From Methylocystis sp. B8 (GTDB taxonomy: Bacteria > Pseudomonadota > Alphaproteobacteria > Rhizobiales > Beijerinckiaceae), in the NCBI RefSeq assembly GCF_005771425.1, contig NZ_VBTZ01000003.1:62001-126000 (forward strand): DNA of 64,000 nt, read 5' to 3'. The position numbers and the translations under genes were made by a program. Positions 1 through 64,000 of the stretch are shown here, one piece after another (positions within the stretch are counted from its first letter, which is position 1; each line of letters starts with the position of its first letter). The notes beneath the pieces are model-generated. The model had not been told where the DNA came from and did no database searches. It saw only the letters and a program-made list of their open reading frames with translations.

Positions 1-2
1 GT

Positions 3-180
3 AATTACAATGAAGTGCGGCCACATTCGTCGTTGGGATTTCGGCCGCCAGCCCCCGCGGTTCTGTTCCCCGAGCGCCCGGCTGCGCAACCCCAGCCAGC
101 TCCGCCCGGGCGCTCAGCCGCTGGTCCAAATGCCGCTCTTAAACTAACATTCGAACTGGATCACCAAATGGGGGCGGGCC
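3..180 (+). pseudogene. IS3-family transposase OrfB, C-terminal end (cut by window edge)
   Basis: A frame open from the window edge reads NYNEVRPHSSLGFRPPAP, the C-terminal signature of IS3-family (IS407-like) OrfB integrases, followed by a Pro/Ala-rich tail and LTFELDHQMGAGH, which is typical of the coding end running into the right terminal repeat (GGATCAC..GGGGGC, about 154-178). The catalytic DDE core lies outside the window. The frame stays open to 383, but nothing past the repeat looks like transposase. Whether the whole element is intact cannot be judged from here. Confidence 0.7.
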
Positions 181-399
181 ACCTCTCGCTCGCGATCAGT
201 CTGCCGACGATGATTGTGGGCTTCACCCGTTACAGCCGTGATCGGAGTTTTTTCGGTCTTGGGACAAACCCGCTCCTTTGTCCTCCTCATGGCGCTCGGC
301 TCTATCTTCGGAGTTCATCGGCGGTCGGCTGCTCGGCATTGTGCCGAGCGCGATTTTGTGAAAAGGTTATAACTCTGGTATGAATTTAGCGTGCGAGAT

Positions 400-492
400 A
401 AGGCTTCTGCGGTCCCTGCCGCAAAATCATTGGGCATCAGCCAGCTTTGAGCCGCTGCATTCGCGCTCGAGGATGAAGTGGCTTTTTTTGAT
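400..492 (+). pseudogene. Possible LysR-type regulator helix-turn-helix stub
   Basis: Three frames read in succession give AAKSLGISQ, then PALSRCIRA, then LEDEVAFFD. Joined, they match the LysR-family HTH pattern AAxxLGISQPALSRxIRxLEDE. At least two frameshifts are needed and no start or effector domain is visible, so this is at most a decayed remnant. The rest of 181-571 shows no other gene; the segment just before 572 is presumably leader for the next glycosyltransferase. Confidence 0.4.
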
Positions 493-571
493 TTTCGAGG
501 GCGCCATGAACAGAGTCCTTGTGACGGCCGCCGGCCGCGCGTTATCGGCGTAAATCCGACGAAGAATTAAG

Positions 572-1978
572 ATGAACTCCGACCGAAAATTATCGTTGCA
601 TTTTGTTAAGGAGCGGCGCGCCGAAGAAGAATATTTGCGCGCCTACGCTGTCGATGACGCGACGAGATTCGTCTACATAAAGCTCAAGGAGCTCTATTGG
701 ACCGTGGGCCGGTTTCTCGGCTTCGTAGGCCGGCGAGAACCGGCCCCAAGAGAGGCATATTGCGAACGTCCCAAGCTGACCGACGAACAAATGGAGGGAG
801 CCGCCTCCGCGCTCAAGTGCCCGCGCGTGCTGATCGACGTTACGCTCACGCATCGATTCGAGCGACACACAGGGATACAGCGCGCCATCCGTGAGATGAG
901 CAGGCTGGCTTTCGGGGACGGCCGCGCGCTGCCTGTGATCGTCGAGGGGGGCCGCCTGCGCTCCTATTTCGATCACCCGTCGCTGCCGAGCGTGATCGAG
1001 GTCGGCCCCGGCGACAAGTTCCTGATGGCGGATTCGAGTTGGGAGCTGCTCGATGAATATCTGCCGGTCCTCGCGCAAGTTTCGGCGCAAGGCGGCGAAG
1101 TCGTCGTCTGCCTTTATGACATCATCCCGCTTCTCTACCCTCTTGCGGTCTCCCCTGAAGCGGCGGAGCTCTTCAGCCTATGGTTCGAAAAAATCGTCTT
1201 AAAGAGCGACGTGGTTATGTGCATTTCCGAATGGACCGCCACAAATTATCGTGATTATATCACAAAAAATAGTTGCCAGACGAAGCAGGGACAGAGAATT
1301 GGGTGGTGGCGCTTGGGTGCCGATTTTCAACTCGACACGCATCAGCCGCCGTCGTCCCGCGCTGTCGGCCTCACCTCGCGAGACTCGCCGTTCTTCCTGA
1401 GCGTCGGCACGCTGGAGCCCCGGAAAGGCTATTCCATCGCCCTAGCCGCTTTCGAAAAGCTCTGGAACGACAATGTCGATGTCCGCTATGTCATCGTGGG
1501 TCGTCAGGGAGGCCGGGCCAAGGCGCTCGAAGCGAGAATTACCTCGCACGCCGAATATGGCCGCCGGCTCATCTGGGTCAATGACGCCAATGACGCGGAT
1601 CTTTGTCATTACTATACGCATGCCCGGGCGTTGATCTACGCCTCGGTGATCGAGGGCTTCGGTCTCCCATTAGTCGAAGCGCAGCATCATGGCTTGCCCG
1701 CAATTGTCTCCGATCTCCCGGTCTTTCATGACATCGGCGGCGAACAAGTGCGCTATTTCGATCTTCTTGACGAAGAAAGTCTTGCGGTGGAAATTTTACG
1801 CGTGATCCAGAACCCGAGGCCAAAAGGCGCCGTCACCCCAACGTACACATGGCGTCAGTCGATCAATTGTCTGCTGGATACGATCAACGATGACACCCTG
1901 CAACTCGGAGTTCCCCGCAGCCCGGATAAGACATCGCCACCGCAAGAACGTGGATCGCGCCGACTCAGCCTGCGATGA
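572..1978 (+). CDS. Glycosyltransferase family 4 (GT-B)
   Basis: A retaining GT-B glycosyltransferase, expected to add one sugar to a lipid-linked glycan at the cytoplasmic face. The C-terminal Glycos_transf_1 domain has SVGTLEPRKGY (about residue 277-287), the nucleotide-sugar motif EGFGLPLVE (361-369) and then SDLPVFHDIGG. The N-terminal half has DVTLTHRFERHTGIQR, as in mannosyl/rhamnosyltransferases of the WbdB type. There is a roughly 80-residue N-terminal extension before that core. The last 20 residues (SPDKTSPPQERGSRR) look like read-through into foreign sequence and abut an RmlA stub, so the native C-terminus may be lost. Donor and acceptor cannot be deduced. Confidence 0.85.
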   Translation: MNSDRKLSLHFVKERRAEEEYLRAYAVDDATRFVYIKLKELYWTVGRFLGFVGRREPAPREAYCERPKLTDEQMEGAASALKCPRVLIDVTLTHRFERHTGIQRAIREMSRLAFGDGRALPVIVEGGRLRSYFDHPSLPSVIEVGPGDKFLMADSSWELLDEYLPVLAQVSAQGGEVVVCLYDIIPLLYPLAVSPEAAELFSLWFEKIVLKSDVVMCISEWTATNYRDYITKNSCQTKQGQRIGWWRLGADFQLDTHQPPSSRAVGLTSRDSPFFLSVGTLEPRKGYSIALAAFEKLWNDNVDVRYVIVGRQGGRAKALEARITSHAEYGRRLIWVNDANDADLCHYYTHARALIYASVIEGFGLPLVEAQHHGLPAIVSDLPVFHDIGGEQVRYFDLLDEESLAVEILRVIQNPRPKGAVTPTYTWRQSINCLLDTINDDTLQLGVPRSPDKTSPPQERGSRRLSLR

Positions 1979-2274
1979 CCGCCGGCGTGGTCGAGCGCGG
2001 GAATAACGCCTACCTTAATGTCGGCGAACTGTGTGTAGAGAGAATGGGTCGAGGTTTTGCATGGCTCGATACTGGCACTCCCGAATCGTTGATTGAAGCC
2101 AGTGACTTTATAAGGACAATCCAAACCCGCCAAGGTCACGGAATAGCGTTTCCTGAAGAAATTGCTCACTCGGCCGGTTGGATATCTGACTCAGACTTGG
2201 AGCAAATTATCGATGGAATGCCCAAGAGTAGACTTGCAGCCATTTTAGGATCGATTTTGTCGGAACCTCGATAA
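1975..2274 (+). pseudogene. rmlA: Glucose-1-phosphate thymidylyltransferase, C-terminal remnant
   Basis: The 99-residue frame matches only the C-terminal third of RmlA: YLNVGELCVERMGRG, FAWLDTGTPESLIEA, SDFIRTIQTRQG, AFPEEIAHSAGWI. A full RmlA is about 290 residues; the nucleotide-binding N-terminus (GGxGTRLxPxT) and the catalytic region are absent, so it cannot make dTDP-glucose. The frame overlaps the preceding glycosyltransferase by 4 bp, marking a recombination junction. No rmlB, rmlC or rmlD lies in the window, so a dTDP-rhamnose operon has probably been lost here. Confidence 0.8.
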
Positions 2275-2298
2275 CTCTAGCCATTTCGGAGGCGCGCC

Positions 2299-4026
2299 GT
2301 GGTCAACACCAATGTATTCCGGATACAGGATGATCAAGCCTACGCCAGCTGGATTGAGGAATTTGACGAAATACGTGATGATCAGATCAAGAGCATTAAA
2401 TGCCGCGTAGAATCACTTTCCAGCACACTGCGCATCGCTGTTGTCCCCCTCGCAGCAAGTGCGTCATCCGGGGAACTAATCCAATTCAAGCGCATGCTTG
2501 AGAGTCAGATCTACCCGCATTGGCACATATGTTTCCAAGACAATATCGATCTCGACGATGCTTCTCTTGTACCGTGTACTGCCGGATCGCTGGCAGCCTT
2601 GATCTCACAAGCAGCGCTGACCGCCGACTTTGTTCTCCCTTTGCCGCTCGACGCGATCCTGCCGCCCCAAGCGTTAGCGCATTTTGTGTTAACCCTTTCG
2701 GAAATTCCTGACGCAGATATCATTTATGCTGACGAAGATGTCCTGAGAGGAAAGATTCGCTCACAACCCTCTTTCAAAACTGATTGGGATCCATTGCTGA
2801 TTCTAGGTTCCAATTTCGTAGGAATTCCTGCTCTTTATAGAGCACAAGCGATACAAAGGGCTCAACCTGAAGAACTGTGTGAAAAAGCGTGCGCCACGGA
2901 TAATCTGTTACATGCCCTGACGTTGCGTGTGAGTAGCACTTCGTCGTCCGAAAGAATCCTTCACATTCCTTCCATTCTTGCTCATCGCTCGAAGCTACCA
3001 GAATGGAGTGGTGATCAAGCTCGTCACATTGTTTCCTCACATCTCGCTTCTCTGGGCCTCGGAACCATAGAGGTCCGTCCCGCCCCATTGGATTCGAAAT
3101 GGAATCGGGTTAGTTTTCCGTTGCCGACGCCGGCTCCAAGCGTATCCATTATCGTCCCGACGCGCGATAGAGCGGATCTAATCTCGGCCTGCGTCACCGG
3201 GATACTGAATCGCACAGATTATCCATCCTTTGAGCTAATTATAGTCGATAACGGCACCAAAGCGCCCGACGCGTTGGCGATCATCGAGTCCTTCAAATGC
3301 GATAACCGCGTACGAGTCTTACGTGATGATCGGCCGTTCAATTATTCTCGGTTGAACAACTATGCTGTAACGACTGCACGAAGCGACATTCTTGTCCTTC
3401 TGAACAATGACGTCGAAATATTGCACGACGACTGGCTAACTGAGTTGGTGTCACTCGCATCGTATCCTGGAATTGGCGTTGCAGGCACCAAGTTGCTTTA
3501 CCCAGATTTACGAATTCAGCATGCTGGCGTGACATTTGGACCAGACAGTACAATTCAACATCAAATGCGCCTAGCAAGTCGAAACGACCCTGGCCCGGGA
3601 GGCGCGCTTGCTCTCATACGATCGGTATCGGCTGTTACCGGTGCTTGCCTGGCGATACGTAGAGAAATATATATAAAAGTAGGAGGGTTGAATGAAGAAC
3701 GCCTGCGCGTTGCGTATAATGATATTGATCTATGCCGCAAGGTAGCGCGACTTGGGCTTTCAATCGTTTGGACCCCATTTGTAGAACTCGTACACCATGA
3801 ATCTATCTCTCGTGGACAGGCATCTACACCAGAGAAGGCCGGGCGAGATTCGGCAGAAAGTATAGCTTTTTGGTCCATGAACCGCGACCTATACGAATTT
3901 CCTGACCCTTTCCACAATCCGCAAATTCATTTCCAGAATGATTGTGTTGACTTCGCTCGACCACCAAGGCCTCACAGGTTTCGGCACCTCAGAAATCAAG
4001 AGCGATATGTGGCCTTCCTTTATTGA
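2299..4026 (+). CDS. Glycosyltransferase family 2, two-domain
   Basis: An inverting GT-A glycosyltransferase of the O-antigen/rhamnosyl type. The C-terminal GT2 domain begins at about residue 280 (SVSIIVPTRDRADL) and has VDNGT (316-320), the DxD-like LLNNDVE (367-373), GACLAIRR (448-455), NDIDLC (474-479) and HHES (499-502). The first 270 residues form a diverged second domain with IIYADEDVL (141-149), as in tandem GT2 proteins of polysaccharide loci. Start is GTG at 2299, chosen because GGAGG lies about 8 bp upstream. It has no coding partner nearby: an RmlA stub precedes it and an IS cluster follows. Base use is more AT-rich than the long operon. Confidence 0.85.
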   Translation: MVNTNVFRIQDDQAYASWIEEFDEIRDDQIKSIKCRVESLSSTLRIAVVPLAASASSGELIQFKRMLESQIYPHWHICFQDNIDLDDASLVPCTAGSLAALISQAALTADFVLPLPLDAILPPQALAHFVLTLSEIPDADIIYADEDVLRGKIRSQPSFKTDWDPLLILGSNFVGIPALYRAQAIQRAQPEELCEKACATDNLLHALTLRVSSTSSSERILHIPSILAHRSKLPEWSGDQARHIVSSHLASLGLGTIEVRPAPLDSKWNRVSFPLPTPAPSVSIIVPTRDRADLISACVTGILNRTDYPSFELIIVDNGTKAPDALAIIESFKCDNRVRVLRDDRPFNYSRLNNYAVTTARSDILVLLNNDVEILHDDWLTELVSLASYPGIGVAGTKLLYPDLRIQHAGVTFGPDSTIQHQMRLASRNDPGPGGALALIRSVSAVTGACLAIRREIYIKVGGLNEERLRVAYNDIDLCRKVARLGLSIVWTPFVELVHHESISRGQASTPEKAGRDSAESIAFWSMNRDLYEFPDPFHNPQIHFQNDCVDFARPPRPHRFRHLRNQERYVAFLY

Positions 4027-4143
4027 GAAGACTTCAATTGTACGCGGCGGCGCAATAATCGCCCAATGACGCATTGTGCGACCGCGTGGCGGCGCAAAAC
4101 CGCGGCTGAGTTTTTCCTAATTTTTTTGGGAGGGCGGCCGGGG

Positions 4144-4239
4144 ATGTTTGCGGTGGAGACCTACGCGGCGGTTCAGTGCTTTGTGTTCGTTGAGGGGAAC
4201 GGCCGGCGTGAGGTAAGCGCTTTTTCCAACCTGCGCTGA
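4144..4239 (+). pseudogene. IS21-family IstA, N-terminal stub
   Basis: The frame reads MFAVETYAAVQCFVFVEG then NGRREVSAF, matching the first 25 residues of IS21-family IstA (MFTVEVYAxVRxFVFVEGxSRREAAR), then goes out of register and stops. The upstream sequence from about 4075 (TGTGCGACCGCG...) is compatible with the left end of such an element. Everything downstream is missing, replaced by the IS630 tail. Confidence 0.6.
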
Positions 4240-4408
4240 TCAGAACCGATGCACCCAGTCGCGCAATCCGATGGACATGATGCGCCAGGGATGTTCGATG
4301 AGTTTTCTCCAGGCGTCGCGGCAATGATCGACGATGTCATCGTATGATTTGAACACGCGATTGGAGAGCCAGCTGGAGAACTTCATAAACCACTGGGCGA
4401 ATCGGCGC
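4240..4408 (-). pseudogene. IS630-family transposase, C-terminal tail
   Basis: Minus-strand frame SNRVFKSYDDIVDHCRDA, WRKLIEHPWRIMSIGLRDW. This is the characteristic C-terminus of a group of IS630 transposases (DHCCDAWNKLIxQPWRIMSIGLRDWAHGF). The frame runs into the IS5 derivative beginning at 4409, where the match is lost; the DDE domain is not found on the other side. Confidence 0.7.
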
Positions 4409-5104
4409 TGAGTTGATTCACTGGGTCGTGTCGCAAGGAGGATCGCGGACATGAAGAGGGACTCGCCCGGTTTCTTTGACGTCGATGAACGGTTGGCGGA
4501 GTTGTCTGCAAAGGGCGACGATCTGGAACGATTGAACGCGCTGGTTGATTTTGAACTGTTCCGCGCCGCGTCGGAGACGGCGGTTCCACTCAGCGACCAC
4601 TCGAAGGGCGGACTGCCGCCGTTCGCTCACGTGCTCATGTTCAAAGTCCTGATCCTACAAGCGACGCATTCTTTGTCGGGCGAGCGCTGCGAATATCTGA
4701 TCAAGGAGCGGCTTTCGCTCATGCGCTTTCTTGGTCTTGGACTGGCGGATACGGCATATCGCTCGGCGAAGAACGAAGCGACGCTGTCGCGGCGCGGCTT
4801 TGTCTCGCGCATTCATCGCAAGAAGCCAAAGGGCAAGCCGATGCCCGAGCGCATGCGTATCGCAAATGCGTTGATGTCGAAAGTGCGCAGTGCCGTGGAG
4901 TATGTCTTCCCCCACAAGAAGGGACCGACGGGCTACCTCGTGCGAACAATCGGCATCGTCAGAGCCAAGGTGGAGATCGATCTGGCCAATCTCGCCTACA
5001 AGATGCGTCGCTTCGTCTGGCTGACGACACAATATGCCACTGCGTAAGGGCGTGGGCCGCAACGACGCCTGCCGTCGGTCCAAAAAGGAGAGTGATTCAG
5101 CTCA
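4409..5104 (+). mobile_element. Internally deleted IS5-family element with terminal repeats
   Basis: A 696-bp unit bounded by imperfect inverted repeats: TGAGTTGATTCACT at 4409-4422 and AGTGATTCAGCTCA at 5091-5104 (12 of 14 positions complementary). It encloses one deleted transposase gene. Complete IS5 elements of this kind are over 1 kb. Because both ends are kept while the catalytic centre is gone, the element could be mobilised only in trans. It sits between an IS630 tail and another IS5 fragment. Confidence 0.65.
4451..5047 (+). pseudogene. IS5-family transposase with in-frame internal deletion
   Basis: The N-terminal half (FFDVDERLAELSAKGD, LPPFAHVLMFKVLILQ, LMRFLGLGLAD) and the C-terminal end (KNEATLSRRG, MRIANALMSKVRSAVEYVF, LANLAYKMRRFVWL) of an IS5-family transposase are fused at LGLAD/TAYRS. 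About 120-130 residues that normally lie between them, including the first catalytic Asp region and the KDRDARWTVK stretch, are missing with the frame preserved. Start ATG 4451 follows AAGGAGGA. The product is expected to be catalytically dead. Confidence 0.75.
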
Positions 5105-5177
5105 CACGCTCTTACGCGCGGCCGCCATTCCCGGCGATCCCGCCAGCCAAAAAAAGCCGGTTTCTGGAGGTCTTCAA

Positions 5178-5400
5178 CTGTTGGCTGATGATGGCTACCA
5201 GAATCCACAATTTCGCGGAAATCGTCAAGCGTTCGGATGCGGCCAAGGGCTTCGAGGTCTTGCCCAGGCGTTGGGGTGTTGAGCGAACGGCTAGGCCACT
5301 GCCGCCGATTGGCCAAGGACTGGGAAAATCTCAATCGAAAGGCACGCGCTTTCTTGCACCTCGCCTTCCTTCGCCTCATGCTCAGAAGGTTCTGTAATCA
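5178..5400 (+). pseudogene. Second IS5-family transposase, frameshifted C-terminus
   Basis: Pieces in different frames assemble into the IS5 C-terminal signature: ADDGYQNPQF, EIVKRSDAAKGFEVLPRRW, then after a frameshift near 5285 ERLGHCRRLAKDWENLNRK, ARAFLHLAFLRLMLRRFC, ending TGA about 5400. This is a different IS5 subgroup from the element at 4409-5104. The sequence at its end (CTGTAATCAATCATGAAGTCT) recurs in diverged form at 57408-57428. Confidence 0.65.
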
Positions 5401-5528
5401 ATCATGAAGTCTCTGGACCGACTCTTAAGTGTGATGGCCGACTCACCTTCGGGTTCATCACGGTCGCTTCCACTTCCGCGAATATTTGCTATTTGAAATG
5501 AATCGCTAGCCTAACCGCAGAGGTTAAA

Positions 5529-6923
5529 GTGCGTTTCCTGGTCGATCTTACTCACCTTCGCTGCCCGTCGATTGATAGATACAAACGGACAGCGGCAATG
5601 CTTTCGTCTGAGCTCGAGACAACTAGTGGCCTTGCTGTGGAAATTTCGGACGCTGGTAGTGTGCAATTAATTCTCGCGGAAACACGTGCCGATTGGAAGG
5701 CATGGTGGGAGCAATCTTGGAGCCTCCCTAAGCGGTATATCGACTTGGGGCGGGCGATTGACCTGACAATGCTTTTTCTTTGTTCGAAATTCTTGCCGAT
5801 ATCCCTCAGACCGGAACAAAAAGATGATTTTGGCTGGAAGCTGGCCTATGCGTTCGAGTTCGTGCCGAGGCCTTTGCGCAAGCGTCTTACCGAGTTGCTC
5901 GACGTTGATAAAGACTTGTCTCGGCGCGGAAAGTTTCATCACTGGCTAAAGGAACGCGGCGTCAAGTTGGATTGGCTTCCGAGACCCGCCATACATCAAG
6001 CGAAATTGGAGGTGTCTTTGAATGACCAAGATGTGCTTGTTCTTCCAGGCGCTAGCTGGTGCTATATCGATTTCGATTCATTAAAAAAGTTGAAGGAAGT
6101 CGCAGGCTTTAAATTGGTTTGTTTTGTCTACGATTTGTTGCCCGTCGATTATCCTTCTTTTATCAAAGCTACTCAGCGTGAACAATACAAGAATTTTATT
6201 TTAGACGTCGGTCGCCTCGCAGATTTAATTGTTACGCCGAATCAAACAACTTTGTTTCGACTAAAATCGTTCTTAGAGGACCAAAACACTCGTGCGCAAA
6301 AGATCGTCTCAATTTCACTTATGGGGGCATCGCTTGCGAAACGACAAACGAAACCTACGATGCGACTTCTGAAACATAGACTTCCTAAAAAAAAATTCAT
6401 TCTGTGTATCGCGCCACTGCGTGACCGTAAGCATCTGTTGTGGCTTTATGCCCTTTTCGAAAAGCTTCATCGTGAGCATCAAAATTTTCCATTACTGGTG
6501 CTCGCAGGAAAGGCGGTGGAGGTGCGCATTTTGAGAATGCTTTCAGCCGATCCCTCGTTCGGTAAGGTCGCAATATACTTGGAAGAGCCTACTGATGAAG
6601 AATTATCGTGGTTGTATTCAAATGCATGTTTATGTCTTTGCCCTTCCTTCGAAGGGGGGCTTGGAATGACTGTTGCTGAGTCGCTCAACTTTGGTAGGCC
6701 GTGCATCGCCTCAAATGCGCCATCCCTCGTTGAAGCCAGCGAAGGCTCTGCGATTCATCTTGGATTCAACGAAAAGGAATGGTGTACGGCCATCTTGAAC
6801 GTACTGCAAGGACGATACTTATCTCCTCCAACGAAGGCCGAGTCGGGATACTTATCTCCTCGTCCGGAGGTGCTGAAGCAGATCAGCGTCTTACTCGGGA
6901 CTGAATTGAAGTCTTCTCAATAA
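5529..6923 (+). CDS. Glycosyltransferase family 4 (GT-B)
   Basis: A GT-B glycosyltransferase. The C-terminal domain has FILCIAPLRDRKHL (about 288-301), LLVLAG, LSWLYSNACLCLCPS, then the nucleotide-sugar-binding loop EGGLGMTVAES (375-385) and CIASNAPSLVEA. The N-terminal half contains a conserved VFVYDLLPVDYP-like stretch (about 202-212), as in WbdA/mannosyltransferase relatives. Start is GTG 5529, 3 bp after an in-frame region lacking a better start; a modest AGAGG lies upstream. The gene stands alone between IS remnants, ends at TAA 6923 and is followed within 25 bp by a perfect 20-bp-arm palindrome that may terminate it. Specificity unknown. Confidence 0.85.
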   Translation: MRFLVDLTHLRCPSIDRYKRTAAMLSSELETTSGLAVEISDAGSVQLILAETRADWKAWWEQSWSLPKRYIDLGRAIDLTMLFLCSKFLPISLRPEQKDDFGWKLAYAFEFVPRPLRKRLTELLDVDKDLSRRGKFHHWLKERGVKLDWLPRPAIHQAKLEVSLNDQDVLVLPGASWCYIDFDSLKKLKEVAGFKLVCFVYDLLPVDYPSFIKATQREQYKNFILDVGRLADLIVTPNQTTLFRLKSFLEDQNTRAQKIVSISLMGASLAKRQTKPTMRLLKHRLPKKKFILCIAPLRDRKHLLWLYALFEKLHREHQNFPLLVLAGKAVEVRILRMLSADPSFGKVAIYLEEPTDEELSWLYSNACLCLCPSFEGGLGMTVAESLNFGRPCIASNAPSLVEASEGSAIHLGFNEKEWCTAILNVLQGRYLSPPTKAESGYLSPRPEVLKQISVLLGTELKSSQ

Positions 6924-6945
6924 AGGAAGGCCTGTCAACGGCGGA

Positions 6946-6987
6946 GAAATTTCGGTAGTGTCTCATTTGAGACACTACCGAAATTTC
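6946..6987. repeat. Perfect inverted repeat, 20-bp arms, 2-bp spacer
   Basis: Left arm 6946-6965 begins GAAATTTCGGTAG; right arm 6968-6987 is its exact reverse complement, separated by TT. It can form a 20-bp stem. It lies 22 bp after a glycosyltransferase stop codon and directly at the edge of an IS5-type remnant. It may be two IS terminal repeats abutting tip to tip, and could also act as a transcription terminator, though there is no T-tract. Confidence 0.85.
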
Positions 6988-6994
6988 CGGCCTG

Positions 6995-7205
6995 CGGCGA
7001 AAATTTTTGCGCTGGGGAGATTTCCCTGTGCGCTTGAGCATGAGGCAAGCGAAGGCGATGACACGGAAACCGACGAGGGATTGAGCATGGCGCTCGTAGT
7101 CTTTCACGAACCTTCTGCACCTTGTCATCCAGGCGAAGGAACGCTCGGCGCCCCAGCGTTCGGCAGAAGGACGAAGCCCATCGGTCTAGAACACGGGTCG
7201 GTGAT
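6995..7205 (-). pseudogene. IS5-family transposase, C-terminal remnant
   Basis: The minus-strand frame reads LRPSAERWGAERSFAWMTR, then CRRFVKDYERHAQSLVGF and RVIAFACLMLKR. This is the C-terminal Trp/Glu-Arg motif and tail of IS5-family (IS1031/IS427-like) transposases, including the catalytic-Glu region (AERSFAW). The rest of the gene is missing upstream. The frame runs on into the palindrome at 6946-6987 rather than stopping at the usual place. Confidence 0.65.
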
Positions 7206-7210
7206 AGAAT

Positions 7211-7490
7211 TGTCCAAATTTCTAAGCTGACAAAGTAGTGCTAGGCTATACCACGAAACTATTCGATTACGCTTGCGCGAGTCGGCCCATCCTCGCGCTA
7301 GGTGCGCCGGGCGTAGCGCGGTGGATCGGTGAAGCCATCATTGGCGAGGTGGCTTGTAACAAAAGAAGAACGACGAGGGCGAGCGAATGGCCGAGCCTGT
7401 GACGGGCCATGATTTCACACGCGAAATACAATTCGCGGTAATCAAAGCGCGGTTGTTTGCTTTGACTGGCGCACGGCATGGGAGCGGCGC
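7211..7490. other. Non-coding gap, no feature recognised
   Basis: 280 bp between the IS5 remnant and the next glycosyltransferase. No frame resembles a known protein and no strong hairpin was seen. GGGAGCGG just before 7491 is the probable ribosome-binding region of the next gene, and a promoter is presumably here, but no convincing -35/-10 pair can be named. Confidence 0.5.
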
Positions 7491-8630
7491 ATGATCAATC
7501 AGCCGCCGGCCAGCATTTGCGTGGTGCTCACGAGTCCACTTGTGCTCAACGCTTTCCTGCTCAACCACCTACACGCGCTGGTCGAACATTTCCGCGTGAC
7601 AGTGTGCGTGAACACAGAGGATACGCCGGTGTCACACCAGCTGGACCCGCGCGTCGAGCTCCTGCACCTGCCAATTGTCCGCCCCATCGACTTGATGCGC
7701 GACCTTCGCGCGCTCTTCTGGTTGATTCAGCTGTTTCGATCGCAGCGTTACGATGCCGTGCATAGCGTCACCCCTAAGGCGGGCCTGCTGGCTATGCTGG
7801 CCGGGCGCCTGTGTGGCGTGCGGTTACGGACCCATATCTTTACTGGGCAGGTATGGGCCACGCGCCGGGGTTTTAGCCGGGCGTTACTTCGCCGCATGGA
7901 CCAGTTGATAGCTACCTGCGCTACTGACTTGCTGGCCGACAGCGTTTCACAGGCCAGGTTCCTGGAGGAGGAGGGCGTATGCCCGCCGGAGCGAGTGCAG
8001 GTATTCGGTGCGGGCTCGATCAGCGGCGTGGATCTGGCGCGTTTCTCGCCCGAACCCGGTCGACGCGAACGGGTTCGGGCAGCGCTAGGCGTGCCGCTGC
8101 AGGCGCCGCTGTTCCTATTTCTCGGCCGCGTACAGCGCGACAAGGGCATAGCGATCCTGGCCGAAGCCTTTGCACAATTAGCCGCACGCCATGTTGCACC
8201 ACATTTACTGTTAGTCGGCCCAGATGAAGACGGTCTCTCCGATGTGATCCGCAGCTCGGTCCCCGGCCGGTGTCATGTGGTAGGCCTCACGTCCCAACCT
8301 GAAGACTACATCGACGCAGCCGACGTCCTGTGCCTGCCCAGTTTCCGCGAGGGCTTCGGTAGCGTGGTGATCGAAGCCGCGGCGCTGGGCAGAGCGACGG
8401 TGGCTTCGCGCATTTACGGCCTGACAGATGCGGTGATCGACGGGCAGACGGGCCTTCTTTTTCCGCCTGGCGATGTAGCGGCCCTCACCCAGGCGTTGGA
8501 ACAAACGCTCGATCCCGCTCTGCGCGAGCGAATGGGCCAACAAGCACGCCTGCGGGCTCATGCGGACTTCGGTATGGACGCGGTCACGGGCCACTGGCTC
8601 GCATTTTATCAGCGACACCTGGGGCGCTAA
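7491..8630 (+). CDS. Glycosyltransferase family 4 (GT-B)
   Basis: A 379-residue GT4 enzyme with the usual two Rossmann-like domains. The N-terminal domain has VVLTSPLVLNAFLLNHL and AVHSVTPKAGLLAMLAG (about 84-100). The C-terminal domain has FLFLGRVQRDKGI (about 205-217), LLLVGPDEDG, VLCLPSFR, the motif EGFGSVVIE (287-295) and GLLFPPGDV. It resembles EPS/O-antigen transferases annotated EpsD/EpsF or WcaI-like. Start ATG 7491 follows GGGAGCGG. Base use is more GC-rich than its flanks, and IS debris lies on both sides, so it is a single-gene island in the mosaic. Sugar specificity cannot be told. Confidence 0.88.
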   Translation: MINQPPASICVVLTSPLVLNAFLLNHLHALVEHFRVTVCVNTEDTPVSHQLDPRVELLHLPIVRPIDLMRDLRALFWLIQLFRSQRYDAVHSVTPKAGLLAMLAGRLCGVRLRTHIFTGQVWATRRGFSRALLRRMDQLIATCATDLLADSVSQARFLEEEGVCPPERVQVFGAGSISGVDLARFSPEPGRRERVRAALGVPLQAPLFLFLGRVQRDKGIAILAEAFAQLAARHVAPHLLLVGPDEDGLSDVIRSSVPGRCHVVGLTSQPEDYIDAADVLCLPSFREGFGSVVIEAAALGRATVASRIYGLTDAVIDGQTGLLFPPGDVAALTQALEQTLDPALRERMGQQARLRAHADFGMDAVTGHWLAFYQRHLGR

Positions 8631-8756
8631 AGATCGGGGTGAGTTTTCAATGAACACTCATCCCAGGCCGCCCTCGACAACACTATCGGCGTCTTGACGA
8701 AGTCATTGTCGCCTGATTCAGTCTGAAGATCGAAGCTTAGCAATTGACGGACTGCG

Positions 8757-8850
8757 ATGATGGCGATGGGACCCGAGCGGGGGCAGGGCGAACTCTATGT
8801 GACGTGGCAGGAGATGCCTCTTAACCGCTGTTTTGACTTTGCAATTACCG
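8757..8850 (+). pseudogene. Possible IS1182-like transposase N-terminal stub
   Basis: ATG 8757 opens a short frame MMAMGPERGQGELYVTWQ EMP that resembles the start of some IS1182-type transposases (…QxELxVTWxEMPRSPGH). The match ends after about 24 residues, exactly where an IS66-type terminal repeat begins. The assignment rests on a very short stretch recalled from family sequences. Confidence 0.3.
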
Positions 8851-8955
8851 TAAGCGTGATCCGATGACCGCGAATAATCAGGCGGCCTTGGCTTGCATCT
8901 GATGTTGACGCCATTTCGAGGGGAGCAGTTCGTCGAATCGGAGCGAGGTATCCAC
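8851..8955 (-). pseudogene. IS66-family TnpC, C-terminal remnant with terminal repeat
   Basis: The minus-strand frame DTSLRFDELLPSKWRQH ending QAKAA-stop (stop at 8878-8880) matches the C-terminus of IS66 TnpC proteins (RxDELLPWxW...AA). The sequence beyond the stop reads outward to GTAAGCG at 8851, which is the conserved tip of IS66-family terminal repeats. The combination of tail and tip makes the IS66 call reasonable despite the short length. All upstream TnpC sequence is gone. Confidence 0.55.
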
Positions 8956-9243
8956 CAAGACAAACGACCTTCAGCAGATAGTGCGTAACGGAGGTTACAT
9001 ACTATCTCTATAGACGCTCTCCCGTTGCAAGGCGATTTTGAACTGAACTGCCCGGTCAGTTGCAAACATCCATCCGCCATCACCCAATCCCAATTGGGTC
9101 GGAGCGCCCAAATGGGGAATCCGCTCGCGCACGGCTTTACAGCTGGTAAGCCTCTGGGGCCTCGATAATACTCAGGCTCTTTGCACGCCGGCCTGACCTG
9201 TGCAGCTCATTTCTCTATCGCCTCGCAACCTCTGGGGCAGCCT
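8956..9243. other. Non-coding gap between IS fragments
   Basis: About 290 bp with no recognisable frame on either strand and no RNA-like structure that I can support. It probably consists of further decayed mobile-element sequence. Confidence 0.4.
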
Positions 9244-9495
9244 TCAGCAGGCGGCGCGGTAAGGTTCGCCGTTGCGAAGCACGGCCCAGATAATCCGCGC
9301 ATTCTTATTGGCGACCGCAACCGTCGTGCGGTTGAAGCCGCGCCGCTGTCGAAGATGGTTGACCCATTGGTTGTTGGGATCGGTCTTATTGGGCGCCGTT
9401 CGCGCCACCGATCGCGCGCCATGGACGAGCAGGCTGCGTAGATGCGGTATTCTGGCGCAAACGCCACAAGCGGCCTCGCCTCTGCGCCTCCACAT
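9244..9495 (-). pseudogene. IS110-family transposase, C-terminal remnant
   Basis: The minus-strand frame reads PHLRSLLVHGARSVAR, then NQWVNHLRQRRGFNR and TTVAVANKNARIIWAVLRNG. This is the Transposase_20 C-terminal signature of IS110/IS1111 elements (RxLLxHGARAxL…AxANKxARIxWAxLxxG), including the serine-recombinase-like helix. The N-terminal DEDD domain is missing. ATG 9495 is not a real start. Confidence 0.7.
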
Positions 9496-9651
9496 GTAGG
9501 GAGGGATGACGTGCAGGAGTCGCGCGCTTGTTCGGTGTCGCGCGTTGCGCGCTATTATGTTGCTTCGTTGCCCTTGCGATCGGCCATCATGACGCCGCCG
9601 CTTTCAGTTGGTGCGGCAATGCCATTATACATGAAGCGACACTTAGATTAG

Positions 9652-9712
9652 GCTCCGGACTCATAACCAGTAGCTGACGGTTGCGGCAAGGCAGACTGCG
9701 GCGAGGAAGATG
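9652..9712. repeat. IS5 (IS427-group) terminal fragment
   Basis: GGCTCCGGACTCATAA and the following TAGCTGACGGTTGCGGCAAGG are closely similar to the left end of the IS427-type element at 11155-11200 (GGCTCCAGACTTATAA, TAGCCGACGGTTGCGGCAAGG). It is therefore a second, truncated end of the same IS type, in the same orientation, on the other side of the SGNH hydrolase gene. Confidence 0.7.
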
Positions 9713-9718
9713 ACCCGC

Positions 9719-9820
9719 TGGCGGTGCCTCCTGCGCGATTACGAAAAGCGTATCGACGTCTCAAAAGCCATGATCCACGTCGCAATGGGCGGCCTCATCT
9801 TGCGAAGGATCACTCATTGA
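9719..9820 (+). pseudogene. IS5-family transposase, C-terminal tail
   Basis: Plus frame WRCLLRDYEKRIDVSKAM, IHVAMGGLILRRITH-stop. This matches the tail of a set of IS5-family transposases (RWRCLARDYERRIDVSEAMIHVAMGSLLIRRIAH). The body of the gene is absent. It overlaps the last codons of the convergent SGNH hydrolase gene by 11 bp, so that gene's C-terminus is partly IS-derived. Confidence 0.65.
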
Positions 9821-11030
9821 GCAACATTCTCGAACGGACTCTAAGAGCCTGCCCGATTTCGCTTGCGACAATTTTGTAGCCATCTGGCGACAAATGAGGC
9901 CCCTTTATTGCGTAAGCTTGCAAACCAAGTGGAGCAAGCGGAGAGGTCATATCAAGAAATACGCCGCCATGATTTTCCGCGTGCTGCTTCAAAAGCTTAG
10001 CATAATTTTTTGAATAAGGGTCTGGACGCCAGAATTCGCTATTTGGTATATATACAAGCAACGGAACACAATGAGCTGTTTCGCAGAGATTTATCGCAGT
10101 CTCAATGGCAACCTTAGAGCCATAAGGGAGCTCTTCATGCGCAAATGCCTTAGTCGTGCGAGATAATAACTGAAACAGCGCTCCTCTAATGGTGCTGAGC
10201 TTGGCATGGTACGTTATACGATCAATGAGTTTTGCGACAGGTTCAGTTTTACCATTTTTATCTAGCTCAGCAACAATAAGTCTGTCCGATTCTTTATATA
10301 TACTCTGCAGGTTGTCCGAAAGTTCGCACTGTCCAATGCCATTATCGCAGTCGTTTTTGAAATATTTAGCTTCATTCAAAATAAACAGCTTGTTATAGAT
10401 GCTACTAAATTCGTCTTGTACGTTATCATTTGCGTAAAAAACAACGATAATATATGATGGTTTTATCTTTGCCGCAAAAATTTTTGTTATCGCAGCATAA
10501 TGTATCGGCGAATTGCCGCCAGTTCCCAAGTTAAGCACTTTGAACCCAAGCGAAGTCAGCCGCCCGCCAATTGTCTTATCTTCGTCAACGCAGGCACCGT
10601 GCACGAATGAGTCGCCGACGAGTGCTATGTCTATATTCTTTGCATCCCAAAGGCTGTCATCGTTTCGAAATCCAAAGCGATCAGACTTGTATCTGACCTG
10701 ACCATAGCCTTCGTTACAACCATACAACATGGTGATTGGTTGTGGGCCAAGTGGGGCAACGTGATAGCTTAATGCTAGCTCCTTCCATTTCCCTGAATCG
10801 TATAAGCTGGGGAATAAAAGACTTTTAAACCCGAGATTTCTCGCTTCGGTGATTAGTGTCTTATCTTCAGAATCTTGTCTTAGTTGCTCTATTTCGTGTG
10901 CTTGTATACCAAGATTTGACATCACGATAAACTCAAAAACATAATCAAACGCAACAAACGCAAAATACCAAATAATCATCACTATCGGAAAAGCGAAAAA
11001 TACAACTGTTTTATTTTTCTGCTCCGACAT
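9810..11030 (-). CDS. Membrane-anchored SGNH/GDSL-type hydrolase
   Basis: A predicted SGNH-fold esterase or acyltransferase partner, with one N-terminal membrane segment (VVFFAFPIVMIIWYFAFVAF, about residues 8-27) and the rest likely periplasmic. Family blocks: VGDSFVHG (nucleophile Ser about 141), the Gly block GTGGNSP, the Asn block FYANDN, and C-terminal PHLSPDGY carrying the His (about 375). Members in O-antigen loci modify acetyl groups on glycans; this is family knowledge, not shown here. Start chosen at ATG 11030 (MSEQ…, AGGCGGA upstream) rather than the in-frame TTG at 11069. The gene is clearly more AT-rich than its neighbours and is bracketed by IS427-type ends, suggesting transfer. 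Its last residues run into an IS5 tail. Confidence 0.75.
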   Translation of the reverse strand: MSEQKNKTVVFFAFPIVMIIWYFAFVAFDYVFEFIVMSNLGIQAHEIEQLRQDSEDKTLITEARNLGFKSLLFPSLYDSGKWKELALSYHVAPLGPQPITMLYGCNEGYGQVRYKSDRFGFRNDDSLWDAKNIDIALVGDSFVHGACVDEDKTIGGRLTSLGFKVLNLGTGGNSPIHYAAITKIFAAKIKPSYIIVVFYANDNVQDEFSSIYNKLFILNEAKYFKNDCDNGIGQCELSDNLQSIYKESDRLIVAELDKNGKTEPVAKLIDRITYHAKLSTIRGALFQLLSRTTKAFAHEELPYGSKVAIETAINLCETAHCVPLLVYIPNSEFWRPDPYSKNYAKLLKQHAENHGGVFLDMTSPLAPLGLQAYAIKGPHLSPDGYKIVASEIGQALRVRSRMLLNE

Positions 11031-11154
11031 TTCTGTCCGCCTATTCAATCTTGTTTGAGCCGTTCGCAATCAGCGTTCGTGAGGGATATAGGATCGGACC
11101 GTACGCTCTTAAGTCGAGTTCGAAAGCGCATTCGTAAATGAGAGCCAGTCTCTG

Positions 11155-11993
11155 GGCTCCAGACTTATAAGCAATAGCCGACGGTTGCGGCAAGGGAGAC
11201 TGCGGCGAGGAAGTTGGCGGCGAGCCGGTCGCATCGCGTCGCGATCTTGCGAAAGTCCTTACTGGTATCCAAACATTCTCTCGATTGCGTTGCGATTGCT
11301 ATAGAGAAACGGCGAGAAGCAATTTTTCCAACGCCTATTGGCCTTTGACGGAATGTTCGGCATCGCGCCTTTATCCTGGACTTGCCGGCGCAGGGCGTCG
11401 CTGTCGTAACCCTTGTCAGCGTCCAGGATCGAGGACGGCGGCATCTGCTCCAGCAAGAGCGCGCCAGCCGTGCAATCGGCGAGATGTCCGCCGGTCAGCA
11501 AGAACGCGATCGGACGACAATCGACATCGATCAGCGCGTGGATTTTCGTGGTTCGTCCGCCGCGCTAGCGACCGATCGCCTGAATGTGTTCCCCCCTTTA
11601 GCTCCGGATGCGCAGCGATGCGCCTTGACGGCCGAACTGTCGATGAGAACTTGTGCGGGCGGGCCGCCCGCCGATGCGAGCGCATGGAAAATGTCGACCC
11701 GCACGCCTTTCACCGACCGGCGGACGAAACGATTGTAGAGCGTCTTGCGCGGCCCATAGACGTCAGGCGCGTCGATCCAGCGTCTGCCGCACTTAAGCAC
11801 GTGCACGATCCCACTGATGACCTTGCGGTCGTCGACGTGAGGCTTGCCCCGCCTATCGGTCGGCAGAAGTGGCGCGAGCCAAGCGAACTGGTCATCCGTG
11901 AGCCAGAAGAAATTGCGAATCATCAGCCGCCTCCTCTCGGAAGCCGTGAATCACAAATCCGAAACGATGGGAATCTTTATGGGTCCAGAGCCT
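11155..11993 (-). mobile_element. Degenerate IS5-family (IS427-group) insertion sequence
   Basis: The element is bounded by imperfect inverted ends (GGCTCCAGACTTATAA at about 11155; its counterpart ending GAGCC at about 11993) and carries one two-frame transposase gene on the minus strand. At about 840 bp its length is normal for IS427-group elements. The reading frame is broken at least once beyond the usual A/B frame change, so it is probably not active by itself. Confidence 0.75.
11171..11923 (-). pseudogene. IS427-type transposase (OrfA/OrfB), frameshifted
   Basis: OrfA (start 11923) reads FFWLTDDQFAWLAPLLP, VLKCGRRWIDAPDVYG and VLIDSSAVKAHRCASG, with the first Asp of the DDE triad. A frame change near 11565 leads to RGGRTTKIHALIDVDCRP, ADKGYDSDALRRQV and RNAIERMFG, with the second Asp and the Glu. 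IS427-group elements normally shift frame between A and B, so that break can be functional, although a TAG precedes RGGRTTK here. A second break near 11272 separates MFG from DFRKIATRCDRLAANFLAA, which is not normal and indicates decay. Confidence 0.7.
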
Positions 11994-12035
11994 AGAATTT
12001 TGCAGCTTCAAACAGTCCAAAAATCCGGAGGCAGG

Positions 12036-13232
12036 TCAACCTGTGATCCAGTCAAGATAATCCCGACGATAAAATTCATCCGTAACTTCCCAAGGCCTGC
12101 CGGTTGGCTTAGGTGGAGCCCCTTGATGGAAGTTCCGCTCACGAATGGTTAGAAAAAACTCGATCCATTCGCTAGGCGTATTGTTCCAATTCTCAATCCA
12201 CGTCCATGGACGCGCTCCGACCCGTTCGGGCAAGGCCCCGATATTTGCGACAACAAGTGGAAGGTTGGCCGACATGCCTTCTGACAGTGTGTAAGAGAAC
12301 GTCTCAGGGCACTGAGCTGGAAACCATATCAAGTGCGGATCAAATTCCTGCAAGAGCCGCGGGAGATCGCTGTTAATGTACGAACCACTGATCTTAACCG
12401 CAAGCTCTCGCAGTCGGTTAGCGTCCACCACATCTCCTATCACTTGGAATTCTAAAGGTAATCGCTCGCTCTTCGATATGTGCGCACAAGCTGCCAGAAC
12501 TTGAGCCCCTTTATGCGGACCTATCGTTCCCATCAACGTGATCCGTAGCGGCAGACCGGCCGGCGCGGGCGCAATGCAGGTTGGCGTGCTCGATTGCCGG
12601 CGAACTTCCGGATGAGCCGCTATCACCCCGCACAACTCAGGGAAAAAACGCTCGAGTCTTCTGAAAGTATCGTAGCTTGGAACAATAACTCGGCTCGCCT
12701 GAGCGAGCAGCCAACGAGTCTTGCACTGCCACTCTGTAAGCGATGACGGCCGGTCGGGCGCAATCCCAAAAGTGACTAATTCACATCTAGCGAACATGCC
12801 GAGGTCATCGCCAATGAAGCGTCCCTCACGTCCAACAAGATGCGGCTGAGGTGAGAGCACATGATAGTCGTGCACAGTGAAATCGAACGGAAGGTGCAGC
12901 TCATTTGAAAGTGATTGAAGATAATGTTCATTGCCAAAAAAATGATGAATATGTAATCGACGAACATTGCAGTTTCGCAAAAACTCTAATAACTCAGCGC
13001 GTTGCGTGTTCGGCTCAAATTGCAAGCTTGCTTTGTGCATTGACTGGGCAAGCGAGAGGTTAATAAGGCCATCTCTGCTGGGGAATGCTAACAAGTAATT
13101 GACACGGTCAGCAAAAATATCAGCCAGTAGCTCGATATGCTTTTCGACTCCGCCTCCCCAGCCATGGTGAATGGCCAGGATTGTCGGGAGACCATTCGTG
13201 CATTTCTGCATAACAATACTGTAATCGGACAC
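12036..13232 (-). CDS. Glycosyltransferase, GT-B (family 4-like)
   Basis: A GT-B enzyme with HHGWGGGVEKHIELLA at residues 22-37 (glycine-rich acceptor loop), HIHHFFGNE, FTVHDYHVLSP (about 138-148), ITLMGTIGPHKGAQVLA (about 227-243) and a C-terminal PETFSYTLSEG (about 308-318) in place of the classic EGFG loop. Proteins with the HDYHxLSP / PETFSYTLSE combination are common in rhizobial LPS loci. Start is GTG 13232, supported by AGGAGG 8 bp upstream. It is the only intact + to - reversed gene before the control region, and it may share its upstream region with nothing else, since an IS3 fragment lies behind it. Donor sugar unknown. Confidence 0.8.
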   Translation of the reverse strand: MSDYSIVMQKCTNGLPTILAIHHGWGGGVEKHIELLADIFADRVNYLLAFPSRDGLINLSLAQSMHKASLQFEPNTQRAELLEFLRNCNVRRLHIHHFFGNEHYLQSLSNELHLPFDFTVHDYHVLSPQPHLVGREGRFIGDDLGMFARCELVTFGIAPDRPSSLTEWQCKTRWLLAQASRVIVPSYDTFRRLERFFPELCGVIAAHPEVRRQSSTPTCIAPAPAGLPLRITLMGTIGPHKGAQVLAACAHISKSERLPLEFQVIGDVVDANRLRELAVKISGSYINSDLPRLLQEFDPHLIWFPAQCPETFSYTLSEGMSANLPLVVANIGALPERVGARPWTWIENWNNTPSEWIEFFLTIRERNFHQGAPPKPTGRPWEVTDEFYRRDYLDWITG

Positions 13233-13412
13233 CTATAAGCCTCCTGGGTCTGCGCGGCTGACGTTTTGCTTGGTGAACGTCTTAGAATTGGACAGGTGGT
13301 CGGCCCCCATGGGATTGGCCTGACCGATATTCCGGTCCAAGGAATATTAGGGTTTAGTGCATTGCCTCGGTATGATCGAGAGGAGGCGACAAGGCCGCGA
13401 TCGCCAGCGGCG

Positions 13413-13643
13413 TCAAATCGGTGACCGCCTGCGAAACCGGACGTACTCCGCCTCAAGGTCCTTCAGACGCTTGACCTGGTCGCTCTTCAGCCCGCCGTAT
13501 TCCTGGCGCCATCGATAGTATGTAACCTCCGCCATGCCGATCGATCGAATGGCTTCCGCCACCGGTTGACCCTGTGTCGTCAGCGCCTCGACCTGACGGA
13601 GCTTCGCGACAGTGACCTCGGGTTTATGCTGTTTCCTGCCCAT
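13413..13643 (-). pseudogene. IS3-family OrfA, truncated
   Basis: MGRKQHKPEVTVAKLRQVEA, AIRSIGMAEVTYYRWRQ, then KSDQVKRLKDLEAEYVR. This is the HTH_Tnp_1 N-terminal half of IS3-family (IS407-like) OrfA. Start ATG 13643 follows GAGGAGGAT. The match fails after the leucine-zipper start (RFRRRS, out of frame) and no OrfB follows. Outside the start, 13683-13712 (GGATCAC….GGGGGCAGACC) resembles the terminal repeat seen at about 154-178, so both ends may come from the same IS type. Confidence 0.75.
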
Positions 13644-13769
13644 CACAAATCCTCCTCGAAGCTCAAAAAGCCAAACCTCATAGAGGATCACTTTTCAGGG
13701 GGCAGACCGGGCCCGCATTCGCCGGATAACCAACCGTTCTTATGAATAGGACGATTCAAGCTTAATACT

Positions 13770-13811
13770 GTTCATAGCGTGAACGCCGACCTTGACGTTC
13801 ACATGGTGAAC
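13770..13811. promoter_or_regulatory. Two related 15-bp palindromes (putative operators)
   Basis: GTTCATAGCGTGAAC (13770-13784) and GTTCACATGGTGAAC (13797-13811) share the form GTTCA-N5-TGAAC, with centres 27 bp apart. They lie immediately upstream of the winged-helix regulator gene, and TTGACG (13792-13797) runs into the second copy, where a -35 box could be. The arrangement fits autoregulation by a dimeric MarR-type protein; that is inference. Confidence 0.6.
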
Positions 13812-13834
13812 GCGCTAAGACGCCTCAATCCTTG

Positions 13835-14488
13835 ATGAGGCATTTCATGGGTCGGCTATTGGACGCAAAGCACGAGAATGAGCGCATCGTTCTAGGCCTT
13901 CTGAATACGTTGGCGAGCGCCGACGTTCGCTCGCAGCGCTATATCGCTGCCGAATTGGGCATCGCACTCGGCCTGGTCAACGCCTATCTCAAGCGCTGTA
14001 TCAGGAAGGGTCTCGTCAAGGTCCACGGCGTACCGGCGCGTCGCTATGCCTATTACCTGACGCCGCAGGGCTTAGCCGAGAAATCCCGCCTAACAGTGCA
14101 GTACCTGTCCAATTCGTTCTCCTTCTTCCGGCTCGCCAAGCGTGATTGCGCGCGGGCGTTCGAGGCCGCCAACGCCCTCGGCTTCTCCCGTCTGGTGCTC
14201 GCCGGGCAGTCCGACCTGGCGGAGATTGCGATCTTGTGCGCAGTGGAAGCCGGGGTCACGATTGTGGCCGTAGTCGACACATGCAGCGCGGAGACGAAAT
14301 TTTTGGGTGTCGACAGGGCCGGATCTTTCGCCGACGTCCAGGCCGGCTTCGATGCAGTGCTCATCACTGACGTGACGCGCGCCGCGCAGTCGTTCGAGGC
14401 CGCCGTCGCAGCCTGCGGGGCCGAGCGCGTGCTCGCGCCGGCCCTACTAGGACTGGGTCACCTCACCCAAAGGGAAGGTGCGGCATGA
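13835..14488 (+). CDS. MarR-like winged-helix regulator with extra C-terminal domain
   Basis: The N-terminal 75 residues form a winged helix: ENERIVLGLLNTLA, QRYIAAELGIALGLVNAYLK (recognition helix) and KGLVKVHG, resembling the EPS-associated MarR family found at the head of polysaccharide operons. Those proteins are usually 100-120 residues. Here about 110 more follow, with alternating strands and helices (SRLVLAGQSDLAEIAILCA, VTIVAVVDTCSAE, AVLITDV, ERVLAPALLGLG) that look like a Rossmann-type fold and may bind a nucleotide or sugar nucleotide. ATG 13835 and ATG 13847 (GAGG 6 bp upstream) are both possible starts. It overlaps the NusG-like gene by 4 bp. Two GTTCA-N5-TGAAC palindromes lie upstream. 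Confidence 0.75.
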   Translation: MRHFMGRLLDAKHENERIVLGLLNTLASADVRSQRYIAAELGIALGLVNAYLKRCIRKGLVKVHGVPARRYAYYLTPQGLAEKSRLTVQYLSNSFSFFRLAKRDCARAFEAANALGFSRLVLAGQSDLAEIAILCAVEAGVTIVAVVDTCSAETKFLGVDRAGSFADVQAGFDAVLITDVTRAAQSFEAAVAACGAERVLAPALLGLGHLTQREGAA

Positions 14489-15000
14489 ACAATGTCGATG
14501 GCACGCGCTGGTACGTGGTGCAGACCCAGGTGAATGGCGAGGCTAGGGCGGCGCAGAACTTGCTTCGCCAGGGCTACCAGGTCTATGTGCCGCGATATCT
14601 CAAGCGGCGGCGCCATGCCCGCAAGGTCGACTTCATCGCGAAGCCGCTGTTTCCACGTTATATATTTGTCGCCATCGACGTTACGGCCCATCGCTGGCGC
14701 TCCATTCAGTCCACTTTCGGCGTGTCGCGGCTCGTCACCAATGGCGACGACCCGGCGATGGTGCCCGATGGCGTGATCAGCACGATCCAGGCGCGTGAGG
14801 ACGAGAAGGGATTCATCCGGCTCGACAGCCGCCCGGCTTTCGCGCCCGGCGACAAGGTCCGCGTCCTGGCGGGCGCCTTCATGGACAGTGCCGGCCTGTT
14901 CAACGGCATCGCCGACAATGATCGTGTCTCGATTCTGCTGGACATGCTGGGTCGAAAGGTCCGCGTGTTGCTGAACGCAGAGCTGGTTGCCGCCGCGTAA
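14485..15000 (+). CDS. NusG paralogue, RfaH-like transcription antiterminator
   Basis: A specialised NusG-family elongation factor, 171 residues. The NGN domain begins WYVVQTQVNGEARAAQNL (about 8-25) and continues YVPRYLKRRRHARKV and PLFPRYIFVAID. The KOW domain includes FAPGDKVRVLAGAF (about 116-129) and ends RKVRVLLNAELV. NGN+KOW paralogues next to long polysaccharide operons (RfaH, LoaP, UpxY) bind RNA polymerase and suppress termination. Here it is translationally coupled to the MarR-like gene and lies directly before 38 co-directional genes, so processive antitermination of that operon is the likely role. It is distinct from housekeeping NusG by context and by the basic RRRHARK segment. 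Confidence 0.88.
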   Translation: MNNVDGTRWYVVQTQVNGEARAAQNLLRQGYQVYVPRYLKRRRHARKVDFIAKPLFPRYIFVAIDVTAHRWRSIQSTFGVSRLVTNGDDPAMVPDGVISTIQAREDEKGFIRLDSRPAFAPGDKVRVLAGAFMDSAGLFNGIADNDRVSILLDMLGRKVRVLLNAELVAAA

Positions 15001-15012
15001 ACGGCTTCAATC

Positions 15013-15036
15013 GCACACCGGCTGCAGGTGGTGTGC
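15013..15036 (+). promoter_or_regulatory. Leader hairpin downstream of the NusG-like gene
   Basis: GCACACC (15013-15019) pairs with GGTGTGC (15030-15036) around a 10-nt loop, 12 bp after the antiterminator stop codon. A further GGAGC/GCTCC pairing is possible just after it. It could be a pause or termination signal in the 172-bp leader of the long operon, or an RNA element for the antiterminator. Confidence 0.4.
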
Positions 15037-15091
15037 TCCGCTTCGGCTCCACCTCGGGAGCAATCCGCGTGACGCAGGAGTCACCCGGAGT

Positions 15092-15102
15092 GCGGTAGCG
15101 TG
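15092..15102 (+). promoter_or_regulatory. ops-like element (putative antiterminator recruitment site)
   Basis: GCGGTAGCGTG is identical to the last 11 bases of the 12-base enterobacterial ops element (GGCGGTAGCGTG), which pauses RNA polymerase and recruits RfaH. It lies in the untranslated leader between a NusG/RfaH-like gene and the first gene of the long operon, on the coding strand, 71 bp before the first start codon: exactly where ops elements occur. Function in this organism is inferred. Confidence 0.6.
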
Positions 15103-15172
15103 GAAAGACCTAACTCAGGTTTCTCCGTTTGTAGGGCGTCGCGCGTGCAGGATCGCGGCTTTAGGTTGAAGG

Positions 15173-15847
15173 ATGGATTTTCGAGTCTTCATACAGGCAC
15201 GGATGAGTTCGGTGCGGTTCCCCGGCAAGATGCTGGCGCCGTTCCGCGGACGCCCGCTGATCGCCCAGGTCCTCGACCGGTTCAGCGATTCCGATCTGCA
15301 GCCGCGTCTGGTCGTTCTAACGAGCGTCGATTCGACCGACGATCCATTGGCGGATTTCGTTATAAACCGCTGCAGCGTGCCGGTCTTCCGGGGCGATCTT
15401 GACAACGTCGTCTTGCGTTTCCAGTCGGCGCTCGTTGCATACCCCTGCGCGTGGTTCGTGCGCATCTCCGGCGACAGTCCGCTGCTGGACGCCTCTCTGG
15501 TGCAGGCGATGATCGGCCTCTGCGATGATCGCGTCGACGTCGTCTCCAATATCGTGCGGCGCACCTTTCCGCCAGGCCAGAGCGTCGAATGTATCTGTAG
15601 CGACGTCTTCCGCTCCCTTGATTCCGGCTCTATGACCCACGACCAGCGCGAGCATGTGACGAAAATCTTCTATGAGCAGGCACAGCCGTGGCGAGTCCGT
15701 AGCGTTGTCTGCCAGGACCCCCGCTGGGCGGCTGTGCGCATGGTGGTCGATCAGATCGAGGATCTGCGCGCGTTGCAAGAGGGCGTGGAGCTGCCGCCGT
15801 CGTTCGCCGCGCTGGCCCGCCTCGAAGCCATGCCGGGCGCCGCATGA
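15173..15847 (+). CDS. SpsF-like cytidylyltransferase
   Basis: The CTP-transfer family (CMP-sugar synthetase, SpsF type), GT-A-like fold. The first residues FRVFIQARMSSVRFPGKML (3-21) carry the nucleotide-binding signature QARMxSxRxPGK; RISGDSPLLDASLV (about 97-110) is the metal-binding region. In Bacillus sps loci and in legionaminate/pseudaminate loci, members activate nonulosonates or act on a precursor. It is the first gene of the long operon, 71 bp after the ops-like site, and overlaps the next gene by 4 bp. Its partners (DegT, GNAT, NeuB-like) support a role in activating an NeuB product as a CMP-sugar, but the substrate is not shown. Confidence 0.8.
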   Translation: MDFRVFIQARMSSVRFPGKMLAPFRGRPLIAQVLDRFSDSDLQPRLVVLTSVDSTDDPLADFVINRCSVPVFRGDLDNVVLRFQSALVAYPCAWFVRISGDSPLLDASLVQAMIGLCDDRVDVVSNIVRRTFPPGQSVECICSDVFRSLDSGSMTHDQREHVTKIFYEQAQPWRVRSVVCQDPRWAAVRMVVDQIEDLRALQEGVELPPSFAALARLEAMPGAA

Positions 15848-16860
15848 CGCAGCCGCTCGGAATCGCCGTGATCGGGCTCGGCATCGGCGAGCAGCATGCC
15901 CGCATGTATGCGACCTTGCCATCCTGCCGTGTGCAGGTACTTGCGGATCTGGACAGGGCGCGCGCGGAAAGCCTCGCCAACGCCTTTCCTGGCAGCGATG
16001 TCGAAACCAGTCTCGATCAGGTTCTCGCCCGCCAAGATGTCGACGTCGTCTCAATCGCGTCGTTCGACGACGCGCATTTCGACCAGGTCATGCGCGCACT
16101 GGCAGCCGGTAAACACGTCTTCGTGGAAAAGCCGCTGTGCCGGACGGCCGCAGAGCTGGCGCAGATCCGGGCCGCGCTGGATGCCAATGCGTCGCTGCAT
16201 CTTGCAAGTAATCTTGTGCTGCGTGGCGCTGATCTCTATCGCTGGCTTCGCGCCGAGATCGCCTCGGGCGCCTTCGGCGAGATCTATGCGTTCGATGGCG
16301 ACTATCTTTACGGCCGTCTGCACAAGATCACCGAAGGCTGGCGCGGCGAGACCGAAAACTATTCCGTCATGCTGGGCGGCGGCATTCACATGATCGATCT
16401 CATGCTATGGCTCACCGGCGAGCGGCCGGTCTCCGTCCAGGCCGTTGGCAACCGCATCTGCACCCGGGGCACCAATTTCCACTATGACGACTTCATAGCC
16501 GCCACGCTGACATTCGCCTCCGGCATGGTCGGTCGCATCACCGCGAATTTCGGCTGCGTCCACCGGCACCAGCATGTCGTGCGCATCTTCGGCACGCGCA
16601 AGACGTTCATTCTCGATGACGCCGGGCCGCGCCTGATGACCACGCGCGATCCGGTTATCCCTGGCCTCCAGGTCGCTCCGGCCGAGCCGATCAATCTCGC
16701 AAGCAAGCCCGCTCATAAGGGCGCGCTGATCCCGGCCTTCATCGAGGGCGTCATGCTCAAGCAGGTGCCCCAGACGCCCGATCTCGACGTAATCGCCGTC
16801 GCCGTAGCTTGCAGCGAGGCGGCCGCATATTCCTCGTCCGTCAAAATCAGGTACCAATGA
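15844..16860 (+). CDS. Gfo/Idh/MocA-family oxidoreductase
   Basis: An NAD(P)-dependent sugar oxidoreductase. The N-terminal Rossmann fold has GIAVIGLGIGEQHARMY (about 6-22) and VDVVSIASFDDAHF; the family dinucleotide signature EKPLC lies at 95-99. The C-terminal half has GGGIHMIDLMLWLTG (about 179-193), with the usual HxxD metal/catalytic pair. Members in sugar-nucleotide loci (PtmF, WbpB and others) oxidise or reduce a ring position before transamination. Start ATG overlaps the previous stop by 4 bp, and its own stop overlaps the aminotransferase start by 4 bp, so the three genes are translationally coupled. The substrate is probably a sugar or sugar nucleotide of the nonulosonate-like pathway. 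Confidence 0.85.
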   Translation: MTQPLGIAVIGLGIGEQHARMYATLPSCRVQVLADLDRARAESLANAFPGSDVETSLDQVLARQDVDVVSIASFDDAHFDQVMRALAAGKHVFVEKPLCRTAAELAQIRAALDANASLHLASNLVLRGADLYRWLRAEIASGAFGEIYAFDGDYLYGRLHKITEGWRGETENYSVMLGGGIHMIDLMLWLTGERPVSVQAVGNRICTRGTNFHYDDFIAATLTFASGMVGRITANFGCVHRHQHVVRIFGTRKTFILDDAGPRLMTTRDPVIPGLQVAPAEPINLASKPAHKGALIPAFIEGVMLKQVPQTPDLDVIAVAVACSEAAAYSSSVKIRYQ

Positions 16861-18026
16861 CTCAGCCTCGCAAGATTTCGTTCGGCAAGCCCTGGATCAC
16901 CAAGGCCGAGTGCAGCGCCGTGCTCGGCGTGCTCGCCGGCGACGTCCTCACTCACGGTCCACAGGCTCACGCCTTCGAGAAAGAGTTCGCCGAGGCGATC
17001 GGCGGCGGTCACGCGCTCACGCTCTGCAACGGCACCGCAGCGCTGCATCTCGCCTATTGGCAGCTCGGGATCGGAGCCGGCGACGAAGTCATCGTGCCGG
17101 CCCAGAGCCACGTTGCCACCGTGCATGCGGTCGAAGTCGTCGGCGCGCGCCCGGTCTTCGTCGATTGCGACCGCGCTACCGGCAACATAACGCCCGAGGT
17201 GATCGCGGCAGCCGTGACACCGAGGACCCGTGCGATCGGGCTGGTCCACTTCGTCGGCATTCCTTGCGATATGCCCGCCATCATGCAGATCGCGACGAAA
17301 CATGGCCTGAAGGTGGTCGAGGACTGCGCGCTGGCGCTGGGGACAAGGTGGGACGGCATCCATGCCGGGCTGTTCGGCGATGCGGGAACATTCTCGTTCT
17401 ACCCCGTCAAACACATCACCACCGGCGACGGCGGCATGCTGGTGACGCGCCATGTCGATCTGGCGCAGAAGATTTCCAGGGCGAGGGCCTTCGGTGTCGA
17501 TCGCACCTTCGCGGAGCGGGCGGTCCCCGGCGTCTATGATGTGCTGTCGCTCGGCATCAATTATCGTCTCAGCGACATAAATGCGTCGATCGGGCGCCAA
17601 CAGCTCAAACGTCTTAGCGCCATCCTGGAGCGACGCGCCCGGAACTTTGCAGCACTGAAGAATGGGCTGGTCGATCTCGAGCATGTCACGGTCCTCGATA
17701 TCACCGCCGCCAACCAGACCAACAGCCACTACTGCCTGATCGCCATACTTGATGGGCCATTAGCAGGTCAGCGCACGGAAATCATTCGGCGCCTCAATGC
17801 GGCCGGCGTCGGAACCAGCGTCTACTACCCGCATCCGATACCGCGGCTTCGCTACTACCGCGACAAATATGGCGAGAACCTGTCGCGTTTTCCGAATGCG
17901 ACGCGCATCAGCGACCAGTCGATCGCTCTCCCGGTTGGGCCGCATCTTGAGATCGACGACATGGCCTATATCGCCCATGAGCTGACAACGATCGCGAGGG
18001 ATTTGACGTGTTCCAAGATAAGCTGA
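16857..18026 (+). CDS. DegT/DnrJ/EryC1/StrS aminotransferase
   Basis: A PLP-dependent sugar aminotransferase converting a keto sugar to an amino sugar. Key parts: GPQAHAFEKEFAEAIGG (about 34-50), LCNGTAALHLA (57-67), VEDCALALG (157-165) and the Schiff-base Lys185 in FYPVKHITTGDGG. INYRLSDINASIGRQQL (about 237-253) is the family substrate loop. Start at ATG 16857 (MTQPRKI…) is chosen because of the ATGA overlap and because it aligns with family N-termini; an upstream in-frame start at 16809 would lie inside the previous gene. With the Gfo/Idh, SDR, GNAT and NeuB-like genes it matches the SpsC/LegC step of amino-sugar nonulosonate pathways. Length (389 aa) is normal. Confidence 0.9.
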   Translation: MTQPRKISFGKPWITKAECSAVLGVLAGDVLTHGPQAHAFEKEFAEAIGGGHALTLCNGTAALHLAYWQLGIGAGDEVIVPAQSHVATVHAVEVVGARPVFVDCDRATGNITPEVIAAAVTPRTRAIGLVHFVGIPCDMPAIMQIATKHGLKVVEDCALALGTRWDGIHAGLFGDAGTFSFYPVKHITTGDGGMLVTRHVDLAQKISRARAFGVDRTFAERAVPGVYDVLSLGINYRLSDINASIGRQQLKRLSAILERRARNFAALKNGLVDLEHVTVLDITAANQTNSHYCLIAILDGPLAGQRTEIIRRLNAAGVGTSVYYPHPIPRLRYYRDKYGENLSRFPNATRISDQSIALPVGPHLEIDDMAYIAHELTTIARDLTCSKIS

Positions 18027-19039
18027 AAGGCCGGACCATTGCGCTGATCGGCGGCGCAGGTTTCATTGGCCACAATCTAGCGCTGGCGCTGAAGCAGTAC
18101 GGCGCTGAACCACACGTTATCGACGGGCTGCAGGTCAACAATCTAGGCGCATTTACAAATTCTGGGAACGATCCCAACAAGACTCTCTACGTCAATTTCA
18201 TTTTCGAGCGCATGAAATTGCTGCGCGAGGCCGGCATTCCGCTGCACGTGTTGGATGCGCGCGACTACCATGCGCTGTCGCGATGCCTCTCCGAAATCAA
18301 GGCCGACTGCTACGTCCAACTCGCGGCGATCGCCCACGCCAATCGCTCGAACAAAGATCCGTACAGCACGTTCGACCACTCATTCCGGACTTTGGAGAAT
18401 GCGCTCGACACCGCGCGCGACCAGGACGTCCATTTCATCTATTTTTCGTCGTCGATGGTGTACGGCAATTTCGATGGCGAGGCGGCCGTCGAGGAACGCC
18501 ATTGTGAACCGATGGGCATTTATGGCGCGTTGAAATACGGCGGCGAGAAGCTGGTGATCGCGCACAACCAGGTGTTCAAGACTCCTTACACTATCGTCCG
18601 TCCGTCGGCGCTTTATGGCGAGCGCTGCGTGAGCCGGCGCGTCGGGCAGGCGTTCATCGAGAACGCTTTGCGGGGTATGCGTCTCACCGTAAACGGCGAC
18701 GGCAACGATGCGCTCGATTTCACCTATATCGACGATCTGGTTCAGGGCGTGCTGCGTACGATTGCGCTTCCGGAGGCGAGGAACCAGACGTTCAACTTGA
18801 CGTATGGCAGCGCCCGGATGCTTAACCAGATGATCGAGCTGATGAAACAGGCGTTTCCCAATATCGAAGTGGTGCACAATCCGCGGGACGGTCTGATGCC
18901 GGATCGAGGAACGCTGTCGGTCGACAAGGCAAAACGTCTGATCGGCTACGAGCCGCAGTATCCACTGGAGAAAGGCTTTCCGCGCTACATCGCGTGGTAC
19001 AAGCAGATGGCGGCCGAACATCCGGACCATTTCGGCTGA
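18008..19039 (+). CDS. Extended SDR, NAD-dependent epimerase/dehydratase
   Basis: A nucleotide-sugar-modifying extended short-chain dehydrogenase. The NAD-binding glycine motif is IGGAGFIGHNLALAL (about 14-28); the catalytic Ser-Tyr-Lys is in IYFSSSMVYG (about 143-152) and YGALK (Tyr172, Lys176). RPSALYGERC and DFTYIDDLVQGV are typical of 4-epimerases and 4,6-dehydratases. Start GTG 18008 overlaps the aminotransferase end by 19 bp. It could be the 4,6-dehydratase (LegB-like) or epimerase step of the amino-sugar pathway; sequence alone does not decide. Confidence 0.85.
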   Translation: MFQDKLKGRTIALIGGAGFIGHNLALALKQYGAEPHVIDGLQVNNLGAFTNSGNDPNKTLYVNFIFERMKLLREAGIPLHVLDARDYHALSRCLSEIKADCYVQLAAIAHANRSNKDPYSTFDHSFRTLENALDTARDQDVHFIYFSSSMVYGNFDGEAAVEERHCEPMGIYGALKYGGEKLVIAHNQVFKTPYTIVRPSALYGERCVSRRVGQAFIENALRGMRLTVNGDGNDALDFTYIDDLVQGVLRTIALPEARNQTFNLTYGSARMLNQMIELMKQAFPNIEVVHNPRDGLMPDRGTLSVDKAKRLIGYEPQYPLEKGFPRYIAWYKQMAAEHPDHFG

Positions 19040-19048
19040 GCTTTCGCC

Positions 19049-19810
19049 TTGCGCGTTGAAAAGGACAATTGGCTATCTGATGCCCTGGGCGTCTCGAGCT
19101 GGAAAGCACTCGGCATGACGACAGCCGTGTCGCCCGCTGAAATTCAAGCGGGTTTGTTCGATCGCGCCGGACAGGGCGCCGCCTTTTTCTCTACAAGAAT
19201 TCCGACTCGGGACGTGGTTGTTGTGACGAATGCTACGCGGGCCGGCTTCTCCGTGGTCGATGTCAATGTGACGTTCGATTGGGAGAATCGCGCGACCTGT
19301 GCCTCTGGGATTGATAAGAACCGCAACAGCATTGTGAAAATTGAAATAGCCAACGCAGGCGACGCGGCGGCGATTGAGGCGATCGCCAGTCATTGCTTCA
19401 CATTCTCAAGGTTCCACCTTGACCCCGCCATCGGTCTGGATCGGGCAAATGAGGTCAAGCGTCAGTGGGCGCGCAATGCGTGCCGGGGACGCGCCAGCGT
19501 CGTTTACGTCGTACGACAGCAAAACGCCGTCACCGGTTTTTTGGCCGTGCTCGAAAACAAGTCTAGCAGAGGAACGGACGCGATCATTGATCTGGTCGGG
19601 GTCGACGCTGCCCATCAGGGCCGGGGTGCCGGCCAGGCGCTCGGCAGAATGTTCGTTGATCAGTGGCGCGACCGAGCAGTCCGGCTTCGCGTCGGCACGC
19701 AGATTTCCAACATTCCGGCGATGCGGCTTTATGAAGCGATCGGCTTCCGAGTGGCCGAAACGTCATACGTCCTGCATGCCCATGTCAAAAATGGAGCGAT
19801 TGCGGCATGA
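19049..19810 (+). CDS. GNAT N-acetyltransferase
   Basis: An acetyl-CoA-dependent N-acyltransferase. The C-terminal GNAT domain (about residues 98-245) has VGVDAAHQGRGAGQALGRMF, with the acetyl-CoA pyrophosphate loop QGRGAG at about 190, followed by IPAMRLYEAIGFRVAETSY, typical of WecD/SpsD-like sugar acetyltransferases. The first 95 residues (FDRAGQGAAFFSTRIPTR…) resemble the N-terminal half of dTDP-fucosamine acetyltransferases. Start TTG 19049 is the earliest candidate, 9 bp after the previous stop; a later start cannot be excluded. The stop overlaps the NeuB-like start by 4 bp. It probably acetylates the amino group installed by the upstream DegT enzyme. Confidence 0.8.
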   Translation: MRVEKDNWLSDALGVSSWKALGMTTAVSPAEIQAGLFDRAGQGAAFFSTRIPTRDVVVVTNATRAGFSVVDVNVTFDWENRATCASGIDKNRNSIVKIEIANAGDAAAIEAIASHCFTFSRFHLDPAIGLDRANEVKRQWARNACRGRASVVYVVRQQNAVTGFLAVLENKSSRGTDAIIDLVGVDAAHQGRGAGQALGRMFVDQWRDRAVRLRVGTQISNIPAMRLYEAIGFRVAETSYVLHAHVKNGAIAA

Positions 19811-20820
19811 AGATCGGTTCCTTCGACCTTGCCGAACGGCCGTTCTTGATTGCCGAGATCGGAAACAATCACGAAGGCAATCCTGAGCTTGCCCTGAAGT
19901 TGGTCGACGCGGCGGTCGACGCGGGCGCGGATGCCGTCAAGGTGCAATTGATCAACCCCTTAAGGCTCGTCAACAGGTCGGAACAGCAGCGCATCGCGCA
20001 ATTGTCTCGGTTCAGGCTGGAGCGCGAAGTGTTTCTGGAAATGGCGCGGCGGGTGCGGGGGCGCGGTGGGCTGTTCATGGCGTCCGCCTTCGATTGCGAC
20101 ACGCTTCAGGAGTGGGTCGGCGATCTCGACGCCATCAAGATTGCGTCTGGTGACCTCGACTTCGATCCGATGCTGAAGTTGGCGGCAAATAGCGGCAAGC
20201 CTGTGGTGCTGTCGACGGGGATGTCGACACTACCTGAAATTGAGCGCGCAATCGGCGTGTTTTCCACGGCATTACCTGCGGGCGTTGCCGCGGAAGACTG
20301 CCTCGCGGTGCTGCATTGCGTGAGCCTCTATCCGACGCCGCTTACGCAAGCAAACCTGTCCGGCATTTCGGAATTGCGAGCCCGATTGGGCGTGACGATT
20401 GGTTATTCCGACCACACGCTCGGCGTGACCGCCGCAACAATTGCGCTCGGGCTCGGCGCCCGTGTAATCGAAAAGCATTTCACCCTGGACAAGGCTTATT
20501 CCGAGTTCCGCGATCATGCCTTGTCGGCGGAACCAGAAGAGTTTTCGGTACTTGCTCAGACGGTCCGTTGCTATTCGGATATTCTGGGGCGCGGCTTCAC
20601 CGGCGGCGAACTGGCCGACGCTGCGACGCGTGCGGTCGCACGGCGCAGTATCGTGGCCGTTCGCGACATCCCCATGGGAGCCACGATCACCGCGGTCGAC
20701 CTCGACTATGTTCGCCCAGCGATTGGCTTTCCGCCATCGGCTGCAGAACATGTGATCGGCCGGCAAGCGCGCAAGCGGCTTGCGATTCATGAAGTGATCC
20801 GCGAGGAGGACCTCGCGTGA
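19807..20820 (+). CDS. NeuB-family nonulosonate synthase
   Basis: Condenses phosphoenolpyruvate with a six-carbon N-acyl sugar to make a nine-carbon nonulosonic acid. The TIM-barrel NeuB domain starts PFLIAEIGNNHEGNPELALKL-like at about residues 12-32 and has DAVKVQ, AIKIASGDL, PVVLSTGMST, LHCVSLYPTP, IGYSDHTLG (about 198-206) and VIEKHFTLD, all core NeuB/LegI/PseI motifs. The C-terminal SAF/antifreeze-like domain starts RRSIVAVRDIPMG (about 279). Length 337 is normal. Whether the product is legionaminate, pseudaminate or another acid cannot be told. No NeuC/LegG-type hydrolysing 2-epimerase or PseG hydrolase is in the window. Translationally coupled to the GNAT gene. Confidence 0.9.
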   Translation: MKIGSFDLAERPFLIAEIGNNHEGNPELALKLVDAAVDAGADAVKVQLINPLRLVNRSEQQRIAQLSRFRLEREVFLEMARRVRGRGGLFMASAFDCDTLQEWVGDLDAIKIASGDLDFDPMLKLAANSGKPVVLSTGMSTLPEIERAIGVFSTALPAGVAAEDCLAVLHCVSLYPTPLTQANLSGISELRARLGVTIGYSDHTLGVTAATIALGLGARVIEKHFTLDKAYSEFRDHALSAEPEEFSVLAQTVRCYSDILGRGFTGGELADAATRAVARRSIVAVRDIPMGATITAVDLDYVRPAIGFPPSAAEHVIGRQARKRLAIHEVIREEDLA

Positions 20821-20856
20821 CGCTGTTGTCTCGGTTCGGTGGGCTGACGTAACATC

Positions 20857-22692
20857 ATGTGTGGAATCGCTGGATATCAGGGACGGACGCCGCTGGCGCC
20901 GGAGCGCATCGACGCCTGCTTTGCGTTGATGAACCGGCGGGGGCCGGACCATCGCGAGGCCCGGCAGTGGCAGGCGGCATCCGGAACGCACGCCGTCTTG
21001 CTGCATAGCCGGCTCTCGATCATCGATCTCGATCCACGTGCGAACCAGCCCATGGGCTTCGAAGGATCGTGGATCTCGCTGAACGGCGAAATCTACAATT
21101 TTGTGGAGCTCCGCACGGACCTCGAGGCTGCCGGGGTGGAGTTGAAGACCAGCTCCGACACCGAGGTGCTGCTGGCGTCGATCAGCCGCTTCGGCTGGGA
21201 CGTGCTCGACAGATGCGAGGGGATGTGGGCGTTCGCGCTGTATGATGAGGCGAGCGGCCGGCTGACCTTGTCGCGCGATAGGTTCGGTGAAAAGCCCCTT
21301 TACTATTTCGCGACCGGAGACGGCATCTACTTCGCCTCCGAAATCAAGTTCATCGCAGCACTTCTCGGCGAGAGGCTCGCGGTTAATCACGATCATCTGT
21401 GGCGCTATCTGATCAATGGGTACAAGGCGCTTTACAAGAACAGCGCGCATGCGTTTTTTCACGGCATCTGCGAGGTGGCGGCGGGCGCAAATCTTGTCTG
21501 CGAGCGTGGCGACATCGTCTCGCAACAGCGCTATTGGTCGCCGGCGACGGCGATTGATGACGGGATGACGTTCGCTGATGCGGTGGCCGGCGCGAAAGAG
21601 CGCCTGATCCGTTCGGTCGAGCTGCGGCTGCGAGCTGACGTGCCGCTGGCCTTCTGCATGAGCGGCGGCGTCGATTCCAACGCGCTCATCAGCATCGCCA
21701 AACGGGTATTCGGATACGACGTGCACGGATTCACGATCGTCAACACCGATGCGCGTTACGAAGAGGGCGACATGGTCGATCTCGCGGTGCGCGAACTCGG
21801 GGTGCGTCACACCGCTATTCCCATGGAAACCGATGGCTTTCTGCAGGGTCTGCGCGCGCTGGTGCGCCAGCACGATGCGCCTGTCTACACCATCACTTAC
21901 TACGCGCAGTGGATGCTGCAGAAGGCGATCGCCGATGCCGGCTACCGCATCTCGATCAGCGGAACGGCCGCCGACGAATTGTTCAGCGGTTACTACGATC
22001 ATCACCTTGCCTACCTGCAGGAGGTGAAGGGCGACAAGGCGCATCACGCCTCGTCGCTTGCTTTGTGGCAGACCCACGTCAGGCCGCTGGTGCGCAATCC
22101 GCATCTTGGCAACCCGGACCTGTTCGTCGACGATCCTGGGTTTCGCGATCATATCTATCTCGATGCCGAGGAATTCAGCCGTTTCCTGACTGACCCGTGG
22201 AGCGAACCGTTCGGCGAGACGCGTTACAGTGACCGACTGTTGCGCAATCGAATGCTGAACGAGCTGTTTCACGAGAGCGTGCCCGTGATTCTGCACGAGG
22301 ATGACTTGAACGCGATGTATTTTTCGGTGGAGAACCGCTCACCGTTCCTCGACCGCAACCTGTTTGAGTTCTGCAACAGCATTCCGACCCGTCACCTAAT
22401 CGACGAGGGAAAAGCCAAAGCGATCTTACGTGAATCCGTACGAGGGATTGCGCCCGACGGCATCATCGACAATCCCCGCAAGGTCGGATTCAACGCTCCG
22501 ATCCTGGATTATCTCGACGTCAAGGATCCGGATGTGTGCGGCTATCTGCTGGATGACAGCCAGATCTACGAATACGTGCGCAAGGACCGAATCGAGCAAT
22601 TGATCGGCCAGCCTGATCTGCCGAACAGCCAGAGCAAGTTCCTGTTCTACTTCCTGAACTGCAAAATGTTTCTCGAAGAGTTCGCTGCCTGA
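20857..22692 (+). CDS. asnB: Asparagine synthase (glutamine-hydrolysing)
   Basis: A complete two-domain AsnB. The class II glutaminase domain begins MCGIAGYQG with nucleophile Cys2, then NRRGPDHRE and SLNGEIYNF. The synthetase domain has the pyrophosphate loop MSGGVDSNAL (SGGVDS about 269-274), SGTAADELFSGYY (about 368-380) and FSVENRSPFLD. In polysaccharide loci such enzymes amidate a carboxyl group (uronic acid or amino-acid substituent) at the expense of glutamine and ATP. It precedes a WbpG-like amidotransferase by 1-bp overlap, which hints that both amidate the same product or that AsnB supplies ammonia. 611 residues is usual. Start ATG 20857 is fixed by the need for Cys2. Confidence 0.9.
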   Translation: MCGIAGYQGRTPLAPERIDACFALMNRRGPDHREARQWQAASGTHAVLLHSRLSIIDLDPRANQPMGFEGSWISLNGEIYNFVELRTDLEAAGVELKTSSDTEVLLASISRFGWDVLDRCEGMWAFALYDEASGRLTLSRDRFGEKPLYYFATGDGIYFASEIKFIAALLGERLAVNHDHLWRYLINGYKALYKNSAHAFFHGICEVAAGANLVCERGDIVSQQRYWSPATAIDDGMTFADAVAGAKERLIRSVELRLRADVPLAFCMSGGVDSNALISIAKRVFGYDVHGFTIVNTDARYEEGDMVDLAVRELGVRHTAIPMETDGFLQGLRALVRQHDAPVYTITYYAQWMLQKAIADAGYRISISGTAADELFSGYYDHHLAYLQEVKGDKAHHASSLALWQTHVRPLVRNPHLGNPDLFVDDPGFRDHIYLDAEEFSRFLTDPWSEPFGETRYSDRLLRNRMLNELFHESVPVILHEDDLNAMYFSVENRSPFLDRNLFEFCNSIPTRHLIDEGKAKAILRESVRGIAPDGIIDNPRKVGFNAPILDYLDVKDPDVCGYLLDDSQIYEYVRKDRIEQLIGQPDLPNSQSKFLFYFLNCKMFLEEFAA

Positions 22693-23834
22693 TGCGCTAT
22701 TGTAGCAACTGCATTTTGCCGGATACGCGACCCAATCTGGTGATCGGGCCCGACGGCGTTTGCAACGCCTGCAAATCGCATGGCACGAAACGCGAGATCG
22801 ATTGGCAGGCGCGCAAGCAGGCGTTCGACGGCGTCGTCGAACGGGCCAAGTCTCGCAGTACTGGCTACGACTGTCTCATCCCAGTGAGCGGCGGCAAGGA
22901 CAGCACGTGGCAGGTCGTGAAGTGCCTCGAAGCCGGCCTCAATCCGCTCGCAGTCACATGGAAGACTCCTGGTCGCACGGATATCGGACAGCGTAACCTA
23001 GACAATCTCGTTGCGCTTGGGGTCGATCACATCGACTACCAGGTCAATCCGAAGGTCGAGCGAAAGTTCATGCTGGAAGCGCTGGTGCGCTTCGGTTCGA
23101 CGGCAGTTCCGATGCACATGGCCATCTTTGCCATACCCGCGAAGATTGCGGTCAAATTCGGAATTCCCTTGGTCGTCTGGGGGGAGAATTCAGCGTTTGA
23201 ATATGGCGGGCAGGACGAGGAGAGAACCGGGTTTAGGCTTGATCGCGCGTGGTTGCAGCGTCATGGCGTGACCCACGGCACAACGGCGAAAGACTGGATT
23301 TCGAACCGGCTGACCGAGCGGGAATTAACCCCGTATTTCGGTCCGAGCGAAACCGAGCTCGACATGGCCGGCGTTCTGGCCGTCTTCCTTGGATACTATC
23401 TGGAGTGGGATCCGGAGACCACGCGGCGGACAGCCGTCGAACATGGCTTTGTCGCCGACGGGAAAGGTCCCCGGACCGGCCTCTACGACTACGCCGACAT
23501 CGATGACGACTTCATCTCCATTCACCACTGGCTGAAGTGGTACAAGTTCGGATTCACTCGACTTTTCGATAACCTCTCGGTGGAGATCCGCAACGGACGG
23601 ATGACGCGCGAGGAGGCCATTGCAATCGTCCGCGCACGGGGGGATGAAACACCGCATGGGGACATCGAAAAGCTCTGTGGCTTTCTCGACATCACGACCG
23701 AAGGGTTCTTCGAGATCGCAGAGACGTTTCGTAACCGCGGGCTTTGGGTGCGCGACGGCGCGACATGGAAGATACCGGGCTTTATCGTTCCGGAGTGGAA
23801 CTGGGCCGATAGCGGGCAGATGCAAAGCGCATGA
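22692..23834 (+). CDS. WbpG/PseA-like N-acetyl sugar amidotransferase
   Basis: An ATP-PPi-type enzyme that converts an acetamido group on a sugar to an acetamidino group. MRYCSNCILPDTRP with Cys4/Cys7 and VCNACKSH with Cys24/Cys27 form the zinc site; PVSGGKDSTWQ is the PP-loop (SGGKDS 66-71). WGENSAFEYGG (about 162-172) and the C-terminal WYKFGFTRL are family-specific. Known members (WbpG with HisH2/HisF2) need ammonia from a separate glutaminase-cyclase pair; none is visible here, while an intact AsnB lies directly upstream. The start overlaps the AsnB stop by 1 bp, and a 4-bp overlap leads into the next small gene. Confidence 0.88.
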   Translation: MRYCSNCILPDTRPNLVIGPDGVCNACKSHGTKREIDWQARKQAFDGVVERAKSRSTGYDCLIPVSGGKDSTWQVVKCLEAGLNPLAVTWKTPGRTDIGQRNLDNLVALGVDHIDYQVNPKVERKFMLEALVRFGSTAVPMHMAIFAIPAKIAVKFGIPLVVWGENSAFEYGGQDEERTGFRLDRAWLQRHGVTHGTTAKDWISNRLTERELTPYFGPSETELDMAGVLAVFLGYYLEWDPETTRRTAVEHGFVADGKGPRTGLYDYADIDDDFISIHHWLKWYKFGFTRLFDNLSVEIRNGRMTREEAIAIVRARGDETPHGDIEKLCGFLDITTEGFFEIAETFRNRGLWVRDGATWKIPGFIVPEWNWADSGQMQSA

Positions 23835-24214
23835 AGTTCGAACCGAAGATTCCGCCTCGGGAATTTGAAGTCGGTTATGACGTCAAAGGCATCATCCGCG
23901 ACTGTGGGTCGATGAGGCTAACGGCGGACGAGCAGGTCACGTTTTTGACCGAGGACGGCGGCGAATATGATCTTACGCGCAAGGAGTGGGGTTTTTATGC
24001 GACGCCCTCGCTGAACGGACGGCTGGCCAGCTTTGATCTGCGCGCAGTGCTGGTGAAGAATCGAGTGGACCGATTTTTCGTCTTGCTCGTCGAGCGCGGC
24101 AAGGAAGAAGCGTTCGATCGCTATGTTCGCCAGGAACCACTGAAGATTGTCACGTGGCTCGACTCGCTTGAAGCCCTGCAAACTTTGGAAGCCGCGCTGG
24201 AACGCCAGCCATGA
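23831..24214 (+). CDS. Small protein of unknown function in the glycan operon
   Basis: 127 residues, not recognised. It begins KFEPKIPPREFEVG and contains KDCGSM-like and LTEDGGEYDLTRKEWGFYAT segments, with a predominantly beta N-terminal half and an amphipathic helix near the end (LDSLEALQTLEAALERQ). No signal peptide, membrane span or cysteine cluster. It is tightly coupled: 4-bp overlaps with the WbpG-like gene before and the methyltransferase after. Small proteins of this size next to WbpG-type genes may be accessory to the sugar-modifying step; that is guesswork from position. Codon use matches the neighbours, so it is likely a real gene. Confidence 0.7.
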   Translation: MKFEPKIPPREFEVGYDVKGIIRDCGSMRLTADEQVTFLTEDGGEYDLTRKEWGFYATPSLNGRLASFDLRAVLVKNRVDRFFVLLVERGKEEAFDRYVRQEPLKIVTWLDSLEALQTLEAALERQP

Positions 24215-25041
24215 GCGACCTTCGTCCAGCGGTCTGCCCAATTTCCGGCGAAACGCAAGCGCGCCTGGTCTTTTCCTATGATGCGCCGCCCGCGGGCGAG
24301 ATCGGTTTCCGCCGCTCCGCCAGCGAGCCCTATCGCCGGGAAGTCTGGCAATTCGCGCGGTCGAACCATTACGTCTCGCGCCACGCAATGACCGTGGCGA
24401 CCGACTATAGCGGCGATTACGCCAACGCGACCTACGGCAACGATGCCGGCCTGCGGGTCGCCTTCGAACGCGTGATCGCGCTTCCGCCGGAGCGTTCCGA
24501 CAATGCCGGCAGGATTGCCCGCGTGCGGTCGTTCGCCGTTGCATATTTCGGTGCCGGACGAAATATCCGGCTGCTGGATGTCGGCGCGGGCTTGGGAGTT
24601 TTTCCGTATGCCGTAAAGCAGGCAGGCTGGCACTGCACGGCAATCGATCCCGACGAGCGGGCGGTGGCGCATATGCGCGACCACGTTGGTGTCGAGGCGA
24701 TCCTCGGCGATTTCACGAGCGTAGAGGGGCTGGGGCAGTTCGATATTGTGACCTTCAACAAGGTGCTCGAACACGTCGAAGATCCCGTTGCCATGCTGCG
24801 ACGGACGCAGCAATTCGTCGCCCCGGGCGGCTTTGTCTATCTCGAACTGCCAGACGGAGAGATGGCGGCGCAGGCTGGCGCGGGACGGGAGGAGTTTTTT
24901 GTCGAACACCTTCACGTTTTCAGTTTTGTGTCGATCGCGATGCTTGCGGATCAGGCCGGTTTCCGGCCGATCGAGGTCGAGCGGCTGCAGGAGCCCAGCA
25001 CGAAGTTCACGTTGCGGGCGTTTCTTTCGAAAATGGCATGA
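24211..25041 (+). CDS. Class I SAM-dependent methyltransferase
   Basis: A Methyltransf_23-type enzyme of 276 residues. The AdoMet loop is IRLLDVGAGLGVFPYAV (about 117-133); the acidic residue after beta-2 is in AIDPDE, motif II is FDIVTFNKVLEHVEDP (about 174-189) and FVYLELPDGE follows. The N-terminal hundred residues (CPISGETQARLVFS, then SASEPYRREVWQF) form a substrate cap similar to C- or O-methyltransferases of antibiotic and O-antigen sugars, but only two Cys remain of the usual zinc site. First of three consecutive methyltransferases. Overlaps its upstream neighbour by 4 bp. Confidence 0.85.
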   Translation: MSDLRPAVCPISGETQARLVFSYDAPPAGEIGFRRSASEPYRREVWQFARSNHYVSRHAMTVATDYSGDYANATYGNDAGLRVAFERVIALPPERSDNAGRIARVRSFAVAYFGAGRNIRLLDVGAGLGVFPYAVKQAGWHCTAIDPDERAVAHMRDHVGVEAILGDFTSVEGLGQFDIVTFNKVLEHVEDPVAMLRRTQQFVAPGGFVYLELPDGEMAAQAGAGREEFFVEHLHVFSFVSIAMLADQAGFRPIEVERLQEPSTKFTLRAFLSKMA

Positions 25042-25055
25042 GACAGGGTAATTCC

Positions 25056-25973
25056 ATGAGTGCCGCCGACAGAGATTCAGTCGAACGCAGTATCAAGCAC
25101 TGCTATTCGACCTGGGGAACCTCGTACTACGCGGACTACTATGGTGCTGATGCGCCGTATCCTCCCGTTCATCTCGACCTCGTCAGTCGACTTGTCGCCG
25201 AACGCGACGTCAAGCGCCTTCTGGATGCCGGATGCGGTCCTGCTTCGATGCTTCGGCACCTAGTCGCGCCAGGCCGGGATATTTATGGTTTCGATCTCAC
25301 GCCGGAAATGGTCGTGGAAGCGCGCCGCGTTCTTGCTGAACAGGGCGTGCCGGCGGACCATGTCTGGGAAGGCAGTGTAGCGGTTCGTGCCGACTTCGTC
25401 GCCCCGACCGGCAATGCAGACTACGACTGCGTTCTTTGCAGTGGCGTGATGCCGCATATCGCTGAAACGACCGAGACGGATATCATCGCAAATATCCGTG
25501 ATGCCCTGCAACCCGGCGGCCATGCTATCGTTGAGGCGCGCAACGAGCTGTTTTCGATGTTTACGCTCAACCGCTATTCGCATGAGTTTTTTCTCAAACA
25601 GCTTCTCCCGGTCGACGAACTTCGTAGGCAGGCTGGCGACGAGGGGGATGGCATGAACGCTGCGCTGGCGCAGGTGGAACGCATGTTCCGGACGGACGTT
25701 CCACCGATCAGGCAGGGGAAGGACGACGAGCCCGGCTACGACGAGGTTCTGTCGCGGACCCACAACCCGCTTCTGCTGCAACAGAAGTTTCTGGCCACCG
25801 GCTTTACGAACGTGCAGCTCTATTATTACCATTTCCACTGTCTTCCACCGGTGGTGAGCGGACATGCGCCGCGGCTTTTCCGGGAAATCAGCCTGCAGAT
25901 GGAAGCCAATCCGAAGGACTGGCGGGGCCTGTTCATGGCCTCGGCGTTCTTCGTCGTCGCGCAGCGAGCCTGA
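25056..25973 (+). CDS. Class I SAM-dependent methyltransferase
   Basis: 305 residues. AdoMet-binding LLDAGCGPASMLRHL lies at about 55-69, GFDLTPEMV follows, and motif II DYDCVLCSGVMPHI is at about 123-136; GGHAIVEARNELFSMFTLNR then corresponds to the post-I strand. The C-terminal 130 residues are an extra substrate-binding region (NRYSHEFFLKQLLPV, SRTHNPLLLQQKFLATGF). Two starts compete: ATG 25038, overlapping the previous stop, and ATG 25056, preceded by ACAGGG; the second is preferred. Substrate unknown; neighbours suggest a sugar or acyl precursor. Confidence 0.82.
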   Translation: MSAADRDSVERSIKHCYSTWGTSYYADYYGADAPYPPVHLDLVSRLVAERDVKRLLDAGCGPASMLRHLVAPGRDIYGFDLTPEMVVEARRVLAEQGVPADHVWEGSVAVRADFVAPTGNADYDCVLCSGVMPHIAETTETDIIANIRDALQPGGHAIVEARNELFSMFTLNRYSHEFFLKQLLPVDELRRQAGDEGDGMNAALAQVERMFRTDVPPIRQGKDDEPGYDEVLSRTHNPLLLQQKFLATGFTNVQLYYYHFHCLPPVVSGHAPRLFREISLQMEANPKDWRGLFMASAFFVVAQRA

Positions 25974-25977
25974 TCCG

Positions 25978-26691
25978 GTGACTTCGGTCACGACTGTTTC
26001 GCAGGACGGATGGGACCGTTTCTCGATTTGGGGGCACAGCGCAATTGTGCGTGAGCTCTACACGCGCAGATGCCGACGCGAAGTCGAGGAGATGACGGCG
26101 CATGCCCAGGCGGCCGAGATGCTTTCGCGTCGGATCGGTGCTGGCGACAGCGTTCTCGATGTCGGTTGTGGCAGCGGCTATTTCTATCATTCGCTCGCCG
26201 CACGGAACTTGCCCGCCGAATATTGGGGGATTGATGTCTGTGGTGCGCTGATCGATATCGGCCGCGATATCCTGCCGGGCTTCGGCTTGCCGGCGGACCG
26301 GCTAATCGAAGCGCGGATCGAAGATCTGAGCGGCGAGGTCGACCACGTGGTCTGCCTTAACGTTCTCACCAATCTCGATAACTATCATCGGCCGCTCGAG
26401 CGCTTCCTCAAGATTGCGCGAAAGAGTGTCATCCTGCGCGAATCACTCAAGCAGGGTGCGGAATATCACTATGTGCGGGATGATTTTCTGGATCCCGGGA
26501 TCGATCTCAAGGTTCACGTCAACCACTATGACATCAGCGACGTCACGCAGTTCGTCGCGTCATATGGTTTCAAGCCCGAGATCGTCGTGGATCGACGAAG
26601 CGGCGGCCAGCCGGAACTTGTGATCGGCTATCCGCACTATTGGACATTTTTGGTGGCGGATCGCGTGGCGGCCGACCGGATGACGAACTGA
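25978..26691 (+). CDS. Class I SAM-dependent methyltransferase (small)
   Basis: 237 residues, UbiE/Methyltransf_11 type. SVLDVGCGSGYFYHSL lies at about 59-74 and WGIDVCGALIDIG after it; motif II VDHVVCLNVLTNLDNY is at about 121-136. Start GTG 25978 (VTSVTTVSQDGW…) is chosen because it lies 4 bp after the previous stop; the longer frame from 25864 lies inside the preceding gene in another frame and its extra residues are not protein-like. HVNHYDISDVTQF near the C-terminus has a His-rich pattern that might contact substrate. Third methyltransferase in a row; ends 1 bp before the AsnB-like gene. Confidence 0.82.
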   Translation: MTSVTTVSQDGWDRFSIWGHSAIVRELYTRRCRREVEEMTAHAQAAEMLSRRIGAGDSVLDVGCGSGYFYHSLAARNLPAEYWGIDVCGALIDIGRDILPGFGLPADRLIEARIEDLSGEVDHVVCLNVLTNLDNYHRPLERFLKIARKSVILRESLKQGAEYHYVRDDFLDPGIDLKVHVNHYDISDVTQFVASYGFKPEIVVDRRSGGQPELVIGYPHYWTFLVADRVAADRMTN

Positions 26692-26692
26692 C

Positions 26693-28549
26693 ATGTCAAG
26701 AATTGCTGGGTTTCTCTGTGGACACTCGAACCCCCAGTCTGAGTTGTTCGCCGCTGGAATGGCGCGGCTGATGGCGACCGGCAATGCCAATTCGTGCAGC
26801 TTCTCGCAGGGGTCCTTTGCGGTTGCCGGCGCCGGGGTGCCCGCGATAGCGCAGGACAGCGGGTGTGTCGCGGTCGTCGATGGCGTCTTTTACAACGCCT
26901 CCGAACTCGCGGCCGGTGCCGGATACGGTCCGGCCCACCAGCTAATTGCAACGTATCAACAGGTCGGATTCGCTGATGCCTTGAGGGGCATCAATGGCGA
27001 TTTCGCAGTGGCCTTGTTCGACGAGCAGACCGACACGCTCTGGCTGGGCCGTGACCGGATTGGCGTGAGGCCGCTCTATTACCATGCGCAGGCCGACGCA
27101 TTCGCGTTTGCATCCCAGCCTCAGGCGCTTCGCTCGCTTCCGGGTGTATCGCGGCATGTCAATCGACGCTATGTCGCCGTGTTCGCCGGGAGTCACTATC
27201 GATATATCGACAACGCTCCGGATGAAACGCCTTTTGCGGATATCAGGCAGCTGCCGGCCGCCTCCTACCTGCAGCTGAAGGGACAGATGCTTCTGGTCCG
27301 CAGCTACTGGTCTCTTGGGGAACAGCCGGAGTGGACCGAGAACGAAGCCGTGTTGGCGGAACGGTGTCGTGAACTTCTGTTCGATGCAGTCGCAAGCCGA
27401 CTGAAAGCTGCACGCAAACCTGTCTTTACGCTCTCAGGGGGCATGGACAGCTCGTCGGTGCTGGCATGTGCCGTTCAACTGACGGGGGAACGTCAGGAAG
27501 CCGTTTCATCGGTTTACGCGGACAAGACATATGACGAGAGCGACGACATCCGTGGTTTCGTGGCCGAGAAGGTTCGGCGATGGCAACCGATACCGATCGA
27601 TGGGTTCGATCTGTTCGACGTCGTGCGCCAAATGGTGCGCGCCCATGACGAACCGGTCGCTACGGCAACCTGGCTGTCGCATTTTCTGTTGACGAAATCA
27701 ATCGCGGAGCAGGGCTACGATGTTGTCTTCGGCGGCCTCGGTGGCGACGAGCTGAATGCCGGCGAGTACGAATACTTCGTCTTCAATTTTGCAGATCTGA
27801 GACACCGCGGGCTTCACGCTGATTTCGAGCATGAAATCGCAACCTGGGCGAAGCACCATGATCATCCGATCTATCGGAAGCATCGCGATGCGGCGATGGC
27901 GCATTTGGGACGGCTCGCCGGGGATGCGGCGGGGGAGGTTCTGGTCGATCGCGAGCGTCTGAGCCGTTACTATCCGGCCGTAAAAACGGCCTATCACGAT
28001 TTGCGGAACTTCCAACCCATTCTTGATCATCCGTTTTCGAGCTGGCTGAAGAACCGGACCTATCAGGATATCTTTCGCGAAACGGCGCCATGCTGCCTCC
28101 GTGCCGAGGACCGTAACTGCGAAGCCGCCGGGCTCGGTCATGCCGATCCGTTCTTCGACTACAGGCTGGTGGAGTTCATGTTCCGCGTACCGGGAGCGAT
28201 GAAAATTCGCGACGGCGTGACCAAGCGGCTGTTGCGTGAGGCAATGAAGGGGATTTTGCCCGAGGAGACGCGGACCCGTATCAAGAAGACCGGCTGGAAT
28301 GCGCCTGCGCACATTTGGTTCAATGGACCGGCGGTGGAACAGCTTCTCGACCTGGTACACTCTCGGGTCTTTCGGGAGCGGGGGATCTATGATGCGGCGG
28401 AGGTCATTCGTCTGATTGAGGAGCATCGGTCGATCGTCAGCGACAGTGTAGCTCAGGATAATCACATGATGTTCCTGTGGCAGCTCCTTAATGTCGAGCT
28501 GTGGTTCCAGGAAGTGGTGGACCGCGTACCGGAGTTGGTTGCCGCATGA
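26693..28549 (+). CDS. Asparagine-synthetase-like enzyme lacking the glutaminase Cys
   Basis: Full-length (618 aa) class II amidotransferase architecture, but the N-terminus reads [10 protein letters not shown]: the catalytic Cys2 of MCGIAG is replaced by Ser and the Gly3 by Arg. The rest of the glutaminase fold is kept ([26 protein letters not shown]), so the domain is probably structural. The synthetase domain is complete: [13 protein letters not shown] (SGGMDS 248-253), [17 protein letters not shown] and [13 protein letters not shown]. Beta-lactam synthetase and carbapenam synthetase show the same loss and use an internal amine instead of ammonia. Here it sits at the head of an acyl-assembly-like gene set, so it may form an amide or lactam on a glycan substituent. 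Start ATG 26693 is 1 bp after the previous gene. Confidence 0.85.
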
Positions 28550-29916
28550 ATGCCGGCGTGAACGCTCCGCTCAAATCGGGACCCACGGGTGGTAACCTGA
28601 CTTTCCCGAAGCTGGGTTTGCCGGAACTCGATGCCGCCACGCACGAGGAGATGTATCAATGGGCTTCCGATCTCTTTCCGGTCTGCCGCAGCCTTACTGG
28701 TGATGGCGTAAGAAGCACCCTCAAGTATCTGCAGGGTATCGTTCCCGGAATTGTCTCGCACGAGGTGCCGACCGGCACGCGCTGTTTCGACTGGGAAATT
28801 CCCCAGGAATGGAACATCCGGGACGCCTATATTATCGGTCCCGACGGTGACAAGATCGTCGATTTCAAGAACAGCAATCTCCATGTGGTAGGCTATTCGC
28901 TTCCGACCGATCAAGTGCTGACCCTGGATGAATTGCAGCAACACCTTTATTCGTCCGAAGATCAACCTGACGCCATTCCCTATGTCACGTCCTACTACAC
29001 ACCCAGATGGGGTTTCTGTCTTCCTCACCATATCCGGCAAGGCCTGAGGCCCGGTTCATACCGCGCTGTGATTGATTCATCTCTGAAAGAGGGGGCGCTG
29101 ACCTATGGTGACTTTGTCCTGAAGGGACAGAGTCCCGACGAGATTCTTTTGTCGACATATGTTTGCCATCCATCGATGGCGAACAATGAGGTGTCAGGAC
29201 CAGTCGTATTGGCGGCGCTTGCGCGCTGGCTGTCGTCGCTGCCGGAACGGCGGTACACATATCGCTTCGTGTGGGTGCCCGAGACGCTAGGAGCGATCGC
29301 TTATCTGTCCAGAAACATCGACGTGATGAAGGAGAATACCCGCGCCGGCTACGTGGTAACGTGCGTCGGCGACGATAGGGTCTATTCTTTCCTGCCATCG
29401 CGCTTTGGGAACACATTGGCTGATCGCGCGGCCCGCCACGTGATGGGCGGATCGCAACCAGGATACCTGGAATATAGTTTTTTGGATCGGGGTAGCGACG
29501 AACGGCAATATTGCGCGCCCGGCGTCGATTTGCCCATCGCCTCGATAATGCGTTCAAAGTACGGGACCTATCCGGAATATCACACGTCGCTCGATGATTT
29601 ATCGCTGATCTCGGCGAAGGGGCTCGGCGGTGCGTACGAGATCTATCGTCAGGCCTTGACGCTTCTCGAGCATAACTTTCGCTACCGCAACACAATCCTG
29701 TGTGAGCCGCGACTCGGAATTCGAAATTTGTATCCTGACCTGCAACGCAAAGAGATTTCCGATGACGTCGTGCCGATCTTGAATCTGCTGGCATACGCTG
29801 ACGGTGATCGAGACTTGATCGGCCTTTGCGATATCGCCCGGGTCTCGTTTCGACGAGCGATCCCGCTCCTACAAGCGCTAAATCGAGAAAGCCTCGTCGA
29901 ATGCGTGAAGGAATGA
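28546..29916 (+). CDS. DUF4910 aminopeptidase-like protein
   Basis: A DUF4910/peptidase M28-like protein found in polysaccharide loci, function not established. The N-terminal region has [18 protein letters not shown] (about 36-53), the diagnostic start of the family. Zinc-peptidase-like positions: ISTYVCHP-type segment [17 protein letters not shown] (His about 208), [10 protein letters not shown] (Glu about 246) and YHTSLDDL (His about 346). The bridging Asp of active M28 enzymes (AND in many relatives) reads ANN here, so metal binding may be altered. Start ATG 28546 is chosen for its 4-bp overlap with the previous gene. Coupled by 4 bp to the aldolase-like gene after it. Confidence 0.78.
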
Positions 29917-30995
29917 AAGAGCGTCTTCGTCTTCTCGACACGACACTCCGCGACGGGAGTTACGTGATAAACTTCCAGTTTACCGCACGCGATACGGCCG
30001 TCATCGCCGCACAACTCGAAGCGGCGGGCTTCGAGCTGATCGAAATTGGGCATGGCGTTGGCCTTGGGGCGTCCGAACGCAATTACGGACGGGCCGCGGA
30101 GACGGATGAGTCGTATATGGCCGCAGCTGCAGAGGCCGTGAAGCGCGCCATGTGGGGAATGTTCAGTATCCCTGGGATCTCGACGCTCGAAGACATAGAT
30201 ATGGCCGCCGACTATGGAATGAAGTTTCTGCGTGTCGGCACTAACGTTGCGGACGTTCCCGACTCCCAGCCTTTTATTGAGCGTGCGAAGAAGCACGGCA
30301 TGTTCGTCTGCGCCAACTACATGAAATCGTACGTGGCAGCGCCGAAGGAGTTTGCGCGTAACGCGCAGCTTTCCCAACAATACGGTGCCGATGCGGTCTA
30401 TATCGTCGATTCCGCTGGCGGAATGCTGACTCGAGATATGGAATCATATTTTCACGCGGTTCAGGATGTTTGTGATGTCTCGATCGGGTTCCATGGGCAT
30501 GATAACTTAGGACTGGGGGTCGCCAACGCTGTGCGCGCAGCGGAACTTGGGGCAGCGATCGTCGATACGTCCCTTCAAGGAATGGGTCGCAGTGCAGGCA
30601 ATACGCCCACCGAACAGTTTATTGCCGTAATGGAGCGATCCGGCGTTCCGATGGGCTTCGATCCGCTCCGGGTAATGGATATTGGCGAAAAATACATCAA
30701 GCCTTTGATCCGATATGATGGACTGAATTCGCTCGATATCGTGTCGGGCTACGCACAATTTCATTCCAGCTATATGGGTGTCATCAGGGAGTACTCCAGC
30801 AAGTTCGGCGTCGATCCTCGCAAGCTGATCATCGCATTGTGTGAGCGCGACCGGGTGAATGCGCCTCGCGCGCTGGTCGAGGAGTTGGCCCGAACCTTGA
30901 GTGCCGAGCCGGACGATACGTTCTCGGCTCGCTTTCACCTTGATCGGTATTACGGTGCCGAACAGAACCCTGATCCGCCAAGATCAGCCTCATGA
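29913..30995 (+). CDS. HMGL/DmpG-type aldolase or acyl-condensing enzyme
   Basis: A TIM-barrel enzyme of the HMG-CoA lyase / 4-hydroxy-2-oxovalerate aldolase / 2-isopropylmalate synthase superfamily. [16 protein letters not shown] (about 6-21) carries the catalytic Arg-Asp pair of [19 protein letters not shown] (about 163-176) and [16 protein letters not shown] (about 192-207) carry the metal-binding His-x-His; [19 protein letters not shown] (about 217-235) is the Gly-rich region. The C-terminal part is DmpG-like rather than LeuA-like. It could cleave or join a short oxo-acid to build a branched acyl unit. Start ATG 29913, with GAAGGA upstream and 4-bp overlap with the DUF4910 gene; the frame from 29826 is spurious. 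The next gene is an AMP ligase, again with 4-bp overlap. Confidence 0.85.
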
Positions 30996-32554
30996 CGAAC
31001 TGGTCCAAGCGGTTCACGCGTATCTTTGGCGAAAACGCCGAGCGTACGTTTTTTATCGACGCGATCGATGGGGGGCAGACGTCGTACGGGGAACTCGCCC
31101 GCAACGCCGCTGCGCTCGCGCAGCAGCTCGAGAGCCGGCGGTTGCGTGCCGGGGACCGAATTGGAATCCATCTTCCGAATGGTTCTTTGTTCGCCACCTT
31201 CTACTTTGCGTGTCTCCTGGGCGGCTTTACCGCTGTTCCCGTCAACAACGCCTTGTCTTTGAAGGATCGCGCGTTTGTACTGGGTCGGTCGCGCTTGTCC
31301 GCGATTGTCACCGGCTTCGGCATGAAGGATGTCGGGGATCTCCTGCCGTCTCGTGAACAGGAAGGATCCGACGGGCCGCCTGTGCTGACGATTTCGAAAG
31401 GTGACCCTCGCGCCGATCTGGTGTTGAGCGCGGCCGCCGACACCGACGTCGATGGAAGACTGGCGGAGATCGACAACGACAGGCTGCTTTCGATCCACTT
31501 TACATCGGGCACCACGAGCCTACCCAAGGGCGTGGCGCACCGGGCCGGAGGACTTCTGGACAATGCTTCCTCGTTCAATCGGGCGTTCGGCCTCGGCCGA
31601 GACAACAGATTCGTGCACGTCATGCCGATGCCCTATATGGCCGGTTTTCTGAATACGCTGCTTGGTGCGTTCACGGCGGAAGCGTCGATCATCCTTGCCC
31701 CGCAGTTTGGGCCCCAAAGCGCGCTTCGATTCTGGGATCCGGTTGCGGCGCATGGCGGAGACACCATTTGGATGTCGCCGACAATGCTTGCGACGTTGAC
31801 GCGGGTTGATCGTGGGCGTGTCGGAGTCGACATCTGTCAAACCCGGCGTATGCGAATCTTCAGTGCGACAGCTCCGCTCGCTCGCAAAATCCAGCAGGAA
31901 TTCGAGGAAAAGTACGGGGTAAATGTTGTAGAAAGCTACGGCCTGTCCGAGCTCCTCTTGATCACAGCCAATGACGGACCGGCCGGATCGAAAATGTTTT
32001 CCGTTGGAACGAAGTTGCCCGAAGTCCGGATCGAGATTCGTGGCGATGAGGGACAGCTGCTGGCCGCCGGAACGGATGGGGCGATCTTCGTCAATACGCC
32101 CTACGCCACGGTCGGCTATATCGATTTTGAGACGGGCTTCCCAATCTCGCCCTCAGACCAATGGTTCGACACTGGCGATGTCGGCCATGTCGATACCGAT
32201 GGCTATCTGTTCGTGACGGGGCGGGTGAAGGATTTGATTATACGTGGTGGCTTCAATATCAGCCCGAGGCAGATCGAGGAGGTGCTTCTGCAACATCCGG
32301 CGATTGATGATGTCGCGGTTGTCGGTGTTCCCCACGAATTCTACGGCGAACAGATCGTCGCGGTGGTCATTCCGGCAGCTGGAAGCCACATTGAGGATAT
32401 CCAGGCGGGTCTGCGCGAGCATTGTCTGTTGGCGTTGGGAAAATCTGCGCTGCCCGACCTATTCATCGCGCTCGATGCCTTCCCGGTCACGAATCTTGGA
32501 AAAATCCAGAAAAATAGAGTTCGGGAAATGATTGTTGAAAGGATGCCTGCGTGA
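30992..32554 (+). CDS. AMP-dependent acyl-CoA/ACP synthetase
   Basis: An adenylate-forming enzyme (ANL superfamily), 520 residues: activates a carboxylic acid with ATP, then transfers it to CoA or a carrier protein. A3 motif HFTSGTTSLPKGVAHR (about 169-184), A5 VESYGLSELL (about 312-321), A7/A8 WFDTGDVGHVDTDGYLFVTGR (split: TGDVGHVD, then FVTGRVKDLIIRGGFNIS, about 391-425) and A10 NLGKIQKNRVR with the catalytic Lys (about 504). Specificity residues cannot be read with confidence. Because an acyl carrier protein lies 2.8 kb downstream in the same operon, loading of that protein with an acid made by the aldolase/AsnB-like enzymes is a reasonable inference. Overlaps neighbours by 4 bp on both sides. 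Confidence 0.9.
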   Translation: MTNWSKRFTRIFGENAERTFFIDAIDGGQTSYGELARNAAALAQQLESRRLRAGDRIGIHLPNGSLFATFYFACLLGGFTAVPVNNALSLKDRAFVLGRSRLSAIVTGFGMKDVGDLLPSREQEGSDGPPVLTISKGDPRADLVLSAAADTDVDGRLAEIDNDRLLSIHFTSGTTSLPKGVAHRAGGLLDNASSFNRAFGLGRDNRFVHVMPMPYMAGFLNTLLGAFTAEASIILAPQFGPQSALRFWDPVAAHGGDTIWMSPTMLATLTRVDRGRVGVDICQTRRMRIFSATAPLARKIQQEFEEKYGVNVVESYGLSELLLITANDGPAGSKMFSVGTKLPEVRIEIRGDEGQLLAAGTDGAIFVNTPYATVGYIDFETGFPISPSDQWFDTGDVGHVDTDGYLFVTGRVKDLIIRGGFNISPRQIEEVLLQHPAIDDVAVVGVPHEFYGEQIVAVVIPAAGSHIEDIQAGLREHCLLALGKSALPDLFIALDAFPVTNLGKIQKNRVREMIVERMPA

Positions 32555-33795
32555 CGTCGGAAGCGGGAAAATCTCTGCCCAATCGCGCCATTGGCCTCCG
32601 GGTGCGCAATTGCGAAAGCTGCCACGGTAACGACCTGGAACAACTCTGGCGTCAGTCCTTCACGGCGCGAACGCGATTGGGTCAATACAGATTCGACGTC
32701 AATAACGTGATCTGCAGGAATTGCGGTTTTGTATTCGTGTCTCCAGTGTTCGATGAAGCGGACCTCGCCGATTATTATGCAGGGTCGTTCAGCGCATTCG
32801 CCGGCGCCGCGCCCGACTATGACGTCGCAAAGCGGTTGGCGTTTCTCGACAACGTGGTTCCCAGGGGCGATTTATTTATCGAAGTGGGCGCAAACCGGCC
32901 GACAGAGTTTCACCGGCGCTTGAAGGAGATCTACGGCAAGGTGACGACCGTTGAGATCAACGACAGCGTGAGTTCCGATCATCGGTCGTTGGCGACGATA
33001 CCAGATGCAGGCGCCGATGTCGTGGCTCACTACTTTGTTCTGGAGCACATCCCTCAGGTCATGAAGTTCCTGAAGGAATGCGCAAGGATGCTGCGGGATG
33101 GAGGCATGATGATATGCGAGGTCCCGGATATTTTGATGTATCCGCAGGATCCTTCGGCCCTTCAGCTCTATGAGCATACGAATCATTTTTCCCGGGAAGC
33201 TTTGCGTGAACTTGCTGAACAGGTGGGCTTCGTGGAGATTTCGGTCAGCGCAGAATACTGCAGCCGTTCCTTCGGATTTGCCGCGGCCTTCAGAAAATCG
33301 GTCCCTCATGATGCGCGTGTGTCACAAGCTACGGGTCAATATCGAAGGAATCGCGAATTGTTTCTGGGCGGTGTCAGAAATCTCGAGCGGTCCGAGGCGG
33401 AAATGGACCACTCATACAAGACATTCCAAACGTACCAGGATCGGGGATCAAGCGTCGTCCTTTGGGCCGCGAACGATTTGATGGCTAGGTTTCTGGGCAG
33501 ATGTTCCTGCCTCGATAACGCGACCATTGTCGATTCCAATCCGGAGAAGGCGAGCGTGTTCAGCCCGCTGATGGTGTTCACGCCGGACGCGGCTGCCGAC
33601 CAAATCAGATGCGCGAAGGCTATCTTCATTTTTACCAACTTCCACGCAGCTGATATTCTGCGGCAAATCGAAGGCTCGCTGGGGAAGACGTTTGATAAAG
33701 GGGCGGTGCATGTCGTTGATCCCTCAAGCGACGGATCGAGGGGCTTTGTTGATCGTCCGAGCTTGCGAGACGGGCTTGGTGAGACCCGCGCATGA
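32551..33795 (+). CDS. C-methyltransferase-like protein with zinc site (Methyltransf_13/14 type)
   Basis: 414 residues with the three-part layout of sugar C-methyltransferases such as TylCIII/NovU: an N-terminal zinc-binding module (CESCHG about 21-26 and CRNCGFVFVSP about 51-61), a central AdoMet domain (LFIEVGANRPTEF about 108-120; VVAHYFVLEHIPQVM about 153-167; MMICEVPDI) and a C-terminal domain (VVLWAANDLMARFLG about 305-319, like GAGxKxxTLLN of the family). The glycine-rich AdoMet loop is unusual (VGANRP rather than GxGxG). The likely reaction is C-methylation of a keto sugar or an acyl intermediate. Start GTG 32551 overlaps the AMP-ligase stop by 4 bp. Confidence 0.82.
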   Translation: MTSEAGKSLPNRAIGLRVRNCESCHGNDLEQLWRQSFTARTRLGQYRFDVNNVICRNCGFVFVSPVFDEADLADYYAGSFSAFAGAAPDYDVAKRLAFLDNVVPRGDLFIEVGANRPTEFHRRLKEIYGKVTTVEINDSVSSDHRSLATIPDAGADVVAHYFVLEHIPQVMKFLKECARMLRDGGMMICEVPDILMYPQDPSALQLYEHTNHFSREALRELAEQVGFVEISVSAEYCSRSFGFAAAFRKSVPHDARVSQATGQYRRNRELFLGGVRNLERSEAEMDHSYKTFQTYQDRGSSVVLWAANDLMARFLGRCSCLDNATIVDSNPEKASVFSPLMVFTPDAAADQIRCAKAIFIFTNFHAADILRQIEGSLGKTFDKGAVHVVDPSSDGSRGFVDRPSLRDGLGETRA

Positions 33796-34586
33796 TCTTG
33801 GGGGCAAGTCACATCACGCTTGGCTGTGACAATTTGGATGCTGCGGCTACGAGCCTGGAGGACTATGGCTATCGTCCCGAGTTCATTGATCGCAACGTAA
33901 TCAACAACCCTTCGAAACAGTCGATTCTGGCAGCCCATTGCGAGGTCCATGGGATCGGGCTGTTGCGCGCCGACGGCGGTTTTCCGATTGAGCTGGTATC
34001 TTATCGGAATCAAATGCCCGATGGTTTCGGGCGCTACGTCGGCGTATTCGAAACCGCGGGGGTGCCCCGGCGTGTGGACAATATCGATTTCAGCGCGTCG
34101 CTGTCCGGCATGCCGTCCGACGCGGTTTCAGCGTGGGCCACGGGCACCATCGGGGATTTGAGCGCTCCGGCATTCTTTGTTAGGGGCGCACGGACAAATG
34201 CCGGACTGCGGCAGGTAGTCCTGCCGGTCAGCGATCTCAAATGCTCGCGGCGCCTGTGGTGTGACGTGCTTGGCTTCGGCTTGGTCAGCGAAACCAGCGC
34301 AATGGCGGAGCTTCGGTTTGTTTCGCCGGTAGCGGCTTGGCGCCTTGAGCTCGTTCTGGTCGCCTCGCCACCGCCCAAAGCGCGATCGGTGCTCGACGCC
34401 AAGGGCATGGCTTGTCTTTCGCTCCTGTCTTCGAATATCGCCGACGATGTCCCGCGCGTGATTGGCGGCGGGGCAAGGCTTCTCACCGATATTTTCGCCA
34501 TAACGATCAACGGCCGGAATATGAAGGTCGCGATCCTCGCCGATATGGACGGCGCCTTCGTCGAGCTGCTTCAGGTCGGCCGTTAA
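33792..34586 (+). CDS. VOC-superfamily (glyoxalase-like) protein
   Basis: 264 residues with two tandem beta-alpha-beta-beta-beta repeats. The first starts ILGASHITLGCDNLDAAA (about 2-19); the second starts AGLRQVVLPVSDLKCSRRLW (about 137-156) followed by CDVLGFGLV. This is the paired-domain form of glyoxalases, epimerases and extradiol dioxygenases. Metal ligands would be His7 (ASHITL) and a late Glu (GAFVELLQV, about 259); one or more others are not obvious, so catalysis is uncertain. Such proteins in biosynthetic loci epimerise or isomerise acyl intermediates (methylmalonyl-CoA epimerase relatives). Overlaps the methyltransferase by 4 bp; a 75-bp gap to the next start is among the larger ones in the operon. 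Confidence 0.75.
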   Translation: MILGASHITLGCDNLDAAATSLEDYGYRPEFIDRNVINNPSKQSILAAHCEVHGIGLLRADGGFPIELVSYRNQMPDGFGRYVGVFETAGVPRRVDNIDFSASLSGMPSDAVSAWATGTIGDLSAPAFFVRGARTNAGLRQVVLPVSDLKCSRRLWCDVLGFGLVSETSAMAELRFVSPVAAWRLELVLVASPPPKARSVLDAKGMACLSLLSSNIADDVPRVIGGGARLLTDIFAITINGRNMKVAILADMDGAFVELLQVGR

Positions 34587-34662
34587 GGAAGCCACAGCCG
34601 AAAGTTCGAATCCTCTCGAGCTTCAAACGTGGTTGAAGACAACTTTAAATGGGGATGCTGAT

Positions 34663-35331
34663 GTGAAACGAATTGTCGATTTATCCTACCTCCTGCACGA
34701 TGGCATGGCGACTTATCCGGTCCAGTGGTCGCCTCCGTTCGGGATTACGCAGCTCGGCCGCCATGGTATTGAGGGCCGCGAATCCCGCAAGATAGTGATG
34801 GGAACCCACACGGGCACCCATGTCGATGCGCCGCGTCATTTCATACCCGGCGGTGCGACGATCGATCAGCTGCCGCTCGAACCGTTCGTCGGGCCGGCCA
34901 CGGTTGTCGATTTTACATTCGCAAAACCTCTGCAGGAGATCGAGGTTTCCGATTTTGAAAAGCAGCTGGGAAGCCGGCGCATCGAGCGCTTGATTATGCG
35001 TTTCGACTGGTCTGATCATTGGGGCAGCCTGAAATTCTATTCCGAACAACCCTATATCTCAGACGCAGCGGCCCGTTGGATCGTCGATCATGGCGTGAAG
35101 CTATTAGGAATGGACACGCCCCAGGCTGACAGCCCCAAGAACGGGCGTGGCGCGGAGCGAGATTCGCCAGTCCACAAGATCCTGCTGGCGGCCGGCATTA
35201 TAAAACTGGAATACATGACGAACCTTCGCGAACTCGGTTCGAACGAATTCGAACTGATCGCACTGCCTCTCAAGATCCGCGAGGCCGATGGGGCGCCGGT
35301 ACGCTGCGTCGGGATCGTAGACAATCAATAA
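34663..35331 (+). CDS. Cyclase-family (kynurenine-formamidase-like) hydrolase
   Basis: A metal-dependent hydrolase of the Cyclase family. RIVDLSYLLHDGMATYP lies at the N-terminus; the metal signature HTGTHVDAPRHF (about residues 49-60) has the three ligands HxGTHxDxPxH. GMDTPQADS (about 148-156) and the C-terminal LPLKI are typical. Family members open or close amide/lactone bonds on small acids (kynurenine formamidase, isatin hydrolase, some polyketide cyclases). Start GTG 34663 is preferred: GGGGA lies about 8 bp upstream and homologues begin just before IVDLS; TTG 34633 is the longer alternative. It precedes the acyl carrier protein gene by 14 bp. Confidence 0.82.
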   Translation: MKRIVDLSYLLHDGMATYPVQWSPPFGITQLGRHGIEGRESRKIVMGTHTGTHVDAPRHFIPGGATIDQLPLEPFVGPATVVDFTFAKPLQEIEVSDFEKQLGSRRIERLIMRFDWSDHWGSLKFYSEQPYISDAAARWIVDHGVKLLGMDTPQADSPKNGRGAERDSPVHKILLAAGIIKLEYMTNLRELGSNEFELIALPLKIREADGAPVRCVGIVDNQ

Positions 35332-35345
35332 GGTTGAACGCAACA

Positions 35346-35603
35346 ATGAAGCACGAACAGCTTGTGCGCGAGTTCTTCGCACGGAATGCCGCTTCCTCGC
35401 TACCTGAAGGCCAGGACGGGCTTGATGTGTATTATCTGGACGCCGGCCTGATCGACTCGTTCGGAATTGTCACAATGATTTCCGATTTCGAGAGCGCATT
35501 GGGTATCACGTTTACTGCAGAAGACATGCAGTCGTACGAGTTTCAGACGGTCGGGGGACTGATCGGTATCCTTGATCGCCTCGCGGCTTCTTCCGCAGCA
35601 TGA
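35346..35603 (+). CDS. Acyl carrier protein
   Basis: 85 residues, a phosphopantetheine-binding carrier protein. The attachment site is AGLIDSFGIVTMI with Ser38 in the family motif D-S; the helices before and after (EQLVREFFAR; ISDFESALGITFTAEDMQ) match the four-helix ACP fold, with an acidic helix II/III as needed for partner binding. Start ATG 35346; the in-frame TTG 35334 is less likely. A stand-alone ACP inside a glycan operon, beside an AMP ligase and an N-acyltransferase-like gene, points to a carrier-bound acyl or aminoacyl intermediate destined for the sugar. Overlaps the following methyltransferase by 4 bp. Confidence 0.88.
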   Translation: MKHEQLVREFFARNAASSLPEGQDGLDVYYLDAGLIDSFGIVTMISDFESALGITFTAEDMQSYEFQTVGGLIGILDRLAASSAA

Positions 35604-36766
35604 CGATCGTTCCGAAAGACGTGATCTTCCTGTCGGAGTCGACGGAGAGTTGTGCGGATCGCTGGGTTGCGATGAATGTGTTTGCGCGAACATCTGTGGG
35701 GCTGAGCAGTGAGGTTTTCGAGCTTTTGGGCAGGATTGCGAACGACCCGGAGGCCGGAGGCGAAGGGCCGTTTCATTGCTGGCGCATCGAATATTTTTCG
35801 AATGAAGCGGGGTTACTCGCTGATCCAAGCCGTTTTCGCCGAAATGTCGACGAGTGGGAGGAGTTGTGCCTGACCCGAGCGGAATTGATCGCGGAACTGA
35901 AAACGCATTGCATCCTTGTTGATGACGAAACGGCTTATCGCAAGCGGTTCAAGCCGAAACGGAATCTGCTCGATCGCGAGCATTTCGGCAACTTCCATCA
36001 GCAGCACGGCCAGCATATGGCGCTGGCAAGACGGAAAGATCCGACCGACTGGTGGATGCGGCAGAAGTTTACGGAAGATCAGCTGTCGGTCCGGCCAGAT
36101 ACATTATATGGGGCTATCCAAAGCAAGTTTCTCGAAGCCTATACCGAAACGCGGATCAGTGAGGGGATGACGGTCGTCGATCTCGGCTGTGGAACCGGCG
36201 TCTATTCAAACATGATGGCCCGTCGGGGAGCGAATGTCCTCGGTATTGATCCCAGCGAGGAATATCTCAACGTCGCGAGGGCGAATGCGGTCCCGGGCAC
36301 GCGCTTTGAGAACATGAAAATCGGCGAAGTAGGAGCTCTCGACAAAATACCGGCCTCGTCTGCGGATATGATCTTCATGAGCGACGCTTTGTTGTTCTAT
36401 TTCGTGCCGTTCTATCCGGGCCAGAACGCGGATATTCATACCTTGCTGAAAGACATCAGGCGTATTTTAAAGCCCGGCGGTTTGTTCGTCAGCATGGAAC
36501 CGCATGGCGTTTTCTACCTGATGCCGTGGCTGGGCGCGGTCGACCGGCCGTTCGTTGTCGTCACTGAATATCTTAACAAGTCGTTCGGAATCGTGCCGCC
36601 GCTGTCGTGGCTGATTCAGCAGGTGACTCGGACGGGATTCGCCGTAACTGACATGCGGGAGATCGTGCCGGGGGACTATTTTGAGAAGATCGATCCCCGA
36701 GGCTATCACTTCGCCAGCGAGTTTCCGCTGTGGCACCTGATCGAATTCAGACCATTTAGCTCCTGA
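35600..36766 (+). CDS. Class I SAM-dependent methyltransferase with N-terminal extension
   Basis: 388 residues. The AdoMet domain is in the second half: MTVVDLGCGTGVYSNMM (about 191-207), GIDPSEEYL, then ADMIFMSDALLFYF (about 255-268) and LKPGGLFVSMEPHG. The first 180 residues carry IFLSESTESCADRW, VFELLGRI and the charged stretch RKRFKPKRNLLDREHFGN, of a kind seen in proteins coupled to carrier-bound substrates, but I do not recognise a defined domain. Location directly after the ACP gene (4-bp overlap) suggests an ACP-bound or related substrate; not proven. Confidence 0.82.
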   Translation: MTIVPKDVIFLSESTESCADRWVAMNVFARTSVGLSSEVFELLGRIANDPEAGGEGPFHCWRIEYFSNEAGLLADPSRFRRNVDEWEELCLTRAELIAELKTHCILVDDETAYRKRFKPKRNLLDREHFGNFHQQHGQHMALARRKDPTDWWMRQKFTEDQLSVRPDTLYGAIQSKFLEAYTETRISEGMTVVDLGCGTGVYSNMMARRGANVLGIDPSEEYLNVARANAVPGTRFENMKIGEVGALDKIPASSADMIFMSDALLFYFVPFYPGQNADIHTLLKDIRRILKPGGLFVSMEPHGVFYLMPWLGAVDRPFVVVTEYLNKSFGIVPPLSWLIQQVTRTGFAVTDMREIVPGDYFEKIDPRGYHFASEFPLWHLIEFRPFSS

Positions 36767-36767
36767 C

Positions 36768-37616
36768 ATGAATCATCATTACACGCGGGACGATCTATTG
36801 CGAGCGATCGAAGGCGTGGGAATTCGCCCGGGCGATACTGTGTCTCTGCAGGTAAGCCTCGGGCGCCTCGGGATGCCCTTCGGCGTTGAACCGAACTATC
36901 CGGCGCTTTCAAATTTCATGATCGATTCTTTTTTGGAGGTGTTGGGTCCTCAAGGGACTCTCGTCGTGCCCACCTACACCTATTCGATCGGGCGCGGGAC
37001 GGTGTTCGAAGTCGAAACAACGCCATCGTCGATCGGGCAGTTTCCTGAAGTGTTCCGCAGCCGGCAGGGTGTCGTGCGATCGCGCGACCCGATGATGTCA
37101 TCGGCGGCCATCGGGCCACGAGCGGCCGCAGTGCTGCGGAACATTTCGCGGTCGTGCTATGGCGAGGGAAGCACCTTTCAACGGTTGCGCGAGGTCAATG
37201 CGCACATCTGCACGCTCGGCATTAGCCTCTATTGGGCAACGTTTCGACATCATATCGAGGAAGTCGCCGGCGTGCCATTTCGCTTCCCCAAGTCCTTCAC
37301 CGGAATCGTTCGCGAAAACGGAAGGGAGTCGCGAGAAACCTGGTCTTACTTCGCTGCTCCGATTGTCGATAACTGCCAGCCGAACGGATTGCCTCTGGAG
37401 CGCCGCGCACGCGACACGGGATTGGTAAGAATAACGCCGGTCGGCCGTGGCGAGATCATGGCCATCGATGCCGGGAAATATTTCGAATTCGGCCTGAACG
37501 AACTGCGGACCAATCCGTGGCTGACCGCAAAGGGTCCTCCTGCTGCGGCCGAGGTGATCTTCAAGGATGAGCCGCAATGGTGGGCGGCGCGATCCGCGAA
37601 TGGACCTCTGACTTGA
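36768..37616 (+). CDS. AAC(3)-family N-acyltransferase
   Basis: 282 residues, Antibiotic_NAT (aminoglycoside 3-N-acetyltransferase) fold. GIRPGDTVSLQVSLGRLG (about 17-34), GTLVVPTYTYSIGRG (about 62-76), RSRDPMMSSAAIGPRA (about 103-118) and GISLYWATFRHHIEE (about 149-163) correspond to the family core, where His and Asp/Glu residues act on an amino group. In LPS loci this family transfers acyl groups from CoA or ACP to amino sugars; resistance is not implied. It is the natural candidate for transferring the acyl unit built upstream. It starts 1 bp after the previous gene and overlaps the next by 4 bp. Confidence 0.82.
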   Translation: MNHHYTRDDLLRAIEGVGIRPGDTVSLQVSLGRLGMPFGVEPNYPALSNFMIDSFLEVLGPQGTLVVPTYTYSIGRGTVFEVETTPSSIGQFPEVFRSRQGVVRSRDPMMSSAAIGPRAAAVLRNISRSCYGEGSTFQRLREVNAHICTLGISLYWATFRHHIEEVAGVPFRFPKSFTGIVRENGRESRETWSYFAAPIVDNCQPNGLPLERRARDTGLVRITPVGRGEIMAIDAGKYFEFGLNELRTNPWLTAKGPPAAAEVIFKDEPQWWAARSANGPLT

Positions 37617-39358
37617 GAGTCGTCTGTTTCTCTCCGAATGACGCGGTCTGGCGCTGGACGTTGCCGCAAGCTCAGTTTCTCGAGGCATTGCAGCAGCGTG
37701 GGGATGAGATCATCTATGTTTACTGCGACCGCGAGTATTCGTCTTTTTGCATGTCGATGGCGTCGTCAGGAATTCGGTTTACGTCTGACCCCAGCGCCAA
37801 GCAGGCAGTCTGCAATACGTGCGTGCGGCAATCGGAGATGGTGCGCTCCCGGGTCGGCTTTGCCGGCCGCACGCTACGATCGTTTCTGCGGCCCGAGGAT
37901 ATCGATGTCGCGGATCGGCTGAGCCGAGAGGCATCGATCGACGACCTCTATGATTATGTCGAACATGGCCTCACGGTCGGCCGGCTCGCACTTTACGAAA
38001 CGATGATTCAGACAAAATCAATATCGAAAGATCTATCGCCTGAAGCCCAAGGCTTTTATCGCTCCAATTTCCGGAACACCCTGATTTCGGTCCGGGCGAG
38101 CAAGGCCATGCTGAATGAGCTTAAGCCCGATATCGGGGTCAGCTACCACACCGCATACGCCTACAATCGCGCCTTTCAGCGCGTTTTTGAAGAGGGCAAC
38201 GTCCCAGTTTGGTTCCTGAACGCGAGCTTCAACGTTGCCGAACTCGATACGCACCTGATCGCGGCGAGATCTGATCCCGAAATTCTCTTTCGCAAAATGC
38301 TGGAGGACTGGCCGCGCTTCGAAGGCATTGCCTGCGCCGAACGGGACGTCGCCAGCGTCGCGGACCATCTGCTGGCCCTCATGGGTGGCGGCGGCTTCGG
38401 GTATTCAAACGCGATGCATCGGGGAACAATTGCCGTCATGCAGAAGCTGGGGTGCCCTCCCGGGAAAAAAATTGTTGCGGCGCTGTTGAGTAGCTATGAT
38501 GAGCTTCTGGCCGCTGAATTGGCAGGGTTCGGATGGACGACACATAACGACGTGTTTTCATCCCAGGTCGAATGGGTGAGGTGGCTTTTTGAATTCGCCC
38601 GCGCGCGGCCGGATATGCACATCGTGGTCCGGGCTCATCCGCGCGAGTTTGCCGTCAACGGAGTCGGCAATCGATCCGAGCATTCCTATTTGCTGGAATC
38701 CGCGTTTGAGGAAAAGCCCGCAAATGTATCGATCAATCTGCCTTCGGACGGTATTGCGCTATACGATCTCCTGATGGAGGTCGATGCCGCGCTGATCGCA
38801 TGGTCGTCCGCTGGGATGGACGCCGGAATGCTGGGCGTGCCGGTCGTGACTTATGCGGGAGATGCGCTGCTGTTTCCGCGGCAGTTGACCTACGACGCCA
38901 ACAGTCGTGAGGAATATGCGGAGTTTGTCGATCAGGCAATCGGGGCAGGTTGGTCGCTCGAACGATCCAGGGCGTATTTTCGGTGGGCCGTGCTGATGAT
39001 GGCGCGCACCCGAATCGACGTGACAAATGGCGCTAGCACGCCGACTAGGCAAAGCCGGCTGGGTCGCCTGGCGCGGCGTGCATCCAGGCGGCTTGCGCTT
39101 GCAGCGACTTCATTGAGCAGGGAAGAACTCGGGTTGCGTTTTTTGCGCCCGAGGCGGCTCTGTGACGCGTACAGGATTTTTACGCTGCTCGATCAAAACT
39201 TGTCGGCATTCTACGACGCAGACGCCGCACCGACTGGCCCTGATCTTCGAACGGAAACGGAAGCGCTCAGACGGCAGCTTCGAAGGATTTCCGAATTTGT
39301 CGAGAAGCGCCGCGGCAACTCGCCGACGAAGCTGAATTCCGCAATCTGTCGTTCATAG
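37613..39358 (+). CDS. Capsule/surface-glycan biosynthesis protein, GT-B-like
   Basis: 581 residues, no exact family recognised. Features: LRVVCFSPNDAVWRWTL at the N-terminus, ELKPDIGVSYHTAYAYNRAF (about 165-184), a central KIVAALLSSYDELLAAEL, then HIVVRAHPRE (about 344-353), SDGIALYDLLMEVDAALIAWSSAGMD-type sequence and LGVPVVTYAG. The RAHPRE and S-AGMDAGMLG pattern is that of GT-B enzymes of the capsule polysaccharide/CDP-glycerol type, where it binds nucleotide phosphate. A basic C-terminal tail of about 70 residues ends in a short coiled coil (TETEALRRQLRRISEFVEKRR). Start TTG 37613 (TTGA overlap) is chosen over the upstream frame start at 37577, which lies in the previous gene. Likely a glycosyl- or glycerophosphotransferase; moderately sure. 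Confidence 0.65.
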   Translation: MRVVCFSPNDAVWRWTLPQAQFLEALQQRGDEIIYVYCDREYSSFCMSMASSGIRFTSDPSAKQAVCNTCVRQSEMVRSRVGFAGRTLRSFLRPEDIDVADRLSREASIDDLYDYVEHGLTVGRLALYETMIQTKSISKDLSPEAQGFYRSNFRNTLISVRASKAMLNELKPDIGVSYHTAYAYNRAFQRVFEEGNVPVWFLNASFNVAELDTHLIAARSDPEILFRKMLEDWPRFEGIACAERDVASVADHLLALMGGGGFGYSNAMHRGTIAVMQKLGCPPGKKIVAALLSSYDELLAAELAGFGWTTHNDVFSSQVEWVRWLFEFARARPDMHIVVRAHPREFAVNGVGNRSEHSYLLESAFEEKPANVSINLPSDGIALYDLLMEVDAALIAWSSAGMDAGMLGVPVVTYAGDALLFPRQLTYDANSREEYAEFVDQAIGAGWSLERSRAYFRWAVLMMARTRIDVTNGASTPTRQSRLGRLARRASRRLALAATSLSREELGLRFLRPRRLCDAYRIFTLLDQNLSAFYDADAAPTGPDLRTETEALRRQLRRISEFVEKRRGNSPTKLNSAICRS

Positions 39359-39374
39359 AGTGCCAGGTTACCAG

Positions 39375-40613
39375 ATGTCTTCGTCCGCAATCGAAGTTCG
39401 ATCGATCTCCAAGCAATATGATCTTGGCGAAGGCGGCAGTGTGTTGAGCTTTTTCAGGCAAACGAGCGAGAAGTTCTGGGCGCTTCGCGATGTCTCGTTT
39501 GAGATTCGTGAGCACGAAGCCGTCGGCGTCATCGGCTCCAATGGCGCCGGTAAAAGCACGCTGCTTAAAATTCTGTCGCGGGTCACCGCCCCGACGCAAG
39601 GCCGCGCTCGCATACGCGGCAGGATGGGGACGATCCTCGAGGTCGGTACCGGCTTCCACCCTGAACTGACCGGACGTGAAAACGTCTATTTGAGCGGCAC
39701 GATTCTCGGCATGCGGAAGTGCGAAATCGACCGACGCTTCGACGAAATCGTGGACTTCGCCGGCGTCGAGAGGTTCATCGATACGCCGGTCAAACGCTAT
39801 TCTTCCGGAATGTATGTCCGGCTCGCTTTCGCGGTCGCGGCCCACCTAGATCCCGATATCCTGATCGTCGATGAGGTTCTCGCCGTTGGGGACGTCGGAT
39901 TTCAAAAGAAATGTCTCGCGAAGATGGACAGCAGCATCAATCAGGATGGGCGTACCATTATTTTCGTTAGCCATAACATGCAGGCCATCCGTAGCTTATG
40001 TTCCCGCGCGCTGCTGCTGCATCAGGGATCATTGGTCGCCGACGGACCAATCAGTGAGGTGCTTGCAAATTATGCCGATCGACAGCAAACGTCGTTCGAT
40101 GTCCGAGAGCGCTCGCTCAACAACCGCTTGAATCGCACGCGAGGGCATGCACGGATCACCGCCTTATCGGTTTCGAGTCCGGGGCAGGCTGAACGTCGGA
40201 ATTGGTCGTTCAATACCGATGACGCCCTCGAACTCAATATTTCCTATGAAGTGGTCGAACCGATCGAATCTCTCGATCTGGTGGTCTCGTTTTCTGTGGC
40301 CGGAAACGGGGATGTCGTGACCAGCCTCAGAGAAACTGTCCGCAGCGAGCCGTCGATGCCAGGCGCCTCGGGGCACATCAGGATCGAAATTCCGAAATTG
40401 CCGTTTCGGCCAGGGGAATTCGCGCTAACGCTTGGATTGGGCAGCAACGGTTTCGCCGTCTTCGAAGATATTCTTGATGCGAACGTGAACCTACCGCATC
40501 TCGTTATCGAGTCATTGGAAGACGACCTTTTTCGCCGCAATGGATTGGTTTCGATCGACTACAATGTTCACCATACAGAAACAAGAAATCTGCGATCTCT
40601 TGCCAAGGCGTGA
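39375..40613 (+). CDS. wzt: Polysaccharide ABC transporter ATPase with C-terminal glycan-binding domain
   Basis: Energises export of a completed polysaccharide across the inner membrane. ATPase domain (about 1-240): Walker A GSNGAGKST (54-62), EVGTGFHPELTGREN, signature YSSGMYVRLAFA (about 142-153), Walker B ILIVDEVLAVGD (about 161-172) and the switch His in FVSHNM. From about 265 a Wzt_C-like beta domain follows (ALSVSSPGQAERR, LELNISYEVVEPIESLDLVV, SIDYNVHH), which in E. coli O9a recognises the modified chain terminus. Start ATG 39375 rather than GTG 39360. The partner permease is 3.6 kb downstream, separated by an oxygenase and a methyltransferase that could make the chain-terminating residue. 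Confidence 0.92.
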   Translation: MSSSAIEVRSISKQYDLGEGGSVLSFFRQTSEKFWALRDVSFEIREHEAVGVIGSNGAGKSTLLKILSRVTAPTQGRARIRGRMGTILEVGTGFHPELTGRENVYLSGTILGMRKCEIDRRFDEIVDFAGVERFIDTPVKRYSSGMYVRLAFAVAAHLDPDILIVDEVLAVGDVGFQKKCLAKMDSSINQDGRTIIFVSHNMQAIRSLCSRALLLHQGSLVADGPISEVLANYADRQQTSFDVRERSLNNRLNRTRGHARITALSVSSPGQAERRNWSFNTDDALELNISYEVVEPIESLDLVVSFSVAGNGDVVTSLRETVRSEPSMPGASGHIRIEIPKLPFRPGEFALTLGLGSNGFAVFEDILDANVNLPHLVIESLEDDLFRRNGLVSIDYNVHHTETRNLRSLAKA

Positions 40614-40627
40614 GGGGAGATATCTTG

Positions 40628-41857
40628 ATGAAGCAGCAGCTACGTTTTTATCCGGACATCGACTATCGGGTCCATCCAGCCTTTCGTGATCTTGGCGTTC
40701 CTGCACGCGATGACGATAGCGTCGTCGATGGCATGATCGCGAATATCGATCGCGATCTCGAAGCACTTCACGCGACGCGATATCATGCTGCCGCTCTGCG
40801 GGAGGCTTTCGACAGCGGACCGGGCTGCCGGATCGCTGAATTGGCGGCTTATCTCGATCGGACGACATCTAATGAGCGCGTTCGGCGGTTGCTCAGCCGA
40901 GCTTTCAAGGACGTCACCGCAGAACTGCTGTACGAAGCGCGGATCAGGAACGACCGTCATGAGTTCAACCGCATGCTGTCGCCGCAAGCGCGCCGCGTCG
41001 CCGACGATTTGAAACGGGATGGTGCGCATATTTGTCGGTTGACCGGTGCGGAAAGGCAGAAGCTCTGGGAGCTATGCGCGCCGGCGGTCGCAAGATTGCG
41101 CGCAGCGGCGGCTCTTAATCCCAAGACCCGCGTCGCGGAAAGCATGCCGCGCTACTCCGGTGTAGGAGTTCGCCTCGAGAAGTTCTTCCGCCGAAGTGGC
41201 GCTCTCGACGGACTGTCGGCCTATTTTGGGAGCAACGTAACTTTCACCGGGTTTTCGCTTGAATACTCCCACAACAAGCAGGATTGGTGGCAAAATTGCT
41301 ATGCCGACGTTGGCTTGGCGACGTCAAAAACCGTCTACATGCACTACGACCATGGATGTCGAAATCCGAAGGCGATCGTGGCGCTCTCGAATGTGACCGA
41401 GGAAAACGGGCCGACCGGCTATATCAAGGGCAGTAACACCAAGCCAAGATCGAACTTTATTCATTTCCTAATCAAGTCCATCGACCTGCGCTTTTATGAC
41501 GACTATGTTGCTGGAACGCGGAGCTATTATCGGCGGCGGTTTCAGGAGGTCGAATATAGGCGGGAGTTTCTCATGCTGCCGACGGCGCTTCAGGCCTGCA
41601 GCCATTTCGGCGAGGACATTACCGACGATACCGATCTCTCGGCCGATCTTCTGAAGGACGAAATCAAACTTACGCATGACGTCGGAAATTGCGTGGTTTT
41701 CGATGGCGACTATGGCATTCATCGCGGCGCGCTGGCCGAATCGGGCGAACGGTTTGTGTTTCAAGTTATTTTCGCAGTTGAACCGGAGATTCCGAAAATC
41801 AAGGCGCTCCAACAACGCGCGCGCGCAATCGCGCGCCGATTGTTGAAAGGCGAATGA
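40628..41857 (+). CDS. PhyH-type Fe(II)/2-oxoglutarate oxygenase
   Basis: 409 residues, phytanoyl-CoA dioxygenase-like double-stranded beta-helix. Iron ligands: His239-x-Asp241 in VYMHYDHGC and the distal His about 368 in YGIHRGALAESGER, with the following Arg (about 378) positioned for 2-oxoglutarate. NVTEENGPTGYIKGSN between them is typical of the family. The N-terminal 130 residues (ALREAFDSGPGCRIAELAAYL…) are helical and unassigned. Likely role: hydroxylation or epimerisation of a sugar or substituent. Start ATG 40628 with GGGGAG upstream is preferred to GTG 40610. It lies between the Wzt and Wzm genes, an unusual position. Confidence 0.78.
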   Translation: MKQQLRFYPDIDYRVHPAFRDLGVPARDDDSVVDGMIANIDRDLEALHATRYHAAALREAFDSGPGCRIAELAAYLDRTTSNERVRRLLSRAFKDVTAELLYEARIRNDRHEFNRMLSPQARRVADDLKRDGAHICRLTGAERQKLWELCAPAVARLRAAAALNPKTRVAESMPRYSGVGVRLEKFFRRSGALDGLSAYFGSNVTFTGFSLEYSHNKQDWWQNCYADVGLATSKTVYMHYDHGCRNPKAIVALSNVTEENGPTGYIKGSNTKPRSNFIHFLIKSIDLRFYDDYVAGTRSYYRRRFQEVEYRREFLMLPTALQACSHFGEDITDDTDLSADLLKDEIKLTHDVGNCVVFDGDYGIHRGALAESGERFVFQVIFAVEPEIPKIKALQQRARAIARRLLKGE

Positions 41858-41864
41858 TTTCGAG

Positions 41865-42980
41865 ATGACCCTAATTTCAAGTTTACACAAATTGGCGGAT
41901 ACGCTTCGGCGCAGAGTGGTGCCGCGCCGTACCGATAGTTTTACCGCGGCGGGGTTGATGAACGACGTCCTCAATGAGGAGAGATTCGTCGCCATCGATG
42001 TCGGAGCGGCGAACGGTCTTTTGCCGCATTGGAATTTGCTAAATGGCGTTGCCCATGTCTACCAGGTCGAGCCGCGCCAGGACGCCTGCGCTGAGCTTGA
42101 ACGCGCCAATCAAGCAGCTGGTCTGACCGCGACACGGCATGTCGTTTGCGCCGGAGTCGCCGCGACGGACGGGCCGCGGACGCTCTATGTATCGAACGTT
42201 CCCACTGGAACGTCGATTCTCAAATTCGAGCCCGGCGCCGGCGCGGATTGCGCCGACTATGTTGATCCGAGCTATCTATTCCCGATTGTAGAGCAACGCA
42301 TCGAGACAAGACGACTAGCATCGATCTTGAATGACGTGGGGGAGCCTCGGGTCGACCTGATCAAACTCGATATCCAGGGCGCCGAACTTGAAGCTCTTCG
42401 CGGACTCGGGCCGGAACGACTTCCAGATCTCCTCGGAGCCGAGCTCGAAGTGGGTATGCACGCATTCTATCCCGAGGAAGCCCGCTTTCCCGCAATCGAA
42501 CGGTTCATGAACGAGATCGGCCTGGAGTTGTTCGACGTTCGCGTCGCGCGTGTTCGGCGGCCGCTGAACGGAGCAGAAGGAGGCTACGAAACGGAGATAT
42601 TCTCGGTCGACCCCAACAGTCCGACGATTGCCGCACGCATCTGGGAATTCGACGCAATCTACTTCCGGAAGAAGTCATTGCTGCTGTCGAAAGGGGATGC
42701 GGGCGAGGTGAGGCGAATGACCCTCGTCTATGCGACTTACAATTACTATTCCGAGGCCCACAGCTTGGTCGACAAGGCCGAACACGCCGGGATTTTCGAT
42801 GCCACTGCAGCGGCCGAACTCAAGCAGGCCATCGTCGACCTGCATCACGTCGCGACCTATCGCGCCTGGTTGGCGAACACGCCATTCTGGCGCAGGGTTC
42901 GCGCGCTCGGTGCGCGCATTGCGCCGAGGAACGCTCCGCGCTGGTGCCAGCACATGTACCAGGCCTATCCGAACGGATAG
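41865..42980 (+). CDS. FkbM-family methyltransferase
   Basis: 371 residues. FVAIDVGAANGLLPHWNLL (about 41-59) is the AdoMet loop; VYQVEPRQDACAELE and IKLDIQGAELEALRGL (about 166-181) are the FkbM core motifs (D-x-QGxExxxLxG), which in this family bind the sugar hydroxyl. The C-terminal 130 residues (AEGGYETEIFSVDPN, ATYNYYSEAHSLVDKAEHAG) are an extra helical region. O-methylation of a sugar residue, perhaps the non-reducing end recognised by Wzt, is the likely reaction. Starts 7 bp after the oxygenase gene. Confidence 0.85.
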   Translation: MTLISSLHKLADTLRRRVVPRRTDSFTAAGLMNDVLNEERFVAIDVGAANGLLPHWNLLNGVAHVYQVEPRQDACAELERANQAAGLTATRHVVCAGVAATDGPRTLYVSNVPTGTSILKFEPGAGADCADYVDPSYLFPIVEQRIETRRLASILNDVGEPRVDLIKLDIQGAELEALRGLGPERLPDLLGAELEVGMHAFYPEEARFPAIERFMNEIGLELFDVRVARVRRPLNGAEGGYETEIFSVDPNSPTIAARIWEFDAIYFRKKSLLLSKGDAGEVRRMTLVYATYNYYSEAHSLVDKAEHAGIFDATAAAELKQAIVDLHHVATYRAWLANTPFWRRVRALGARIAPRNAPRWCQHMYQAYPNG

Positions 42981-42982
42981 TC

Positions 42983-43867
42983 TTGCGCCGCACCCGCCAA
43001 TTTTCGGAAAAACCCGCAGTGACCTCTTTCGCATCCCGATCCGCAAAGCCGGTCTACGAGATTTCACCGAGCGCTTTGCACGCGTTCAAACTCGGCGAGC
43101 TTTGGCACTATCGCCATCTTGCCATGCTGCTGGCGTGGCGGCATATCAGAGCGCGCTATAAGCAGACGGCGCTCGGTTTGCTCTGGGCGGTGATCGTGCC
43201 GGTCGCGTTCACGTTGATTTTCGTTGTCTTCTTTCGGCTGGTGCCGGCCCAGCCGGCTGGAAATCTGCCCTACATTCCCTCGGCCTTCGCTGGCATGATC
43301 ATGTGGCAATTGTTTACCCGCGGCGTTTCGGAAGGGGCCACCAGCCTGACCAGCAACGCCAGCCTGATCACCAAGGTCTATTTTCCACGCATTATTTTGC
43401 CTCTGGCGGCGGTTCTATCCGCGATATTCGATGTGTTGATATCGTTCGTGTTGCTGGCCGGCGTCCTGGTCTGGTTTCAGATCCCGCTGCAGCAGCAAAT
43501 GCTGCTGGCTCCGCTGTTCGTGCTGCAGGTGGTGCTGGTCGTCGTTGCTTTCAGCCTCTGGCTCTCTGCGATCGACGGAGTATTTCGCGATCTTCGTCAT
43601 GCGCTGCCGCTTATTCTTCAATTGGGAATGTTTGTTAGCCCGGTGGCCTACACCACCTCCGCGATCGTCCCGCAGAAATGGACATGGCTCTACGAATACA
43701 ATCCGCTGGTGGGACCGTTGGAGGGCTTTCGTTGGTCGCTCCTTCAAGGCGCCCCTGGCGTCAGCACCTCAGCCGAAATCAAGTCGTTGGCCATCACGGT
43801 TGTTTTGCTTTTGACCGGGCTTTTGTTCTTCGCGCGCATGGAGCGCACGATCGTGGACCAGGTCTGA
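42983..43867 (+). CDS. wzm: Polysaccharide ABC transporter permease
   Basis: ABC-2 type membrane subunit partner of Wzt. After a roughly 45-residue cytoplasmic N-terminus, YRHLAMLLAWRHIRARYKQT LG (amphipathic coupling region) is followed by six predicted membrane segments, among them LLWAVIVPVAFTLIFVVFF, AFAGMIMWQLF, IILPLAAVLSAIFDVLISFV, LFVLQVVLVVVAFSLWL, LQLGMFVSPVAYTTSAI and ITVVLLLTGLLFF. NPLVGPLEGFRWSLL is a Wzm signature. The start is uncertain: TTG 42983 (3 bp after the previous stop) is given; GTG 43019 and an overlapping GTG 42944 also exist. Confidence 0.9.
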   Translation: MRRTRQFSEKPAVTSFASRSAKPVYEISPSALHAFKLGELWHYRHLAMLLAWRHIRARYKQTALGLLWAVIVPVAFTLIFVVFFRLVPAQPAGNLPYIPSAFAGMIMWQLFTRGVSEGATSLTSNASLITKVYFPRIILPLAAVLSAIFDVLISFVLLAGVLVWFQIPLQQQMLLAPLFVLQVVLVVVAFSLWLSAIDGVFRDLRHALPLILQLGMFVSPVAYTTSAIVPQKWTWLYEYNPLVGPLEGFRWSLLQGAPGVSTSAEIKSLAITVVLLLTGLLFFARMERTIVDQV

Positions 43868-43886
43868 AGCCCATAGCGCCCTGAAG

Positions 43887-44633
43887 ATGGAATTTGGTCT
43901 CAAGCAGTTCGTTCGGGCGGCGGTCCCCATATGGTTGACCGAGCGCGCGCGACGGCTGGCCGAGAGGCTCGATCCGTTCGTCAATCTTGCCTACTCGCAG
44001 GACGGCGAGGATATGATCCTGCGGCGCCTCTTCGAAGACAAGGCCTGCGGATTCTATGTCGACGTCGGTGCGCATCATCCCTTTCGATTTTCCAACACGT
44101 GCTATTTTTATCGGCGGGGCTGGTCGGGCATCAACATCGATCCGAACCCGGAAGCGATCAAAGCGTTTCAACGCGATCGCCCGTCTGACATCAATGTTTG
44201 CGTTGGGGTTTCGGACGCGGCGGGAGAACTATCATTTCACTTCTTCAACGAGCCTGCCTTGAACACTTTCGACGCCGAGCTGGCGGTGGAGCGTGCGCGG
44301 TTGCCTGGCTACCGTTTGCTTGAAACAAGAAGCGTTCCGGTGCGCAGGCTGGAGGATCTCCTTACCGCGCATCTTCCGCCCGACAAGCAGATTGACTTTT
44401 TATCCATCGACGTCGAAGGCATGGATTTGTCCGTTCTTCGTTCAAACGACTGGAGCAGGTTTCGTCCTCGCTTCCTGCTGGTCGAGGCGCACGAACGAAC
44501 CATTTTGGCCATCGAGCGTGACCCGATCAACCGCTTTGCAGTTGCAGCTGGCTACCGGTTGGTCGCGAAGACGCTCAACACGCTGATCTATGAAGACGGA
44601 TCATGCGCGTCGATGTCGAGCGGGCCATCCTAA
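43887..44633 (+). CDS. FkbM-family methyltransferase
   Basis: 248 residues, a compact FkbM protein. LAYSQDGEDMILRRLF (about 33-48) and GFYVDVGAHHPFRFSNT (about 54-70) are diagnostic, INIDPNPEAI gives the ribose-binding acid, and DFLSIDVEGMDLSVLRSND (about 168-186) is the sugar-side motif. A different subgroup from the FkbM protein at 41865. It probably O-methylates a sugar of the exported chain. ATG 43887 lies 19 bp after the permease gene. The next gene begins 1 bp after its stop. Confidence 0.87.
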   Translation: MEFGLKQFVRAAVPIWLTERARRLAERLDPFVNLAYSQDGEDMILRRLFEDKACGFYVDVGAHHPFRFSNTCYFYRRGWSGINIDPNPEAIKAFQRDRPSDINVCVGVSDAAGELSFHFFNEPALNTFDAELAVERARLPGYRLLETRSVPVRRLEDLLTAHLPPDKQIDFLSIDVEGMDLSVLRSNDWSRFRPRFLLVEAHERTILAIERDPINRFAVAAGYRLVAKTLNTLIYEDGSCASMSSGPS

Positions 44634-44634
44634 G

Positions 44635-45543
44635 ATGCCCGATTTGGCGCCCATCGTTCTGTTTGTCTACAACCGGCCGGAGCATACGCGCCGGACCCTG
44701 GATGCTTTGGCGGCCAATCCGCTGGCAATCGAGAGCGATCTGATCATCTATGCGGATGGTCCGAAGAGACCGGAGGATGCGGCAGCTGTCCAGCAGGCGA
44801 GGGATGTCGCTCGTGGCGCGTTCGGCTTCAGATCCGTAAGATTGATCGAACGCGAGAAGAATCTCGGGCTGGCCAATTCGATTATCATGGGAGTCTCGGA
44901 TGTCTGTTCGGCGCGAGGCCGCGCGATCGTCGTCGAAGACGATCTGCTTGTCGCGCCGCAATTTCTGACGTTTCTCAATCGGGGCCTGGAGCGCTATGCG
45001 GATGAGCCGAGCGTGTTTCAGGTTTCGGGGTATATGTTTCCCGTTATGGCGGAAACGTCGTCTGACGGGCTGTTCCTGCCGCTAATCAGCTGCTGGGGAT
45101 GGGCGACTTGGCAGAGAGAGTGGAGTCAGTTTGAACCGTCCGCTACCGGATACAAGCAACTTGAACGCGATCCGCGCCTGCGCGCCCGCTTCAACCTTGA
45201 CGGTAACTACGACTATTTCGGCATGCTGAAGGATCAGATCGATGGAAAGATCGATTCCTGGGGGGTACGCTGGCTGCTCTCGGTGTTCCTCAAAGGGGGG
45301 GTGGTCCTCTATCCACGAACATCGCTCGTCCAGAATGTTGGTATTGATGAGTCCGGTACGCACGGGGCGGGTCTTGCGGTATTGCAGGGGGATATGGACA
45401 TTGATGCCGATGTCGCTCGTTGCTACGAGAATTGGCCGTCAGAAATAAGCGTCGATATGGACGTACTCGATCGCGTGAAACGCGTGCTTTCCGGCTCGCA
45501 GTCTCATCCGGTGATCCGGCTCATCAGAAGGCTTCTCAAATGA
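44635..45543 (+). CDS. Glycosyltransferase, GT-A (GNT-I/GT2-like)
   Basis: 302 residues. PIVLFVYNRPEHTRRTLDAL (about 6-25) starts a GT-A domain of the type found in bacterial glycan loci and related to GNT-I; DLIIYADGPKRPEDAA, NLGLANSIIMGVSDVC and the metal-binding VVEDDLLVAPQFL (about 98-110) follow. CWGWATWQREWSQFE (about 149-163) is a hallmark of this group. Start ATG 44635 (1 bp after the previous stop) is preferred to 44590 inside the FkbM gene. Sugar donor unknown. Confidence 0.82.
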   Translation: MPDLAPIVLFVYNRPEHTRRTLDALAANPLAIESDLIIYADGPKRPEDAAAVQQARDVARGAFGFRSVRLIEREKNLGLANSIIMGVSDVCSARGRAIVVEDDLLVAPQFLTFLNRGLERYADEPSVFQVSGYMFPVMAETSSDGLFLPLISCWGWATWQREWSQFEPSATGYKQLERDPRLRARFNLDGNYDYFGMLKDQIDGKIDSWGVRWLLSVFLKGGVVLYPRTSLVQNVGIDESGTHGAGLAVLQGDMDIDADVARCYENWPSEISVDMDVLDRVKRVLSGSQSHPVIRLIRRLLK

Positions 45544-46229
45544 AAGACTACGTTCGGGAGTTTATCCCTCCCATTCTTCTGCGTGGTGTCCAAGGACTAA
45601 GGAGCCACGTGGTTGCGCTGCGACCCATTAAAAGCGATGGCAGCGAACAAGATCTCGACATCTATTGGGATCCCAAGATGGCCGAAATGCTCGATCACTG
45701 GGGCGAAGGCAACGCCTGGAACGATATCCAGCTATTGATGGCTGGCCGTAAGGGGCGGGTACTGGATATTGCCTGCGGCACAGGCCGCACCATGGAATTG
45801 CTAAAGAGCAATCCCGATCTTGAGGTACACGGCTGCGACATTTCGAACATGTTGATCGAAAAAGCCATTGCGCGGGGAATTCCCAAGGAAAGGCTTCTGG
45901 TGACAGACGCGATGGCCATGAGCTACCCCGACCAGCTTTTCGACTGGGCCTATTCCATCGGGTCACTTGAGCACTTTACGGCAGATGGAATCGAGAAATT
46001 TTTGAAGGAATGCCGTCGTGTGGCTCGCTACGGATCATTCCACATGATTCCCGTCTCACGAAGCAACGCGGACGAAGGATGGATAAAAACCTTCCAGAGC
46101 TACCACAACAACGGCACGGCTTGGTGGGACAAGAAATGCCGTGCTGTCTATGAAAAGGTGGAAATCCTGGATTCGTCATGGACCGATCGGATGTCGCTCG
46201 GCAAGTGGCTCATTTGCCTCTCGTCATGA
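45540..46229 (+). CDS. Class I SAM-dependent methyltransferase
   Basis: 229 residues. GRVLDIACGTGRTMELL (about 72-88), GCDISNMLIEKA and FDWAYSIGSLEHFT (about 133-146) form the AdoMet fold of Methyltransf_25-like enzymes. Start ATG 45540 overlaps the previous stop by 4 bp; the frame open from 45420 is an artefact of another frame. GTAWWDKKCR and WTDRMSLGKWLICL close the protein. Substrate not known; the context is sugar decoration between glycosyltransferases. Confidence 0.8.
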   Translation: MKDYVREFIPPILLRGVQGLRSHVVALRPIKSDGSEQDLDIYWDPKMAEMLDHWGEGNAWNDIQLLMAGRKGRVLDIACGTGRTMELLKSNPDLEVHGCDISNMLIEKAIARGIPKERLLVTDAMAMSYPDQLFDWAYSIGSLEHFTADGIEKFLKECRRVARYGSFHMIPVSRSNADEGWIKTFQSYHNNGTAWWDKKCRAVYEKVEILDSSWTDRMSLGKWLICLSS

Positions 46230-46254
46230 TCAACGACTTTTTATCGTCTTAAAG

Positions 46255-46851
46255 ATGTTTTCGCTGATCTTGAAATTGCGAAGCCGCTGGCTGGATGTCA
46301 TGGGCCGCCTATGGGATCATCGGCAGCGACAGTACTGTCGCTGCGGCGAAGGCTCCCGAATTCTCGTGTCCGGCCAGATCGTCAATGCCGGTGACCCAGA
46401 AAATGTCGTGCTGGGGAGATGGACCTGGCTTGCGGGGGAACTGCTTGTCTATCCTTACGGCGGTCGTATCGAAGTCGGAGATCACTGCTATGTCGGCGAA
46501 GGGACGCGAATATGGTCGCTTTCGCATGTAAAGCTAGGCAGTCGTGTTTTCCTATCGCATGGCGTGAATGTACACGACAACGATGCTCACTCTTTCTCCG
46601 CCTCTGAGCGTCATCGGCATTTTCGAGATCTGACTCAGATGGGTGCGGCAAGTTTTGTCGAGAACATTGCCGCCGATAAGATCGAGATCTGTGATGACGT
46701 TTGGATCGGCTTCAACGCCACGATTTTGAAGGGCGTGCGGATCGGAGAGGGGGCCATTGTGGGAGCCTGCTCCACTGTCACTCACGACGTCGCTCCTTAT
46801 ACTGTGGTCGCTGGCAATCCAGCTATAGCAGTCGGTCAGTCTCTGCCATGA
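46255..46851 (+). CDS. Hexapeptide-repeat (LbH) acyltransferase
   Basis: 198 residues, left-handed beta-helix. Imperfect hexapeptides run from about residue 45 to 185 (ILVSGQIVNAG, IEVGDHCYVGEGTRIW, VKLGSRVFLSHGVNVHDND, IEICDDVWIGFNATILKGVRIGEGAIVGA), with the catalytic His most likely in SHGVNVHDND (about 101-110). The C-terminal AGNPA loop is the acetyl-CoA-binding signature of the CysE/NodL/WbbJ group, so O- or N-acetylation of a sugar is expected. Start ATG 46255; the longer frame from 46141 overlaps the methyltransferase gene. Confidence 0.85.
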   Translation: MFSLILKLRSRWLDVMGRLWDHRQRQYCRCGEGSRILVSGQIVNAGDPENVVLGRWTWLAGELLVYPYGGRIEVGDHCYVGEGTRIWSLSHVKLGSRVFLSHGVNVHDNDAHSFSASERHRHFRDLTQMGAASFVENIAADKIEICDDVWIGFNATILKGVRIGEGAIVGACSTVTHDVAPYTVVAGNPAIAVGQSLP

Positions 46852-46864
46852 ACGGATAGATATT

Positions 46865-47743
46865 GTGCGTATCTTAGAATCACTGCTGTCTCGTATTCGT
46901 CGCGTCGATTCGATCGAATCCCGGACGATCTACCTTCAGGAAGGGATCGGTCGAATCGAGGCCAGACAGACCGAGAATGCAAAAACGCTTCGTGAAGCCG
47001 AATTTCGAGTTTTTTCGCAGTGGGGTGAGGATGGCATTATTCAATTTCTCACCCGGCATGTCCCCGTCGAAAACAAGACCTTCGTGGAGTTCGGGGTCCA
47101 AGACTATCTTGAATCCAATACGCGCTTTCTCATGGTCAAAGATAACTGGTCGGGTCTTGTCGTCGACGGCAGCGTTGAAAATGTCGATAGGATCCGCCGC
47201 AGTGAAATTTATTGGCGGCATAATGTACGTGCCGAGTGTGCGTTTATCACCCGCGACAACATAAACGATATTATCCGTTCAGCTGGAATCGGCGGCGATA
47301 TCGGTTTGCTGTCGGTCGACATCGACGGCAACGATTATTGGGTTTGGCAGGCGATTGATGTTGTCAAGCCCCGGATCGTTGTGACGGAATATAACGCGCG
47401 TTTTGGCGCGGATCGTGCGGTGAGCGTTCCTTACGATCCTCAGTTCGTGCGAGCACACGCACACTATTCGATGATCTACTACGGCGCTTCGCTGGCTGCA
47501 TTGGCCCAGCTTGGCGAAGCCAAAGGCTACAATCTTGTCGGCTGCAATTCGGCCGGCAACAATGCATTCTTTGTGCGTAAGGATATTCAGCCGGCCAGCC
47601 TGCCGAGCTTGAGTGTCCGGGAAGCTTACGTCCGGGCGTCTTTTCGCGAGACGAGAGATCCGTCCGGAAATCTCAGCTTTTTGTCGACAACGGAGGAGCA
47701 GAAGCTTCTCGAAACATTGCCGTTGGTCGATCTCAGTTCATGA
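46865..47743 (+). CDS. FkbM-like methyltransferase-fold protein
   Basis: 292 residues. After a charged coiled-coil-like N-terminus (YLQEGIGRIEARQTENAKTL) comes FRVFSQWGEDGIIQFLT (about 48-64), TFVEFGVQDYLESNTRFL (about 77-94) and LLSVDIDGNDYWVWQAI (about 149-165). The layout follows FkbM proteins, with VEFGVQ in place of the DVGA loop and SVDIDGND as the acceptor motif. Such proteins are often annotated only as hypothetical in LPS loci. Methylation is the likely but unproven function. Start GTG 46865. Overlaps the following SDR by 4 bp. Confidence 0.7.
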   Translation: MRILESLLSRIRRVDSIESRTIYLQEGIGRIEARQTENAKTLREAEFRVFSQWGEDGIIQFLTRHVPVENKTFVEFGVQDYLESNTRFLMVKDNWSGLVVDGSVENVDRIRRSEIYWRHNVRAECAFITRDNINDIIRSAGIGGDIGLLSVDIDGNDYWVWQAIDVVKPRIVVTEYNARFGADRAVSVPYDPQFVRAHAHYSMIYYGASLAALAQLGEAKGYNLVGCNSAGNNAFFVRKDIQPASLPSLSVREAYVRASFRETRDPSGNLSFLSTTEEQKLLETLPLVDLSS

Positions 47744-48666
47744 CATCCCCGAATGCAGCGACCGTCCTCGTGACCGGGGGGCTCGGCTTCATCGGTCGAC
47801 ATGTGTCGCAGCACTTTAAATCGCAAGGCAATCGCGTCGTCGGCATCGGTCACGGCAACGCTACCGAAGCCATCGATTTTGGACTAAGTCGCTGGCAGTC
47901 CGGCGAGGTGTCGCGCCAGTCTCTTGAGGCTCTAGCTGAGCGCATTGATCTGATCGTTCACTGCGCGGGCAGCAGTCTTGTTGCCGCTTCATTCGCCGAT
48001 CCCGATGCGGAATTTCGCAAGAGTGTCGGCTCCGCGATTGAAGTTCTGGAGTTCGCGCGTCATCAGGCGAGGAGCCCGCGCATCGTCGTGCTGTCCAGTG
48101 CTGCTGTCTATGGTATCGTCACGCAATTGCCGATCAGCGAAGACGCGCCGCTCGATCCGATTTCCCCCTATGGCAAAAGCAAGCTTGCGATCGAACAGCG
48201 CTGTCAGCGGTATGGCCGCGACTATGGGTTGGAGATCGCAATCGTCCGCCTGTTCTCGGTCTACGGACTCGGCTTGCGCAAGCAGCTTTTCTGGGATGCT
48301 TGTCAAAAGTTTGCAAAAGGCGACGGCCGCTTCGGCGGCACAGGGAACGAGCGCCGGGATTGGCTGCATGTCCGTGACGCGGTTCAATTGATCGATGCTG
48401 TCGCGAAGCAGGCATCCGTGGCGGTTCCGATCGTCAATGGCGGGACCGGAAACTCCATGACGATTCGCGACGCATTGATGCACCTTCGTGGGCTCTGGCC
48501 CGCATCGGTGCCGGAGATTAGCTTCTCCGGAGAGGCGCGCCAGGGCGATCCGCCGGGCTACGAAGCTGATATGGCGCGTGCGTACGCGCTCGCGTGGGCG
48601 CCTACACAAGAGTTCGCTGAAGGCCTGGCGGATTATGTCTCATGGGCCAGTAGTCTTCTGACATGA
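47740..48666 (+). CDS. NAD-dependent epimerase/dehydratase (extended SDR)
   Basis: 308 residues. VLVTGGLGFIGRHVSQHF (about 9-26) is the NAD-binding motif; VVLSSAAVYG (about 119-128) and SPYGKSKLAIEQRC (Tyr about 145, Lys about 149) are the catalytic elements; FSVYGLGLRKQLFWD and RRDWLHVRDAVQLI follow, as in GalE/GDP-4-keto-rhamnose reductase relatives. Which nucleotide sugar it acts on cannot be told. Coupled by 4-bp overlaps to both neighbours, an FkbM-like gene and a GT4. Confidence 0.85.
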   Translation: MTSPNAATVLVTGGLGFIGRHVSQHFKSQGNRVVGIGHGNATEAIDFGLSRWQSGEVSRQSLEALAERIDLIVHCAGSSLVAASFADPDAEFRKSVGSAIEVLEFARHQARSPRIVVLSSAAVYGIVTQLPISEDAPLDPISPYGKSKLAIEQRCQRYGRDYGLEIAIVRLFSVYGLGLRKQLFWDACQKFAKGDGRFGGTGNERRDWLHVRDAVQLIDAVAKQASVAVPIVNGGTGNSMTIRDALMHLRGLWPASVPEISFSGEARQGDPPGYEADMARAYALAWAPTQEFAEGLADYVSWASSLLT

Positions 48667-49883
48667 TCCGTGTCGGCTTTATCCTGGAATTCGCCGGTAA
48701 CGGCTGGCTTGGCGGAACGAGTTATTATCGCAATCTGTTTTCTGCCATCGCGGATTTACCCGAACGAAGGATCGACCCGGTTCTGATTACATCGAGTCGT
48801 GGTTTCGAACCGATGAAAAGCCAATTTCCGGATGTAGCGGTCGTCAGCCTGCCGCTGCTGGACGCCCCTTCGGTCGTCGGCAAGGCGCGGCGAGTGATGC
48901 GCGTCTTATCCGGGCGCGATATCCTGATAGAGCGTGCTCTAAAGTCCGAGAACATCCGGATTCTCTCGCATTCGGGATATTTCGGTCAACGCTCACGGAT
49001 CGCAAGCATCGTTTGGATTCCCGACTTCCAGGAACTGACATTTCCCGGCTTCTTCTCGGAACGCGAACTAGCGGCTCGCCGTCGAAATGCGAGCAACTGC
49101 TGTCGGCATGCCTCAACAGTGTTGCTGAGCAGCCAAGCTGCCCTCTCGGATCTGCGCAAAATCGGGGTAAGAGATATCGAAACGGCGGTGCTGCCGTTCG
49201 TCGCGTCTGTACCGTTGGCGCAGGACATCTTGCCGCGAGACCAGCTCAGAACCAAATATGGCGTAGCCGATAAGTTCTTTCATCTGCCTAACCAGTTCTG
49301 GATTCATAAGAATCATATCGTGGTCTTGGAAGCACTGGCGTTGTTACGTCAGCAAGGCGCTGTGGTTGAAGTCATCGCGACCGGTAATACGGCCGATCCT
49401 CGGCAGCCGGATTATTTTTCATCGCTGACGGCGACCGCGCTCAGGCTTGGTATCGAAGATCTGTTCAAGCCGTTGGGTGTGGTGCCGTACCAGGACTTAA
49501 TGAGTCTCATGCGCCACGCTGTCGCTGTGATCAATCCATCAAAATTCGAAGGCTGGAGTACCACCGTCGAAGAGGCGAAATCGATGGGAAAGGCAATCGT
49601 GCTCTCCGATATTCCTGTTCATCGGGAGCAGGCTCCGGACCGGGCAGCATTTTTTCCCGCTGACGACGCTCGCTCGCTAGCGAAACAAATGTGGGAAGCG
49701 TGGAATCGGTGGGACGCTGACGAAGACGTGCAGTTTGTTGATCGAGCTGCGGCCAATCTTGTGGGCCGACGAGCAGCGTTCGCGCGACATTATGAAGAGA
49801 TCGTTCTCTCCACCTTGGACAGACACGGCGCCGGTGTGAAACGGACAGCAGTGTTCGCGCGCCAAAGTCCTCAGAATCGATAG
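48663..49883 (+). CDS. Glycosyltransferase family 4 (GT-B)
   Basis: 406 residues. The N-terminal GNGWLGGTSYYRNLFSAI (about 12-29) is the acceptor-side glycine loop, and SIVWIPDFQELTFPGFF (about 116-132) is common in rhizobial and cyanobacterial GT4 proteins. The C-terminal domain has FHLPNQFWIHKNHIVVLEAL (about 203-222), VINPSKFEGWSTTVEEAKSM-type sequence with the acidic pair near 296 and 304, and AIVLSDIPVHREQ. Start ATG 48663 overlaps the SDR stop by 4 bp. A GT2 gene follows after 10 bp. Confidence 0.87.
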   Translation: MIRVGFILEFAGNGWLGGTSYYRNLFSAIADLPERRIDPVLITSSRGFEPMKSQFPDVAVVSLPLLDAPSVVGKARRVMRVLSGRDILIERALKSENIRILSHSGYFGQRSRIASIVWIPDFQELTFPGFFSERELAARRRNASNCCRHASTVLLSSQAALSDLRKIGVRDIETAVLPFVASVPLAQDILPRDQLRTKYGVADKFFHLPNQFWIHKNHIVVLEALALLRQQGAVVEVIATGNTADPRQPDYFSSLTATALRLGIEDLFKPLGVVPYQDLMSLMRHAVAVINPSKFEGWSTTVEEAKSMGKAIVLSDIPVHREQAPDRAAFFPADDARSLAKQMWEAWNRWDADEDVQFVDRAAANLVGRRAAFARHYEEIVLSTLDRHGAGVKRTAVFARQSPQNR

Positions 49884-49893
49884 TCCTTCGCGC

Positions 49894-50754
49894 ATGCGCA
49901 TTTCCGTGGTCACGCCATCCTTCAACATGGCGCTTTATCTGGAGGATACGATCAAGTCAGTGATCGACAATCTCCGGCCTGGCGATGAGTATTTCGTCAT
50001 CGATGGCGGTTCGACCGACGGCAGCGTCGAAGTCATTCGAAGCCATGAGGCCAGCCTCACGGGCTGGGTCAGCGAAGCGGATGCCGGCTATGCGGACGCG
50101 CTCGCCAAAGGCTTTGACCGTGCGACCGGTGATATCCTGTGCTGGATCAACGCAAGCGACATGTATCTGTCTGGCGCGCTCGATGCAGCGCGGCGCTTGC
50201 TAACCGACGATCTCGACATGATCTTCGGTGACGATTTCTACATCGATGAAGACAATCGGGTGCTGTCCTATAGTTGCGGATGGGTTCCAGACTTGCGCAT
50301 GGCGACTTTGTACGGGGGCTGGACGCCACTCCAAGATGCGTGTTTCTGGCGCCGCAGACTGTATCAAAAGATCGGTGGGATCGATCGCTCACTGAAATAT
50401 GCCGCAGACTATGATTTGTTCCTGCGAATGGCCCTTGCAGGCCGCCCCGGCTACATGCCATTCACCTTCAGCGCATTCCGGCGGCATGGGGGACAGAAGT
50501 CCATCTCCGGCTCCGCGGCATACGAGCGCGAGCGCAGGCGCGTCCGGGCAAGGGAAATCGGCGCATGTAGCTCTAGTCCAGTGCTGAAGGTGCTTTTCCG
50601 GGGGATCCATCGGGTGGCGATGAGCGCGCGCGCCCGGATCGCGCCGCTAGCATGGCGCAGGCCGGACCTAACGGGAAGGCTGGTGACGAGCCTTCCTTGC
50701 GCCGCTTACTGGCAGCCCGACGAGCGGGTAAGAGAAAGCGCGTCGTCGGGCTGA
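49894..50754 (+). CDS. Glycosyltransferase family 2
   Basis: 286 residues. RISVVTPSFNMALYLEDTI (2-20) and YFVIDGGSTDGSVEVI (about 33-48) define the GT-A fold. GWVSEADAGYADALAKGF is typical, while the usual W-N-S-D-D motif reads CWINASDMYLSGA (about 86-98), so the metal-binding pair is diverged. FWRRRLYQKIGGIDRSLKYAADYDL-type acceptor loop follows. The last 70 residues are basic and low in similarity. It closes a tightly packed stretch: the next gene is 280 bp away. Confidence 0.85.
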   Translation: MRISVVTPSFNMALYLEDTIKSVIDNLRPGDEYFVIDGGSTDGSVEVIRSHEASLTGWVSEADAGYADALAKGFDRATGDILCWINASDMYLSGALDAARRLLTDDLDMIFGDDFYIDEDNRVLSYSCGWVPDLRMATLYGGWTPLQDACFWRRRLYQKIGGIDRSLKYAADYDLFLRMALAGRPGYMPFTFSAFRRHGGQKSISGSAAYERERRRVRAREIGACSSSPVLKVLFRGIHRVAMSARARIAPLAWRRPDLTGRLVTSLPCAAYWQPDERVRESASSG

Positions 50755-51035
50755 TCGCTCTGCTAAGGGAAACGTTTCCCGATCGTCGCTATTGATTGTC
50801 AGTTCAAATCAATAATTGTTCCGACATCGGAAATTGGACCATGTTCACATACGAAGACAACAGATGCGCACCCTTCGGACAAACCGTTTCAACAGTTGCG
50901 GCACACATTCGACGCAGCAACCGAGCCTGTTCGCCAATTCTGGCCCTGCGGATGAAGATCGATACGTATCAACAATGAGCTTTTCTTCGGTTGGTCGTCT
51001 CGCGCCGGACCCACAGTGAGGTCGATTGATTTGTG
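50755..51035. other. Largest gap in the long operon, with a 14-bp palindrome
   Basis: About 280 bp without a credible gene; small frames here are AT/GC-skewed shadows. GGGAAACGTTTCCC at 50767-50780 is a perfect palindrome 13 bp after a stop codon, with the centred CG typical of LacI-family operators. It might mark an internal promoter or regulated boundary before the last three genes. No rho-independent terminator is evident. Confidence 0.5.
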
Positions 51036-51776
51036 ATGATGGATTTTGCCAAGCGCTGGGTCGGCGCGGTTGTGGACTGGCGCCGCCTGGTCTCGGTGCG
51101 ATATCTGCCGCGCTATGTGTCGGACTGGCTGGCGTTTCGCCGATGTGCAGGATCGTGGTCGGTCGCAGTTGCCGACAGTTATCCCTGCCTCACGGACCAG
51201 CTGCCGACCACCCCGTTCGATCCGCATTACTTCTATCAGGGAAACTGGCTTGCCCGGCGGCTTGCGGAAGCCAAACCGCGACAACATATCGACATCGGGT
51301 CGAGCGTGCTGACCGTGGGCGTGCTCTCCGCCCATGTACCGACAATCTTCGTTGACTACCGGCCGCTGGTCGTCCGGCAAAGCGGGTTGAGCTGCGTGGC
51401 GGCGGATATCAATCGTCTGCCGTTTGCGGATCGGTCAGTGGCGAGTCTGTCTTGCCTGCACGTTATTGAGCACATCGGGCTGGGGCGATATGGCGACCCC
51501 ATCAATGCCGACGGGGCCCGGCTGGCCGCTGAGGAGTTGCAGCGTTTGGTCGATCAAGGCGGAACGCTCTATCTGTCGACGCCGATCGGACGGGAACGGG
51601 TGTGCTTCAACGCGCATCGCGTGTTCGCGCCGCCGACGATCCTATCCTGGTTTTCGCAGCTGCAACTGAAAAATTTTTCCTTTGTGTCGGACGACGGTAA
51701 GCTGCATGAGGACGTGTCTCCCGCGCTGGTTCCGGAGCTCGACTACGGCTGCGGCTTTTTCGAATTTTGTCGGTAA
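51036..51776 (+). CDS. DUF268-family protein (methyltransferase-like)
   Basis: 246 residues. FDPHYFYQGNWLARRL (about 64-79), HIDIGSSVLTVGVLSA (about 86-101), FVDYRPLVV, LSCLHVIEHIGLGRYGDPI (about 143-161) and GTLYLSTPIGRERVCFNAHR are the DUF268 signatures; the fold resembles a degenerate AdoMet methyltransferase with IGSS in place of GxGxG. Function in the family is not established. Three consecutive start codons (GTG 51033, ATG 51036, ATG 51039) precede the frame; ATG 51036 is given. First gene after the internal gap. Confidence 0.78.
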   Translation: MMDFAKRWVGAVVDWRRLVSVRYLPRYVSDWLAFRRCAGSWSVAVADSYPCLTDQLPTTPFDPHYFYQGNWLARRLAEAKPRQHIDIGSSVLTVGVLSAHVPTIFVDYRPLVVRQSGLSCVAADINRLPFADRSVASLSCLHVIEHIGLGRYGDPINADGARLAAEELQRLVDQGGTLYLSTPIGRERVCFNAHRVFAPPTILSWFSQLQLKNFSFVSDDGKLHEDVSPALVPELDYGCGFFEFCR

Positions 51777-51815
51777 CGCTGGTCGCTTGCCGTCGGTCTC
51801 AGGTGTGTGCCTTCA

Positions 51816-52562
51816 ATGTTATCAGGTCTACGACGCCTCTTCGCCGCCAGCGACCTACTTGCCTTCAATGTGCGCAATCGCGACAGGTGGATCGCGGAGC
51901 AGGCGGCGGGCGTGCCTGCCGGATCGAAGGTGCTCGATGTCGGGGCCGGATCGGCGCCCTATCGCTCGCTGTTTGCCCATTGCGAATACAAAACCCAGGA
52001 TTTCGCGCAGCTAAAGGATGATCAGTTGCGGCACGGCGGCTATGCGCCCATCGATTTTGTTTCAGACGCGAACGCTATCCCCGTTTCCGATGCGAGTTTC
52101 GACGTAGTCCTCTGCACCGAAGTGCTCGAGCATGTTCCGGAGCCGATTGTCGTCGTCCGGGAATTCGGCCGCATCGTCGCGCCAGGCGGTCGCCTGATCC
52201 TGACTGCGCCGCTGGGTTCAGGCATTCATCAGGAGCCGTTCCATTTCTATGGTGGTTTCACGCCCTACTGGTACGAGCGTTTCCTCGCCGCCGCCGGGTT
52301 CGAGGCCATCACGATGACCGCGAACAATGGCACGCTACGCCATGTCGGCCAAGAAACCATCCGCTTCGCGCGCATGACGCGACCCTTTAGCTTCGCCGCG
52401 CCGGGATTGACGCACCTCGTGTGGCTGCCGGCGTGGCTCTTGCTCGCCCCCATTCTCCTGCTTGCTGTGCCGCTCGCGGCCAAATGGCTCGACGCGACTG
52501 ATCGAGAGCGGCGCTTCACCGTCGGCTATCACGTCACTGCCACGCGGAAGGCCGAGCCCTGA
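51816..52562 (+). CDS. Class I SAM-dependent methyltransferase with C-terminal membrane segment
   Basis: 248 residues. SKVLDVGAGSAPYRSLF (about 35-51), FVSDANAIPVSDASFDVVLCTEVLEHV (motif II about 85-107) and APGGRLILTAPLGSGIHQEP (about 122-141) are AdoMet motifs of Methyltransf_11. HLVWLPAWLLLAPILLLAVPL (about 204-224) is a clear hydrophobic segment, so the enzyme may be held at the membrane where lipid-linked intermediates are. Start ATG 51816 rather than GTG 51807. Four bp separate it from the next gene. Confidence 0.83.
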   Translation: MLSGLRRLFAASDLLAFNVRNRDRWIAEQAAGVPAGSKVLDVGAGSAPYRSLFAHCEYKTQDFAQLKDDQLRHGGYAPIDFVSDANAIPVSDASFDVVLCTEVLEHVPEPIVVVREFGRIVAPGGRLILTAPLGSGIHQEPFHFYGGFTPYWYERFLAAAGFEAITMTANNGTLRHVGQETIRFARMTRPFSFAAPGLTHLVWLPAWLLLAPILLLAVPLAAKWLDATDRERRFTVGYHVTATRKAEP

Positions 52563-52565
52563 GCC

Positions 52566-53780
52566 ATGAAGGTGCTCTGTGTCCTCAGCCGCTATGCCTA
52601 TGGCCTACCTGAGCGCGGCGAGAATTACGACTATATCCACTTCGTGCCGGCCTTCGCCCGGCTAGGGCATGAGGTTGAGCTGTTCGATTCCGGTGATCGC
52701 TCGCGCCATCGCGACTTCGCCGCGCTGAATCTCGCGCTGCTCGCAAAGGTGATCGCATTCCAGCCCGACGTCGTGTTCTGCGTACTGACGCATTACGAAA
52801 TCTGGTTCGAAGCTCTCGACCTGATCCGTAATCGCAGTCCGGCGCTGATCGTGAACTGGGGAACTGATGATTCCTGGAAATTCGAGCAAGCGTCGCGCTT
52901 TTTCGCTGGCCATGTCGATCTCCATGTGACGACCGATCCCACTGCCGCGGCGGCGGCCGCCGCACGGGGGCAAGGCAATGTGTTTTTGTCGCAATGGGCG
53001 GCCTCAAGCGCCACTCTCGCCGCCCCCTGTCCAGCGTGCGATTGCCGCTACGACGTGAGCTTCGTCGGCAGCATCTATGGCGCGCGCGCGACCTGGATTT
53101 CGGCCCTGCGCGCGAGTGGTGTTAAGGTCTCGTGCTTTGGTCATGGCACGGAACGTGGTGTCGTTAGCGCCGACGAGATCCCCGAAATCTACCGGACTTC
53201 CCGTATCTCGCTGAATTTTTCCGGCTCCGGTCAGCGCAACGCGCGCGGGACTGGCGCGCATCAGATCAAGGCGCGAACTTTCGAAGTTCCGGGGGCGGGT
53301 GGCTTTCTGCTTACCGAAGAAGCTCCCGAGCTCGAGCGCTATTTCGGCGTAGACCGCGAGATCGTGACCTTCGCATCGCCAGAAGACCTTGTTATAAAGA
53401 CGCGCTATTTTCTCGCTCACCCCGAGTTGCGTGACAGCATTGCGCGTGCTGGGCACTACCGCGTTCGCGCCGCTCACACATATGAACAACGCCTCGCGGA
53501 GATTCTCGATCGGTTGCGCGTGGTCGGTGACACGCGGACGGCGCAGCCGTGGCTGCTCTCGGTCGAGGCGCTGGCGGACGCCGTCGCGCGCCATCGCAGC
53601 AGAGCTTTCGTGAGTTTCATCCGCACGGCCCTCGTGGTTCCGTTTAGCCTCATGTTCGGCAGGCAACGTGGGCCGCGCGCTGCGCGGCGATTGCTCTATG
53701 AATTGTCATGGCGCCTGCTGGGGGCGGCGACGTACCAGGCGTGCGGCCTGCCGGGCCGTCTTTTCTATCGCGAGAGCTGA
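52566..53780 (+). CDS. CgeB/DUF3880-type glycosyltransferase
   Basis: 404 residues, GT-B. VLCVLSRYAYGLPERG and YDYIHFVPAFARLGHEVELFD at the N-terminus, FQPDVVFCVLTHYEIWFEAL (about 60-79), VNWGTDDSWKFE (about 95-106), DVSFVGSIYGARATWI (about 160-175), then SRISLNFSGSGQ and the C-terminal TFEVPGAGGFLLTEEAPELE (about 239-258). That last block is the Glyco_trans_1_2 signature of CgeB spore-coat-like and rhizobial glycosyltransferases. It is the last gene of the co-directional block; a 14-bp-arm hairpin lies 92 bp after its stop. Confidence 0.85.
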   Translation: MKVLCVLSRYAYGLPERGENYDYIHFVPAFARLGHEVELFDSGDRSRHRDFAALNLALLAKVIAFQPDVVFCVLTHYEIWFEALDLIRNRSPALIVNWGTDDSWKFEQASRFFAGHVDLHVTTDPTAAAAAAARGQGNVFLSQWAASSATLAAPCPACDCRYDVSFVGSIYGARATWISALRASGVKVSCFGHGTERGVVSADEIPEIYRTSRISLNFSGSGQRNARGTGAHQIKARTFEVPGAGGFLLTEEAPELERYFGVDREIVTFASPEDLVIKTRYFLAHPELRDSIARAGHYRVRAAHTYEQRLAEILDRLRVVGDTRTAQPWLLSVEALADAVARHRSRAFVSFIRTALVVPFSLMFGRQRGPRAARRLLYELSWRLLGAATYQACGLPGRLFYRES

Positions 53781-53871
53781 CGTTGGCTGCGCAACCGAAT
53801 GAGACACATAAAAGCAAGAGCGTTGCGTTGCGAGAGCGGTCATCCGCGTGTCTCCGTCATCACGGCTGTAC

Positions 53872-53909
53872 GCCATAACGCCGCCACGTCGGCGCGGCGG
53901 CGTTATGGC
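53872..53909 (+). terminator. Strong hairpin after the long operon (putative terminator)
   Basis: GCCATAACGCCGCC (53872-53885) and its exact complement GGCGGCGTTATGGC (53896-53909) form a perfect 14-bp stem with a 10-nt loop, 92 bp after the last stop codon of the block. No T-run follows, so it is not a textbook intrinsic terminator; it may be a factor-assisted terminator or an mRNA 3' end stabiliser. Confidence 0.55.
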
Positions 53910-54034
53910 AGAGACAAATTGTGCTGGATAGCGACGTGAGAGTGTACCAGTCGGGTTGGGAGAAAACGGCTGCGAAGCCCCCGTGTTTGTCTTTTTTCCG
54001 CGCACATTGGGGCGAGCATCGCGCCGGAGTGGTA

Positions 54035-54160
54035 GGAGCTGCTTCGCGATATCCCCGACGTCTGGGTAGACAAGCCCGCGAAGTTGCGGCAGAAGGATCG
54101 GGACGCGCGTCCGACTGTGAAGTTACCAAGGCCAAGCGGAGCGAGGACGGCTTAACTTTG
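54035..54160 (+). pseudogene. IS5-family transposase, internal fragment
   Basis: One frame reads IPDVWVDKPAKLRQKDRDARPTVK-like sequence (PDVWVDKPAKLRQKDRDAR) and, after a frameshift, TKAKRSEDG. This matches the middle of IS5 transposases (IPEGWxDKPAKLxQKDRDARWTVKYTKAKPxEDG). It is precisely the portion missing from the deleted IS5 element at 4409-5104, but from a diverged copy. The rest of 53910-54363 shows no gene. Confidence 0.6.
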
Positions 54161-54363
54161 ATAGAGGTGGTGTCCGGGCGTTGAAGTCGGAGTAGACATT
54201 GCGGGACGGGCAACTCATCGCGTTCGACGACAGACTGATTGGGAACGGGGTGCGCGAGCGGCGGCGTACCGTACTTCTGATGCCTACAGGAGCGCGGGCG
54301 CACAGACATATCGCTGCAGGACTTCCAGGTCGCTTTTTTCGTGAAAACTGATTGTTCGAACTT

Positions 54364-55239
54364 ATGATTGATGGACAGCCGCTTGTCTCGGTCATAATGG
54401 CGATGCGCAATGCGTCCGCAACTGTGCGCGATACGATTCGCTCCCTGCAATGGCAAACGTTGAGCGATTGGGAGCTTATTCTGCTCGACGATGGCTCTGT
54501 CGATAGCAGTGTAAGGGTCATCGAATCCTTCAATGATCCCCGAATTCGCTTGTTTGTCGACGGTCGGCGTATGGGGCTTGCGGCTCGTCTGAATCAGGCG
54601 GTTGGCACAGCGCGTGGTCGGTTCATCGCGCGAATGGATGCCGATGATGTCTGCTTTCCGCTACGTCTTGAAAAGCAGGTTGCATTTCTTGAGGCTCATC
54701 CTCAGATCGATCTGATGGCGTCGAGTGCCGTGGTATTTTCCGGTGATGAACAGGTTGGTCTGCTTCCCGTGAGTCTCAATCATGATGACATTGTCCGTCA
54801 CCCATTTCGGGGGTTTTCCTTTCCTCACCCGACATGGTGTGGTCGCGCGGAATGGTTCCGAACGAACCCGTATGATGGGTCATTGGGAACAGCGGAAGAT
54901 CAGGATCTGCTGCTACGCAGCTATGGACACAGCAAATTTGCCGGTATAGGCGATGTCTTGATCGGATATCGGCAGCCGCGGTTGGAAATCGGAAAACTCT
55001 TGCGTGGCCGATTGGTATTCAGTCGGTCTGTATGGCGCCATGCCGGGGCGATCGGGCCGTTTGTATCCGGGATCAATGGAATTTTGTCACAAGCTGTCAG
55101 GGCTACTGTGGATATTGTGACAATCGGGCTTGGCTTGAATCGATGGTCACAGCGACGGCGTCTTCACGCCGTTCCGCGTGACGTTTACGATGCCTGGCTA
55201 ACACTCCGCGCCAGACTGCAATGCAATCAAGGGACCTAA
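54364..55239 (+). CDS. Glycosyltransferase family 2
   Basis: 291 residues. PLVSVIMAMRNASATVRDTI (about 5-24), SDWELILLDDGSVDSS (about 36-51), GLAARLNQAVGTARGRFIARMDADDVC (DxD about 90-93 in ARMDADD) and SFPHPTWCGRAEWFR are standard GT2 features; AEDQDLLLRSY (about 174-184) is the catalytic ED-x-D region. Start ATG 54364 is preferred to the in-frame TTG 54352. The gene stands alone between IS debris upstream and an AsnB stub downstream; it may once have belonged to the long operon or to a neighbouring lost cluster. Confidence 0.87.
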   Translation: MIDGQPLVSVIMAMRNASATVRDTIRSLQWQTLSDWELILLDDGSVDSSVRVIESFNDPRIRLFVDGRRMGLAARLNQAVGTARGRFIARMDADDVCFPLRLEKQVAFLEAHPQIDLMASSAVVFSGDEQVGLLPVSLNHDDIVRHPFRGFSFPHPTWCGRAEWFRTNPYDGSLGTAEDQDLLLRSYGHSKFAGIGDVLIGYRQPRLEIGKLLRGRLVFSRSVWRHAGAIGPFVSGINGILSQAVRATVDIVTIGLGLNRWSQRRRLHAVPRDVYDAWLTLRARLQCNQGT

Positions 55240-55245
55240 TTTCGG

Positions 55246-55392
55246 ATGTGCGGAATCTCGGGTATCATTGAAACCTCTTGGTCGGGAAAACCGAGACGAC
55301 AATTTGGAGTTCATCTCCAGTCCTGTCGCGTGGCGGCGGAGCCGCTTGTGCGAAACCATAGGGCTTCGTACGAAAGTGATCCGATCGATTGA
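55246..55392 (+). pseudogene. Asparagine synthase N-terminal stub
   Basis: ATG 55246 starts MCGISGIIET, the invariant N-terminus of AsnB (nucleophile Cys2), 6 bp after the GT2 stop. After about 12 residues the similarity is lost (SWSGKPRRQFGVHLQ…), and the frame stops at 49 codons. It looks like the first codons of a third AsnB gene whose body was removed by rearrangement. Confidence 0.55.
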
Positions 55393-55411
55393 ACCCCTGC
55401 TTCCCTGAAGC

Positions 55412-55576
55412 ATGAATGCAAAATGCTCATCTTTTTCAAGCGCTCCGCGTTTGAAGTCCCTCGTGAAACGCCGGCGAACGGTGCGTTATCTCGATGCAGC
55501 GGTGAAGTATGCGACTTCACCCGAATGGCGGGTAGCGTGGAAAAATAGTATTTTTGCCGCGTCGCTCTCGCAATAA
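55412..55576 (+). pseudogene. Short frame, probably C-terminal remnant of an unknown gene
   Basis: A 54-codon frame ending KRRRTVRYLDAAVKYATSP and EWRVAWKNSIFAASLSQ has the amphipathic, Trp-rich look of a genuine protein C-terminus rather than random sequence, but I do not recognise it. It ends 14 bp before the UDP-sugar dehydrogenase start. It could equally be a small intact gene. Its DNA includes GGTAGCGTGGAAA, also found at the ops-like site. Confidence 0.3.
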
Positions 55577-55590
55577 TAGAGGCTACTTAG

Positions 55591-56895
55591 GTGGAAGCTG
55601 ATTTGTTAGAAAAACTGCGCGATAAACGCGCTGTTATAGGAATTATTGGTCTAGGATATGTGGGCCTGCCCTTGATGCTTCGTTATTGCGAGGTAGGCTA
55701 CAAGGTTATCGGCTTTGACATCGATAAGGCAAAGATCAATGCCTTGTCGCAAGGCGCAAGTTATATAGAGCACATTCCAGCAGCCTCTATCAGGCGAGCG
55801 CTTGAAGCGGGTTTTGAGGCGACAAACGATTTTTCTCGCGCTTCCTATGTCGATGCCATAATTCTTTGTGTGCCAACTCCTCTAAATAAATCCCGTGAGC
55901 CAAATTTGGGTTTTGTATTAAATACAATGGATGCATTGCTTCCATTTTTGCGATCTGGTCAACTTGTCTCATTGGAAAGCACGACTTATCCCGGAACAAC
56001 GGATGAAGAGCTCTTGCCGCGGATCGAGTCTTGTGGGCTCAAAGTAGGGCGCGACGCCTTTTTAGTTTTTTCTCCTGAGCGGGAAGACCCAGGAAATCCC
56101 AATTTTACCACTAAAACAATACCAAAAATCTGTGGTGGCTCGACAGAAGCTTGTCTGAAACATGGTATAGCGCTTTACGAACAGGTGATCGATGTTATTG
56201 TTCCTGTAAGCTCGACAAGAACAGCTGAGCTGACTAAGCTACTGGAAAATATACACCGAGCAGTAAATGTTGGCTTGGTAAATGAAATGAAAATCGTCGC
56301 CGATAAGATGGGTATAGATATTCATGAAGTTATCCGAGCTGCTGCAACTAAACCGTTTGGATTTGTGCCTTACTATCCTGGGCCTGGATTAGGAGGGCAT
56401 TGCATTCCAATTGACCCATTTTATCTTACCTGGAAAGCGAGAGAGTATGGTGTTCACACCCGTTTTATAGAACTAGCGGGTGAAATTAACTCTTCGATGC
56501 CAGATTATGTCATTTCCAAGGTAGTATCAGCACTAAACTCGGTCAAAAAAGCAATCAATGGCAGCCGTATTCTAGTCTTAGGAATCGCTTACAAGAAGAA
56601 CGTGGACGACATGCGAGAATCCCCTTCCGTCATTATAATGCAAAAACTACTTGAATTAGGCGGGGATGTCGCATACAGCGACCCACATATTGCTAAGTTT
56701 CCAAAAATACGCAATTATTCCTTTGGGCTTTTCAGCGTACAACTAACAAGAGAAAATATTCAAAAATATGACTGCTTGGTGTTAGCGACAGATCATGATA
56801 AATTCGACTACGAAATGATTAAGAATAACGCGGCGCTGATCGTTGATGCGCGCGGACGATACTTGGAGGCAGCCGCTAATATTATAAAGGCATAA
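55591..56895 (+). CDS. UDP-N-acetylhexosamine/hexose 6-dehydrogenase (WbpA-like)
   Basis: A four-electron NAD-dependent oxidation of a UDP-sugar C6 to a uronic acid. [18 protein letters not shown] (about 17-34) is the NAD motif; [15 protein letters not shown] (about 91-105), [11 protein letters not shown] (about 129-139), [10 protein letters not shown] (about 160-169) and [17 protein letters not shown] with catalytic Cys271 are diagnostic. [12 protein letters not shown] (about 336-347) is the UDP-binding C-terminal site. The sequence is closer to WbpA/TviB-type UDP-GlcNAc dehydrogenases than to UDP-glucose dehydrogenase. The gene is strikingly AT-rich against its surroundings, with codons such as ATA and AAT, pointing to recent acquisition. 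Start GTG 55591. The uronic acid product would be a substrate for the amidating enzymes (AsnB type). Confidence 0.9.
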
Positions 56896-57104
56896 GTATT
56901 AAAATGTAGAGACTACCGTTGCAGATAGAAGGGGTTAGTTTCGCGGTTATTGGGATACGGACGTATGGCCAAAAATCATGCTCCGTCTTGAATAGCACGC
57001 AAGCCGCGCGGAATAAGTTGGCAATTTGGAATATTTCAGCGAAAATTTTGGAAGCAAGCGCATTTCAAGATGCCCCTTGGAGACGGACCGCTGAAATCGT
57101 TGTT

Positions 57105-57344
57105 TTAACGATGTCGGGGGCATGGGTTCGCGCGATCTTTGAGAAGCTTGCCGGCGCTGTGGCGGTCCATTGGTAAAGGCTTCGATATCTTGTTATGGGC
57201 TTTGATGTAGCGACTGATGGCGTCTTCGAGATCCGCGACGGATTCGAAAACGCCGCACCGGTCGCCCGGTATCCATCGATGTTGGGCGCGGCGAATTGCG
57301 CGGACCCAGAGCGCCTTTGTCAAACTCGCCATGATCCGACTCAC
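57105..57344 (-). pseudogene. IS630-family transposase, C-terminal remnant
   Basis: The minus-strand frame contains RCGVFESVADLEDAIS, RYIKAHNKISKP. This matches the IS630 C-terminus (RGVFxSVxDLQAAINRFIxxHNxxPKPFxW). After KP the expected FVWT is altered and the frame ends at 57105, so the tail is decayed; the DDE core upstream (towards 57344) is missing. Confidence 0.6.
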
Positions 57345-57435
57345 GACGCGCAGAATCGCAAGACTTTCAATTTCACCATGAAATCGCCGGACCGGCTCTC
57401 AGAAAACTCTGTAGTCAATCGTGAAGTCTTGGTCC
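57290..57435 (+). pseudogene. Two IS5-family C-terminal tails in tandem
   Basis: The first tail reads TQSAFVKLAMIRLTTRRIAR LSISP-stop (about 57292-57370), like the IS5 ending AFVRLAMIRIMLRRLARPS. The second reads LRKLCSQS-stop (57399-57416), like the ending LMLRKLCN of another IS5 subgroup, followed by CAATCGTGAAGTCT, a diverged copy of sequence after the IS5 remnant at 5400. The rest of 56896-57104 has no recognisable feature. Confidence 0.5.
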
Positions 57436-57455
57436 AGACTCTGGAATATTAAAAA

Positions 57456-58016
57456 ATGAACCGCTTGTGCAATCTTGGTATCGCAATCATCGCGACAATA
57501 CTTTTATTTCTTCCCATTCTGGTGATTGGGATTTTTGTCAGAAGAACCTCGCCAGGGCCAGCTCTCTATTGGTCGGATCGTGTAGGATGTAATAACAAAA
57601 TTTTCAAAATGCCCAAATTCCGTACGATGCGCGTCGGCACGCCGGCGGTCGCCACCCATATGTTGACAGATCCTGCGATTTTCCTCACTCCGATCGGCTC
57701 ATTTCTACGCACGACCAGCCTCGACGAATTGCCTCAGCTCTGGAGCATTCTGAAAGGTGATATGAATTTCGTCGGTCCGCGCCCCGCGTTATTCAACCAG
57801 ACCGATCTCATTGCCCTGCGCACCCTGCAGGGGGTACATAAACTCGTCCCGGGGCTGACCGGATGGGCGCAAGTAAATGGCCGAGACGAACTGCCGATCT
57901 TGGATAAGGTCAAGCTAGATGCCGAGTATTTGCGCCGACGTTCGTTCTGGTTTGACCTATGGGTCCTTTGGCTGACCTTCGTGAAAGTCCTCCATCGTGA
58001 TGGAGTGTCCCACTAG
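57456..58016 (+). CDS. Polyprenyl-phosphate sugar-1-phosphate transferase (PglC-like)
   Basis: The initiating enzyme of lipid-linked glycan assembly: transfers a sugar-1-phosphate to undecaprenyl phosphate. 186 residues, the short monotopic form. Membrane-reentrant N-terminal helix LGIAIIATILLFLPILVIGIFV split as LGIAIIATILLFLPILV (about 7-23) then RRTSPGPALYWSDRVG, FKMPKFRTMRVG (about 49-60), the catalytic Asp-Glu in TTSLDELPQLWSILKGDM (about 87-104), and FVGPRPAL. WFDLWVLWLTFVKVL closes the protein. Sequence most resembles transferases for diNAcBac/FucNAc-type sugars made by WbpM-like dehydratases, and a WbpM-like gene follows 17 bp downstream. Confidence 0.9.
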   Translation: MNRLCNLGIAIIATILLFLPILVIGIFVRRTSPGPALYWSDRVGCNNKIFKMPKFRTMRVGTPAVATHMLTDPAIFLTPIGSFLRTTSLDELPQLWSILKGDMNFVGPRPALFNQTDLIALRTLQGVHKLVPGLTGWAQVNGRDELPILDKVKLDAEYLRRRSFWFDLWVLWLTFVKVLHRDGVSH

Positions 58017-58033
58017 CTCTCAATGGTGTTTGG

Positions 58034-59986
58034 ATGCTTTTGAATAACTTGGCGTTACCGATATTGGCCCTGCCGCGCGCTGCCAAACGGCTAGTCGTTG
58101 CGGCAGTAGATTTCAGCCTTTGCGTGCTCACAATTTGGTTCGCCTTCTATCTCCGATTGGGAGAGTTTATCGAACTGAGCGGCCCATCCTTGTGGGCGGT
58201 GATGGCCTCTGTGTTGATCGCCCTGCCGATATTCGCGGTTTTCGGGCTTTATCGAGCAATTTTCCGCTATTCGGGTTGGCCGGCCTTAATGACAGTGACC
58301 AAGGCGATCGGAGTATATGGCCTAATCTTTGCGGCCATATTTACCGCCATCGGAGTACAGGATGTGCCGCGCACGATCGGTTTAATCCAACCGATTTTGT
58401 TGCTTTTGTCGGTAGGCGCCTCGCGAGCGGTTGCCCGTTTTTGGCTGGGCGGCTTGTATGAAAGACAGCTCAAGCTGGCGACTTTGCCTAAGGTGCTGAT
58501 TTATGGTGCCGGAAGCGCCGGACGTCAGTTGGCGGCGGCGATGGCGAACAGCCATGAGATGAGAGTAATCGCATTTCTGGACGATGACGACCGTTTGCAA
58601 GGCCATGTGGTTAACGGCTTGCCCATCCATAGTCCGGATGATTTGTCTCATTTGGTGGAGACGCGTGACATCAGCACGGTATTGCTAGCATTGCCTTCGG
58701 CTGGTCGCAAACGGCGTAATGAAATCCTGAACCAGATGTTGCACGCCAAGGTGTCGTTGCGCACGTTACCGAGCTTCTCTGAGCTCGCGAAGGGCACGAT
58801 CACAGTTTCGGATTTGCAGGACCTAGACATTGACGACCTATTGGGACGCGAACCGGTCATGCCTGATCATGCACTGCTCGAGAAAGACATCATAGGCAAA
58901 GTAGTTCTGGTCACAGGGGCAGGCGGCTCTATCGGCAGCGAATTGTGTCGCCAGATTATCCAAGTCGGGCCAGTTGCTCTCTTGCTGGTCGATCATAGCG
59001 AGTTCGCGCTCTATCAAATCCATCAGGAGTTGCAGGCAAAACTTGTGGGAACCGCGGTCAAGCTGGTTCCCTTGCTCGCTTCGGTGCGTGATGAGAGACG
59101 CACCAACGAGATCATGTCGACATGGAGGCCCCATACCGTCTATCACGCCGCCGCATACAAGCACGTGCCCTTGGTCGAGCATAACCCGTCAGAAGGCGTC
59201 AAGAACAATGTGTTTGGCACGTTGACGGCGGCAAAGACGGCTGCTGCGCAAGGTGTGGCGAATTTCGTGTTAATCAGCACAGACAAAGCGGTCCGGCCAA
59301 CCAATATCATGGGCGCCAGCAAACGCTTAGCGGAGATGGTGTTGCAAGCGTTGGCGGCGGCCTCGCGAAACACAAAATTCTCGATGGTCCGCTTCGGCAA
59401 TGTGCTGGGGTCGTCCGGTTCGGTCGTCCCCAAGTTTCGCCAGCAGATCCGGGATGGAGGACCGATTACCCTGACCCACCCGGACATCACCCGTTATTTC
59501 ATGACAATCCCAGAAGCTACTCAGCTAGTCATCCAGGCCGGGGCGATGGCCATAGGGGGAGACGTGTTTGTGCTGGATATGGGACAATCAGTCAGAATCA
59601 TGGATCTGGCGCGCCGAATGATCGAACTCTCTGGCCTAACGGTGAAGGATGAGATGGATCCGGATGGCGACATCGATATTGAAGTCGTTGGACTGCGACC
59701 TGGCGAGAAACTTTACGAGGAACTTTTGATTGGTGACAATCCTCGGCCCACACTGCACCCACGGATCATGAAGGCGCATGAAGACTTTTTGCCTTGGGCG
59801 GTCCTTGAGGAAAAGCTCAATGCCCTCGAGCATGCCCTGAATGTGAACGATATCGACCGCATACGCTTGATGCTGGAACAGTTGGTCTCAGGCTACACAC
59901 CTGAAGACGAGATTGTGGACTGGGTACACATGGAGCATGAAGCAGGGGTAGCTGACGCGTTAGACGCCGCAACAGTTCCGAGTTGA
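58034..59986 (+). CDS. WbpM/CapD-type UDP-N-acetylglucosamine 4,6-dehydratase
   Basis: A large (650 aa) membrane-bound nucleotide-sugar dehydratase. Four or five N-terminal membrane helices (about 15-135), then a CoA-binding-like Rossmann domain (VLIYGAGSAGRQLAAAM about 155-171) and the catalytic SDR domain (VVLVTGAGGSIGSELCRQ about 291-308). The active site is LISTDKAVRPTNIMGASKR: Met426 takes the place of the usual Tyr with Lys430, as known for WbpM. RYFMTIPEATQLV and GLRPGEKLYEELL complete the family pattern. It produces UDP-4-keto-6-deoxy-GlcNAc, precursor of QuiNAc, FucNAc or diNAcBac. Start TTG/ATG uncertain within a few codons; the stop faces the ligase-like gene. Confidence 0.9.
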   Translation: MLLNNLALPILALPRAAKRLVVAAVDFSLCVLTIWFAFYLRLGEFIELSGPSLWAVMASVLIALPIFAVFGLYRAIFRYSGWPALMTVTKAIGVYGLIFAAIFTAIGVQDVPRTIGLIQPILLLLSVGASRAVARFWLGGLYERQLKLATLPKVLIYGAGSAGRQLAAAMANSHEMRVIAFLDDDDRLQGHVVNGLPIHSPDDLSHLVETRDISTVLLALPSAGRKRRNEILNQMLHAKVSLRTLPSFSELAKGTITVSDLQDLDIDDLLGREPVMPDHALLEKDIIGKVVLVTGAGGSIGSELCRQIIQVGPVALLLVDHSEFALYQIHQELQAKLVGTAVKLVPLLASVRDERRTNEIMSTWRPHTVYHAAAYKHVPLVEHNPSEGVKNNVFGTLTAAKTAAAQGVANFVLISTDKAVRPTNIMGASKRLAEMVLQALAAASRNTKFSMVRFGNVLGSSGSVVPKFRQQIRDGGPITLTHPDITRYFMTIPEATQLVIQAGAMAIGGDVFVLDMGQSVRIMDLARRMIELSGLTVKDEMDPDGDIDIEVVGLRPGEKLYEELLIGDNPRPTLHPRIMKAHEDFLPWAVLEEKLNALEHALNVNDIDRIRLMLEQLVSGYTPEDEIVDWVHMEHEAGVADALDAATVPS

Positions 59987-60036
59987 GCCCCGCGAGGGAA
60001 GAACGGCGGTAAACAGGATCAAGCGTCGTGACGCAA

Positions 60037-61425
60037 CTACAGTGATCCCAGAGTTTTCATGCTTCCAAGCGCTTTGGTTTGTCCCTTGCGCAGGGCGACA
60101 TCGGACCCGATGCAGAGGCCGAAAGGGAGCCAGAACGTGACCCAGTACCAGTTTGCAAAAGACGTTTGAACTTCGTAATCGACCAATCCGGCGATGCTCA
60201 ATGTCAAAAGAACGCACAACGGGGCTGGGTTCCCGCCGGCGCGATAGTAACTGAACGTCGAGCGCACACCGCCAAGAAGAAGCACCAACATTGCTAAGCC
60301 TGCGCCCAAGCCGCCGCGGATTTGAGCTGCCAAAACCATGTTGTGGGGATGAAGTATTCTTTCACCATTGCTGACCGGGACGCCGAATATGATCCTTTGT
60401 CCGTATCCGCTAAACGGCTGCTCTAAAGCCATCGGAATGAATTTACTCCAGATTTCCAATCGGAGCCCGTCACCCCTCCTCAGAGCCAGGTCACGAAAAT
60501 GGGGGATAATTATAACTAAGAACGCAGTTATTGCGGCGAAAAGAATAATCGCCTGTCGTATGCGTCGTGACGATATTAGGGAATAAACGCACAAGCTGCC
60601 AACTGATCCGACAAGAGCGCCGCGCCCCTGCGTGAGCAGGATCGCTATGAAGAGGACAAGAGCTGAGAGGAGGAGCAGAACGCGTCTCCAGTTCGACTCT
60701 AGGATAGAGGCAGTCGCGACAGAGGCGACGAAAAACATCGCGTATGTCAGACTGGCGTTCGTCGGCCAAAAGGCGGTGGCAAGGCCGTAGGTTGGATAAA
60801 GCCGATTGTCGACGATTGATGCAAGATCAGGCAATCCTTTGACAAAAACAACCAAATTTGCGGCTGCGTTGAGCGCAACGGTCGGTGCCAGGATAGTGTA
60901 AAACGCATCGAAAAAATTATGATAATCGACTACCAGTCGTGCCGTTACGAGTAGAAAGAGCAGAACCGGAATCATGAGTAGCATTTGTTGTATAAACGAT
61001 AGCACGTCAGGTTCGGGATGCACCCAAGAACTCGCCGTAATGCACACCGTATAAAGCACGGCCGCTCCAAACATGGGCGAGCGCGCCATATGCAGCGTGC
61101 GTGCGGTGTTCTGTGCAGATATGGCGATTGGCAAGGCCAGAGTCCGCCATCTGAACCGGAACTGCGCTATGTGAAAGGGTAGGAACGCTAACGGAAGAAC
61201 CGCATACAGGAACAGCTCGTGCCCCAAAAAAAAATTATTCGATAGGAACATCGAAGCGATGAACACGATGTAGGCTGCAAAGAGATACGTTACATTAGCT
61301 GATCGCTCAGATGCCGGGTTCGGCGCAGCGCATGCTTCTTGCTGAGTTGCACCAGAAATAACGTCGATCAATCGCCGAATGACGGGCACAAAAGAAAATA
61401 TAACATCTTCTTTAAAGCCTGACAT
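60037..61425 (-). CDS. O-antigen ligase-like protein (WaaL/Wzy_C family)
   Basis: A polytopic inner-membrane protein, 462 residues with about 11-12 predicted spans, expected to join undecaprenyl-linked O-polysaccharide to lipid A-core in the periplasm. ILLTQGRGALVGSVGSL (about 261-277), RLEIWSKFIPMALEQPFSGYG (split: RLEIWSKF, then PFSGYGQ, about 316-336) and the periplasmic-loop LHPHNMVLAAQIRGG (about 347-361) with its conserved His are Wzy_C hallmarks. A Wzy polymerase cannot be excluded from sequence, but the ABC-exporter context favours a ligase. Convergent with the WbpM-like gene; 50 bp separate the stops. Confidence 0.82.
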   Translation of the reverse strand: MSGFKEDVIFSFVPVIRRLIDVISGATQQEACAAPNPASERSANVTYLFAAYIVFIASMFLSNNFFLGHELFLYAVLPLAFLPFHIAQFRFRWRTLALPIAISAQNTARTLHMARSPMFGAAVLYTVCITASSWVHPEPDVLSFIQQMLLMIPVLLFLLVTARLVVDYHNFFDAFYTILAPTVALNAAANLVVFVKGLPDLASIVDNRLYPTYGLATAFWPTNASLTYAMFFVASVATASILESNWRRVLLLLSALVLFIAILLTQGRGALVGSVGSLCVYSLISSRRIRQAIILFAAITAFLVIIIPHFRDLALRRGDGLRLEIWSKFIPMALEQPFSGYGQRIIFGVPVSNGERILHPHNMVLAAQIRGGLGAGLAMLVLLLGGVRSTFSYYRAGGNPAPLCVLLTLSIAGLVDYEVQTSFANWYWVTFWLPFGLCIGSDVALRKGQTKALGSMKTLGSL

Positions 61426-61620
61426 ATTGAAAGCCCCTGTGTCGGTTCACACCGATCGATTTTTCTCTATCGTTCATAGCTCGTGAACCGCCCCATCGAG
61501 TGGTCCACACTGAAGCTATGGACTGCGCCGTTCTGAAGCGCTTTTTGCATTACTGCCTTTTCCGTTCCGCCGCAACAGATCTGACTGGCCCCTAAGGAGT
61601 GGTCCGATTTCAATGTTAGT

Positions 61621-62240
61621 TCATAGCTGGCCACGCGATGAAGTCGGGCACGAATGTTTCCGGGCCGGGGCAGGGTAATTCAACGAGGCGTGCGGGCGCA
61701 TCGTGTTAAAGTGACGCCGCCAGCTGTCGATGATGATCTGGGCCTTGCACAGTGTGTAGAATATTTCGCCGTCGAGCAGTTCGTCGCGTAAGCGAATTCC
61801 GGTCCATAGTCTGAACGCACATGGCCGGGAACGCCGCGACAGGATGAAGAGATCGGAGAGCATGTCGATGACATCGACGGATTTCAGCCTCCGATCGATT
61901 CTTATGGCCAGACATTCATGCGGGAACTCATCGACGATGTTCAGTATGCGGTATTTCCTTCCGTCATGCGTGCGGTCCTCGACGAAGTCGTAGGACCAGA
62001 CGTGATTGCGGCGTTCCGCCCGCAGGCGCGCGCATGATCCGTCCGCGAGCCAGAGTCGCTCACGCTTGTGTTGCTTCGCAGGAACCTTCAATCCTTCGCG
62101 CCGCCAGATGCGCTCGACGCGTTTGTTGTTGACTCCCAGCCAGCTCGGCGCGGTAGTTCGGCGATCTCGCGATAGATGTAGTGGCCGTATTGACGAGCGA
62201 GTTCGACGGTGTCAGGGGTCAGCCGTTCCTCATCCTTAAA
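61621..62240 (-). pseudogene. IS3-family OrfB, frameshifted and internally deleted
   Basis: Readable parts: YGHYIYREIAELPRRAGW (about 62180, separate frame), KVPAKQHKRERLWLADGS, NHVWSYDFVEDRTHDGRK, DVIDMLSDLFILS, then in another frame HVRSDYGPEFA, and finally RDELLDGEIFYTL, SWRRHFNTMRPHASL. The first two catalytic Asp positions (SYDFV, SDYGPEF) can be found, but the stretch between GPEF and LRDELL, which carries the catalytic Glu of the DDE triad, is missing. Inactive. Confidence 0.75.
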
Positions 62241-62329
62241 CCCCCCGGCGCCTTTGCGCTGCGTCGATCGATGCTCTCCGAGCGCCGCACAGCGCCGCGA
62301 CGCTCGGACACATGCAACGCAGACCGATC

Positions 62330-62648
62330 ACCAGACGGCGGCGGGCGGGGCTTAAAAGTTTCCCTTGGCAGCCTCTGAAGGATCAACTTGCCGAGCGTCA
62401 GATCGGAAACCGCCCTGCGAAACCGGGCGTTGTCTTGCTCAAAGTCCCTCAGTCGTTTGAGTTGGTCACCCTTCAATCCGCCGTATTCTTGCTGCCACCG
62501 GTAGTAGGTCACTCTCGGTCACGCCAATCTGACGAACGGCGTCGGCAACGTTCTGCCCTTGCGAAAGCAGGAAATCGACTTGCCGCAACTTCGCGACGAT
62601 CTCTTCCGGCTTGTGGATTTTCCTCGGGATTTTGGCCCTCCTCGTCAT
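62330..62648 (-). pseudogene. IS3-family OrfA, frameshifted
   Basis: MTRRAKIPRKIHKPEEIV, AKLRQVDFLLSQGQNVADAV and RQIGVTE are followed, after a one-base shift near 62512, by TYYRWQQEYGGLKGDQL, KRLRDFEQDNARFRRAV and SDLTLGKLIL. The HTH and leucine-zipper halves are complete but in different frames. Start at ATG 62648. Confidence 0.75.
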
Positions 62649-62720
62649 TTCAAAAGATATACATCAGGTCGGACCACTCCCTGGGGGCCAGTCAGTGCCG
62701 CGCCGCCAACGACCGGCGCG

Positions 62721-63638
62721 TCACAAGTCGGTTGCGCCGACGTCTTGGGCGGAGACGCGGAATGGGCGCGGACGAAAGTAAAGGTCCCTCTCGGCATCGG
62801 AATGGTCGAACACCATGTCCTGGTTCATGCGCTCCGCCATGCTCGGCGACCAGTGGCGGAAGCGTGGCAGGAGCTGAGCCAGTGCAACGCCAGCCCTGAC
62901 GGCCGTCAACGGGACAGACACGAGCCGCTCTGTTCGATCCAAGGCCTTAAACACGCGGGATGCCATGTCGCGATAAGAAAGGACCTCGCCGCCCGAGATG
63001 TTGTAGGCGCGAACGACCGCCGCCGGAGCGGCAAGAGCGGCCACGCAGGCGGCGGCGACGTCTTCGACATGGACCGGCTGGCGCAGGCCGCAGGCCGAGC
63101 CGAGCACAGGGAAAAAACCAAAACGCCGGATAAACGCAGCCATTTCCGCGATGTTTCTGTCGCGGCCGCTGCCGTAAATTAGCGTAGGGCGCAGGATTGT
63201 ACACGCGACATTTCTGCGGACGGCCCAGTCGGAGACCGTCTCTTCCGCCGCGGCCAAGCGTTTGGCGAGGATGCGCTCGTTGGAGTCCGAGGAGCCGATC
63301 TTAGTGAAGCGGCTTGTCGAGGAGAGTGCGACAATACGTCTTACGCCGTGGGCCTCGAGCATGCGAAGGCGGTCGGGGAGCACCCAGATAGGGGAGAGGA
63401 AGATCCAGGAAGTGATCGCAGTGTCGATCATGGTCAAGGGCAGTGGTGCGTCCGCGCATACCGGGGTCGGAAGAACACGCCAAGTCACATTACCATTGTT
63501 GTTACCGTAGCCGACGTGCTGACGGGAAAACGCGGTCACCTGCCAGCCGTCGGCGTTCAGCGCGTTCACAAGGCTGTCGCCTATAGGACTTCGTGCACCA
63601 ACCACACCTACAATGCCCTTACTGCCTGAGGTTCGCAT
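62721..63638 (-). CDS. Atypical NAD-dependent epimerase/dehydratase-like SDR
   Basis: 305 residues. GIVGVVGARSPIGDSLVNAL (about 8-27) is the dinucleotide motif, VRRIVALSSTSRF (about 100-112) is the strand with catalytic Ser/Thr, and LRPTLIYGSGRDRNI (about 150-164) and QPVHVEDVAAACV (about 185-197) are typical of WbpV/WbpK-like epimerases. The expected YxxxK reads RILAK in NERILAKRLAAAE, so the catalytic Tyr is absent; either it is inactive as a reductase or it belongs to the atypical SDR group. ATG 63638 with GGGGGAAGG directly upstream is a good start. Usually found near the PglC-like transferase, where it makes 6-deoxy-HexNAc nucleotide sugars. Confidence 0.8.
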   Translation of the reverse strand: MRTSGSKGIVGVVGARSPIGDSLVNALNADGWQVTAFSRQHVGYGNNNGNVTWRVLPTPVCADAPLPLTMIDTAITSWIFLSPIWVLPDRLRMLEAHGVRRIVALSSTSRFTKIGSSDSNERILAKRLAAAEETVSDWAVRRNVACTILRPTLIYGSGRDRNIAEMAAFIRRFGFFPVLGSACGLRQPVHVEDVAAACVAALAAPAAVVRAYNISGGEVLSYRDMASRVFKALDRTERLVSVPLTAVRAGVALAQLLPRFRHWSPSMAERMNQDMVFDHSDAERDLYFRPRPFRVSAQDVGATDL

Positions 63639-64000
63639 CCTTCCCCCTGCCCGCCGCGGGTCCCGACGGCATCGGCTTGGTAACCGGACTCGCTCAATTT
63701 ATGTGCGTCGACCGCGGCTGTGGTTTCGGTGCAGCAATCCCACGCGAAATTCAAGTCTAGTTTGACTGACCTTGCCTCCAAAGCAAGTGACGATGCCGAG
63801 GCGCCACTCTTGATATGCCGGAAACACGGCCAAGAGTCATCAGCGCTATGGCCTTGCATCACCCTGGGCGGCCTTTGATGGGACCGTTGAATTAACTGGG
63901 GTATGCTTGTCCATGGACCCTTAACGCCCGTTAAGGAAAAGAGTTGCCGACTCAAAGGGAGACGGCGATGCGATGAACGATAACGATCGAAGGCACGGAC
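63639..64000. other. Upstream region of the SDR gene and start of a further gene
   Basis: About 330 bp with no credible gene; the minus frame over 63608-63955 has no family resemblance. CCTTAAC (63919-63925) and GTTAAGG (63930-63936) form a short palindrome, a possible regulator site. ATG 63974, preceded by GGGAGACGG, may open a gene that runs past the window edge; only nine codons are visible. Confidence 0.4.

Follow-up and report, generated by a model that had tools for sequence, protein, structure and literature searches.

Seven core genes in the window (the whole 64-kb stretch of DNA that was analysed) are probably a conserved module for making a short acid and attaching it as an N-acyl group to a nonulosonic sugar of a surface glycan. 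They lie within a contiguous run of ten predicted open reading frames, all on the plus strand, with neighbours that overlap or sit at most 46 bases apart. The first-pass annotation had placed ten genes here, and the ORF list confirms their position while Pfam and NCBIfam back their names. The relevant features are:

15173..20820, plus strand: nonulosonate-type set (cytidylyltransferase, GFO/IDH, PseC-like DegT, epimerase/dehydratase, GNAT and NeuB), the likely acceptor pathway
25945..26691, plus strand: MT3 methyltransferase, with relatives in aldolase loci of the ATP-grasp branch
26693..28549, plus strand: AsnB-like synthetase lacking Cys2, the nucleophile of the glutaminase, a local accessory gene (PF00733)
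28546..29916, plus strand: core, a metallopeptidase-like protein with DUF4910, DUF2172 and HTH_47 that is predicted to be an N-deacylase or transacylase (PF16254, 337.9 bits; 3k9t, E 3e-105)
29901..30995, plus strand: DmpG-like (HMGL) aldolase of a distinct clade, core (PF00682; TIGR03217; start at ATG 29901)
30992..32554, plus strand: AMP-forming acyl ligase, predicted acyl-ACP ligase, core (PF00501 and PF13193)
32551..33795, plus strand: C-methyltransferase-like protein, accessory (PF13489)
33792..34586, plus strand: two-domain VOC protein of the glyoxalase/epimerase type, core (PF00903)
34633..35331, plus strand: cyclase/kynurenine-formamidase-like metal hydrolase, core (PF04199)
35346..35603 (or from 35334), plus strand: acyl carrier protein (ACP), core (PF00550)
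35600..36766, plus strand: SAM methyltransferase with an N-terminal extension, accessory, a recurrent ACP neighbour (profile match)
36768..37616, plus strand: AAC(3)-type (Antibiotic_NAT) N-acyltransferase, core (PF02522)
39360..40613, plus strand: Wzt with a C-terminal Wzt_C domain, export
42944..43867, plus strand: Wzm permease, export (Wzt/Wzm span 39360..43867)

The aldolase was used as query and returned 69 loci. Of these, 47 reach at least 6 kb past the aldolase on its downstream side and are counted as full loci; all were gathered by way of the aldolase, and near-copies are among them. At E 1e-40 the aldolase has matches in 15 of 199 family genomes, its own included, and the other 14 hold 19 DmpG-type places at 32 to 37% identity, which serve as canonical DmpG controls; for neighbourhoods 17 of the 19 were used, the other two (a contig edge and a 6-kb contig) being left out. 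Near the aldolase of the full loci we found the ligase in 31, the cyclase in 32, the ACP in 23, AAC(3) in 20, DUF4910 in 18 and the VOC protein in 17, while each of these six was seen in 0 of the 17 control neighbourhoods. The gene set thus recurs beyond chance, and the ligase, ACP, aldolase and AAC(3) genes turn up together, as predicted, among the 47 full loci. Against the reading, 13 of these 47 have the aldolase with no partner out of the six.

The recurring order is aldolase, ligase, VOC, cyclase, ACP, AAC(3) and DUF4910, often beside a NeuB nonulosonate set, and the cassette keeps nearly this order in bacteria and archaea that are only distantly related. At least four of the six core genes are present in 21 loci, which by record labels (the title in the case of L078) span seven phyla, the doubtful L041 left out, and 19 of these 21 keep whichever of the genes from aldolase to AAC(3) they possess in one order on one strand. 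The V. coralliilyticus locus (L060) carries NeuB followed by all seven genes, with gaps below 30 bases. Pelagibius litoralis and Phaeovulum vinaykumarii are further carriers. An ATP-grasp ligase replaces the AMP ligase in an alternative branch: 31 full loci have the AMP ligase only, 11 the ATP-grasp ligase only, none both and five neither, the ATP-grasp family being assigned from one member. Accessory genes are scarcer. Relatives of the SAM methyltransferase occur in 7 of 47 full loci (L046, L066 and L106 among the carriers) and those of the C-methyltransferase-like protein in 4 of 47, in L066 between the cyclase and the second methyltransferase; the latter gene was not found in the near-copy locus L041. 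Among plasmid records, the best 30 of 350 aldolase matches reach at most 37.8% identity, the annotated ones mostly dmpG, and the best 15 of 2614 ligase matches 30 to 34%. Within the class, the ligase query gave one outside match (G257) in 385 genomes at E 1e-60.

That the product would be transferred to an amino sugar, as first read, is supported, and the reading can be refined, the most likely acceptor being a nonulosonic acid. All 16 cassette genomes tested have a NeuB match, compared with 85 of 200 in the sampled background (own genome included), though in the window 9 kb separate NeuB from the aldolase downstream of it. The window cytidylyltransferase, DegT, epimerase, GNAT and NeuB all score below the equivalog cut-offs shown, and no specific sugar is therefore assigned. 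A DUF4910-type protein, an N-acyltransferase, an ACP and NeuB are all present in the window locus, a Cj1295-type set which we take to define the Campylobacter case as well, where Cj1295 presumably neighbours an ACP and a methyltransferase. It is somewhat unlikely that the same module serves another acceptor, for example a 4-amino-4,6-dideoxyhexose or a 3-amino sugar. NeuB inside the stretch examined in only 19 of 47 full loci speaks for such an acceptor, as do the methylated 5-oxoproline-type acyls on viosamine, Quip3N and Fucp3N given in the available part of PMC10609480; but of the 50 window ORFs scanned just one encodes a sugar aminotransferase of the DegT type, the PseC-like protein of the nonulosonate set, the NeuB match in every cassette genome tested points the same way, and Cj1295 works on pseudaminic acid, as far as its available account goes.

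The genes had also been read in linear order. The core order does recur, but DUF4910 fits the sugar end better, as a partner of AAC(3), given that the two are a single fused protein in locus L052 and given the genetics of Cj1295. In Campylobacter jejuni, Cj1295 is needed to replace the N5-acetyl of pseudaminic acid, the mutant losing the N5 2,3-di-O-methylglyceroyl group (available part of PMC3068675). Judged by the shared C. acetobutylicum homologue, Cj1295 would itself carry DUF4910. The window protein has the DUF4910+DUF2172+HTH_47 architecture (CA_C2195-like), and in the 21 richer loci the gene stands last in 11, first in three and on the other strand in three, with four not counted. Placed by motif and spacing, with no residue alignment, both histidines matching the 3k9t zinc site His189/Asp195/His324 are found in 24 of 24 rows, and the aspartate is replaced by asparagine in 19 of 24, the window included. 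Since this presumed zinc ligand is changed, hydrolysis by DUF4910 is unsure. The prediction that DUF4910 pairs with a GNAT that acetylates was compared with 10 loci, and no pattern emerged. A role as glutaminyl cyclase was set aside, the M28 catalytic residues being replaced according to the available part of PMC4000134. As for AAC(3), H161 and E164 are present in 17 of 17, and the protein matches the superfamily PF02522 and misses the NCBIfam AAC_3 resistance equivalog cut-off (77.7 vs 270).

By its sequence, the aldolase is a member of a DmpG-like clade with a reciprocal active-site swap. It carries Tyr20/His287 where DmpG has His21/Tyr291; in the alignment the swapped pair occurs in 61 of 63 clade rows versus 0 of 19 controls, all 19 of which have His/Tyr. 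Phe takes the place of the acceptor-pocket Leu87 in 61 of 63 rows, and Arg16, Asp17, His197 and His199, metal ligands included, are conserved in the clade. The TIGR03217 equivalog cut-off is barely passed (288.4 vs 286), and the DmpG_comm communication domain falls below its cut-off (25.2 vs 27). Compared with DmpG/BphI (4-hydroxy-2-oxovalerate aldolase), family, metal ligands and Arg are alike, whereas the His/Tyr pair, the pocket residue and the neighbours differ and no acetaldehyde dehydrogenase partner is seen among the annotated window neighbours. The altered pair and the change of Leu87 could instead indicate that the enzyme is not a pyruvate aldolase, and that a Claisen-type or lyase HMGL reaction yields a citramalate- or HMG-like dicarboxylate, synthases and lyases also belonging to the HMGL family. 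We consider this unlikely: TIGR03217 is passed, the closest solved relatives are DmpG-type, and the four conserved residues are retained.

The remaining proteins were assessed individually. The ACP phosphopantetheine serine is Ser38, as first annotated, when counted from ATG 35346, and Ser42 from TTG 35334; it is kept in 20 of 20 clustered rows. Each residue of the cyclase motif HxGTHxDAPxHF is present in 36 to 38 of 38 rows, and the protein, which matches PF04199, misses the kynurenine formamidase cut-off of TIGR03035 (99.4 vs 223.05). VOC relatives other than that of L041 have identities of just 18 to 28%, and H7, E67 and E258 are conserved in 24 of 24. The AF2 model of the VOC protein (pLDDT 90.2) has its best Foldseek matches in GLOD4 and plant GloI, on which ground an HPPD-like oxidative decarboxylation was set aside; TM is about 0.3 to HMS/HPPD, but 0.59 to a dichlorohydroquinone dioxygenase (4huz) and 0.57 to the putative dioxygenase 3oaj. 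The AsnB-like protein indeed lacks the cysteine, with Ser at residue 2 (MSRIAG) and Thr in the 83% identical L041 copy (MTRLAG), and it misses TIGR01536, the glutamine-hydrolysing asparagine synthetase (216.6 vs 267.1).

At 50% query coverage the AsnB-like gene is present in 1 of 47 full loci, namely L041, and is therefore a local addition outside the conserved set. The first reading, of a pathway in a polysaccharide locus that builds an acid, loads it on a carrier and transfers it as an N-acyl group, is supported by the co-occurrence, but this gene drops out of it. A version in which all ten genes make one amide-containing branched acid, by pyruvate plus pyruvate aldol addition, AsnB-like amidation and C-methylation to a 2,4-dihydroxy-3,3,4-trimethylpyroglutamate-type acyl, has in its favour the AsnB-like gene and three methyltransferases, all directly upstream, the MT3 relatives noted above and such an acyl listed for a Vibrio anguillarum O-antigen (available part of PMC10609480). 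It is nonetheless distinctly improbable, as most relatives manage without the AsnB-like gene and its carbon logic is inferred. A chance gathering of unrelated genes, or a stray aromatic-degradation aldolase, can be dismissed as very improbable: genes for AAC(3)-like proteins, ligases and methyltransferases are individually common in genomes, and DmpG-type relatives occur in 14 other family genomes, but the control neighbourhoods hold none of the six partners, the gene order is constant across phyla, and no acetaldehyde dehydrogenase is among the named neighbours.

No characterised pathway with this set had been known at first reading. In a literature search of limited reach we found no published account naming such an aldolase in an N-acylation setting, but the module is not wholly without precedent, ligase and carrier N-acylation and a DUF4910/ACP/acetyltransferase/glyoxalase neighbourhood having been described; partial precedents are Vibrio cholerae O1 tetronate and the DUF4910 neighbourhood of PMC4000134. 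In V. cholerae O1 (RfbL/WbeL, RfbK), a ligase passes an activated short hydroxy acid to CoA or the carrier RfbK for N-acylation of an amino sugar (available parts of PMC12208996 and PMC3441752); its acceptor, unlike ours, is perosamine, and a DmpG-type aldolase, VOC, cyclase or DUF4910 does not appear in those parts. Clostridium acetobutylicum CA_C2195 (3k9t) has DUF4910 near SpsE/NeuB, SpsF, a glyoxalase, an ACP and an aminosugar N-acetyltransferase, as together here; the word 'aldolase' has no match in the main text of PMC4000134, where the function is a proposal. The Cj1295 system shares an aminopeptidase-like protein whose family includes the C. acetobutylicum homologue, a nonulosonic acid acceptor and an N-acetyltransferase gene, Cj1296/7, adjacent by number; its acyl, in contrast, is a methylated glycerate, and an aldolase or AMP ligase does not appear in the available part of PMC3068675, in which 'acyl carrier' has no match. 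Flagellin glycosylation islands of Aeromonas and Enterobacteriaceae, with ACP, ligase, LuxE, LuxC and a FabG-type reductase, likewise supply short acyls by carrier near nonulosonate or flagellin-glycan genes, but their reductases are of fatty-acid type, and 'aldolase' has no match in the main texts (PMC7874193, PMC4875605; available parts).

For the favoured module we infer each chemical step, the structure of the acid and the exact amine as follows. The aldolase would join the enolate of pyruvate to a carbonyl acceptor, with a 4-hydroxy-2-oxo acid as the product; the VOC protein may then isomerise or epimerise beside the keto group, and the cyclase-type hydrolase open a lactone or hydrolyse an intermediate. 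Methyltransferases and, in this strain, the Cys-less AsnB-like synthetase could decorate the acid before the ligase activates it and loads it on the ACP serine. DUF4910 would remove the sugar N-acetyl group or hand over the amine, to which the AAC(3)-like enzyme would move the acyl from the ACP; glycosyltransferases would build the chain, and Wzm/Wzt export it. A more far-reaching version is a tentative possibility: a new aldolase class with the reciprocal His/Tyr swap may supply the skeleton of an undescribed nonulosonate N-acyl family across bacteria and archaea, with two interchangeable attachment routes, either AMP ligase/ACP/AAC(3)/DUF4910 or an ATP-grasp ligase together with an aldolase that often carries a fused Rossmann-like domain, and in this strain C-methylation and amidation may give a branched lactam-type acyl.

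Odd N-acyl groups can occur on surface and flagellar sialic-acid-like sugars, and the seven-gene order together with the aldolase signature (TLRDGSY ... FHSSY) would mark glycans whose acyl group is built to order. DUF4910 gains a concrete partner and a place in a pathway, its role becoming directly testable in non-pathogenic hosts, and the swapped-pair aldolase is a subject for mechanistic study.

All ten genes that the first-pass annotation had proposed as an acyl-assembly pathway were recovered on the plus strand at 26693-37616, overlapping or separated by at most 46 bases, and their families were upheld by Pfam and NCBIfam. The polysaccharide setting held as well, the cassette lying inside a long plus-strand series of polysaccharide genes that runs from a nonulosonate (sialic-acid-like sugar) set through an AsnB/WbuX pair and three methyltransferases to the cassette, and on to export and glycosyltransferase genes:

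15173-20820, plus strand: nonulosonate-type set of cytidylyltransferase, GFO/IDH, PseC-like DegT, epimerase/dehydratase, GNAT and NeuB
20857-23834: AsnB with Cys2, adjoining a WbuX-type sugar amidotransferase (327.8 bits against a cut-off of 203.2)
3' of the cassette: Wzt with a Wzt_C domain, Wzm and glycosyltransferases

The AsnB/WbuX pair likely provides one sugar of the same glycan with an amidino or amide function. A scan of 50 window ORFs turned up no second DegT-type aminotransferase. At E 0.001, neither Pfam nor NCBIfam matched two large ORFs (37577-39358 and 40610-41857) situated between cassette and Wzm gene, and near the locus end a stretch of DNA (~61793-62675) shares ~76% identity with an IS3 family transposase from Methylocystis plasmids.

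At E 1e-40, the aldolase has relatives in 14 of 199 family genomes other than its own, all at 32 to 37% identity, and the ligase had a single outside relative at E 1e-60 among 385 class genomes. That genome, G257, carries aldolase (59%), ligase (40%), cyclase (56%) and DUF4910 (60%) relatives adjoining one another on one contig, with those of AAC(3), ACP and VOC 8 to 10 kb away. A phylum search of 398 genomes added three further aldolases of the cassette type, and the alignment of all five (window, G257 and the three phylum finds) was used as query against a species-level genome collection, yielding 69 loci, the ORFs of which were compared with the window proteins and then counted strictly. 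The count set comprises the 47 of 68 loci that extend 6 kb or more downstream, with L104 (canonical) and L109 (no aldolase match of 50% coverage) excluded, and includes near-copies, e.g. four Acidobacteria, two Saprospiraceae and L041. The predicted co-occurrence with the aldolase was borne out for ligase (31 of 47 loci), ACP (23) and AAC(3) (20), accompanied by cyclase (32), DUF4910 (18) and VOC (17) and by the sugar genes NeuB (19), DegT (20) and cytidylyltransferase (12); around 17 canonical DmpG genes from the family, searched in the same way, each counted gene scored 0/17. At least four of these six core partners occur in 21 loci, spanning seven phyla by record labels, or by record title for L078, with the doubtful Streptomyces record excluded, all six in nine and none in 13. 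The AsnB-like gene, which had been placed in the shared pathway, was present in one of the 47 loci and does not belong to it.

In a Vibrio coralliilyticus locus (L060), the genes run NeuB-aldolase-ligase-VOC-cyclase-ACP-AAC(3)-DUF4910 with gaps below 30 bases, and all seven cassette genes follow this order in six loci: L050, L060, L061 (Micrarchaeota), L070 (Kaiparowitsia, a cyanobacterium), L073 (Grimontia) and L075 (Rhizobium altiplani). Across the 21 richer loci, the genes present from aldolase to AAC(3) keep the same order on one strand in 19, cassette genes lying partly on the opposite strand in L043 and L051; DUF4910 closes the series in 11, opens it in three, lies on the opposite strand in three and was not counted in four. 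Both window-type methyltransferases are also present in L066 (Nitrosomonadaceae), between cyclase and ACP, and are thus recurrent extras; by ORF comparison, the first of the two is missing from the near-copy L041. L041 (NZ_JTIY01000009.1, labelled Streptomyces sp. AcH 505) follows the window operon almost collinearly, its proteins being 59 to 93% identical, has a G+C of 0.62 and contains an AsnB-like copy, the window methyltransferase MT4 not being seen there; it is probably an alphaproteobacterial contaminant in a Streptomyces assembly.

The window aldolase passes TIGR03217 narrowly (288.4 against a cut-off of 286). In an alignment of 63 rows (the window and 62 of the 69 loci, seven having no ORF picked), numbered by alignment to DmpG, the metal ligands and Arg are conserved, the position of His21, the catalytic base in DmpG, is Tyr in 61 rows, and that of Tyr291 is His in 62. 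The single His/Tyr row, L104, clusters with canonical enzymes, and the L109 sequence is cut. Canonical controls, ordinary DmpG-type aldolases from family genomes, are His/Tyr in 19/19 and form one side of a branch in the tree (support 100/99). Furthermore, the Leu87 position is Phe in 61/63 rows; in BphI, according to the available text of PMC3962088, Tyr290 shuts out the 4R enantiomer and Leu87/Leu89 line the acceptor pocket. We read the cassette aldolases, on the basis of sequence, as a distinct subfamily that would have another acceptor or stereochemistry. In the Acidobacteria loci L090-L092, L094-L099 and L109, the aldolase, where complete, has a different C-terminal extension, and ligase, cyclase and ACP often come next, with LTS versus IDS as the ACP motif.

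The activating enzyme is the AMP ligase in 31 of the 47 loci, an ATP-grasp ligase instead in 11, both in none and neither in five. One ATP-grasp member was scanned and matches the L-amino-acid ligase domain LAL_C2. The aldolase carries a fused C-terminal domain in seven of these 11 loci (L062, L068, L081, L082, L087, L100 and L101), the joint profile of which matches NAD-binding Rossmann domains (best E 6.6e-5); such a domain would suit reduction of a 2-oxo group. Some of the seven also hold a methyltransferase like MT3 of the window. Read from their genes, the loci with fused aldolase and ATP-grasp ligase represent a second, parallel branch of acid attachment. Since the aldolase pairs with two different acid-activating enzymes, a role as acid builder is supported.

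In the VOC protein, H7, E67 and E258 are conserved in 24/24 rows. Its model (pLDDT 90.2) is nearest to GLOD4 (TM 0.66) and plant GloI (about 0.6), versus about 0.3 for HPPD-type and 0.57 and 0.59 for two other dioxygenase entries, and weakly suggests an isomerase or epimerase. The cyclase retains its metal motif, which we take to be that of kynurenine formamidases, and is tentatively a lactone or amide hydrolase.

At the sugar end, a structure exists for a relative of the DUF4910 protein (3k9t, E 3e-105). The available text of the 2014 paper on it proposes that it takes part in making modified carbohydrates and lists NeuB, glyoxalase, ACP and N-acetyltransferases among its neighbours (PMC4000134); the word aldolase is absent from its main text. 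Campylobacter Cj1295, which has been assigned to one family together with a C. acetobutylicum homologue, is needed for the 2,3-di-O-methylglyceroyl group that replaces the N5-acetyl on pseudaminic acid, cleavage of the acetamido group being its authors' proposal (available text of PMC3068675). AAC(3) and DUF4910 form a single protein in L052, and the AAC(3)-type ORF continues into a DUF2172 part clearly in L050 and weakly, below cut-off, in L055. NeuB was matched in 16/16 cassette genomes (L079 and 15 of the 21 richer loci; L041, L043, L046, L051, L057 and L106 were left out) versus 85/200 phylum-sampled genomes, own included. Together, the literature on 3k9t and Cj1295, the fusions and the NeuB association favour an acceptor handling in which a nonulosonic acid would be de-acylated and then re-acylated. 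Two results speak against this reading: the Asp presumed to bind Zn (Asp195 of CA_C2195) is Asn in 19/24 DUF4910 rows, including the window (28546-29916), where it sits within the motif HPSMANNE, and no pattern emerged when GNAT was tested across 10 loci.

Carrier-based N-acylation of surface amino sugars is already known, as far as the available sources go, from the tetronate of V. cholerae O1 and from Aeromonas and Enterobacteriaceae islands. A Vibrio pseudaminic cluster includes a methylmalonyl-CoA-epimerase-like gene, and aldolase was not found in the available text (PMC7371886). In open-licence literature, the combination of nonulosonic, acyl carrier protein, aldolase and acyltransferase was not found, and the matches listed make no mention of an aldolase in carrier-based N-acylation of surface sugars, nor was a description of the aldolase clade at the centre of the cassette found among them. 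Thus, with such N-acylation known, the cassette represents a variation on a known theme, built around an aldolase clade for which these matches gave no description.
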